DNA from: Acanthochlamys bracteata
Lineage: Eukaryota > Streptophyta > Magnoliopsida > Pandanales > Velloziaceae
Direction of reading: 5' to 3'
Length of the DNA: 64,000 nucleotides
NCBI GenBank assembly: GCA_019914995.1
Contig: CM034130.1
Coordinates: forward strand, 8,308,001-8,372,000
Both the position numbers and the translations under genes were made by a program. Of this stretch, positions 1 through 64,000 are shown piece by piece (position 1 is the first letter of the stretch; each line of letters opens with the position of its first letter). The notes beneath the pieces are model-generated. The model was given only the letters and a program-made list of their open reading frames with translations, did not search any database and was not told where the DNA came from.

Positions 1-787
1 ACTGGTGACAGTTGTTCATCCAGAACCATAACGCTGACTTGAACGATATCACGTTGTCTCTTCCAACAGTTTCAGGCGAATTCAGTCCGTCGAACCCGAT
101 AGCTTTCCCTGCCGGACCGTAGTTGTAGTTCCATGAGAGCTGCAGCGGCCCGCGGCCGTGGTAACTCTTTCCTTGAACGCACCGCCACTGCGTGTTGGTG
201 GGATCGCAATAAGAGCTCGACGCTCCGTTGATCTCATCGATGTAGCAGAAGCCTGTACAGTTTAAATGTTTTGAATAATAAGTGAAACTCCGTGACGAAA
301 TTGGCTTACAGTATTAAATTAACCGGCGGTCATTGCGTTAGAGATTAATTAATTGAAGCTTACTTCCGGTTTCATGAGTAGCATGAGCGAAGAAGGCGGC
401 GATCTCGCGCTTGACGACATCAGCAGAACCCTCTCGGCCGAATTTTGGATAAGATCCGACGGCGTTAAGAAACGCATTACGAGTGTAAAATCCCTTTCCG
501 GCACAACCACCACCTGCCTTATTCGCTATGCTGTCGAAAAACGCCTGAGTCACGATATTACCTACCGGACCGGCACCGGGACCGCTAGGAGTACTACCTG
601 ATGAATAGCACGGACCTTGCTGGCATCCGTCGCCACAGTAAGGGGTACCGGTTCCGCAGTATCCGAACTTGCTGCAGCATAGCCCTGCAGCACAACCGCA
701 GTTCTGGGCTGCTGCATATTCGGTAACGGCGATCGTAGCTAATACTAATACCGCTAAAGATATAGTTGTTTTGGCAATGGTAGCCAT
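1..787 (-). CDS. Class IV chitinase (GH19, chitin-binding), 3' end beyond window
   Basis: Secreted endochitinase that hydrolyses beta-1,4-GlcNAc polymers of fungal walls; a typical PR-3 class IV defence protein. Exon 1 is 787..364 and exon 2 runs from 252 off the window edge, with a 111-bp GT-AG intron (253..363); the split codon joins as Ser in [14 protein letters not shown]. Visible in order: signal peptide (residues 1-27), an eight-Cys hevein domain starting [12 protein letters not shown], a short Ser/Gly/Pro hinge, then the GH19 domain. Both acidic catalytic positions of the family are present (Glu in HETG, Glu in DEING). About 225 residues are visible, so roughly the last 45-50 are missing. 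The start is the ATG at 787, 40 bp downstream of a TATATAA box. It is a tandem paralogue of the chitinase at 3195-4113, sharing its exon phase. Confidence 0.93.
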
Positions 788-827
788 TTTCTTTTTGTAG
801 TGAAGAAAAAGATTAAGGTGTGCATGG

Positions 828-837
828 GTTTATATAG
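828..837 (-). promoter_or_regulatory. TATA box of first chitinase gene
   Basis: The minus strand reads CCTATATAAA here, about 40-50 bp upstream of the ATG at 787. This is a canonical plant TATA box and implies a very short leader. Confidence 0.6.
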
Positions 838-2237
838 GTGTAACGCGGTCCAGTTTTCCTTAGACTACTTCTTGAGGAAAAAATTTCAGTCTTGTTTGAA
901 GATTTTGATCAAGCAAAAACACGTTTTTCTAGTTCATTCTTTAATAGTTTAAGAATGTATGTGAAATAAAATTTTTAAAAAAAATTTTCTATTTACAAAA
1001 TAAAATAGATAATTTGTACAAAATAAAACACGTCTAAATGGAAGAAGATTACGATAATTTGTACAAAATTCAAACTTCGCTTTCTCCGTTCTAACTCACT
1101 TTTCAAATAACTATTTCCAGTCTAAAGAAACACGTGCCATATTATTCTTTTCATTCATATAATTAACTTTTTTAATTAAAAAGAACTTCTAACTCAATTT
1201 CTTATACAAAAAGAACATAATAAATTACTTTTACTTTTCTAAAAAAATATAAAACAATTATTAATAATATTATTTATAATAATTTATTATGATAACTTAT
1301 TTTCAGTCAAAGAAACACGCGCCATATTACTAGCATGGTATTCCTTCAGTAGGTCAAGCTAATGGATGGAAGAAGATTGCATAACATGTTTAAAAATTCA
1401 GACTTTGCTTTCTTAAAGATATATATCTGAAGCAAGTGGGTCGGTCTCCGTTGATTCATTGGAGCCGTGCTGTTGCTATTCCCTGATTTATCAGGCAAAT
1501 GAATCATCAACTTCTTGCAGAAAGAAATAAAAAGAATAAGTTCATCATATGTATATGCAAACAAATTCATGGCTGCTTAACAAAGACCAGAACATCAACA
1601 AGACTATTTTACACAACAAAAGAAGCAATTCTTTGTGATATTTGCATGCGTGTAGATTAATCGAGAGATGGAGACGTGGATAATAAGTATGGGTGTTGAT
1701 AAGTTTGAACTTGTTTACTATTTTATTTCAAACTAGTTACAATCTGTTGTTGAAAGTAAATTATCAAAAAATATATTATTATAAATAATACAGTTAGAAA
1801 TGAATTGAACTTATTTTTAAAAAATGAGTTAAAATAAGTTATAAGAATGAAAAGAGTATATTAAGTTTTTGACACTAGTTAAAAATAGTTGTTAGAAATA
1901 AGTTTAGTTTATTTTTTGTTGTGAATATCAAATTAAGTTTTTGTGTTTAAAAAATGATTGTTGAATTTTTAGTGTAATGTAAACATGAGAATTTAGTGGA
2001 ACTCAACTTTGGCAAAAGAAAAATATGAATTCCAACAAAGTGAAAACGCACTAAGTTGCATACTAATCATTCTTTAACTTTCATACTTATTTTGACCGGA
2101 AGCTGATAGTTGAAAATTAATGAAAAACCTGAGTTTAAGTATCCGTTTCGACAATCTCATTATCGATAAAATCCAACGGTTCCTATTCACTAATCTTACA
2201 CGAGCATTTCGATCAGCATTCAAATAACCAATGTGTA
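838..2237. other. AT-rich intergenic region upstream of chitinase 1
   Basis: About 1.4 kb of AT-rich sequence with many stops in all frames. I see no gene. It is the upstream region of the first chitinase and ends at the Pol III promoter of the 7SL gene. The phrase AAGAAACACGYGCCATATTA occurs twice (near 1126 and 1312), a short dispersed duplication. Confidence 0.5.
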
Positions 2238-2281
2238 ATCCCACATTGGATTACGCAAATTAATCCAAACAGTTAATTAAG
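2238..2281 (+). promoter_or_regulatory. Pol III type 3 promoter (USE + TATA) of 7SL RNA
   Basis: An upstream sequence element ATCCCACATTG lies at 2238-2248 (plant consensus RTCCCACATCG). An AT-rich TATA-like block sits at about 2272-2281, roughly 30 bp before the RNA start. The spacing of about 23 bp between USE and TATA is the dicot Pol III spacing; Pol II snRNA genes have about 10 bp more. Confidence 0.8.
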
Positions 2282-2302
2282 TTTCTTACGTCAAAACAAA
2301 TC

Positions 2303-2610
2303 GCCGAGCTTGGTAGCACTAGCTTGTAACCTTAGCAGGGGCTACTGATGGGGTTTGAACCATCGGCGAGCCTTTATCGGGTTGGGAGAATTTGAGCACG
2401 TTGAAATGGCGCGCCCAATCCAAGTTGGGAGTTGGGCTGAACGATATAAGGCGAAGGCTTTGATTGAGCTGCCCTTAGAGCAGAGGGGAATGCGTCAGGC
2501 TGGTTTCACAGAGCAGCGAATACCTCTCGCTCTCAACGGTGGATGGATAACGTGCTTGTGTGCTTTCCGCCCGCTGTGCCCGGTAGGCGACCCTTAATGG
2601 GACACCCATC
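2303..2610 (+). ncRNA. 7SL RNA (signal recognition particle RNA)
   Basis: RNA scaffold of the cytosolic signal recognition particle, which binds SRP54 and SRP9/14 and targets ribosomes to the ER. The 5' end GCCGAGCTTGGTAGC followed by AGCTTGTAACC and GGGGC is the plant Alu-domain start. Near 2481-2545 lies the S-domain helix 8 pattern: a GGGGAAT/ACCTCT stem, CAGGCTGG, a pyrimidine-rich plant-type loop and ACAGAGCAGC. The gene ends in a run of nine T (2611-2619), a Pol III terminator, and has a USE/TATA promoter at the correct distance. Length of about 305 nt fits plant 7SL. An 80-codon open frame inside it is incidental. Identification is from memory of the family's conserved blocks. Confidence 0.9.
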
Positions 2611-2619
2611 TTTTTTTTT
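2611..2619 (+). terminator. Pol III oligo-T terminator of 7SL
   Basis: Nine consecutive T residues directly after the 7SL 3' end. Confidence 0.8.
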
Positions 2620-3194
2620 CTTTACAATTTAACTTTTATTACTCTTTCTAATGATTTTTTTATTCAAAAATTGTACGATAATTATATACGATCATGATAA
2701 AGATTAATTTTTAGATTTTTTCTTATTATTGTAAATAGTACTTTTCTATTAATTGTTTGTTTTCTTTCTTTAACTTTGACAGTAATAATTTTTAAAAACA
2801 TTTATGCTTTTGCAATTTTTTGGTTGATCCCAGTTAATGTAAACATACACCCGCAAAGTTAATAGAAATCAGACTGAAGCTCCGTTTAGTAATTACTTAT
2901 GTGTGCTTTTAAAAACTTTTTCAGCCTTTTGTTTTCAATAAACTTTCTTACAATATTTGAATTTTTTAAAATTAAAAATATAATAAATTATATATTATAA
3001 ATTATTATATGAATAATTTTATTTATTTTTTAAATTAGTGAAACTGTGAAGTAGAAATATAGCTAATCTTTTTCTGTAGATTTGCTAAAATATTAGGAAT
3101 TATTTATTCATCTATATTGCTGAAAATAAGCAGCAAAATTTCCCGTGCAGTAAAATGAATTACATCTCTCGCTTTCATGTATATGATTTAATAG

Positions 3195-4113
3195 CTAGCA
3201 AGTTAGATTATCTCCAGTTGCAACATCAAGCTGGTCGCAGTACTCCTTATAATAGCGAACACGGGAATTCATGGTCGCCGGATTCTTCCCATCACATTCA
3301 AGAGCTCCATTAATAGCTCTTATCGTCGCGCCGAAGCCTTCGCCGGTGACGATAGCTCTGTGGCAGTAGTTCATCCAGTACCATAACGCCGTTTTAAACG
3401 ATACGACCATATCGTTGCCGACTGTTTCCGGCGCGTTCAATCCGTCGAAACCGATACTTTTTCCTGCCGGACCGTAGTTGAAGTTCCATGACAGTTGTAT
3501 TGGGCCTCGACCGTGGTAGCTTTTTCCGGTGACGCATGGCCATTCTGTGTTGCTTGAGTCGCAGTAGTTCCTTGATGTGCCGTTGATCTCGTTGATGTAG
3601 CAGAAGTCTGCAATGTAATCGAAACAATTAATCATTCTTAACAGTTCGAATTTTCGAAATATTGCATGATCCAAATGTCGAGACAGATATTGCTAACTTA
3701 CGTCCAGTCTCATGCGTAGCATGGGCGAAGAAAGCAGCAATCTCACGCTTGGAGTCATCTGCAGAGCCTTCCCTACCAAAGAGAGAGTACGAGCCTGCGG
3801 CTGTGAGGAAGGCGTCGCGTGTGTAGAACCCTTTGCCTTCACATCCGGCATTTGCTTGCCCTTCAATACCATCGAAGAAAGATGGAGTCACGATGTCGGC
3901 GACCGTGACGTCATTTGAACTCGGCGGAGGGTTGCATGGTCCTGACTGACATCCGTCGCCGCAGTAGTCTATTGTGGTGCCGCAGTATCCCCACTTGCTG
4001 CAGCATTGCTCATCTGGGCAACCGCAGTTTTGCGCAGCGACGAGATCGCCGGCGATGAACAAAGCAAGGAACGCAACGAATGCTACGTTGATGATCCTAG
4101 TAAAGGAAGTCAT
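3195..4113 (-). CDS. Class IV chitinase (GH19, chitin-binding), complete
   Basis: Secreted defence chitinase, complete in this window. Exon 1 is 4113..3702, exon 2 is 3607..3195, and the intron of 94 bp has GT-AG ends. The joined protein is 274 aa, normal for class IV. In order: signal peptide 1-27; hevein-type chitin-binding domain about 28-60 with eight Cys; Pro/Ser hinge 61-70; GH19 catalytic domain to the C-terminus (ends DNLTC). Catalytic candidates are Glu135 in HETG and Glu144 in NEING. Compared with the paralogue at 1-787, hinge and signal peptide differ most while the domain cores are close, as expected for an older tandem duplicate. A TATA box (CTATAAAT, minus strand) lies at about 4190-4199 and a single W-box core (TTGAC) at 4219-4223. 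Confidence 0.95.
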
Positions 4114-4189
4114 GATTAACGTGTAGTTTGATTGGTAAAGAATAGTTGCCAGAGTTGAATATGTGTTTGGTTTGAGAAATGAACGCAGG

Positions 4190-4223
4190 GATTTATAGTT
4201 TAAGCAAAAACTGAAGAAGTCAA
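4190..4223 (-). promoter_or_regulatory. TATA box and W-box core of second chitinase
   Basis: Minus strand CTATAAAT near 4191-4198 is about 80 bp upstream of the ATG. TTGAC, the core bound by WRKY factors, follows upstream at 4219-4223. A lone pentamer is weak evidence, but the position suits a pathogen-responsive chitinase. Confidence 0.45.
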
Positions 4224-5180
4224 TGTTTTGAATATTGCTTCTCTTGTGATCAAGAAAAGTCAGCGTTGGATTTTCTTCAGATGACTTGCTAGCCTAGCAA
4301 AAGGTCTACGCAATTTTCTAGAATTAGACTTGTTCGCGCCGACAATGTGGATAATAAAGTAAACATAGGAAGTCCTAAAACAATTATGATAAATAACAAT
4401 TATAACAAAGAATGAAATACTGCTTAAATAGTTTAAAAGTTCACATCACTCTTTTTGTCTATTTGAAGATGCCTTAGATGGTTACCATCTAGAAGTAGAG
4501 AAAATTGGTACAAACTGAACCCAAATCATCACAATCCTCATGCTTTTAGATTGTATATCAAAATCTGGAACAAAAGATCATCACCGTCAGACACAAGTAG
4601 TTCGTTCGCTTAAAAATTATAACTAGAGTCCACGACTATGGTAAAACAAGAAAAAATTTTGCTACTTCCATAAATATGAAAGTTCTGTTAGCTAATATAA
4701 TACAAACCGAAACAATTTAACCCTTCATAACACTCATAAGTCCTGAAGATGGAGGGGGTAGTGCCGAGCTCCACTAGCCATTCCGAAAATCTGCAGAGAG
4801 AATACTCCTTTGAAAAGGGGAATTTTTTGATTTGAGTACCTGCTTGGTATACAATGTTTTCATCTTTTCTTGTCATCTATAGAAAAGCCAGCTGAGCTTT
4901 TTAACGACACTGTTTTCTTGTTGAGGTCTCTAGACTCTCCTCCTAACTGAAAAAGGGTAAGGCAACAAACTGCAGCAGTACTTTATAAATTCACACAATT
5001 GGACATTTATGAATGCCTGCTTTTCTCATGTTTGTATCCAGTGGCTCTGCTTATCCTGCATATGATATAAGATTCAGGGTTAGCATTCTCACACTCTGGC
5101 ATCGATCTGATAAGATCGAGCAGCCAAAAGCTCGGTCGCGTACTCAACCTCACCTTATATAGGACGGAATTCAGTTTCGG
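4224..5180. other. Intergenic region, possible 3' UTR of the 6.8-kb minus gene
   Basis: No convincing coding sequence. Stretches around 4880-5170 are less AT-rich than the surroundings and could be untranslated exons of the minus-strand gene starting at 6815. I see no repeat or RNA gene. Confidence 0.35.
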
Positions 5181-6400
5181 GCCTTCTTTGTCATCTCTGC
5201 CAAAGCAACGGAATCCTCTGCGGATTCTCTTACACTATCTGCTGAACATCAATTCCTATGATTAGTAGCAATTCAAGCTACATATGATATGAATGAAGTA
5301 CAGAAAACAACCAAAATATGCACAATAGATGTTGCAGAAAAATAATGTGCCATGAATGACTCAAACCTTTATAAAACTACAATTTGAGGTGTTGTGTCTA
5401 AACTTTTGAAGTTTGATTTGATAACAATCAGCCCAATAGGCGTCATAATATACGGAAATTATAATGTTGATTTGATAACTCTTTGGCCAAACCATTTTAA
5501 CAGGTATCTCTCATTTTACTTTCAATTGGGTCACTTCAACTCTTTCTCAGATAGTTGTATTTTTTTTATCAAATCTTTGAATGTGTATCTGCTAGTTGAG
5601 CGCAATATACACATCTCTGCAACACTTTAACTTTAACATGCTGAGATTTTATTGCCACCACTCTATTCCATAAAGCATTGCCGAATCTCACCGCTGCTCT
5701 ATACAAATTTTCCTTTAGTTTCATAGTTATCCTTCGATTGTATAGAACACCAAAAGGATCTTGGCAATTTTTCCCTTCCTGTATTCTATATGAGACATTC
5801 CTATCTAGTTCTCTATCCTCTTGCATAATAGATTAAGATGTTTGAAATGCTCACTTCTTCATAACTTTTGCTCCCCAAGGTCTTACTATCACATTCTTTT
5901 CACTTATGAACATTCTGAACTTGCATTCCATATACTCTATTTTGGATTTACTTAAATTTGAAATTCCTTCTAAAGCTACTCTCCATTTTTCGAGTTTATT
6001 TCTTCATGCCGGATTTAGTTTCATCCATGAGTTGGCAAATTCGAAGTGCTTCAATTCAATTAAATTAATGAAAACATACAATCCTCTGCATGCAATCAAG
6101 ACATGACCTAAAGGTCCTAAACATGATCATCCCTATACAAAAAAGAAGTTAGTAATTATATCATTTGAGGCCAAAAGTAGCAGGATCCTTTGAACAAACT
6201 GGCTAGAGGAGACTGAAAAAGCCACAATATTCCATCTTGGTTGAGAAGGAATATAAAACTTAGACTTAAACTCGAGAATATATTAAATCAATCAAGACTA
6301 AAAGAAGATTTTTGAAGGACAAGATTAATTGAGGTATACATAAAATTTTAATCTTTCTCGAAGATTGGATACTTACGGGCTCATTACAGGCGCGGCCGAA

Positions 6401-6815
6401 TCACACACTGAGCAGTAGCATGTGAAGCAGCATTTCATCACCACAGCAGCTCTCGTACGGTGCGTCCGCCATCGTAAACCCATATACTACTGCCAAGCTC
6501 CGCCCCAGCGCCAGAGCCACCGCAGGCGAGTCCTTCTCTACAACCCATAGGGGGAATTAAACCAATCCAACAACAGCAGTAACAACAATAATCAGAACTA
6601 GAACTCGGTTTCAAAAATTCCACACGGGAACTTCCACTCACAAAGAGAGAGAGCGAGAAAGAGAGATAGAGAGAGAGACCTGGAGAGCAATACGACTGAA
6701 TCCTCGAGATTGAATGAACTACGCCGTGAGAGGAATATCGAAAATTGAAGCCAAGCCTCTTTTCCGTCGAATGGCGGCGGCTGGGAAATGGAAAACGGCC
6801 GGCTGTGGGAAGCAT
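6401..6815 (-). CDS. Small two-exon gene, unrecognised
   Basis: Not recognised. The minus strand has an ATG at 6815, exon 1 6815..6680 ending CCAG|GT, a 142-bp intron, and exon 2 from 6537 to a TGA at 6401-6403. This gives a 90-aa product. The N-terminus is basic, rich in Arg/Ser/Phe and poor in acidic residues, which resembles an organellar presequence. The second half contains the blocks GRSLAVVYGFT and MADAPYESCCGDE. A later donor (GTAAGT at 6377) and an acceptor-like site near 5250 followed by an open C-terminus ending MTKKARN then stop suggest further exons or alternative splicing, which would give about 110 aa. Without a homologue I cannot choose between these models. Confidence 0.35.
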
Positions 6816-7164
6816 GGAGTCACGAACAAGCTTCTACCGAATAGCTACTTTGCAAAATCAGTCCTTCTATATCTTATATTTTTAATAAGGAATTGCCATA
6901 ATTTTATATGTATATATCCGTCCATGCCTATAACAGCCTGGTAATTTCATAAAATAGATAAAAATGAGGGAAATTTACCGCCTATGTTTCTTGGGCTCTG
7001 GGCAAACCCGAGCTTTTTGCTATCTTTCTGATGTGTTCATTTCTCTTTTCTTCTCTCTATGTTATCGAGGAGGTTATTATTCAGATTAGAAAGCAAGAAC
7101 TGAATCCGGAAATCAAAAGAATTTATTGATTTGCAGATAAGTGATTGGTTGTTTGATTGCAGAA

Positions 7165-9475
7165 ATGAGTTGCTCGCAATCCATAACAGGTTTTGCCAAT
7201 TCGAAAATCAATGTGAATTCGCGAAATTGGAAACCTAGATATTGTAGTGTTCCAGTGATTCGATCGGCGCGTTCGTTCCTGAATCGCACGGGTAGTAATC
7301 GCAAGGCTTTCCCGAGACTTGTTACTAATTCATTGAAGAACAGAGGATTTGATCCTCTTTGTGCTTCAACAAGTCCTGCTAAGTGGGGAGATGGTAGTGA
7401 GGTAATTAGTTGGGTTTCAAGTTGATTTCGTGCTATTTCTTTTGACCTATTCTCAAATTTAGTTCATGCTCTCAAATTTTATGCTAGCTATCTCTGCAAC
7501 TATGGATTATGATAAGTAGCTTCACTGAATTGATCATGATTTCTTTCTGGATTGCTTCTAGATTATGTTATTATAAAATTTTGATTAAGGGCAAGTGCTA
7601 ATGCAAGAATATTATAATAGCAAATAAATTTTGGAATATGCTAGATAAATTTAAAACAGATGTGGATATCATATATAAAAGATTCTGATTGTGCCTTATA
7701 ATCTTTTTGTATTTGTGCAGTATTTTCCTTTGGAGATGCAGAATAGCCGAATGAAAGATTTGGGAAACGAGCTATCCAGTGAGGCGTTCTGGAAGCATGT
7801 GCAAGAGAGGAGGTTTAATGGACTCCTAGGTGGTATAAAAAATCTATGGAGTGGTGATGGTGGTATTGTAAAACCTCCATCGGGTGGTGGTGGCAGTGGT
7901 GGTGGCGGTGGCGGTTTTTTCAGTTCAGACAATGGTGAATTTCGCAAATACTTGGATGAACTACAACAAGTTATTTTGGCTACAATTGGCTTTATATTCA
8001 TGGTACCTTCGTCCTCTTTTCTAGTGCCTGCTATTTCTGTTTCTTTCCAGTGTCTGTGTCATTAATGCTTGTGAAATGGGCGGCTGCTACCAAGGTGCTT
8101 TGTGATTATACCTTACTATATGAAAGTTTGTTCTAAGAACTTTGCACCTTTAGCATTTATTACTTCACGTATGTGTCTATTGCAGCTGTTTAAAAAGTTG
8201 AATAAACAGTTTTTTCTGCAACAGCATATGGCTCTCTGTTTATTTTCGTACTGATCATCAGCCATAACATTTTTGTTATGATGATATTCATGTGAGTTAA
8301 AAGAGTTTCAACTGCCAGAAGATTGTAGCTTCTGCCTAGGACTCTTTTCATAATGTGTAAAGAACTCCTGTTTTAGTGAAACCTATGCTTGCATAGTGCA
8401 AACATGTTTTAACACGTAGATGTTCCTGTAGTAAAGAGTTGCAGCTATGAGAAAATTATAGCTGTAGCTTCTGCCTAGGATGTTTTGTATATCGTATGAT
8501 TGCATATTGCTACCTAAATTTGACCCCTACATGACTTTCTGGTCTGATTCCAGAATAGAGAAAGAAACCCTAAACTCTGTTGCTTGGATGGACAATTGCT
8601 ATGTCTTGTTATGCTCCTCATTTCCTATTGATTTTCATTTCCATAAACTTGTATATCTAACTGGACAGGCCATCTTTAGGGTTTAGAATAGAACCTGTAT
8701 CATAGCTCTCTAGAGATTGTGACTGGACACGTTACTAGTAGTTAGTTAGTTTTATAGGATGAGTATACCACATGTCCAATGGTCTGCATCAGGTTCCAAT
8801 TTACTGACATAAAAGCTTAACTTCTATATGCGTTGGTAATATTTGTTTGTCCCACATATATTAGGAATTTATTCTCGAGAAGCTAGTCCATGCAATAGGT
8901 CATGGTTTGACATTACCTTACAGGTGTAAGTTTTCATGCGGAACATTTGTTTTTGTACGCAGTGAAGTTACATAACATGAATTTAAGTTTTCCACAGCTT
9001 TTGAAGTTTTGTTCTAGAGTAGCAGCTTATGCTCGCCTCATTTGGTAATTTCCAGTTCCCATTAAGCTAAATGTGGAAAATAAAGCCTAAAGAAACTCAA
9101 GCTATGTCTCTGTGTCATAATTTTCACTGGCTGTTACTCTAGTGTAGGTCAAAGCAATTCATATTACTTATTTGACATAATTTAGTTGACCAGTTTATGT
9201 TTGAACTGTTGATTTGAAATTATCCTGTCACTGATATTGGTCTTTCTGTCCCACAGTACATCTGCATAGTAAGAGGCGAGGAATTGATGCGACTTGGTAT
9301 TGACTATGTAAGATACCTTTCTGGTGCTCGGAAAACTGCAAGATTAAGACGTGCATCAGAGAAGTGGATCAGATTCTGTCAAGGAATAGGCTGGAGAAAG
9401 GGTGATTTGCTTGATGATGAACCTACGCTGGGAAGCCTGGATAATGACTCAAACTCAGATGACTATTTGATATGA
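7165..9475 (+). CDS. Plastid-type glycine-rich single-TM protein, unknown function
   Basis: Three exons joined in phase 0: 7165..7401, 7721..8002, 9257..9475, giving 245 aa. The start is the first in-frame ATG; an acceptor just before it (GATTGCAG at 7156-7163) suggests a spliced leader. The N-terminus (1-70) is Ser/Arg/Asn-rich and nearly free of acidic residues, like a chloroplast transit peptide. Residues about 90-125 are hydrophilic, 134-145 are almost pure Gly, and about 161-178 form one hydrophobic helix (ILATIGFIFMYICIV). The tail is basic (RKTARLRRASEKW) and then acidic at the C-terminus. This suggests a small membrane-anchored plastid protein; I do not recognise the family and assign no function. 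Confidence 0.8.
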
Positions 9476-11050
9476 ACAGCCGTGACTGATTTCCTGATCT
9501 TTTTGGCCGATGGAAGTTCTTGGCTGACTGCTTCGATATTGATACATAAAGTAGATTCACTTCTTGTTACAGAAACGTTGTGTTCATGCCAAATTCAGTT
9601 GTACTGATGAGGATTAGTTGCTTAAAGATTTTCCTCGCATTTAAATCCACTAAGCTTTACTGCAATGTCAAATATGTTTTGATGAGCTATGTACCTTGAT
9701 GGAAGTCCTACTATTCTCTGGAAAGCAAATGGAAGCTACGAAGTGTGAACATTTTTGGCAATACCTGATTGAAGCTTCTGCAATCGCAAATTGCAAAACT
9801 TTGATACTGTAGTAGCAGTAAAGAATCCATTGATATAATCATTTCTTTATTGGGCAATTGCATCATAAATGATTGAATAATAATAAGAAAGAGTTTGAGG
9901 TGAATATAAATTTGGGACCGGACCTATTGGACCTTCCGGGTCTGACTCTGTTCTTACAACTAAGCCGAGCCTATTTGCTGAGAGCCTGCTAACTCGAAGA
10001 AGAAATAAATAAATAAATGACTAAGAAAGAAACTAGTGAAGTGAGAGTTTCTCTAGCTGCTCAGGTTATTTCCTCTACTCCTTCTTTTGGTTCCTTCCTT
10101 CAAATCGCTGCCGTCCTTGATCAGTATTGATCACGCTTCTCGTGTTGGTATCATTTCTTCGTCATGTTTATTTAGCAAATAATAGAAAAGCCCTGATTGA
10201 CAAGGACTGGTTGTAGTTCGTCAAATGTTGATTCAAAATTAGAGTTATTGCTATGCAAACAATCTGCAAGTGTCGCAGTTGGCTTATATATGAAGCACTT
10301 TCATTAGCAGAATGAGTACATTGGCAGTTCTAGATTTTTAGCAAACCTGATATACGTATGCAAGAACACCAGTATGTGATGGAATATTGTTACCTTCCAG
10401 TTTCTCTTTTTACAGCATGATTCTTGAGTGCGTCATTTTCTAAAGATTTACTAACCAGAAAAGCAATAATTTCTATCATCTCTATGAAGCGAAAATTGAA
10501 GGTATATAATGATGGACTTTGATTTACGTAGACGGTATTTGGACAAAATAACAAAGTGAAGCAAGAGCTGTCATTTAAGGTACAGGAAATTCATGTTTTT
10601 GAAGCTCAAACAATATGAAAGCACAATTCATTCAGAACGATGCTGATATCTAGAAGTCACCTCTCCAGCAATTTACAAACTCCTACGAGAACATATTTCA
10701 CTCCAGCTTCTAGCTAGTAGCAATCAACAATAAAATTCTCCCTGATCATGCAGGGTATACTTCGCAAATTTCCCAATCAAAAAGAGGGCTGGTTTTTAAC
10801 TGCCCTTCACTCCAAGTTCAAGCTACTACCCGGGAAGACACCCTGGAAGATCATGTAATCAGCGAACTTTTTCTTGATATGTGCCGCCAATGTCAGCATC
10901 TTTTAGGCGCTGGTGTCAGCATCTTTTAGGCCATAGGGACAGCTTGTTGTGTTAATAATTCTTTCCAGTATTGCTCTAGGTTTCAGAAACCAAAACAAGT
11001 AAAACTGGTAAAACCATGTCTGGATCAGTACGATGATGTGTACATCTAAA
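9476..11050. other. Intergenic / 3' UTRs, with a 23-bp tandem duplication
   Basis: Contains the 3' UTR of the plus-strand gene ending at 9475 and probably that of eIF2A on the other strand. No coding potential seen. A 23-bp unit TGTCAGCATCTTTTAGGC plus five bases is duplicated head to tail at 10891-10932. Confidence 0.5.
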
Positions 11051-14000
11051 TCAACTATCACCAGCACCAGCAGCCTCCATCGCCTTTTTCTCTTTCTGTT
11101 TTTCTCGTCTCTTCTTGTTCCTTAGAGCATTTTTACTCATCTCTCTGCAGAGAGTAATATGTTACAACTGAAGTAAATATTTCCAGAAATTACTTTAAGA
11201 AAACATATGGACTCACTCTGTAGGTTTCATTGTTTCTCCAAGAAGCTGCCATTCCGATTCAAGACAAAATTTGGATCAGTAATGTTGCTGAATGTTTCAA
11301 TGAATAACTTTATGTTGACATACAAAAAGTATAGTAGAAAACTGACTTAAATATCACTTTCCTCCTTGCATGTGTACTAAACCCTAAACCATAAACCCTA
11401 TACCCCTAACCCCTAAACCAACAAAAAATAGATAAAAGGATTGTTCAGGCTTTTCTTGCTTTTGTTTTAAGAGTCTGTGACTTGCATTTATTATGCAATG
11501 TCCCTAGTTTATTCCTTCTAATTGATTGGCCAGTTATTAAGAACCTATCTCTTAGGTCTAAATCTAGGCTTGAGGAAACAAAAATATCACATAAATCAGT
11601 TTACCATTCTCACAAAACAGAAGTTGAAGGGTATAATTAATTAGTAAGGAGTGCTTCCTAATGTTAAAACTGTAGAAAACATCACGTAGTGTAGCTTGTA
11701 CTTTTTACTTAATTGGAATCTTTCTAACTTGATGCAAGTCTCCCTAGAAACCATGATGCACATAATAACAAGTATGGCATTGACAAAAAAATGAAAGACA
11801 TGAATCACCACTAGTGTGCTTGCTTAAAAATGCCAATACAGGACTCTATAGTCAGAATTAGCTTAGACATTAATTATTAAAATAACTGCTAAGGACTGCA
11901 ATTTGTCCTAATTTTGATGTATCTAGGTGAAACTTATGAAATACTATGTAACACAAAAAAAGTCATACATCTGCCTGAACTGCGGCAGTAGCCTTGACAC
12001 TCGGTGGGCGATATGGTGCAGGTTTTTGCGTAGAAGGTGCTGGACTCTTTGAGAATGCTTGTGATGACTTAGGATCTGGACCTGAAAGAGTAATATGTAA
12101 TTCATGAAAGCCATACATTAACTTGCATATATATCAACAAGATGCATCAAACTTAAACCTTGTTTTTTGGTGTCATCAATCTTCAAAATATTGACAGATT
12201 TAACAAGATCATCAATATTGCCAAATCGCTCAGGAGCTTCTGGCTTCCAGTCAGCCTAGTAGTAATCAATTACATTCAGGGCTAATGCATGGCCTTCAGC
12301 AATCAAAGAGGGACTATATCAACTAACCTGATACAGCTTGTCAAACATTTTCTTGAAAGTCAAGGAACCATTATGGTGGAAAACTTTTATCCTGCAAGAG
12401 GATATTCAATGAAAGACACTTAACAAAAGGAGGTGGTCATTACGGCAAGGGTAAAATGCAAAAAACACACCCATTATCAATTTGAAGCCTTGGCGCAGTT
12501 GTAGCTGTCATTAAGTAGAGCCCATCTGGAGACCACTCACTTGTCACAGAGCATTCTGCCTTTGTGTTTCCAAGCAATTTCTTCTCTGAATAATCCCAAA
12601 ATGCCTTTACAAGAAAAGCAGTAAATTAATGCAGGAAAAGAATTTAGTACCCAACAGTTAAGCTTACTATGATATATGCGTAGATATGATTGCAGATTTT
12701 GTTCTAACTACTCAAAAACTCACAGCTCACCAACTTTCCAGATATAATATCACTACAGTGAAAATAATTCTTCAACTACGAAAATTTGACAAACTCGGTA
12801 TAGATGAAGTAATAAAGACTGACAACAAAATTTATATAAAGACCCTTTTACATATGTGTTTCTGTGTATTGATACCAAGAATCTTTCAGTTTCGGAACTT
12901 GCACGTTACATGCATATATCTATTCTCATAGAGCTGAGGTTTAGTTCCTTTACACTAAGAGAAAAGCAACTCACTTTGAGAATGCAACTTGTATAATCAA
13001 TGAAAATAAACACTTAACCAAACAAATAAAGTCAATTTGTATAGGAGATTAAGATACCATATCACCGGGTAAGTTTCCAAAACCTGCCAAGCACAAGACT
13101 GTATAGGAGAAGTTAAGGATACAAGAATACAATAAAATCATATAAGCCAGCGTAAGTTTCAAATTTCAATCGACAACTTTCTGATTTTCTATGAGGATAC
13201 ACTTTCCTTTTGGGTTCCATCTGATTGTGTTATACGGGCCAGTGCCAAGATCCAGTAGAGGATTGCATTTCTTGTCAAATACTGTTGCCTTAGCAGGCAT
13301 AACTGTGCCAAGAAAAGGAGTTAAGATTGATATAGAGCAACGTCAAAACTCAAAAGAAAATGATCGTAATTCCATAAAGGGAAGTTGCATTCTGCAAAAC
13401 TGAAACTAAAAGGTAAAGAACGTACATCCATATACGACAGCAAATTCTGAACCTGAAGCTGACCACTGAGCATCATGAATTGGCCCCTCTTTACCTGTAC
13501 ATCATATGATGTATTCTTCAGATGCAACCAAACTAAAGACAGGTAGAATAACTTATCTGGGGGAATAAATCTTACGCAAAGGAACAAGTCCTTCATGACT
13601 TGCATCAGTTGTCAAGTAGTTCAGCTTAGATTCACCATAATAGCTCTGATTGGTCTTGTCTACATCAGAATATGAAACCACCAAAAGCCCTGTTGACCCA
13701 TTATTCCAATGCAATTGCACAGTAGAGCAGCGAAAGAAGCTCCGACGAGCAACTGGCTGAGCCTGTGCATCCTTGTTGCACGAGAAGATCTGCACACTAG
13801 CCGGAATGCCCTGAACAAAGAGGTAATCAACATCAGAGCCTGCATTAACTACATTCAATTCCAATACAAACCATAATCCCCCAACCTTAGATTCTGGCAC
13901 AAATGCGGCAATGTGAGACCCAGGGGCCTTGGAGACCTCCATGGCAGCAATGTTGGGCACTCTCAACCTACAACTAATTCCCTTTGAAAAATCATTAACA

Positions 14001-14846
14001 TCAAAAAACTGTATCTCATTCGTCGCCAATCGGCATGCAACAGTTTCGTCTGAACTAAACTGAATGGATGGCCTGACAAGAATGAAAAAAAATCAAACAA
14101 CTTGGGCATTCAACAAACACTAAAAATGTTATGTTAAGAGATCAACACATTCACTACATACTAGTGCAAACCTACCATGTGGTCTTCAACATGTTCTTCT
14201 GGAATAGTTGGTAAACCACAGCACCGGACTTAATACTCCACAATACAACATTCTTCTCTTGAGGTGATGAGGCCTTCTGGAACGTCTGCAGGTACGTCCC
14301 ATGCGGTGAAACAGATGCAGCAAGAAGTGAAGGAATCTCAAATGTTCGGATTTCAGCAAAACCATTGCTGCTATCATAGATTGTTACAAAAGAACCATCT
14401 TTAGTGGCCATGAGCACAGCACCATCATCACTGAATCTAGCAGAACTGCATGGAAGCTTCTGAAGGTTAGTCTGCAGCTCCCCGTTAGCAAAAGGTGGTC
14501 CGGCCACGATTGAAAATCCATCAGGCTCACGAACTGGAAAATTAAGTAGACATTGGTGCCAACAAATAAATACCTGATAGTTTTAGTAGTAATTTCATAG
14601 CTTCAATTCTAGAATTCATAAAATTATCGACTGCAACCGGTCTGCATGAAGATTACTATTCATAATAATCATATTGTGTACAAATTCTTATCAATATGTT
14701 TTGAAATTACTCACATCAGTCCTTCGTGATATTTTTGCATTGGGTAGACTAATAAGATTCAATTCAATCAAACATGATAAAAGCTGAATTGTGAAGAAAA
14801 ATAAAACAAAAATACCCAAAATCTCGAGCTTTGGCTGCTGGTTCAT
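11051..14846 (-). CDS. Eukaryotic translation initiation factor 2A (eIF2A)
   Basis: Non-canonical initiator-tRNA-binding factor with a WD40/beta-propeller N-terminal domain, acting in the cytoplasm. Thirteen exons join in frame to 517 codons: 14846..14816, 14533..14176, 14072..13886, 13810..13576, 13494..13426, 13302..13201, 13098..13058, 12604..12471, 12391..12328, 12255..12159, 12081..11969, 11245..11217, 11144..11051. Plant eIF2A is about the same length. Recognisable blocks are REPDGFSIVAGPPFANG, FVPESKGIPASVQIF, SGSEFAVVYGFMPAKAT, WNPKGKFLCLAGFGNLPGDM, SEWSPDGLYLMTATTAPRL, the Pro-rich PYRPPSV, and a basic C-terminus MSKNALRNKKRREKQKEKKA. The intron 13099..13200 fits only if read as a U12-type intron. 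The start MNQQPKLEIL is the only ATG compatible with exon 2. Confidence 0.95.
11378..11419 (+). repeat. Telomere-like CCCTAAA-type repeat cluster
   Basis: Within an eIF2A intron (11246-11968), five imperfect copies of CCCTAAA/CCCCTAA lie head to tail. This is a short interstitial telomere-like tract rather than a true telomere. Confidence 0.7.
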
Positions 14847-15882
14847 TTCGAGAATCGGGAGAAAGAATTTGAACTGATCGATACAAACTCAATATCTGCA
14901 CCAAAAATTTCCCGATATGTATGAACGACCGATGATATAATTTTCAAAAAGAAATAAAAGAGAAAAGATCAAATTGGTGATCTAAGGATGTGAAGTGGCG
15001 TTAGGTCTCCCTTCTGCGGCTCCGCGCAGGAGATCATAGCAATGGGCTTCATCGGAATTCCACGGACACAAAATGGGCCGCATCCTAATTAGCGCCCAAT
15101 ATTATTTACAAAGTTTAGACTCGTTTAACGTTGCTGAAAAAAATAGATTTAAAAAAATTGTATTTTAAAAACTTTTTTTTAAAATAAATTGTTATTTGTC
15201 AGATTACAAAGAGTTATACACCTACAAAATCTATCTGATCCAAATTTGCAAATAAAAATGGCTAAACTTATATCAAAATTGTAAGAGTGAGTTTCTGGAA
15301 ACGGACTCCCAAACATGCCTTTAAATCTTTTAGGCTATACTAAAATGGGCTGGCCCGTTATTTTTTGACAAAGGCGTTCAATTGGACCCACAAGCCTAAC
15401 TCAAAATCGTTCATTAAATGATAGAGTAATATAACACAAACATTACAGTATTTTTCAAGCCAATGTTGTTTCTATTTTGAAGAATGCAAGATGGTTTCTT
15501 AGGTAGGTAGCAGATATATCTTAAGCTGATTCATTCATTCACTTTTTATAAACCACAAGTTCAGAAACCAACTTTCAGCCACAGACCTTACTACAAAGCC
15601 CCCACCATTCATAAAATCAAGCTATCAATTTGATTCAACCCAGCTACCAAAAATCCCCAAACAAATCATTCCCTCTTCGAGCTGTTCATAAGAAATCTTG
15701 TAAAACAAAAACAATTTTTTTCATCTGATTTTTTCTTTAAAAATTTCCACTTGGCATGCAAACCACGAATACACTCTTTATGATCTCTTCTGTTGTTTCT
15801 ACTAGCGATCAAGAAATATAAACCACTTGAATGAAAAAAGCAAAAAGACCAACTTGTTTTAATTCTATGGGTTCGGCGATAC
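14847..15882. other. Divergent upstream region of eIF2A and BBX genes
   Basis: Roughly 1.1 kb between the two start codons. About 14850-15060 should be the eIF2A leader and promoter, and 15450-15960 the BBX leader. An AT-rich block at about 15110-15320 has loosely complementary ends and may be a degraded MITE. No gene seen. Confidence 0.4.
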
Positions 15883-15984
15883 ATGTTGAAGTGTGGTAGT
15901 TACAGAACTTTGAAAGGATCAATACATTTGAAGTGGAGAAACAAGGGATCAAGGAAATTTTTCAGCCATGAAGATCCAGTGTGA
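15867..15984 (+). promoter_or_regulatory. Two upstream ORFs before the BBX start, one overlapping it
   Basis: An ATG at 15867 opens a 10-codon frame ending at 15899. An ATG at 15883 opens a 33-codon frame that runs past the BBX ATG at 15968 in another frame and stops at 15982-15984. If both lie in the mature leader, the overlapping one would reduce initiation at the main ATG. Where transcription starts is not visible. Confidence 0.4.
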
Positions 15985-16924
15985 TGTATGCGAGAAGGCG
16001 CCGGCTTCCGTCATATGCGGCGCCGATGAGGCGGCCCTCTGCGCAAGCTGCGACGTGCAGATTCATGCAGCTAACAAGCTTGCAAGCAAGCATCAGAGAA
16101 TCCTCCTCAACTCCTTCTCCAACAACAAGCTCCCTCGTTGTGATATCTGCCAAGTAATGAATGCTTCTGTGTGTTTTCTTGTGCTTCTCTGTTTCATCTA
16201 AACCGGCTAAAGTTCTGAGTTCTTTCTACAGGAGAAGGCAGCTTTTATTTTCTGCGTGGAAGATAGAGCTCTGTTCTGTCCTGAATGCGACAGGCCAATT
16301 CATGTAACAGGAACTCCTTCTGGTAATCACCAGCGGTTTCTGGCAACCGATATCCATGTTGGAGGATTCACTCATGCTTCTTCTCCATGCAACAATAAGA
16401 ATAATCCAACAAAGGTTTTCCCTGATCCACCAAACAATTTCTCGACAACGATTTCATCCAATGTTCCTGCAAGTGCTGCAACACTAGAAGCAGCTTCTTC
16501 AGCTTTCGCTCCATCTGCTTGGGCTGTCGAAGAGTTCCTGCAACTCTCAGATAACGAATCCGGTTACAAGGTTAAGAAAAAAACAACTTCTGATTCAATT
16601 TTCTTTTCTGTATGTGATTGCTTAAAACTTCAATCAAAATGAATTGTTTTTTTACCGCAGAAGGGATCGCCCATTGGGTTCGGAGATCTGGATTGGTATG
16701 CTGATATAGGGTTGTTCAATGAACAAGTTCCTAATCCTAAAGAAGCAATGATAACAGCGGTGGCTGAAGTTCCAGAGCTTCCAAAGAACGGCGGAAATCA
16801 CTCTGTAGCCTACAAAATGAACAAGTCAGGCATGCTAACGAAGAAGAGAAGGATCGAAGCTTCTTGTGATGATGATGATGATGATGATGATGATGAGTTC
16901 TTCACAGTCCCTGACCTTGGATAA
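15968..16924 (+). CDS. Double B-box zinc-finger protein, BBX24/25 (STO/STH) type
   Basis: Light-signalling transcriptional co-regulator in the nucleus. Exons 15968..16153, 16232..16570 and 16661..16924 join in phase 0 to 262 aa. B-box 1 (C5, C8, C17, C25, C28, D29, H33, H42) and B-box 2 (C58, C61, C70, C78, C81, H86, H95) are complete. There is no CCT domain, which puts it in the two-B-box group. The C-terminus is basic KKRR, then nine Asp, then EFFTVPDLG; a terminal VP motif of this kind is the COP1-binding motif of STO/BBX24 and STH/BBX25. The WAVEEFLQLSD and GFGDLDWYADIGLF blocks also match that pair. The nine Asp codons are an uninterrupted GAT microsatellite. Confidence 0.93.
16868..16894 (+). 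repeat. (GAT)9 microsatellite coding poly-Asp in BBX gene
   Basis: Nine perfect GAT triplets in frame, just upstream of the VP motif. Confidence 0.9.
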
Positions 16925-18260
16925 GAAGGATGTACATGTAGCTCTAGCCTTCTCTTCCTTGCTGTTACTAGAAATATTTACTAAATAATAAGCTATGAAC
17001 AAGAAGAAGGGACATAGCTGCTGCAGTTTCATCCTGCAGTTATGGAAGCTGCATTCTATGTTCTGTTGAAATCAACACCAAGATATGTATGTGTAATGCC
17101 TAGTGTTGCTTTCTAGTAATGCATGGTGTGAGAATGAAGCAGATGTAAAAGAAAAAATCATATGCAAGGACGACATACGTATTTCTATAAATATTTGTTC
17201 AAATTACAAAACCTAGAAAAAGGAAAAATCAAACAGACCGAAATGCCTATTCAAAAAATATGAAGCTCATTTTAAATAAAAAAAAAAATTACTTTTCGTT
17301 CTAGAAAAGTTTGATTTTAAAATCAATTTCAAACGCCTCATCGTATGAAGCTTAAGCAAAATATTGCCTAAAAGGTTAATTCCATGTGTATCGATAGCAC
17401 TTGGTGTTAAAGCTTAAGAGAATAACTCAATCTATATCGATAGATTTTGTAATCTTCATGTGTGAGACTAATTTGTGCATCAGCTTTCAGATCAACATTT
17501 TTGCATACAACCTTATATAACTATTAGACATCACATGACAGAAGCATAAAGAAATATTGATTACATGGCAGCATGTTTTTAATTAACTTCTTATGCGATG
17601 GAAAAAAAAAAATCAACCAGTGCAATATAAATATAAGACTTAATAACATAAAAGGTTAAGCAGATAACTTAAAGCTTCTCGTTCTCTCATAGAATTTATT
17701 ACGGATTGTAATCTCTAAAATTTTCTCCAAGGTGCTCACGAACAGGCTAAGGTTCTGTTATAGATGATTTGGTGGATGCTTCACAAAGTGGTTTCCTTCA
17801 AGGCCGACCAACAGTGGATAGTGTGACAGCCGCCGAAGAAGTTCCGCTGCAAAAGGTATAAATTTATTATACATAAAATAATTAAATTTTAGATTGAAAA
17901 ATTAAATAGATCAAAATTTTTAATTAATCTGAATATATCAATATTGGATGAAGGTAGAGGATCGGATTCATGGATCCTTCTGTACTTTATACCTCTCGCT
18001 CTCTTCGTCACGATTGCCTGACGAGTTAAACTTTTTTTTTTAAAAATGTGTTATTTATTTGACTTGCTTAGTTGTTTAATAGTTGGATGAAAATCATTTT
18101 TCCCGCGCATTCTAATCTTTCCCTCTATTCCAAACACTGAGTATAGGAAGAATTAAATTCTTCCACAAAATTTCGATCTTCCTTTTTCTTTCCAAACACA
18201 TTCAATCAATCTCTTCTTGTTCTTGTTCTTCTTCACTGCAGGCGTCGGTTGGTGCCGGCG
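16925..18260. other. Intergenic region with one exon-like fragment
   Basis: Mostly AT-rich with no gene seen apart from a 104-bp exon-like segment at 17752-17855 (separate entry). The last 60 bp (18181-18241) are pyrimidine-rich and end CTGCAG, a likely splice acceptor in the leader of the TIR-NB gene. Confidence 0.45.
17752..17855 (+). other. Exon-like open segment of unknown origin
   Basis: An open frame of about 35 codons is bounded by splice-like sites (CTAAG before, AAG|GTATAA after) and by in-frame stops on both sides. It reads SVIDDLVDASQSGF, then LQGRPTVDSVTAAEEV, which looks like protein-coding composition in otherwise non-coding DNA. I do not recognise it. It could be an orphan exon, a pseudogene remnant, or part of a leader exon of the gene at 18261. 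Confidence 0.3.
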
Positions 18261-20837
18261 ATGACCATGTCTTCTTCCAGTGATCTTTCAATCTCTCCTC
18301 ACGTACGTAGCTGCCATGTGTTCATCGGCCATTGCTTTTCTCCTCGCCGACAATCAGATGCTCTCCGTTACCGTTTTGTGAAATGGCTCTGCGCCGAACT
18401 CGAGACCCAAGGTATTTACTGCTACTTATCGGACCGTAGAAAGTGTAATAGCGATCTTTCGCATTGTATTGCACGTACCGCCATGGATAGAGCATTGGTA
18501 GGAATCGTTATCATCTCTGAGAAATCTTTCGGTAATCCTTACTCTATGGAGGAGTTGCAGGAGTTTTCTGAAACCGGAAAGCTCGTGCCGGTGTTTTTTG
18601 GGTTGACGCAGGCTCAGTGCTGCGTTAGAGATGTTATAGAACAGAGAGGACAAGCTTGGGAGAAGCACGGCGGCCTGCTGTGGAAGAACTACGGAGGTTT
18701 AGAAGAAGACTGGCGGGAAACTGTAGAACGGCTCTCGCAAGCTGAGCCCATGGTTGAAGCAAATGTAACGAACATGAGGGATTCAGTGTTGGAGACTCTT
18801 GTTCTATTAGGGAAGAAGCTGGGGAAGAGACGGATTATGGAATCCGTCAAAAGGTGGAAGGAAATGGCGGCAGCAGAGGAGTTTCCGTTTCCGAGGAGCA
18901 CTTACTTCGTCGGCAGGGAGGAAGAACTGGTTGAGCTTGAGATGCTTCTATTTGGAGACGTCAAAGATAATGACCAAAAACATTTAGGAATCGGATTCCG
19001 AGATAAGGACTCTGGTGTCTCCAAGAGTAGTACAAACAGGAGAAGCACTAGCGGCGCAGTGGGCCAAAGACTGGCTAAAGAGATCCAGGAAAGGTTGCGC
19101 AAGGGGAAGGCAGTAGTAGGAGAAGATCTGGAAGAGACGAGAATGAAAGCAATTATCAGTCCTCAAAGGCGTAATTCTGTCAGACAAACGAAGAAGAAGA
19201 GCTTGTTGGAGTTGTTGTATGGTGACGGAATTGCTTGTGTGAGCGGCGATTCCGGCATAGGCAAGACTGAGCTTCTACTCGAGTTCGCCTACAGGTTTGC
19301 ACAGAGATACAAGATGGTTCTATGGATCGGTGGCGAAGCTAAACATATCCAGCGGAACTACATGAAACTGCTGCCTTTTCTGGGAGTTGATCCAGCCACT
19401 GGAAATGAAGTTTTCGACAGAAAGCACAAAACAAGAAAATTCAAGGATATCGAGGCAGTGGCGGTCGGGAAAGTTAGAAGTGAGCTGAGTAGGAACATCC
19501 CTTTCTTGTTGATCATCGACAACTTAGAGTCGGAGAAGGATTGGTGGACAGGCCGGAGCATTATGGAGCTGTTACCGTTTTCCGAAGGCAGAAGCTGCAA
19601 GACACATGTACTGATCTCCACTCGATTAGACCACGTCGCAAACATCCGACCGTTGAGGCTGCCGTTCTTGTCTGCCGCCGAGGCCTTAATGTTGATGAGT
19701 TCAAGGGACGTTGCTGGTGAAGATGTCAATGCATTCAAAAGGATAGAGGAGAAACTAGGCCGGCTTCCATTTTCACTTGCCGTAGTTGGTTCAATTCTTA
19801 CAGAGCTTTCTTTAGATCCCTGGAAACTTTTACAGATGATTGAACAAGTTGATGACAGATCTAGCTTTGATTGGAATGAAAAGGAAGGAAAGGTGCTGAG
19901 ATGGAACCCGTTTATCATTCGACTGCATGATGTGTTGTTCTCGGTTATCTGTCAAAGCAACAAGTCCGCAAAACTGGCAGCAAGAATGGTTGCAATTAGT
20001 AAATGGTTCGGGGCTTCACCGATACCCACATCCATGTTAGCCCTGGCTGCTCAGGTAAGCTCCCAGCATACCACTTCTCATGGCCGTGTCTGGAGAAACC
20101 TTCAACGTGTCATGTCGCACCTGTGCACCACAACTTCAGAATCAGATATGCTCATAGAAGCGGAGGCATTGATGATGCTTGTAAGGTTTCGGCTGGCCAA
20201 GATTGTTCCTAAAATGGGATGTATCCAAATTCATGATCTAGCGAAGATCTATGCTGGCATGAAGCAAAATACCAGAGATGCAGAAGCTGTTGTTCAGGTG
20301 ATCATGAAAGATGGACTCGTTCTCTTTCATGCCAGTCACATTACAGCAGCTTGTCTTTTGTTGTTCAGATTTGGGAACGAAGAATCTGCATCTGTGAAGC
20401 TTAACGTTATTGATCTGATGAATTTTGTTCAGCGACTTACATTACCGCTGGCGATCCATTGTTTCAGAGACCTGTCATTGTGCACTGCAGCCTTAGAACT
20501 CCTTTGTTCAGCAACAGAAGCACTAGAACAAGCAGAAAACAACTCGCTAACAGATTTAGGTAGTGCATCTAACAATAAGTCTTCTGGTTTCAGTTGTTCT
20601 ATTAGTATAAAAGCATCCGAACTTAGCATTGATCCACAAGTATATAAAGAGTTTGCCAACTTGAGAGCAACATTACTGGAGACTAGAGCAAAGTTCTTGA
20701 TGAGAGGTGGTGCCTATGACATTGCGGAGCAGCTGTGCAGATCATCTTTGAGCATCAGAGAAGTTATTTATGGATCAGAGCACCCGGTAACAATCTCCAC
20801 CTGCAAAACCATGGAAAGACTGATAAGAATGTCCTAA
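18261..20837 (+). CDS. TIR-NB-TPR protein (TNP / XTNX-type, no LRR)
   Basis: A TIR domain fused to a divergent NB-ARC-like ATPase and a TPR-like tail, the architecture of the conserved plant TNP (XTNX) group; Arabidopsis members include At4g23440 and At5g56220. Single exon, 858 aa from the first ATG at 18261. TIR spans about 17-160 with CHVFIGHCF and SMEELQEF; Glu98 sits at the position of the NADase catalytic Glu of plant TIRs. A linker with STYFVGREEELVELE (about 213-227) precedes the P-loop GDSGIGKT at 329-336. Also visible are kinase-2 FLLIIDNLE (415-423), RNBS-B-like HVLISTR (449-455), a GLPL-like LGRLPFSLAVVGS (499-511) and an MHD-like IHD (657-659). The C-terminus (about 803-850) resembles kinesin-light-chain TPRs (EQLCRSSLSIREVIYG). 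No LRR follows. The next in-frame ATG is only two codons later. Confidence 0.9.
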   Translation: MTMSSSSDLSISPHVRSCHVFIGHCFSPRRQSDALRYRFVKWLCAELETQGIYCYLSDRRKCNSDLSHCIARTAMDRALVGIVIISEKSFGNPYSMEELQEFSETGKLVPVFFGLTQAQCCVRDVIEQRGQAWEKHGGLLWKNYGGLEEDWRETVERLSQAEPMVEANVTNMRDSVLETLVLLGKKLGKRRIMESVKRWKEMAAAEEFPFPRSTYFVGREEELVELEMLLFGDVKDNDQKHLGIGFRDKDSGVSKSSTNRRSTSGAVGQRLAKEIQERLRKGKAVVGEDLEETRMKAIISPQRRNSVRQTKKKSLLELLYGDGIACVSGDSGIGKTELLLEFAYRFAQRYKMVLWIGGEAKHIQRNYMKLLPFLGVDPATGNEVFDRKHKTRKFKDIEAVAVGKVRSELSRNIPFLLIIDNLESEKDWWTGRSIMELLPFSEGRSCKTHVLISTRLDHVANIRPLRLPFLSAAEALMLMSSRDVAGEDVNAFKRIEEKLGRLPFSLAVVGSILTELSLDPWKLLQMIEQVDDRSSFDWNEKEGKVLRWNPFIIRLHDVLFSVICQSNKSAKLAARMVAISKWFGASPIPTSMLALAAQVSSQHTTSHGRVWRNLQRVMSHLCTTTSESDMLIEAEALMMLVRFRLAKIVPKMGCIQIHDLAKIYAGMKQNTRDAEAVVQVIMKDGLVLFHASHITAACLLLFRFGNEESASVKLNVIDLMNFVQRLTLPLAIHCFRDLSLCTAALELLCSATEALEQAENNSLTDLGSASNNKSSGFSCSISIKASELSIDPQVYKEFANLRATLLETRAKFLMRGGAYDIAEQLCRSSLSIREVIYGSEHPVTISTCKTMERLIRMS

Positions 20838-21766
20838 GAAGGTTCCGATATATAGCAGAATGTACATATTTTGTTATTTGTTTATAGCTTTTTGCATAAG
20901 AGCATGTATATCGTTTTTACATTAGGATCCGTTTCTGCATGTCTCCTACAATTCATTAAACAGTGAAAATAATGTAAAAAGAAAAGGAAAGGAAAGAACA
21001 GTGTACCTGTTAATAGAGGCTATCTGCAAGGGAGGCTGCTGGCTGACCTGGAGAGAAATTGAAGTTTTATGTCCTAAAAAATTTTAACCAGATACAGATG
21101 GAGGCAAAGCTTTTGGGATTTAACCTAGCAGGAGACGTGCATCGTTTACCAATAACACAGGAACAAAACCAGACATTTCCACAGCAACTAGCAACAAGAA
21201 GAAATATAACAATGAAATTTGTAAACTTTGCTAGATAGCAATCAAAAAGAGAATTTTGTGGGTTAAAGAATCAAAAACAAGAAGGGCATTATTAACATGG
21301 CATAAGAGTATCACAAATGGAAAACTGATTTCTTTCTCTGGTTCAGTCTGGCAGGTAATAGCTCAGGAGTTGGAAAAACTGCTGTGCAAGTTCATTTTAC
21401 CTTTTCCAGCTTTGACAAGACAAACCTTACAAACAACCCATTTCTTCTCCTTAATCAAATCCACCACAATAATTTATTTTTCAACGTTTATCTTCCAACA
21501 TCTTTCTTTGAAACCAACAGCATTTTGTATCCTTTGCATTTTTCCATACTCATGTATCGATTCCTAGATACGCCTCTATAGATGTTCTTCATTGACCTAC
21601 ATTTGGAGAAGCTTATCTATTCTTGTCATTCAATATGAGTGGATCTTGTGAAAACTTACTTCTTCTTCTCCACCATGAGGAGATACTGGATGAAGATTTT
21701 TTTAATCCAAGCTTCCTGGAAACACAGGCCTCAACGAAGAAGCATCTTGGACTTCTTCATAGCAAA
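20838..21766. other. Intergenic between convergent TNP and CRM genes
   Basis: 3' UTRs of the two convergent genes. No further gene or repeat seen. Confidence 0.5.
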
Positions 21767-24700
21767 TCATTTTCTTCTTTTCTTCAATAAAGAACCAGCT
21801 TGTAGGAATATCTTGTCAATTTCATCCAAATCTGCTGTAGTTATCTCCTTTTCAGGTAAATAATCCCTTTTTGAGAGTGCAGCAATATTTCTCAGATGCT
21901 CTTCAAAGTCCTCCGGTTGTTCGTCATCCTTCGGTAATAACTTCTCCAGTTCATTTAAATACAGAGGCTGCTCATCCTTCATGTCTTTATCAGAATCAGT
22001 CTCGAAAATGTCAGATAAACCTTCAGATTCTGACAGAGAAGGTGCATCAAGTGATGAACCAGATTCATCATCATATGGTTGAATGACATCAGCTTCGGAT
22101 TCTATAGGTTCACCATAACTATCAAATTGATCAGAGGACATTGTTCTGACATCAGTATTGTCAAGTTTGTCCTTTATCGTCACAGTAGGACCTTCAGCTA
22201 TTCTCATGGTTTTATGTTCTCTGGCATTCTTCATCTGAATGTGGAAATCTTCAAGTTCTTGTTGGAGCCTTGGGATATACCTCCTGACTGCTCGAAGTGC
22301 ATCTCTGTACTTGGATTTGTCCAAAGCCTGAAAGCAATTCATTGAAAGCTTTTAACTGCAACATCTTCAATAAGAGATACACAAAAAAAAAAAATAGCTA
22401 GGACCAATTTCATGGGATTACAATATGGTATACACTACACTGACTTTAAAAGATAAAAGCAAGAGGTTAGCAACAAAATATAAGCATCCAAATCCAACGA
22501 GGAAAGAGACAAGTCACAGTTAAGGGTTAACTAAGCACTTTTATACATGGAGTATATGCTGTTTGGCTTATGTTCATATGTATAAGTTGCTGCTGTATAT
22601 CCCCTGATACTGTCTGCTCGAACTTTTATTCTCACAGGTAGTGCCTAAATATGCAGGGATGTATAAACCAAAAATTCTATAAAAACACAACCTCCTTCAA
22701 CACTTCAAACCTGATATTCCTTGTTCTTAAAAAAAAACAATTTTTAATGGGGAAATTTATAAAAAATGTTGTGATAAGAAATAAAATCAAGTTCCACATG
22801 TTCCTTCCTAGATATTTACCCATGTTTGTAAGAAAGGAACAATATCCATTAGTTTTTATTACTTTATTTTATATGCAAAGATTTGGAGTCAAGCCAGAAT
22901 GGGAAAGCTCATTCTTAGCGATGGAACCGGATGTTGACACCATACCAAACTCAAGTGCATCAAAGAGAAATTTGCTTGGTTTTCTCTCTTGCAAGTAAGA
23001 TTGTTTCTCTATAGCACCTCATAGACAACTGATGAGATGGTATTATAACTTTTGACCAGCATAGCAGTAGATGGTTCACTTTGATGGCTTTATAGAGGCA
23101 AAGGCAGGTACCTTTTTCCTGGATAAGGTAACTTTGGGTGACATTATTTCAGTTGGCGGCTGCGAATAGTTCTTCCCTCGAAACATAATTATAATGTTGT
23201 CTTCAACAATGTCGAGAACAATACCGCCACTTAATCTTGCCAACTCTGCAGCAATCTCTCTAACCTCTTCTGGTGTGAATGTTTTCACAATAACCTTCAA
23301 TGTCGGGTGCTTCTTCCAATGTAGATGCATGTTTAATATAACACCCTGAAAAATTCCACGTCTGCCAACAGGCACATAATTCTTGCATTTGTGACCCATC
23401 TTAAGCAAGTAAAAGTGCTCTTCTGGAGTAAGTACTTCTGGATCATGGGTTGTTTCTGAAGAATCTGAAGGTTCAATCTTCTTCAGTGCTGCAACAAGTC
23501 TTTCTTCCTTTCTTTGAGCCTATTGCAATCATTAAAAAAAAAAAGAACTTAGAATATGAAGTGTTTTGTACTCATTCATTCCCATCTTTTAATGCTTTAA
23601 GACCCCAATATTAAGTACATATTTGCACACGAAATCAACATGCAAATACATCTTTACATGTGCATGTTGTTGACGCTCGAGTGTACCTTCCTCAGTTTGA
23701 ACAAGATCTTCTCTTCTGAAGTCATTCTTTCAAATTCCTTCTTCTTCTTCCATCGGAAGTGCTTCAACCACCTTACTACTGCTCTCTTTCCTTTCAATTT
23801 TTTTCTTTTTACCTTAGGCTTACCACAGTCATCAGTAGCTGTTGAGTTGACCTCCTCCACAGACTGAGCGACATCATGTTCTGCATTATAAAACTGCTGA
23901 CTTGCATGAAAACCACGGCAACAGTTAAATTTAGAGCTATAGCTTCCATTGAAATGTCTGTATATCCTCTGTTTAGAAATGTTGGTGAAACCAGATGAAA
24001 CACTGAGGAATGGAATCTTGGTTAGAGAAGGAACAGCATAAGGAACTACCCAGATCAAAGAAACTCAGATACAAAAATAAGTAGCAGTTATTACTTGATT
24101 TAGTCATTAAGTATAAAGTGCTAAAGAATACCCAATGTTACTTCATGCAAACCTGTGGACTAATGTGGCCACAAAAACTGCTACTTATGACCGTGAAGGT
24201 TATAATTTTACATATGCTAGTACATAAACAACACAGAGCGTAACATTTTATCTCAACAGTTTTGTGAGAAAAGAACATACTACTACTTCACAACCACCTA
24301 AAGTGCAATTAGACAAATTCAAAGGATTGTCATAGGATTCAATGAACAGGTGCCTCTATATCTACTGCAATGGGCCTCAAAGTTTTTAAAACTATCAAGT
24401 TAATTGATAGAAACTCAATTTAACCAAGAGCGCACCTGAATAATCTCTTGTGTTGGCAAATGACTAGAGACGTTCCTAATTCTTGGTAGCATGCATAAAC
24501 ATATCCTTCAGCACATAAGTCTGACTATTTTCCTAAATTACATAAATATTATGGACATTATACATATTATATACACATATCTGAGTAAGGACTCAAAGAG
24601 ATCAAACACGTTTTTTCGAATTATTCGCACATTGACATGACCCTCGGTGATACATTTCAACAAACAGCTTATGTGCGCTACCCATGATGCATTACAGTCA

Positions 24701-24955
24701 CATAGAAATGCACACTGAACTAAGCCGACTTAATTTCCTACAGTTCACACAACTACCTGCAGAAAACGAATTATAATCTCAGTCAGAAATTGCTAAAACA
24801 AGTTAACGGTAATCACAAAGTCGAGATGAATAAAGTAAAACGAATAATCACCTGGCGTAACAATCAAAAGACGAATGCGAAACCAAAGAATCCTGTAGGA
24901 GAAGAGAGCAATAAGCTATCCTTAATCTCTTAATGAGATTCAAAGGGCTTCCCAT
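21767..24955 (-). CDS. Single CRM-domain RNA-binding protein (At3g25440-like)
   Basis: Organelle-targeted CRS1/YhbY-type RNA-binding protein of the family that assists plant intron splicing and ribosome assembly. Four exons join in frame: 24955..24852, 24002..23687, 23519..23112, 22327..21767, giving 462 aa. Exon 1 was chosen because it supplies the only phase-compatible ATG and reads as a presequence (MGSPLNLIKRLRIAYCSLLL). Exon 2 starts after CCTCAG, preceded by a good branch site (CTCTAAC). The CRM domain covers about 169-260: LTPEEHFYLLKMG, GRRG loop at 192-195 (the GxxG motif), RGKNY at 254-258. A Lys/Arg-rich segment precedes it and a long acidic tail (about 340-430) follows, ending LLKKRRK. 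Plastid versus mitochondrial targeting is undecided. Confidence 0.92.
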
Positions 24956-26057
24956 ATGAGTGAAGCAGAGAAAGAGCGGTTCGTTTTTCAGGAAAGGTTT
25001 CCTTTTTCTTTAAATGTTTTTCAGTGAAGATTTCGAACAACAACTCCAATGAATCCACAGATTTCGGAAATTTAGAAATTGGGTTTAACAATTCAATTGG
25101 CCCAACTGAAAGCCCATTATAATGGCAATTGACTATATAATTTTCCAAAAGAGAAAATTTGGAAAAAAGAATGAGTGATCGTGAGACCACGCATAACTTT
25201 TTCAGTACACTATGTACCTGGTTCTATTTAAAATTATAAATGCAACAAATGAAATAAATAAATATTTTTTATTTTATATATTTAAAATAGTTAATATTTT
25301 TTTATTATATAGATGTTTATAATATTATTTTTAGTATATAAATAAAAAGTTTTACAGCAAATTAAAAAATATTATATAGTCATTTTATAAAAACATATGT
25401 TATTTGTGTTAAAAAATAAATAGCAATATTTTAAATAAAAAATAATATTATTAATGAAATAAATTAAACTTAGGTGTTAACATATTGAGAATCATTAACT
25501 TTGAAAATTTTAATTCTTAAAAAAAATCCAAATCTTACTTAGTAACTTTCTTACAAATAAAGTATTCTATATACTAGGCACTGTAAACTACGTATATGGA
25601 TATTTTTCCCTAGATGTTTTTGGTATTGTATTTTGTGAAATAATAGAAAAGTGGAGCAATCCCAAACAGAACTTACCAACGTGAGAGGGTGTTTTCCAAC
25701 CCAGATATAGCAAAGCGGCAGTTGTCTCTCCCAGATCTCCGGCACCAATCTCTCCTTTAAGTCTCCATTTCCCTTCTTTACCCTCCACTCATAAACCAAC
25801 CAACCCCTTCTTCTTCGTGCATTCCATTCATTCCTTCACTCTCATTTCTTCATCTTCATCTTCAATTCAGTCATTCATTCAACCTTCTTCAATCATTCTA
25901 CCAAGCTCTGGAACTGTTATTTTCCTTCCCCGGCCCATTCTCATCTGCACCAATTCTTCATCGATTATTCTTTTCAATTTATAATTATATTAAACGGATT
26001 TTTCTTCTTTCTATTTCTCAAGGAGAATAATCGATTAATTGATATATATTAACAAGA
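24956..26057. other. Divergent upstream region of CRM and CML genes
   Basis: AT-rich centre (25220-25550) made of A/T homopolymer blocks with no gene. From 25650 the plus strand becomes pyrimidine-rich (CATTCATTC and TTCTTCATC runs near 25830-25900), typical of a plant promoter and 5' leader for the gene at 26058. Confidence 0.4.
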
Positions 26058-26537
26058 ATGGCGTCGAAGGGCGTCGATCCATCTGAGCTGAAAAGAGTTT
26101 TCCAAATGTTTGACCGCAACGGTGACGGAAGCATCACAAGAAAAGAACTCAGCGACTCGCTACGCAACCTTGGCATTCACATTCTCGACGAAGACCTCAA
26201 AGCAATGATCGAAAAGATCGACGCAAACGGTGACGGGTGCGTCGACATTGACGAGTTCAGCGAGCTGTATCAAACGATCATGGAAGGACAGCAGGGCGAG
26301 GACGATGAAGAGGAAGACATGAGGGAAGCGTTCAACGTGTTCGATCAGAATGGCGATGGGTTTATCACTGTCGAAGAGCTTCGATCGGTGCTGGCTTCGC
26401 TTGGGCTCAAGCAGGGAAGAACTGTTGAGGATTGCAGGAGAATGATTTGCAAGGTTGATGTTGACGGTGATGGGATGGTGAATTTTAAAGAGTTCAAGCA
26501 TATGATGCGCGGCGGCGGCTTTGCAGCGCTCACTTGA
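26058..26537 (+). CDS. Calmodulin-like protein with four EF-hands (CML3/CML7 type)
   Basis: Cytosolic Ca2+ sensor, 159 aa, single exon. Four canonical 12-residue loops: 19-30 ([12 protein letters not shown]), 55-66 ([12 protein letters not shown]), 96-107 ([12 protein letters not shown]) and 134-145 ([12 protein letters not shown]). Each has Asp at loop position 1, Gly at 6 and Glu at 12, so all four should bind Ca2+. An acidic linker (EDDEEED, about 81-87) separates the two EF pairs, and the first EF-hand is preceded by only 18 residues. Length and linker fit the CML3/CML7 group rather than true calmodulin. No C-terminal prenylation Cys. Confidence 0.93.
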
Positions 26538-28440
26538 TTGTTTCACCGGAGAAATTTTGAGAATTTTAGGAGGTTTAATCGGATGTTGATGAGTTTTATT
26601 CCTTCTTGTTAATCTGCATGCATGCATGGTGAGGTTTGTGGTTGGGTGTTCAGAGGGAAAGAAAAAAGGATTTCATTCTGGTTCTCTTTTCACGAGTTAA
26701 ATCTTTATTTTCTTTGATTATTATTTTTTAAATCTGTTTTTAATGGTTGTAGATTATGTTTGATGAAGTGTTTAAATGAAGAAAAAAGACACAGATGCTT
26801 CATACATTGATAAATCTTGCAATATTGAGAATTTTTGAGAAAAGATATATTCCAAAACTATTGGCTGCTAAAACATTCGACGCCTATCTAAAATTAAAAT
26901 CTGTAACCTCAGATCTTTCTATCAACTGCTATTTCTTATATGTTACAGTTTAGAACCGGGTATAGGGCGTTTGAAAATTCTTATCCTTTTCTGAAATAAA
27001 AATTATTTTTATTTTTTTATTTAAAAAATAAAATAAATTAAATAAATTTAAATCTTTTTGTATTTTCAAATTTTTTAAATAATTTTTTTATATACGTACT
27101 AAAATAAAAATAAAAATTAACGTTTTTTTAACGCTTTCATTCTAAAAAAATATTTTTTAATTTATATTTTTAATATACATTTTATAAAAAATTTAAACTT
27201 TAGTTTACAAATTTCTAAAAATTCATTTCAAAAATACAAAAAATTAAAAAAATTTAACTTGATAAATTTTTTATTATTAAAAATATCAAAAAAAATTTCG
27301 TTTTAAAAAATTATTTAAAATCATTCCGAAACACACCTATAGTTACCGATCTTAGAATACTGTAGAATAATAAATGCTCCCGATACTAAGAAATTTTCAT
27401 TTGGAAGAGCTGCACAGTTATTTCAGAATAGAAATTAAAAGTCATCTGAAAACGTTGCGAGGAAAGGAGAATCTTATGTTTGAATGTGTTAGAGAACAAA
27501 TTCTATTGCACAGATGAATCACTTCGACATTGCAATGCCATTCATTTATAATCTGCATTCTGTTCACATTGTTCGGACAAATAATGTTAGCTCCACCAAC
27601 TCAAACTCGCAGAATTATTATATGTAAAATCAAGATTATAATGCTTGTTTTCCAGTTCAATGAGTTCATTGCGTGTAATTATGAGACTAATAATTCAATA
27701 CACTCTCTGCTAGAGAATCATTAAAAGTGAAGAACAAAACTTCATATATAATTCTGGCAATAACCGATCTTCAAAAACAGAATTAGAAAAAACTCTTATA
27801 GTCTGACACGGGAAAACATTTCGCAATTTTTTTTCTTCAATGTAAATAGAAAGAAATTAGATATAATCCAACCATCCCTCCCGCAGTATCACAAATTTAA
27901 TCAACTCAACATTGGACGAGTATCGTTGGATCAGTTAATCAAATCCATCTCGCAAACGAAGAAATTGCCTCAAAACACAACCAAAGTTTTGGGACAGAGT
28001 GCGTTTGCTTTCTAAACCAAAGTCAACAGAATCAAACACCAAAGGCCAAAAAAATCAATTATTGGAGATAATAATAAGAAGAAAGATTGTACCAGCATGA
28101 AAGGCCTGAAAAATCATGGCCGGAGCCGATCAGATCCAGGCGAGTTAAGCTGGAGAACAATTTTATTGTCGCAAGAGAATTAAAATAATTGCCCGGATCG
28201 ATTGAAATCTCGAGATCCAGACAAAGGAAGCTGATCTTGCTTCAAAAAGAAAAATAAATAAATAAAACGCAACTCGAATCGAATTGAGAAGTAACTGAGA
28301 CAAAAATTCTGATGTCTTCAACAAAAAGTAACAAGCACACTCAAAAACGGCAGAGAGAAGCAGCAGAAGCGTTCGGCGGCTTATTAGATTAGGGCGAACA
28401 TTTTATAGCGAACGGGAGAGCTAGGGTTTTGCAAAATTTG
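26538..28440. other. AT-rich intergenic region, MITE-like element, possible leader exon
   Basis: Holds the CML 3' UTR, an AT-rich element with inverted ends (26962-27345), and a stretch at 28130-28440 that on the minus strand reads like a promoter and leader (GCTATAAAATG, CCCTAGCTCTCC, then ATGATTTTTCAGGCC followed by a GT donor). I could not find a following coding exon, so I do not call a gene. Confidence 0.35.
26962..27345. mobile_element. AT-rich MITE-like element
   Basis: Starts GGGCGTTTGAAAATTC and ends with the near-complement (reverse GGTGTGTTTCGGAATG), flanked on both sides by TATA. The interior is A/T homopolymer blocks with no coding potential. Related AT-rich blocks lie at about 28671-28898, 55255-55340 and 57541-57780. 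Confidence 0.4.
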
Positions 28441-28670
28441 CAATTCCGGTACACTAATGATTTTATTTTTTCTAATAGGCTAGTTAAATAAATTTTTCCA
28501 AGAGCACCAACTTCTATGTTCTATCTTCACCCCGCAATTAATGGCTCTTCGTAAAGCTTTCTGTAAAGCTTTCAGCTTTTTCTACCTGGAACAGCTCTAA
28601 CAAAATACAAACCGCTCCATTCAACACCTGAAAGGCAGGCCAAACCAATCCTAATTTCGTAAGAGTTTTT

Positions 28671-28898
28671 AGTACGTATTTGAAAGTATTTTTCAAATAA
28701 ATTTTTTTTATAACGAAAAGTATTTTTTTAAATAAGATTTATCTTTTTATCTAAAAAATATTAAAATAAGAAATAAAAAAATATTACGTAAAATTTTTTT
28801 ATTTTTTAAATTTTTAAATAAAATTTCTAAATATTTATAAAAAAATATAAAAATTAAAAATTAAAAAATTATTTTTTAAAAACGCTTTGCCAAATGCA
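28671..28898. mobile_element. AT-rich MITE-like element
   Basis: Left end TACGTATTTGAAAGTATTTT; the reverse complement of the right end reads ATGCATTTGGCAAAGCGTTT. The two form imperfect terminal inverted repeats around a roughly 180-bp A/T core similar to the 26962-27345 element. Confidence 0.35.
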
Positions 28899-30885
28899 TT
28901 CAAAGAGTTTCGTCTTTGGTCACGTTTACAAGCCAAGTTGTTAACGTTCCCAAGACTAGTAGATCAACTTTAGCCATCCAAGTCTTTATTTTGAACCAAG
29001 TCCGGACTTAAAGTATTACGTGACGAAAACAAGCAAGTCTTCGGTTCCTTGAATCTTTGGCGACGTGTCCAAAACAACTCAAGCACAAAAGAGCAGCTGC
29101 TCGTCTAAATTGTAACATCAACTTGTACTTTCCTTATAGCAGGTCCACCAAACCCGAAAGGAATCAACATAAAAACCTCCAGAAAGTCTCGGCAAAATTC
29201 CAACTCTTACAATACTTCCTACAATACTCAAACTCATAGTTATGCAACTCAAGCTGGACCGAACTCTTCAGCTTGCTCCTTACTTTGAGCGAGTACTGTG
29301 GTTTGCATTTTCCTTCTTCAATCCCAAGCACACCAGAGAGCTAATTCCCTTCTTGATCACATAGGTTATCATTGAGCAAAATGAACAGAGAATCATCCTT
29401 GCCACAGAGCATTCATGCGATCACTTCATGACGAACCTTGCACTGAAAACTGTGTAGTAACAATTAGACAAATCATAGTTCTTGTGAAATTGCTCGTGGA
29501 CTGTATACAAATGGGTTTGGAGCCCTCCACTACAATCAGAGTATTCTCAGTCTGTGAAGGACAACACAGCACTGGGGAATAAATGCATTCCTCTTGAGAT
29601 CTGTTAAATGAACCTGAGTAGAACTTTCTCTCAGTAGGATGCTTAAAACAATCTCCAAGTAGAACAACTGATTTGAGCACTTGACAGAAGCTTATGATCA
29701 TAATTTTAATGCTAAAAGATAGTAAACTCTCTGACTTACGATAGTGCGATCCACTTCCAAACGAATCCAAAATTACTTGCCACATTAGCAAGTTATAGAA
29801 ATAATTTTCCTTAGCATCGCTCTATAACCCCACCTCTGAAAACTCACTTTGTAGTTAAATAATTGCTATAACCAAGTTGGATGAACTGATGAAGACTATT
29901 GACTACCTAAGAACATGAGCAAACAACAAATTCTGAAAACTAAGAACAACTCAATGCCTATTAATTTCCTCCAAATAAAAAAAGACTTTCAATCTTTTGC
30001 AAAACTTACTACGAACGTCTTTTCATGTCTTCCACTATAAAAACAAAAACGAAATCATGTCATGTCTATGAATCAACACAAAGTCTTGCTGCCGTTACTA
30101 TTAGGGTGTCTATATAATTTACACCAAGCAGTGTGAATTTTGTTTTATTCAAAACTCACTTCCCTAATGGAAAAGCCACAGGTATTTCAAAAGTATTTAG
30201 TGCAACCTGCTAATTTACAAAAAAAGATTTCCATCCCTAACTTGTGAAATTAGAGCTGTATTATCATCACTTTTTAAGATGACGATGACTATACAACAGG
30301 AGCTCGAAAAAGAATCCATCCAACTTCAAGTATAATTTCTACGATTAAACATGTTAACATTCAGTTAATCACAGAAAAGTAAACACCACTTTCAACTAAG
30401 ACAACAGAAACACAAAATGACAGGATAATTTCGTTCAACATGTATACTGCTACCAACACCATAAACTGTACATTATCAACTTTGATAGAATTCTTATTTC
30501 ATGATGTCAAAAGCTATTATTCTCTTCAAAATCTACGGTCTATAAAGGAAAGATATTTACCTTCAAATATCCAGGAAAAGTTACATCATCTATCATTGCA
30601 AGCATGATTGTATATCTACAGTCACTTTTTTAGAAGCAAAAGCACATAATAACAAATTACAGCTTCCAAACAACCAAAAAAATCTTGACAAAGCGCATGC
30701 TTTAATTTCCATTAAATATATGAAAGCTCTTTCCCGAGTATCCAAATAAACAAATACACAAGTTACATCAAAATCATAAATTTCAAGTTTGTAACCAACA
30801 TGGTTTTTGGTGTAGTCATCATCTAATTACATCTAGCGAAATCCAAAAGTTCGGAAAAGAAGTAAACCTTATCACAACGCCTCTT
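28899..30885. other. Region without recognisable gene, downstream of C1-FDX
   Basis: Moderately AT-rich. Segments near 29050-29450 are less AT-rich but have no conserved frame in either strand. They may be 3' UTR exons of the C1-FDX transcript, since a GATAAG|GTTTAC donor follows its stop at about 30866. Nothing else seen. Confidence 0.35.
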
Positions 30886-31347
30886 TTACGGAGTGTGCCA
30901 GGGCTTTGGTTCAGGAACAGCAACAACCATATCTTGAAGTTCATGCGAGAGAACAACCTGACACCAAGTCTCGAATGCATGTTCAGAACACGATTCCTCG
31001 AAGCACGAGTAAGCACATACTTCTCATCATACGACGGCGGTGGCAGTCGATCGAGCCATTCCTGAGCAATGTTGACTTCACACTCCGCCGAGCACGCATC
31101 AATCTCTTCAAGCCTACGCGAAGCAGGATCAATCAGTCCTGCGTTTGAAAGAGCGCGGAGGAGTGTGTGCCTGATAACCCTACCACTTCCCGCTTGTTTC
31201 CTTCGGGATCGATCGCAAATAGCCGCACGATGCGGTCGGAAACCTTGGCTGATGTGTTGTTGGTGGTAGCACTTGTGGTGGAGGTGAGACGGGAGAAGGT
31301 TGGGAGGATGAGAGATGGAAGTCGGCGGCAGAGAGGACCAGCGCCAT
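30886..31347 (-). CDS. Mitochondrial complex I ferredoxin-like subunit C1-FDX, frame-disrupted
   Basis: Homologue of the plant complex I bridge-domain ferredoxin (Arabidopsis At3g07480). Intronless. The ATG is at 31347 and the stop at 30886-30888. Conserved segments are all present but in three frames: KVSDRIVRLFAIDPEGNK; HTLLRALSNAGLIDPASRR through ACSAECEVNIAQEWL to LNMHSRLG; then CQVVLSHELQDMVVAVPEP and PWHTP stop. Switches lie at about 31329-31336 (after MALVLS), 31169-31170 (between LSG and HTLL) and 30962-30966 (between LG and CQ). Each is explained by loss of one base. With three bases restored the gene would be 155 codons, close to the family length of about 159. Everything between the breaks keeps codon sense, so the damage is recent or is a consensus error. 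Confidence 0.8.
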
Positions 31348-33140
31348 TGATCGATCGCCGGAGAAAATTTTACTTCTAAGGATTTGTTGGTTTTGATTGG
31401 GGGAATCAGATTGGGGTCAGTTTGAATTTGAAGGACTGAAAGGGTATCTTGGTAATTATCGTGGACAGAGGGTGGAGTTTGTATTGCTGTTATATGGACC
31501 GGGTCTTAAGCATTTATATTAAGCCCATGTAATACTAAAGTAACATATCCAGCCCATGAATAGTTTTAAGTTTTCTCTCTTACTGAAGTGTGAGAAACGA
31601 GAAGATTTAATTAAAGTTAGACAATCATGTTAAGCCATATAAACTAATCTAACACTAACACAAGGAATTTGAAAAGTAATTTTTTAACCAAGTATCTCTT
31701 TATAAAATTAGTTCTCCTCTGACAAATCAGAAGGTTGTTGAGTTGATTGACCACGAAATTTAAACAAGCAAAGAATCAGTAGAAGAAGAAGCGGAGCCTG
31801 CACCTGTGGTTGTTTGTTTGTTTAACTGTTTGTTTAGTCCTTCCGTTAATTCATCGAAGAAGAAAGAAAGAACAGTTTTGAGTACATAAATAATGCCATG
31901 AACATTAAAACTTTACTGTAAATTAATTGGGTTTTTCTATAACTTAATGTTCAATATATAATTTTGACTGTTAATTGTATAGAAGTTTGTAATTGCTAAG
32001 AGCTATTGACATGATCTTCTAATTATTCTTTAAAGCGTTCATCAGCTTTTGTTTTTTTTTCTATTATATATCTTGGAGTTAATGAAAAGAAACTTTATTA
32101 TTAATAGTTTTATAATATAGAGTCTTAAACTTTTCTTCTTCAATTGAAGAGCCTATGTTTAGCGTCTGCTAGTGAGGACAAACTTCCAATGATTCCCTAT
32201 ATAAGCTTCTTGATATTAGAGTGCTTTGAAAAACAAAGATGACTATTAAATTTCTCAAAAACCTTTGAAGAAGATGACAATTCCTTTATTTGTATTTGAT
32301 CAAGAATATAACTCCAAATAAACGATAGCATTCTTTCTTCTTTCTCCAAGCACATTATCACTTAACAGTAGTGATTAGCATAAAATTAGTAGCTAGGATA
32401 TCAACAAAATTTTCAGAAGTTACAAGAATGTGGCAAGAAAAAGGTAATGAAAAAGTTATGTATAGTTGAACTTGCAGGTTATTGCAGCAGAGAAGCAAAC
32501 AAGGAAAGAAGAAAAGAAGGGAAGTAGAACAAAAGAGAAAAAAAGAAAAAAGAGGGAAAAGAATTGATGGACAAGTGTGCAGAGATAGCAGTGCATAAAG
32601 ACAGGATTGCATTAAAATCCTCATTAACAATTCCCACCTACAACCATGAACAACAATTCAATGCCCATATTCAATGCCACCTTCCTCACTCTCACACTGT
32701 TTCTATTTCTCTCTCTAGATAGAATTCTGTCCATTGTATCTCCCTCTCTCTAAAATGAAAGGAAAAACCTCGATTCTTATTCAATCTCAGTCATTCATGA
32801 TTCAGGTCTTGTGTTAATATATGGTGTTTGTTCTATGATCTTTCATGAATTCGTATAACAACCCAAGTTCGTGTTTCTGAGTTCTTTTTTTTGTCTTTTG
32901 AAGAATTAATAAAGAATCTTATCGATTTTCATTCTCTTTTTTAGGTCATGATGATAAACATAGCATTAGCTTCTTCTTTCCCTTAAAATCCTCTCTGTTT
33001 CTCTTGTCTGATCCCAAGTTCCAAGGCTAAATTGTTCTCATCATTTCCCTGTATAAGTAGTGAGCAATTTTAAGTTAATCCATCTTCTTCCCTTTTCAAT
33101 TACCACTGGATCAGTGTTTCTTTTGTCTTCGAACAGAAAA

Positions 33141-33250
33141 AAGATTCAATCTTTACCCACATTTTCTCTGAAGGGTTCAATCTTCTACCTGTTTGTGAGA
33201 AGGATTCAATCTGTACTTACATTTCCCTTTAAAGATTCAATCTTTTTCAG
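33141..33250 (+). repeat. 60-bp imperfect direct repeat in ACR4 upstream region
   Basis: The unit starting AGATTCAATCTTTACCCACA at 33142 recurs 60 bp later as GGATTCAATCTGTACTTACA. Within each unit the phrase RTTCAATCTT appears again, so the ATTCAATCT core occurs four times in about 110 bp. Confidence 0.7.
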
Positions 33251-33278
33251 TCTCTACTTCTACCTGTTGAGCTCCAGT

Positions 33279-33286
33279 TGCATTTA
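33279..33286 (-). promoter_or_regulatory. L1-box (TAAATGCA) upstream of ACR4
   Basis: The minus strand reads TAAATGCA, the ATML1/PDF2 homeodomain target that drives epidermal (L1) expression. It lies about 200 bp before the ACR4 ATG. An 8-mer can occur by chance, but Arabidopsis ACR4 is a known L1-expressed, L1-box-controlled gene. Confidence 0.45.
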
Positions 33287-33486
33287 TACAGAGGAAGATT
33301 ACGTCTTTACTTAGATTTTCGCTATAAATTCACTCTGTTTTCCTTGGCATCTCTTTTCTTGCACTCTAGTACAGCACCAACTAATAAATTTCTATCAACC
33401 TTTCCATGTAACAACAAAAGCAACTGATCTCCTCTCCTTTTATTTTCATCCAGAATTCTCAACCAGTTTTTCATCAAATTTTATCG

Positions 33487-36177
33487 ATGATCATAATTGC
33501 CAAGCCACCATTCTCCTTATTCTTGATCACTTGTGTAGTTGCATTACTAGTGCACCATGTCAATTCCTTAGGGTCAATGTCATCCATTGCAGCTTCCTAC
33601 GGCGCCGGAGGCCCTGTCTTCTGCGGTCTGATCTCAGACGGCTCTCACCACGTTAGCTGCTTTGGTGGTGACGATGCAATCGTGTACGGTGCTCCATTTC
33701 ATCATCAATTCCTCGGTCTCACAGCCGGCGACGGCTTTGTCTGCGGCCTTCTTCTTAACACTCACCAACCTTACTGTTGGGGTTCAAACATGTACATCAG
33801 TCTTGGTGTTCCTCAGCCAATGCTCCCTTCTTCAACCTACTCCGGTATCTCCGCCGGAGACCAGCATCTATGTGCCATTCGTTCCGACAACCCAGCTGTT
33901 GTTGATTGCTGGGGATACAACATGACAACAACAATAGATCTCCCTGGAAGAGCAACAATGTTATCTGGTGGTTCTGCGTTCAACTGTGCCCTGCTCGACA
34001 GGTTGCGTTCACCATTCTGTTGGGGAGACGATACGGCGAGCGGCGTGATGAAAACTTCTCCTACTGGTCTCCGGTTCCGTTCAATATCCGCCGGCGGTTT
34101 TCATGTTTGTGGCATTCTTGAAAACTCGCAGGTTTTCTGTTGGGGAAACAGTTTTGTTTCAATGCAACAGTCTCTGGTTGCAGTTGTTAAAGGTAGCGTT
34201 GTTGTTGCTCCAATGGCAGCAATGGTAGCAGTTGTCGGAGGAAGGTTTCATGCGTGTGGAATAAAGAGTGAAGACAGGGAAGTTGTTTGTTGGGGTTACA
34301 GCGTGAACGGAAGCTTGCCACCACCGGAGAAGGTGAATGTTTACCAAATTGTTGCCGGAGATTACTTCACCTGTGCCGTTCTTGCTCAACGAAGTCTTAG
34401 ACCTGTTTGTTGGGGTTCTTCTGGACCTTGGTCCATTCCCATGGCTGTTTCACCTGGTGTTTGTGTTTCAATTCCTTGCGGTAAGGGCTACTATGAGTTT
34501 AGGCATAACTCTAGCGATACGAAAACACGCCTTTGCAAACCCCAAGATTCCCGGGTTTGTGTACCCTGCCATAGCAGTTGCCCTGATGGAACTTTTGAGT
34601 CCGCAGCATGTAGCCAGAATTCTGATCTCCGGTGTGATTTTAATTGCTCTAGCTGTGCGTCGCTGGAGTGTTCTACGTTCTGCTCTGAGGAGCACAACCG
34701 GTCTAAAGCGAAGAAGTTCTTGACATTAGAGATGCCTATTTTTGTTGCAGAGCTGGTTTTCGCTGTTGTTTTGGTGATTTCTGTCTCACTTGTTGCTCTG
34801 TTATATGTTCGACACAGATTGCACAATTGCAAGTGTTCTGTTAATCATCCGGTAAGGTCTAGAAGTAGGAGTTCTTCATCGTTCCATAAGGAATCAATGA
34901 AAGTCGGGCCGGAATTGCAGGAGTTGAAAATCCAGCAACCAAAGATGTTCACCTATGAAGAGCTTGAGAGAGCTACAGGGGGTTTCAAGGAAGAATCACA
35001 AGTGGGCAAGGGAAGTTTCTCTTGTGTATTCAAAGGTGTTTTGAAAGATGGCACAGTGGTTGCCGTTAAAAAGGCTATTATTGCCTCTGGCGTGAAGAAG
35101 AATTCAAAAGAATTCCACACAGAGCTTGATTTGTTATCCCGATTGAATCATGCCCATTTGCTCAATTTGCTTGGTTATTGCGAAGAAGGCGGAGAAAGGC
35201 TTTTGGTTTACGAGTTCATGGCGCATGGTTCATTATACCAACACCTCCATGGAAAGAATCCTTTGATGAAGGAGAAACTGGATTGGGTCAGAAGAGTCAC
35301 CATTGCTGTGCAGGCAGCAAGAGGTATTGAGTACCTACATGGGTATGCTTGCCCTCCTGTAATCCACAGAGATATCAAGTCATCAAACATACTAATTGAT
35401 GCGGAACAGAATGCCAGAGTTGCTGATTTTGGCCTGTCGTTATTAGGTCCTGCTGATAGTAGCTCGCCCTTGTCAGAACTTCCTGCTGGAACGCTTGGTT
35501 ATCTCGATCCTGAGTATTACAGGCTACACTATCTAACAACAAAATCTGATGTTTATAGCTTCGGGGTTCTTCTATTAGAGATTTTAAGTGGGCGAAAGGC
35601 AATCGATATGCAATTTGAGGAAGGCAACATTGTCGAATGGGCTGTCCCGCTGATCAAGGCCGGAAACATATCCGCAATCTTAGACCCAGTGCTGAAGCCT
35701 GCTGAAAACATTGAAGCATTAAAAAAGATTGCGGCCATTGCATGCAAATGTGTGCGGATGAGAGGAAAAGACCGACCGTCAATGGATAAAGTTACAACCG
35801 CATTAGAAAGGGCGCTAGCTCTATTGATGGGAAGTCCCTGCAACGAGCAACCAATCTTGCCTACGGAAGTAGTGCTAGGCAGCAGCAGGTTGCATAAGAA
35901 ATCATCACAGCGATCGTCGAATCCTTCCTGTTCAGAGAACGATGGGAACGAGACTGAAGACCAGAGGTTTGAGTTCAGAGCTCCTTCATGGATAACGTTT
36001 CCGAGCGTGACTTCATCGCAGAGAAGGAAGTCATCCGCTTCAGAAGCTGATTTGGATTCGAAGAATTTGGAAGGAAGGATCGTTGAAAATAATGGAGGAG
36101 ATGGATTGAGAAGTTTGGAAGAAGAGATCGGTCCTGCATCTCCACAGGAGGACTTGTTCTTGCAGCATAATTTTTGA
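33487..36177 (+). CDS. ACR4: CRINKLY4 receptor-like kinase (ACR4 orthologue)
   Basis: Plasma-membrane receptor kinase that organises epidermal and root-initial cell fate. Intronless, 896 aa, almost the length of Arabidopsis ACR4 (895). Signal peptide about 1-27; seven crinkly repeats forming an RCC1-like propeller (about 35-330) with recurrent C-W-G motifs; a TNFR-like Cys-rich segment (about 330-400); one TM helix (about 418-440); kinase domain about 490-770. Catalytic residues are intact: Lys528 in VAVKK, HRDIKSSN with Asp629, DFG at 647-649, and GTLGYLDPEYYR. The C-terminal tail keeps the family-specific SWITFPSVTSSQRRKSSASE and SLEEEIGPASP blocks that separate ACR4 from the shorter CRINKLY4-related proteins. 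The gene is convergent with GCN2. Confidence 0.97.
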   Translation: MIIIAKPPFSLFLITCVVALLVHHVNSLGSMSSIAASYGAGGPVFCGLISDGSHHVSCFGGDDAIVYGAPFHHQFLGLTAGDGFVCGLLLNTHQPYCWGSNMYISLGVPQPMLPSSTYSGISAGDQHLCAIRSDNPAVVDCWGYNMTTTIDLPGRATMLSGGSAFNCALLDRLRSPFCWGDDTASGVMKTSPTGLRFRSISAGGFHVCGILENSQVFCWGNSFVSMQQSLVAVVKGSVVVAPMAAMVAVVGGRFHACGIKSEDREVVCWGYSVNGSLPPPEKVNVYQIVAGDYFTCAVLAQRSLRPVCWGSSGPWSIPMAVSPGVCVSIPCGKGYYEFRHNSSDTKTRLCKPQDSRVCVPCHSSCPDGTFESAACSQNSDLRCDFNCSSCASLECSTFCSEEHNRSKAKKFLTLEMPIFVAELVFAVVLVISVSLVALLYVRHRLHNCKCSVNHPVRSRSRSSSSFHKESMKVGPELQELKIQQPKMFTYEELERATGGFKEESQVGKGSFSCVFKGVLKDGTVVAVKKAIIASGVKKNSKEFHTELDLLSRLNHAHLLNLLGYCEEGGERLLVYEFMAHGSLYQHLHGKNPLMKEKLDWVRRVTIAVQAARGIEYLHGYACPPVIHRDIKSSNILIDAEQNARVADFGLSLLGPADSSSPLSELPAGTLGYLDPEYYRLHYLTTKSDVYSFGVLLLEILSGRKAIDMQFEEGNIVEWAVPLIKAGNISAILDPVLKPAENIEALKKIAAIACKCVRMRGKDRPSMDKVTTALERALALLMGSPCNEQPILPTEVVLGSSRLHKKSSQRSSNPSCSENDGNETEDQRFEFRAPSWITFPSVTSSQRRKSSASEADLDSKNLEGRIVENNGGDGLRSLEEEIGPASPQEDLFLQHNF

Positions 36178-36419
36178 TGAAACAAGAGAGAAATATTCAG
36201 AAAGAAATTGTGTAAGGAATTTAAAATTCAATGCAAGTCCTAGGTTTGCGTGCATCGAAGAGAATACGAACAATCACTTCTTTAATGTATGTTATAGGCT
36301 GCATATCGTAATGGAGGAGTTCATAGGTTTCGTAAAGCAATAATTCTGTGTGAGACCGGTAAAAAAATAGTTGTCATTTTTCGTTCTCTTCTCAAAACAA
36401 AATTACAGCGAACAACATA

Positions 36420-36491
36420 TGCCCTCACGCAGGATCGAATTACGGACCTTTAGTTTACAAGACTGACGCTCTACCATTGAGGTACAAGGTT
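36420..36491 (-). pseudogene. tRNA-Thr(UGU) pseudogene
   Basis: The minus strand carries a 72-nt tRNA-like sequence with an intact anticodon arm (GTCAGTCTTGTAAACTAAAG, anticodon TGT at 36459-36457) and T arm ending TTCGATCCTGCG. It is decayed: acceptor pairs 1-72 and 2-71 are mismatched (A-C, A-G), D-stem pair 10-25 is C-C, and the A box (TACCTCAATGG) and B box (AATTCGATCC) each differ from consensus. No CCA and no clear oligo-T follow. Most likely a nuclear tRNA-Thr relic. Confidence 0.7.
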
Positions 36492-38321
36492 CGTTCTTGT
36501 GAGAGGAATAACACTAACGACTAAACGATAGACTCGTGATATACGTAACTGTTAGCTACAAAACATGCAACAAAACCTATGAAATGATAAGAGCGATTAA
36601 ATCAAATGATTAATTATACAGCATAGCTAAAAACTTTAATTTGTCTTTTGGAGTGTGTCATGTATCCTCAAAATTTTCGTATCAACTTACCATTTGACAA
36701 AATATATGTGCAGCATATGTTAGTAGGGGGAAAAAAATCCTTCCGGCAAAACTCGTGACAAGGAAGCAAATGCTAATACTGTATTTCCTCAATTGTTGTA
36801 CATGACTGTATAAAGCTATTCAAGCTAAGACCAACAATTATGGGGGGGGGAAGAGAAACGGAACTACTAATACCCTAACTACTGATTTACATCATTACAG
36901 CGAAGGAAAAGGAATTGTATTTATGAACCTTCTGCTACTTTTACCTGAAAATGTAACAGCCAAAGGCTACAGAAAAGGCCATGCTGCCGCACACAATGAT
37001 CCAAACTTCAAGCTTAGTTATTTCACACTTCAAGGCATGATATATCAAGCTGATGATGTTTGACATAGGTAACATGTTTACTTCACTTTCTTTCGTCCAG
37101 CAGAAGCACACTGCAAAACTCTTCCGCATGTTATTCTCCACACACTTCCCTTGGGTTGAAACCATGAAAGAAAATTTGAAATTCCAACCCCAAATACATA
37201 AAAGTTCCTGGCTAGAGAATAATGCGATAGTCTCCTTTGGTACCTGTTACAAAAAAGAAATTTGGAGACACCGAGCGAAAATTCACATATTAAGTAATTC
37301 GAAAAGAAGAAAAATTCAAAGTGGAAGTATACAGTAAACTACATACTATTTAATTTTCTTTAAGTTCAATTCGAGCTATTGTAATCTGGTTAGCTTTTGT
37401 AGTCAACATAGCTGCAGGCTTCAAATTGAACAAATACAATTACTCAACTAGAACATCCGACAGTTCAAATTATTAAGAGGGAAACCTAAAAACAATTGTT
37501 CATTGTATAAGTAACATTTAAGTTCATACCGAAAGGAATGTCACAGTAACAAATGAAATAAAGAGAAGTAACATGCATGCAGTTTCCTCAAAATTTTTTA
37601 TTAGAGAGACGCCTAAAATGTTATTTACACACAAGACCTATGTAGTTTCACCGAGCCAAGAAGTTCCGAGTATTTTAAAAGAAAGGCCAGCATAGTAGCA
37701 ACTGAGCAACAGGTGTTGAAGATGCAGAAAGCATAGAGCAGAAACACAACTGCCAAACCATTGTTAGAAGCATAAACAGAAAGCCGAGGAAAACTACACA
37801 AAACTAAGTAATCCTGCTTGATGACGAGCTCATGCAAGCAGCAAGGTTTCAAAAGGAATGCTACAGTTTGATGATAGTGAGCACCATCTAAGGATGTATA
37901 TACCAGTTTCAGATTAAACTAACCAACTATGCTAGTGTAACACTGATGTTGGAACCGTGCCACATATACTGTCCCATTACATGGGGTGTAGAGATATTCT
38001 TATCACTAGAATGATGTTTTACTCCATGACTCTAGGTGTGAGATAACACATGCACAAGTCAAAACTTTTTCTCAAAACAATTGAACATCTCACAGCTGAA
38101 TTTGAAAGCTAGCTGATTAAGCTGAGTTCAAATTGAGCACTATCAACTTGAGCAACGTCAGTGGTGTCCTAACTTATGCCCCTTATTATAGCATTACTAC
38201 CATCATTACAGTAACTAGTCTTATGTAAGATCATGTACCCACCCTGATGTCCCAAAAGAAGAAGAAGAAGACGAAGAAACTGAAGGGCAAGAAAGTAACC
38301 TGAAATTCTAACCAAAAATAA
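36492..38321. other. Intergenic / 3' UTRs of convergent ACR4 and GCN2
   Basis: No coding sequence recognised. A G9 run lies at 36842-36850. The GCN2 3' UTR begins just below 38322. Confidence 0.45.
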
Positions 38322-54798
<16,477 letters not shown>

Positions 54799-55844
54799 GA
54801 CTCCAATTTAATGTACTATCGCATACAAATTTCATACACAATTCAAACCATCACTCGAATCGACTACCTATCGCCTGAGATTTTACTCTACCAATCAGAT
54901 GTCTTCAACAACAAGCGATCAATCGGTCAATCGAAAAGAACAATAATTGCAACGAAGGAATTTTCTCACAAGCGGATTGAACCGAACGAGAATTGCACGA
55001 GAGAAGGAAACTGAAGAGTTGGAAAGAAAGAAAACTTCATGGAAGCCTGCTCAGACGAACGATGGCGCGGAGAGATGGTTGGGATTTTATATGGGACGGG
55101 GATTGGGATGAACCTTGACTCAAAGGTCGATCAGATTCGCATCCAGCTCAGAAGATCGGTAACATCCAGGAGCTAATATTATAAAGTTTTCCAATTTCAA
55201 GTCCTTGTTTTAGAGCTTTTTTATTGCAAATCAAACTTTATTTCGGGGGCGTGCGGAAATTTTTTTAAAATCAAAATTTTCTGAAATAAAATATTTTTAT
55301 TTTTTAAAAAATAATAAAAATATATAATAAAGATTTTATTATGTAGAAAGATAAGTATATTTTGACTATTATCGTACGTAAAAAGACAATAAACTATATG
55401 TTAGAAAAAGATTTCGTCATATTTTTTTGTTTAATTGATTAATTTCTCACAAAATTTCCTACTGTATTACTTTAACTTTATCGAACTATAGTTATCATGA
55501 TCTGGTTATTTCGAATTTAATCTCAAACAATTACTATTACATACCACATCTAATGGTAAAAATCTTACTAGATTCGACAGAAAAAAGCTACCAAACTTAA
55601 AACATATATCGGATCACCTTTTAGATATATGTTTTTAAGTTTTTAATACAAAAACGTACATCACAGTAATTCAAAAAAATTTTAAAAATTTGAAAATATA
55701 GTTAAATTGTGTCATAAAATTATTATACATATAAATCTTTTTTCAAAAAATTATTAAAATGTCCTGACAGATATTTTTTATTTAGCTATTCCAACATGCG
55801 CTGAATATGCAGATCTCTAATAAATACTTTTTCACACTACGGGC

Positions 55845-56060
55845 ATATTTATTTTGCTTGAAAGTGACTTTCGAAAAATGATTTACTTAGAAAACGATTC
55901 TTAAAAATAAATTTATTTTTGTATTTATTTTTTATCAAAATTGAGTTTGAAAGTAGAGCTTTTAATTTAAATATAGTTGTTGAAAGTGAAATTTAAAAGT
56001 GAAAAGAGTTTTTTGTTTACCTTTTATTTAAAATGAGTTAAATTTTAAAATTTTTGGCTA
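55845..56060. mobile_element. Degraded MITE-like sequence
   Basis: GGGCATATTTATTTTGCTTG followed by AAAGTGACTTTCGAAAAATG parallels the left end of the 47837-48055 element, and GAAAGTGAAATTTAAAAGTG recurs within it. The right boundary is unclear. Confidence 0.3.
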
Positions 56061-57540
56061 AAAATATTGAATTTAAAGTGTAGATAAGTACACTTTAGTC
56101 AAACCTAATTCGAATATCAACTCAAATAAATTGTCGAATTATCGCATCATTGGATCGATCCACTGTGTCATTTTATCGATGGCGATAATAGAGCACATTC
56201 TTGATTTATCAGACTCAAATTTAGGTGCTTTAGATGTCATTTTCAATCGGCAATGTTACCAAAGCCAAAGAATTCTCCAACAATTTTGACCTAGCTAGTG
56301 GAATTTCATCTTACGATTCGACAAGTAGTGTGATCGCATGTCTCACTGGAGCAGTTTCACCTTCAAGAACAACAATCGCCGCAAGAAATCCATCATAGAA
56401 AGTCTCAACTTTCATATCAACCTTATCAAACTCAACACAACAACAAACTCGCACTTGGAAAGTTTGTTCCTACAGACTTCGTCTGTGAAAGATCTTCCAT
56501 TCAGTTAATGTGGAACTCAATGCAGGCATAAAAATCTCATGAATCTTTCCTTGAGTTAGTGTGGAGCACGACGGTGATGGTAAGCTTCGTCGTGGACGGA
56601 GAAGAAGAGTTTAGTTGAAGAATGCTTGTCATTAAGGGAGATGAAAAAGGGATCAGGAGAGGAGAAAAAGGATAACAAAAGAATGAGATTTGTGTTTTTT
56701 GGTTTTGATTTGTGTAGTTATGATTATGTATAAAATTGTTTTTGCTTTAGGCAATGCTCCGATCAAAATATTTCGATTAGTGATAATGATCTAAATAGCG
56801 ATGATGAGCATCGGCTTGCTACCATGATTCAGTAAGTGACTCAGATCAGAATGACAATCGGATCATCGATTTTTTATTCAACTCTGCCGGTCTGGTTCAG
56901 ATATGACTATATTGGATAAGTATGGCCTATAACTACGAGGCTTTGAAGTCAAAGTCAAGTTTTTGCTTTATTTAATTTATATTGTTTGATTAAATTATAA
57001 ATAAGCCAAATATCAAAGATACTTATACTACATTATAAATCAAATAGCTATTTATACAACATTGATTATGTATTAACAAATAATCCTTCAAATTCTAACA
57101 AAGCTAGTATCCAAATTCTAATAAATTCAATGCAAGGGTGACCGAGAAATCAAATGACAAAAAAAAAAGGAAAAAAAAGCTAATGAATGAGACCGGAGGG
57201 TATTTCTCAATTTCCGAACTCAAAAATTTCTTTTCTAGATTTTAAATTTGGACAATTTTACATATTTTCGTTACAATTTAGAATTCTATTTTCATTTTCA
57301 TACAAACTCTATTTATCAAAACTCTGTTTCATTTGTTTCAGTTTTCACTCTAAATTTTACTTTTAATAAACTTTATTTTTCATCAAACTCTATTTTTATA
57401 AAATTTATTTTTTGCAAAATTCAATTTTAAAAACTAAATTATATATTAAAATCGACAAGCTAAGCACTATTTTGCCCAACCTGAAGTCAACTCTAATAGA
57501 TCAATCAACAATCTGAATCTAACCCAGCTTGGATTCTTGG

Positions 57541-57780
57541 TGCGTTTAGAATTGCATTTCAAATACAATTTTTTAATTTTTTTCATTTCATAATTTTTAA
57601 TATATACTTTATAAATATTTAAAAATTTTATTTAAAAATTCAGAGAGTGTAGAAAAATTTTACATATTTTTATTACAAAAATATTTTTATTATGTTTTTA
57701 AAAATAAAAAAAATAAAATTTATTTAAAAAAATAAAAATATTTTTATTTTAAAAAAATTCTATTTTATAAATAATCTCAG
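57541..57780. mobile_element. AT-rich MITE-like sequence
   Basis: Begins GGTGCGTTTAGAATTGCATT and continues as A/T homopolymer blocks (AATAAAAATATTTTTATTTT) like the 26962-27345 element, ending near AATAATCTCAG. The inverted ends are weak. Confidence 0.3.
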
Positions 57781-57992
57781 ATTTAGCCAATTTCATGGCA
57801 ACCAAATGTTCCAATTCACCGCAACCTGAATCAATCCATCTATCACATGACCGTATCCAGCCTCATCCTTAACTCCACCAATCACATACACTTCTCCCTC
57901 CCTTTTCTTTAGATGTATAACCCCATCCTCTCCCTCCTCCCCGTGAACTTAACGCTACACACTCCTCACTCTTAATTTCCTTCTCTTCTGTC

Positions 57993-58692
57993 ATGGCTAC
58001 CAGTTCCCTCAAGTCATCTCTTCACCATTACCGTCGACAACATCACTCGTCGTTCGCTTTCACTTCCGATTCATGTGTAATATTCTCGCGTTCATCAATA
58101 TCTACAAAACCATTTTCAAACCTCTCTCTTTCATCATACAACTCTGCTATAACTGCAGTCTCTGCAATAACGCAAACAACGACATCGAGCTCAGCTGCGA
58201 TAAATGACAGTTCCGCAACTACCACGTTCGACAAACTAGCAGAGCACCTCTCTGCTGGTGACTTTCGCGAAGGGGACGAAGAAACGCGTAGGCTTCTAAT
58301 AGAGTTAGCAGGTGAAGCAGCACAGAAGAGGGATACGTTTTTTTCTCTGAAGTGCAGTTCATTTCCTCGGACGATCTCCGTGCTATCGACAGACTTTGGA
58401 AGCAGCACGGTGGAGGGAAGTACGGGTACAGCTTGCAGAGAAGAGTTTGGGAGAAGTGTCGCCGTGACTTTACGCGATTCTTCATCCGTGTTGGTTGAAG
58501 AAGCTAGATACAGAAGTGGAACAATACAACTACAGAGCTTTTCCTGATGACTTTATGTGGGAGATGGATTCCGGCCTGCCTGACGGACATCTGCCACTTA
58601 CCAACGCGCTCAGAGGAACGCAGCTGTTGCAGTGCATTTTAACGCATCCTGCTTTTGAAGAAAGCTTCAAAGAAGAAGAGAGAAGAAAATAG
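57993..58692 (+). CDS. GUN4: GUN4 tetrapyrrole-binding protein, frame-disrupted
   Basis: Chloroplast activator of Mg-chelatase and part of plastid-to-nucleus signalling. Intronless, ATG at 57993, Ser-rich transit peptide (about 1-75). The GUN4 fold starts FDKLAEHLSAGDFREGDEET. Two frame breaks: at 58330-58332 (AAGAGGGATACG; one G is missing to continue GYVFFSEVQFISSDDL) and at 58493-58498 (IRVG then KKLDTEVEQYNYRAFPDDF; one base, or four of a GTTG repeat, missing). The rest (LRAIDRLWKQH, WEKCRRDFTRFF, GHLPLTNALRGTQLLQC) is well conserved. The 700-bp span plus two bases makes 234 codons. As written, the first frame would add 72 unrelated residues and stop. Lies next to GCN2 as in Arabidopsis. 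Confidence 0.88.
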
Positions 58693-59449
58693 AGAAAATG
58701 GAACAAATGGTGACGAATCAAATGGAGAGAAAGGACGAGAAAAGAGAGGGAGAGAGAAGTCTAGGCTTCTTAAAAGCCTTAAACCTGATTACTCGTTCTG
58801 ATTGATTTTGTTTCAGTGATATTGGACAGAGAGGAAAAAAACAACAACAACAAACAACAATTTAGCAGTGATCAAGCTAGTTGTAAGAAACAAGTTTAGT
58901 TTGTTACATGGGGAAGATCAAAGATGGTGCTATGAGGTAATGCATGTACTTTGTGTACTCTGTAAGGATTGATTTGTATCTAGTTTTGTTCCGTGGCCAG
59001 CAAGACCCGTTGAAAGATTTTAATTTTGCTGAGAAAGAAATTCCTCAACTACCGAGGCTTACGTAGAACTTCGCTATCTGGTTGTTTTCTTTCACTTCGC
59101 TAAGAAAACAATTGATGGACGATCTTTGTAGAAGATGCATTTTACAGACATGCTTATGCCAGCAACACGCACCTTGGTAAAATTGAAATTGCTGTTGATT
59201 GATGCTGTACAATAATTTGCATTTTCTTGTTGAAGCAGCAAAGAGCCGTCAGACTTCTCATAAATCTTAAGAAAGAATCGCCCGAAAGACCATAGAGTAG
59301 CATGCACCAGGATTCTAAACTACAAATATCCAACATATACAAACCAAATCCTTAGGGGCATCACCTGTGACTTCAGCAGGTTGATCTGCTCCAGCACTGG
59401 CCAAACATGAAGCCTTACAGCTTGTTACAAACAACAGTAAGTTTGTTAC

Positions 59450-60281
59450 CTGCAATTATTGGCTTTGCTATCTTTATCTTTGTTGCAAGGTCTTCTGCGT
59501 CTACCAAAGAGCCCAAAATAAGCAAGTTAAAACAGTTCCAACTTCATAAGAAGTTAGAAGTTACAGTTTGAGATATACCCTAGATGGATTCAAGCAGCAT
59601 GAAACACAATATTCGTATGACCTACAGCACTTGCAGACAAGGTTGTATACTTGCATCCCCTGCACAGACAAGGTCCGCAATGAGTATATTAGTCTAACCC
59701 AAACTACACGAATGTTCAGAAAGGGGAACCTAGTACAAGAAAATCCCTCCCCAACTTTTGGACAGCAGTAGGACAAAGAATTGACCAATAGGACAGTGCA
59801 TACATATCATTCATAATCAGTAAGAAACAGTTAAGACTTTTTATATGGACAGACCTGGAACATGCCAATCAAAGCGAACAATCTGCTCAAAGCAGCAACA
59901 CTGAATGGCCAACTAAAATTTGAAAGAGACTCAACCATTTGTTGTATGGTTCATCTAAACCACTTTACTGATACCAGCTTCAGTTACTAAGTTACATTTC
60001 ACTAACTATGAAAAAAAGCAATTGGTTTGACAAGCATGTCAGGTTTGCCTAAGTTCAGAAATGGGATTCGAGTGACTTTTTTGTTGTCTAAATTGTAAGC
60101 AACATAAAAGAACTTTCGGACTGAAATAGACCTTTTATAAAGATACAACAGTTTGAAATAATAACGAGGAGCAAAGAGCAAAATTGCAAATACAAGAGTG
60201 AAACACCGTTATCATCTGACAACAAATACCTTCTTGGACAGTATTCGTACATATATGCTTCTCCAGAACACCAACATCTCA
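59450..60281 (-). CDS. SPRING-like cysteine-rich protein (C12orf49 family), frame-disrupted
   Basis: Plant relative of SPRING, the animal Golgi protein that licenses site-1 protease; its plant role is unknown. Recognised exons: about 60281..60207 (KHICTNTVQ, RYLLSDDNG), about 59807..59730 (YVCTVLLVNSLSYCCPK, GEGFSC), 59659..59579 (VCKCCRSYEYCVSCCLNPSR), 59500..59450 (TQK, LATKIKIAKPIIAG). The YEYCVSCCLNP motif and the C-T-N-T-V-Q / LLSDDNG and CCP-FSC blocks are diagnostic. The frame breaks inside exon 1 (between VQ and RY, one G missing), between FSC and CKCC, and after TQK (one base missing). The second exon lacks an obvious AG acceptor. The N-terminal TM exon and the end were not found. 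Confidence 0.55.
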
Positions 60282-63046
60282 AGAAGAGTAGAATGTGTAA
60301 ACAGTTATAATTAACGAGTATAACAACTTATTGTACCTATAGATGCCTCAAATTGAGTACGGGTATATATTCTAGTGCAAGTGAGCTAAAGTAGTTCATT
60401 GTATTGATCGCTATTACAACTGGATTGTAAAAGATCTACAAAATGCAAGTCATGGTAGGCTTAATAAAAACCGAGAATGTTATTGTAATTGCATAACCAA
60501 AAAAGAAGTTTTCTGTTCAAGTTTATATCATACTTTTAATGCTTTTGATGGCATACACAAACTGCAGAGTGCATATGAAGTCTAAGACCACCAGAAAATT
60601 GTAGAGAAGATTTACAACGGAACAATAGCACCTGTAAGAACTGATCATATTGACCATAACTTAATACTGAAATTTCAAGTACAATAAACCTCACTTAGCC
60701 TTCCAATCTTTTCCAGGTGGTAGGTTAGGCAAAATTTAAAAAGTTGCTAGGAAAGTAGTGTTAGTGTCGCACTATCCAAATTTTGCAGTTGCGGTGCTAT
60801 GAACTTAGCAAAAGGTTTTGTTCATATCATCCCTTACGTACCTCAAGTTCAACTAATTTTTTCTATCCAATTCATAAGAAAACATCTGAATTTGTACAAT
60901 TTCGACAATTAGTTTAACTTTATAAAACTCAAAACTATCCCTGATTGTGTTCATCTACCTGCAGAACATCTTGTCAGGTTTCCCTTCACGCTCTCAAGCT
61001 CATATCATTTGCTCTAAGAAGCCACCGATAATTAGGTCATGCAGAAGTTCATTTTCAAATATAAACAAAATTTTCAAAGTGCATTTACCAGGTGAATTAA
61101 AGAAAATGTGCCTAAAAAGTCGAGCATTTAAAAAACTAGCACTACCAAAAGCTTCGACATGATAAAAAAATATAAACAAACAAGGAATTTTAGAATGCAG
61201 CAATTCCATGAGATAGTCGAGATTCGTGAAGACTATCCTAGAAAGATCACTGTAAGATTTAAAAAGAACTAGAAGCACCCACGCGATCTCTAAGCTTGAG
61301 CGAGATTCTCCGTTTCGCTGCTTAAGCTTTCGCAATTTTCGAAAATCTTCCCTTTCTTTTTTATCTCTAGGAGAGAAGAACAGTGCGATTGGGCCTGGGC
61401 ATTCGTCGGACGAGCCCCAAAGTGGCAATTTCGTAGTCTCGCTTTCGGGTAACCATTGACTTTTCGAAATGGCATATTCTTACATGGAAGGTATAATACA
61501 GTAGATCCTCCTATAAATATCTTTCGCAGTACAAGGCCCCAAAGCTTTTTTCCAGTTGTTGAGCTTTCCCTGCTGATTTCTTATGCATACATCTATATTG
61601 TATTTCATAATGCACGACAACATTGGCGAAAAGAAATTATATCATTTAGGCCAGAGGATGTATTTTTAGATTAAGGTAATGTGAAAAATCGAGTACTTAT
61701 TCAGTGATGCTTCAATGCGTCTTAGGCAACTTTTTTCATGCATGCAAATTAAGAATGAGATTTTGTTAGTCCATTTCTACCAAGAGACATTTCTTATTAA
61801 TAAGAATAAGACCAAATTAGTGATATGAAAACTTCATCCATTAATATAAAAAGAGTTCTAAGTTTCAGAATTTTCAAACTATTTTATTAACTCTACTTCA
61901 ATTTTTAGGGGAACGTTCAAAGTTCCTTTCAATATAGCTAATACTACGCAGAATCTAAAGATGCACCTTTTAAGTGAGTTAGAATTTTAAAGAGCACTTT
62001 AATTAAAAGTCAAAAACATTATGATCAGTTTGAAACTGTATAAACTTCTAATTTGTTTATTATGATAACTCTATCAAATAAGCCCCAAGAATCATTAAGC
62101 TAGTCCATAATATCAGATTGAGGGCTCCACATCATTCATAAATCTCCCAGAACAAAAAGCCTCCACACATATTGTACATAACTTTGAGAAACATAAGGAC
62201 CACAACATAACAAAAAGAATATTGATGGAATAAAATTGCGAAACCCAAACTTTTGTGTTTTGTGGTTGGAAACACAAAGTTTCTAAAATTATTATCTTTG
62301 TGTTTTGATATTTTCTCATTTGACGCCTTTATATAAATATAATTACCCCACGCGCGCATTGATTGACGACAGCGAAGCGAAACACCAACAACATCAACGA
62401 GAAAAGGAAAAGAGAAACAAACCCGCTGAGGGGATCTGCAGCCACCGTCTCCCGAGGAGACAACAACACGCATGTAGGTGATATCGATTTTCTCTTTTGC
62501 TTCTATTTCTTTGAAGCTTCTGGAATTGATTCTTAGGTTTTGTTGCTTCACACGATTTTCGTAGTTTCATGCTTTTGTAATGACGAATTTCTCAAACGTT
62601 TCTCGTTTCAGGCTGGTCCCCGATAGCTGGATCGACTAGAAGGAAGAAGAGATCGAGCGATATTTTTATTAATGTTTTATTCATAGGCAAAAATTTTGCT
62701 CCTAATGACAGAGTTGAGGCCATTGCGTGGAGAGAGGATCTAATGCTTGAGCTGATTTCATCTGGGTAGTAACAGTCTTGAATTGATTGTGTTGAGAGAG
62801 AAAAGTTTCAAAACAGTCTTAGTAGATTAAATTGCCGGAGGCTTGTACCAAGCTCATTGGAAAGGAAAGTAGTACTAGCAGTAGGAGATAGTGACTCAGA
62901 CATCGAATTACATAAGGGTTTAGTTGATTATGTTGGGAGCATATTGGATTACTGGGTCATCTTTTTTGTGAACAAAAATTCCAGGACACAATATTTCAAT
63001 TGCTAGTTTGTTGTACCCTGATTTGGGTTTCACTTGGGATTATAAA
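60282..63046. other. Upstream of SPRING-like gene and leader of EFOP gene
   Basis: No coding sequence recognised. 61270-61450 is less AT-rich and may be the SPRING-like 5' exon. 62340-62620 (CACGCGCGCATTG, CCGTCTCCCGAGGAG, then TTTCAG at about 62606-62611) looks like the promoter, leader exon and leader intron of the plus-strand gene starting at 63047. Confidence 0.4.
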
Positions 63047-64000
63047 ATGGGGGTAGTGTCAAGGCGCGTGCTTCCGGCATGCGGAAACCTTTGCTTTTTC
63101 TGCCCATCACTGCGAGCAAGGTCACGTCAGCCAGTTAAAAGATATAAGAAGCTCCTTGCAGATATATTCCTGAAAACAAGTGTAAGTTCTGCAATGTTGA
63201 GTGGTTTATTGTGGTAATTTTTGCTTAACTTCTAGTTACTACTGTAATGGATTATTATGTATTTTTGTGATTCTTAAGACTTTGTAAATTTAGTTACTAA
63301 AATTTCAAACTATGGTAGCTATCAGTGCAACCAGGTCCCTTGGTCTCTTGACATATCTACTTCATGTAGCGAAAGAGTTAATATGAAGCTTGCTTGTAAG
63401 CTACGTCTGCAACTCTTGCTGATCGTTTGCATATACATTTTACACTTTACAGGATGGACAGCCAAATGACAGAATGATAAGTAAACTCGGTGATTATGCG
63501 TCAAAGAATCCTTTGCGCATTCCAAAGGTCTTTCTTACATCTCCTTTGCTTTGAAAATCACCTCCTCTTGTAGCAATTATTTACTAATGATTGTAGCATA
63601 GCCTTGGATTTATTTAGGAATTGGAAGTCAAGATTTCAGTTTGTTAAAGCACACGAGCTTCACCACTGTCTCCCTTGGCCTCTGCAATGAGTTTATATCT
63701 TGTCATCCTTTGGATATATGAGCTTTTTCTAATGTGTATTTGAACTTGGCTATACTAAACTTGATGGATTTTCTCTAGTTAGATGTTACGTAAACAACTA
63801 TCAATTAAGGAAGGATATTTTTCTAATTCCATTTCTTACATGGCTTCTGGCCATTGTGGTCATTAGTTGTCTAATTGACATTTTGTGCAATAATGATAAG
63901 ATAAGCACAATAAAAAAGAACAATTATCTGTAGCAATGCTATGATTACTGCAATGGTAGTGGTGCTATGCTTTATCACTAGCTCATCCTGGAAAATTTTG
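63047..64000 (+). CDS. EFR3-like protein (EFOP / SRL2 family), N-terminal exons only
   Basis: Plasma-membrane anchor that recruits the PI4K-alpha complex in plants (EFR3 OF PLANTS). Exon 1 63047..63181 and exon 2 63453..63527 join in phase 0 to 70 codons; the next exon is beyond the window. The N-terminus MGVVSRRVLPACGNLCFFCP carries Cys12, Cys16 and Cys19, the Cys cluster that is S-acylated in this family. Then come SRQPVKRYKKLLADIF, DGQPNDRMI and YASKNPLRIPK, the conserved start of the ARM-repeat body. The start codon is fixed by the family's MGV-x-SR beginning. Confidence 0.88.

Follow-up and report, generated by a model that had tools for sequence, protein, structure and literature searches.

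The closest described counterpart of the locus analyzed here is the fractionation of homeologs that follows whole-genome duplication in plants, with which it shares a colinear block, single-copy losses on both sides and some pairs that are kept. In the portion of Yu et al. 2020 available to us (PMC7775554), such losses are described as mostly excisions, and pseudogenes as rare or very transient. Our locus is unlike what that portion describes in having five near-full-length or partial decaying copies in about 100 kb; it is like its excision picture in that the stretch containing GCN2 is absent from the partner segment. Set against this part of the paper, the block is a local counter-example, or else a young case. 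For maize, the accessible text of PMC2893956 reports gene loss by short deletions after tetraploidy, biased to one subgenome. Redundant homeologs are removed by small and mid-size deletions in both systems; the difference from that text is that three losses on one segment and two on the other show no bias, in a sample too small for a test. In Velloziaceae, the family that includes Acanthochlamys, the consulted section of PMC11891173 places a duplication on the stem at about 24 million years ago. Judged from the DNA, the GUN4, C1-FDX and SPRING-like genes of the Acanthochlamys bracteata segment described below are very probably decaying duplicates in the post-duplication fractionation of homeologous segments on C5 and C3. 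The process is a known one, caught in progress at an early stage.

The window, meaning the whole stretch of 64,000 nucleotides that was analyzed, is C5:8308001-8372000 of the 195.5-Mb A. bracteata genome (557 contigs). When 104 kb of C5 (the window plus flanks) was compared with 100 kb of C3, an inverted and largely colinear partner block was found at C3:2,620,142-2,688,720. Colinear matches extend from 11 kb before the window to 20 kb past it, against C3 positions descending from C3:2688720 to C3:2620142. The few matches off this diagonal are tandem copies or repeats. A genome search for second copies of GUN4, C1-FDX and the SPRING-like gene had been proposed in the original prediction, and all three were found, syntenic on C3; in whole-genome DNA searches each gene has its second place there, within 12 kb. 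The colinear homeologous block that post-duplication fractionation calls for is therefore present. The window segment would be one half of a duplicated block left by whole-genome or large segmental duplication, a whole-genome origin being suggested by this one block. Features of the window are collected in Table 1.

Table 1. Coordinates of the features discussed, in window positions
Feature	Position	Strand	Evidence
BBX, two open exons	16262-16573 and 16664-16924 (16262..16924)	+	comparison with C3 copy
TIR/NB-ARC/TPR gene	18261..20837	+	both copies open, in-frame indels only
Calmodulin-like (EF-hand) gene, CML	26058..26537	+	both copies open
C1-FDX (complex I ferredoxin) duplicate, decaying	30886..31347	-	frames, pair alignment with C3, conserved-site excess
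ACR4/CRINKLY4-type receptor kinase, open 896-aa frame	33487..36177	+	open frame; C3 copy broken
Protein kinase exon of the gene called GCN2 in the original prediction	46370..46747	-	no second copy found in the genome
GUN4 duplicate, decaying	57993..58801	+	pair alignment, PF05419 matches, conserved-site excess
SPRING-like relic: exon-1 remnant, exons 2-5, 10 and first part of 11	59299..61290	-	comparison with 11-exon C3 twin

Whole-genome searches place GUN4 on C3 and C5 only. The C3 twin is a single frame of 274 aa, and the DNA match (C3 2633506-2634243) is 82% identical. Both of the GUN4 breaks predicted earlier exist and the one near 58329 is indeed a one-base loss, but that near 58492 is a loss of four bases, and a third lesion, a four-base gain near 58682, had not been listed; all remaining gaps relative to the C3 twin are multiples of three. 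In three-frame translation the window copy changes frame at least twice, by the same step each time, and PF05419 matches one open frame on C3 and three pieces in three frames on C5. The C3 copy deviates at 4 of 92 conserved columns, and the three species used as a scale deviate at 3 to 5.

C1-FDX, named from the names of listed homologs such as 'mitochondrial complex I ferredoxin', is likewise found on C3 and C5 only in whole-genome searches. In the part of PMC11446459 that we consulted, Arabidopsis mutants show that C1-FDX matters to the plant. The C3 twin (C3:2640849-2641304) is a single open frame of 151 aa, lying in a DNA match that spans 2640832-2641310 and is 86% identical. Measured against this intact twin, the three frame breaks originally claimed for C1-FDX are three one-base losses, near 31335, 31171 and 30965, two of them within runs of G; the window copy also has an in-frame 9-base gain. 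Three-frame translation shows three frame changes, each of the same step, and a protein search recovers the C3 copy whole and splits that of C5 into three. A reading of the C1-FDX and GUN4 breaks as introns or alternative frames was rejected because each C3 copy is one uninterrupted open frame that aligns throughout. Both genes are intronless in both copies and hence uninformative on retrocopy origin.

For the SPRING-like gene, the C3 twin (C3:2628766-2632282) was modeled as 11 exons spliced by GT-AG rules, giving a predicted open frame of 277 aa whose exon limits are our choice within those rules. The spliced protein matches Pfam SPRING1 (E 4.5e-37). A SPRING1 search of the A. bracteata genome itself gave no match, and was uninformative since the control matched in 0 of 14 genomes. 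In the whole-genome DNA search, the window gene had two separate matches within C3 2629249-2632106, with identities of 76% and 93%. Exons 2 and 5 of the window copy have each lost one base, and the acceptor of exon 3 is changed; by eye, an 8-base gain was seen in exon 4 and the start codon is absent from the exon-1 relic. The two matches, at 59437-60341 and 59316-59422, are separated by 14 bases on C5 and by 1887 on C3, so that exons 6-9, about 1.87 kb, are missing on C5. Because exons 6 and 7 lie within the SPRING1 domain, this difference probably reflects loss on C5 rather than gain on C3. Intron sequence and several splice sites are retained, and the relic is thus an unprocessed duplicate, not a retrocopy. 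The expectation of at least three breaks in this gene was right in that real lesions exist; since the twin has 11 exons, some of the apparent frame switches are exon ends. The pair dN/dS is 0.47, from few sites.

Decay is reciprocal: GUN4, C1-FDX and the SPRING-like gene are broken on C5, and ACR4 and BBX on C3. ACR4 has lost 43 bases in its C3 copy, which also has gains of 10 and 7 bases and one stop. In the C3 copy of BBX, the two exons compared, both of which are open in the window, together contain four stop codons and five indels that break the frame. In a tree of 33 ACR4 proteins, the window copy sits on a long branch among sequences that we take to be monocot. Of the eight pairs examined, the C5 member is broken in three and the C3 member in two, the remaining three have no broken member, and no pair has two; all five broken genes have a partner that is open in the parts examined (for BBX, two exons only). 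Two chitinase exons are open on both C5 and C3. CML, open in the window, has kept both copies open. Frame switches relative to C3 were also seen in an ORF at 21767-22351, which has no Pfam match and was left aside. No second copy of the GCN2 kinase exon was found in the genome, and from about 37 to 57 kb of the window, which contains GCN2, no colinear match was seen in the comparison with the C3 block; the 378-base exon served as query because hits to a dispersed repeat about 220 bases long overwhelmed the search with a 6-kb one.

These results revise the view that frame breaks occur in three genes and nowhere else. ACR4, TIR/NB-ARC, CML and the two BBX exons, the sequences checked for this, are indeed open in the window, but on C3 both ACR4 and BBX are broken. 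ACR4 and BBX are intact in the window because the window copies are the survivors, and GCN2 would have been spared because its kinase exon has no second copy. That the breaks in three genes exceed chance holds, given the matching breaks in the C3 copies. The statement that nearly every break is a one-base loss was too strong: on C5, six of nine secure small breaks are of this kind, or 8 of 12 when three uncertain gaps are included (two in the worn exon 1 of the SPRING-like gene and one at the end of its exon 3). Lesion sizes are 1, 4, 8 and about 1870 bases on C5, and 1, 4, 7, 10, 11 and 43 bases, together with five stops, on C3. The broken copies have 17 secure small frame-breaking indels over 4865 bases, and the open ones, with chitinase excluded, have 0 over 11478 bases, a zero that is partly by definition, the open copies having been chosen as open. 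Each broken copy thus has a disabled frame when set against a recognizable functional relative, as in unprocessed pseudogenes.

The preponderance of one-base losses, three of the six secure ones within runs of G, is what would be seen if two patches of C5 were poorly polished and the genes intact in the plant. We consider this very unlikely. Polishing does not readily account for the 4- and 8-base indels, the missing 1.87 kb, the lost start codon and the changed acceptor on C5, nor for the finding that in the broken pairs a single copy is always the one affected. Moreover, the broken side switches between C5 and C3 from one neighbor to the next, and about 2 kb separate the open window ACR4 from the broken C1-FDX; for these reasons the idea of poorly polished patches, one of two explanations originally put forward, is not supported. 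The lesions track redundancy, not assembly patches.

Pairwise dN/dS between the C5 and C3 copies is 0.19 for GUN4, 0.11 for C1-FDX, 0.125 for ACR4, 0.20 for TIR/NB-ARC and 0.05 for CML. Such low values mean that selection constrained both copies through most of their history, and at 0.11-0.19 the loss must be late. Changes were polarized with the best 120 of the 514, 427 and 1458 orthologs found, reduced to 118 for ACR4 by dropping two of the 120 that exceeded 1000 aa; alignment columns filled in fewer than 80% of orthologs, codons touching gaps and boundary gaps at cut ends were dropped. With the best 120 orthologs, GUN4 has 23 amino-acid changes on C5 against 13 on C3, and 6 against 1 at sites at least 90% conserved. 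The corresponding figures for C1-FDX are 9 against 2 and 4 against 0, the latter not significant when taken alone (binomial 0.125). For the two genes pooled, conserved-site changes are 10 against 1 (p 0.012) and all changes 32 against 15 (p 0.019). In ACR4, with 118 orthologs, C3 has 70 changes against 28 on C5, and 28 against 4 at conserved sites (p about 2-3e-5 for both). Among sites with at least 95% conservation, those at which the broken copies deviate number 5 of 76 (GUN4), 4 of 72 (C1-FDX) and 28 of 411 (ACR4), counts that are reached by 0 of 120, 1 of 120 and 0 of 118 of the best orthologs listed. Their open partners have 1, 0 and 12 deviations at such sites. The 12 of open ACR4 is high (orthologs have a 90th percentile of 8 and a maximum of 13), and since this copy deviates more than most orthologs, fast evolution characterizes the whole lineage.

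Selection has therefore been relaxed on the disabled copies of GUN4, C1-FDX and ACR4. The excess of substitutions at conserved residues also speaks against consensus error, and with the syntenic C3 copies of all three genes and the mixed sizes of the indels it bears out the other explanation originally offered, that these copies are dying after duplication. A retained function of the broken C5 copies, such as a role as regulatory RNA or short peptide, is also very unlikely: nothing positive points to it. The N-terminal frame of C5 GUN4 is open for 208 aa, and is GUN4-like only up to the break near 58329. Against such a function are the excess changes at conserved residues and the distribution of lesions along the genes.

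A simple two-phase estimate gives the time since loss, in substitutions per site, as 0.045 (0.020-0.074) for GUN4, 0.023 (0.003-0.045) for C1-FDX and 0.027 (0.015-0.038) for ACR4; expressed relative to half the dS, these times come to 20%, 11% and 10%. The divergence of the C5 and C3 copies is about 0.2-0.25 per branch. Gene loss looks late, going back about 10-20% of the branch length since the copies diverged. In noncoding DNA of the block, we counted 432 indels of frame-breaking size per roughly 3352 estimated substitutions (0.129 each), a rate that was taken from BLAST matches and is thus biased to better-conserved stretches. One-base indels are the commonest class here too (245 of the 432 that are not multiples of three), a further point against consensus error. 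The frame-breaking indels expected and seen are 4.8 versus 3 for GUN4, 1.3 versus 3 for C1-FDX and 9.2 versus 3 for ACR4; the load in C1-FDX is above expectation and that in ACR4 below. As these numbers fit the loss times and the noncoding rate, there is no excess that needs consensus error.

C1-FDX on its own is the weakest case, as all its breaks are of one base and it rests on the comparison in which 1 of 120 orthologs deviates as often. GUN4 and the SPRING-like gene might be real pseudogenes while at least one one-base break in C1-FDX is a consensus error, the gene being alive or only just dying. The uniform one-base losses, their number relative to expectation and the pair dN/dS of 0.11 would fit this; the four residues changed among those with at least 95% conservation, against none in the C3 copy, would not, and we regard such a mixture as improbable.

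Under fractionation, duplication would have left homeologous C5 and C3 segments, on both of which purifying selection acted for a long time. In several of the redundant pairs, one member would then have lost its function, and these non-functional copies would have accumulated frameshifts, stops, lost splice sites and larger deletions. The genes lost in this way would be GUN4, C1-FDX and SPRING-like on C5 and ACR4 and BBX on C3, C3 also being without a recognizable GCN2 stretch. The broken copies are presumably non-functional in the plant, redundancy would have permitted their loss, and the timing is as estimated above. It is conceivable, though we hold it doubtful, that the three datable losses, which overlap in time and fall on both segments, represent a late, reciprocal and roughly synchronous decay of homeologs that had long been constrained. 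This would fit allopolyploidy, in which subgenomes diverged in separate species and shed genes after meeting, or delayed rediploidization, with pseudogenes caught before excision.

What appeared to be an assembly flaw thus becomes a readable case of gene loss under way, in which neighboring genes are lost on opposite homeologs and the intact partners serve as built-in controls. For GUN4, C1-FDX, the SPRING-like gene, ACR4 and BBX, annotation of this genome should rely on the open copy, with the other labeled a pseudogene. If the late, synchronous timing were to hold genome-wide, it would bear on how long duplicates stay constrained, and on whether they are lost by way of pseudogenes or by excision.

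Both exons examined of the window copy of the BBX gene are open. When the two exons were compared, the copy on C3, the contig that carries the duplicated twin block, was found to have four stop codons and five frame-breaking indels; from its sequence, the C3 copy is a predicted pseudogene.

Coordinates of the features in the window and on C3
Feature	Window	Strand	C3
BBX gene	16262-16924		2661980-2663120
Candidate 194-aa ORF	21767-22351	minus	2650221-2650715
Class I chitinase genes	-185 to 850; 3295 to 3771		2676499-2677545
Repeat stretches within the gene called GCN2	~47828-48060; ~49150-49380		

The candidate ORF switches reading frame relative to its C3 counterpart, and a Pfam scan of it gave no match. 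The protein tree gives the ACR4-type receptor kinase of the window (33487-36177) a long branch of 0.51 and places it inside a set of 16 rows, which we take to be monocots with the aroids left out; no close annotated relative was present among the matches listed for this protein. A 6-kb query from the GCN2 region had at least 41 matches in the genome (1648 candidates, 40 scored), and both repeat stretches of this gene are included in dispersed repeats of ~220 bases. In the block comparison, class I chitinase genes are in tandem on C5, the contig of the window, and C3 has one matching chitinase place.
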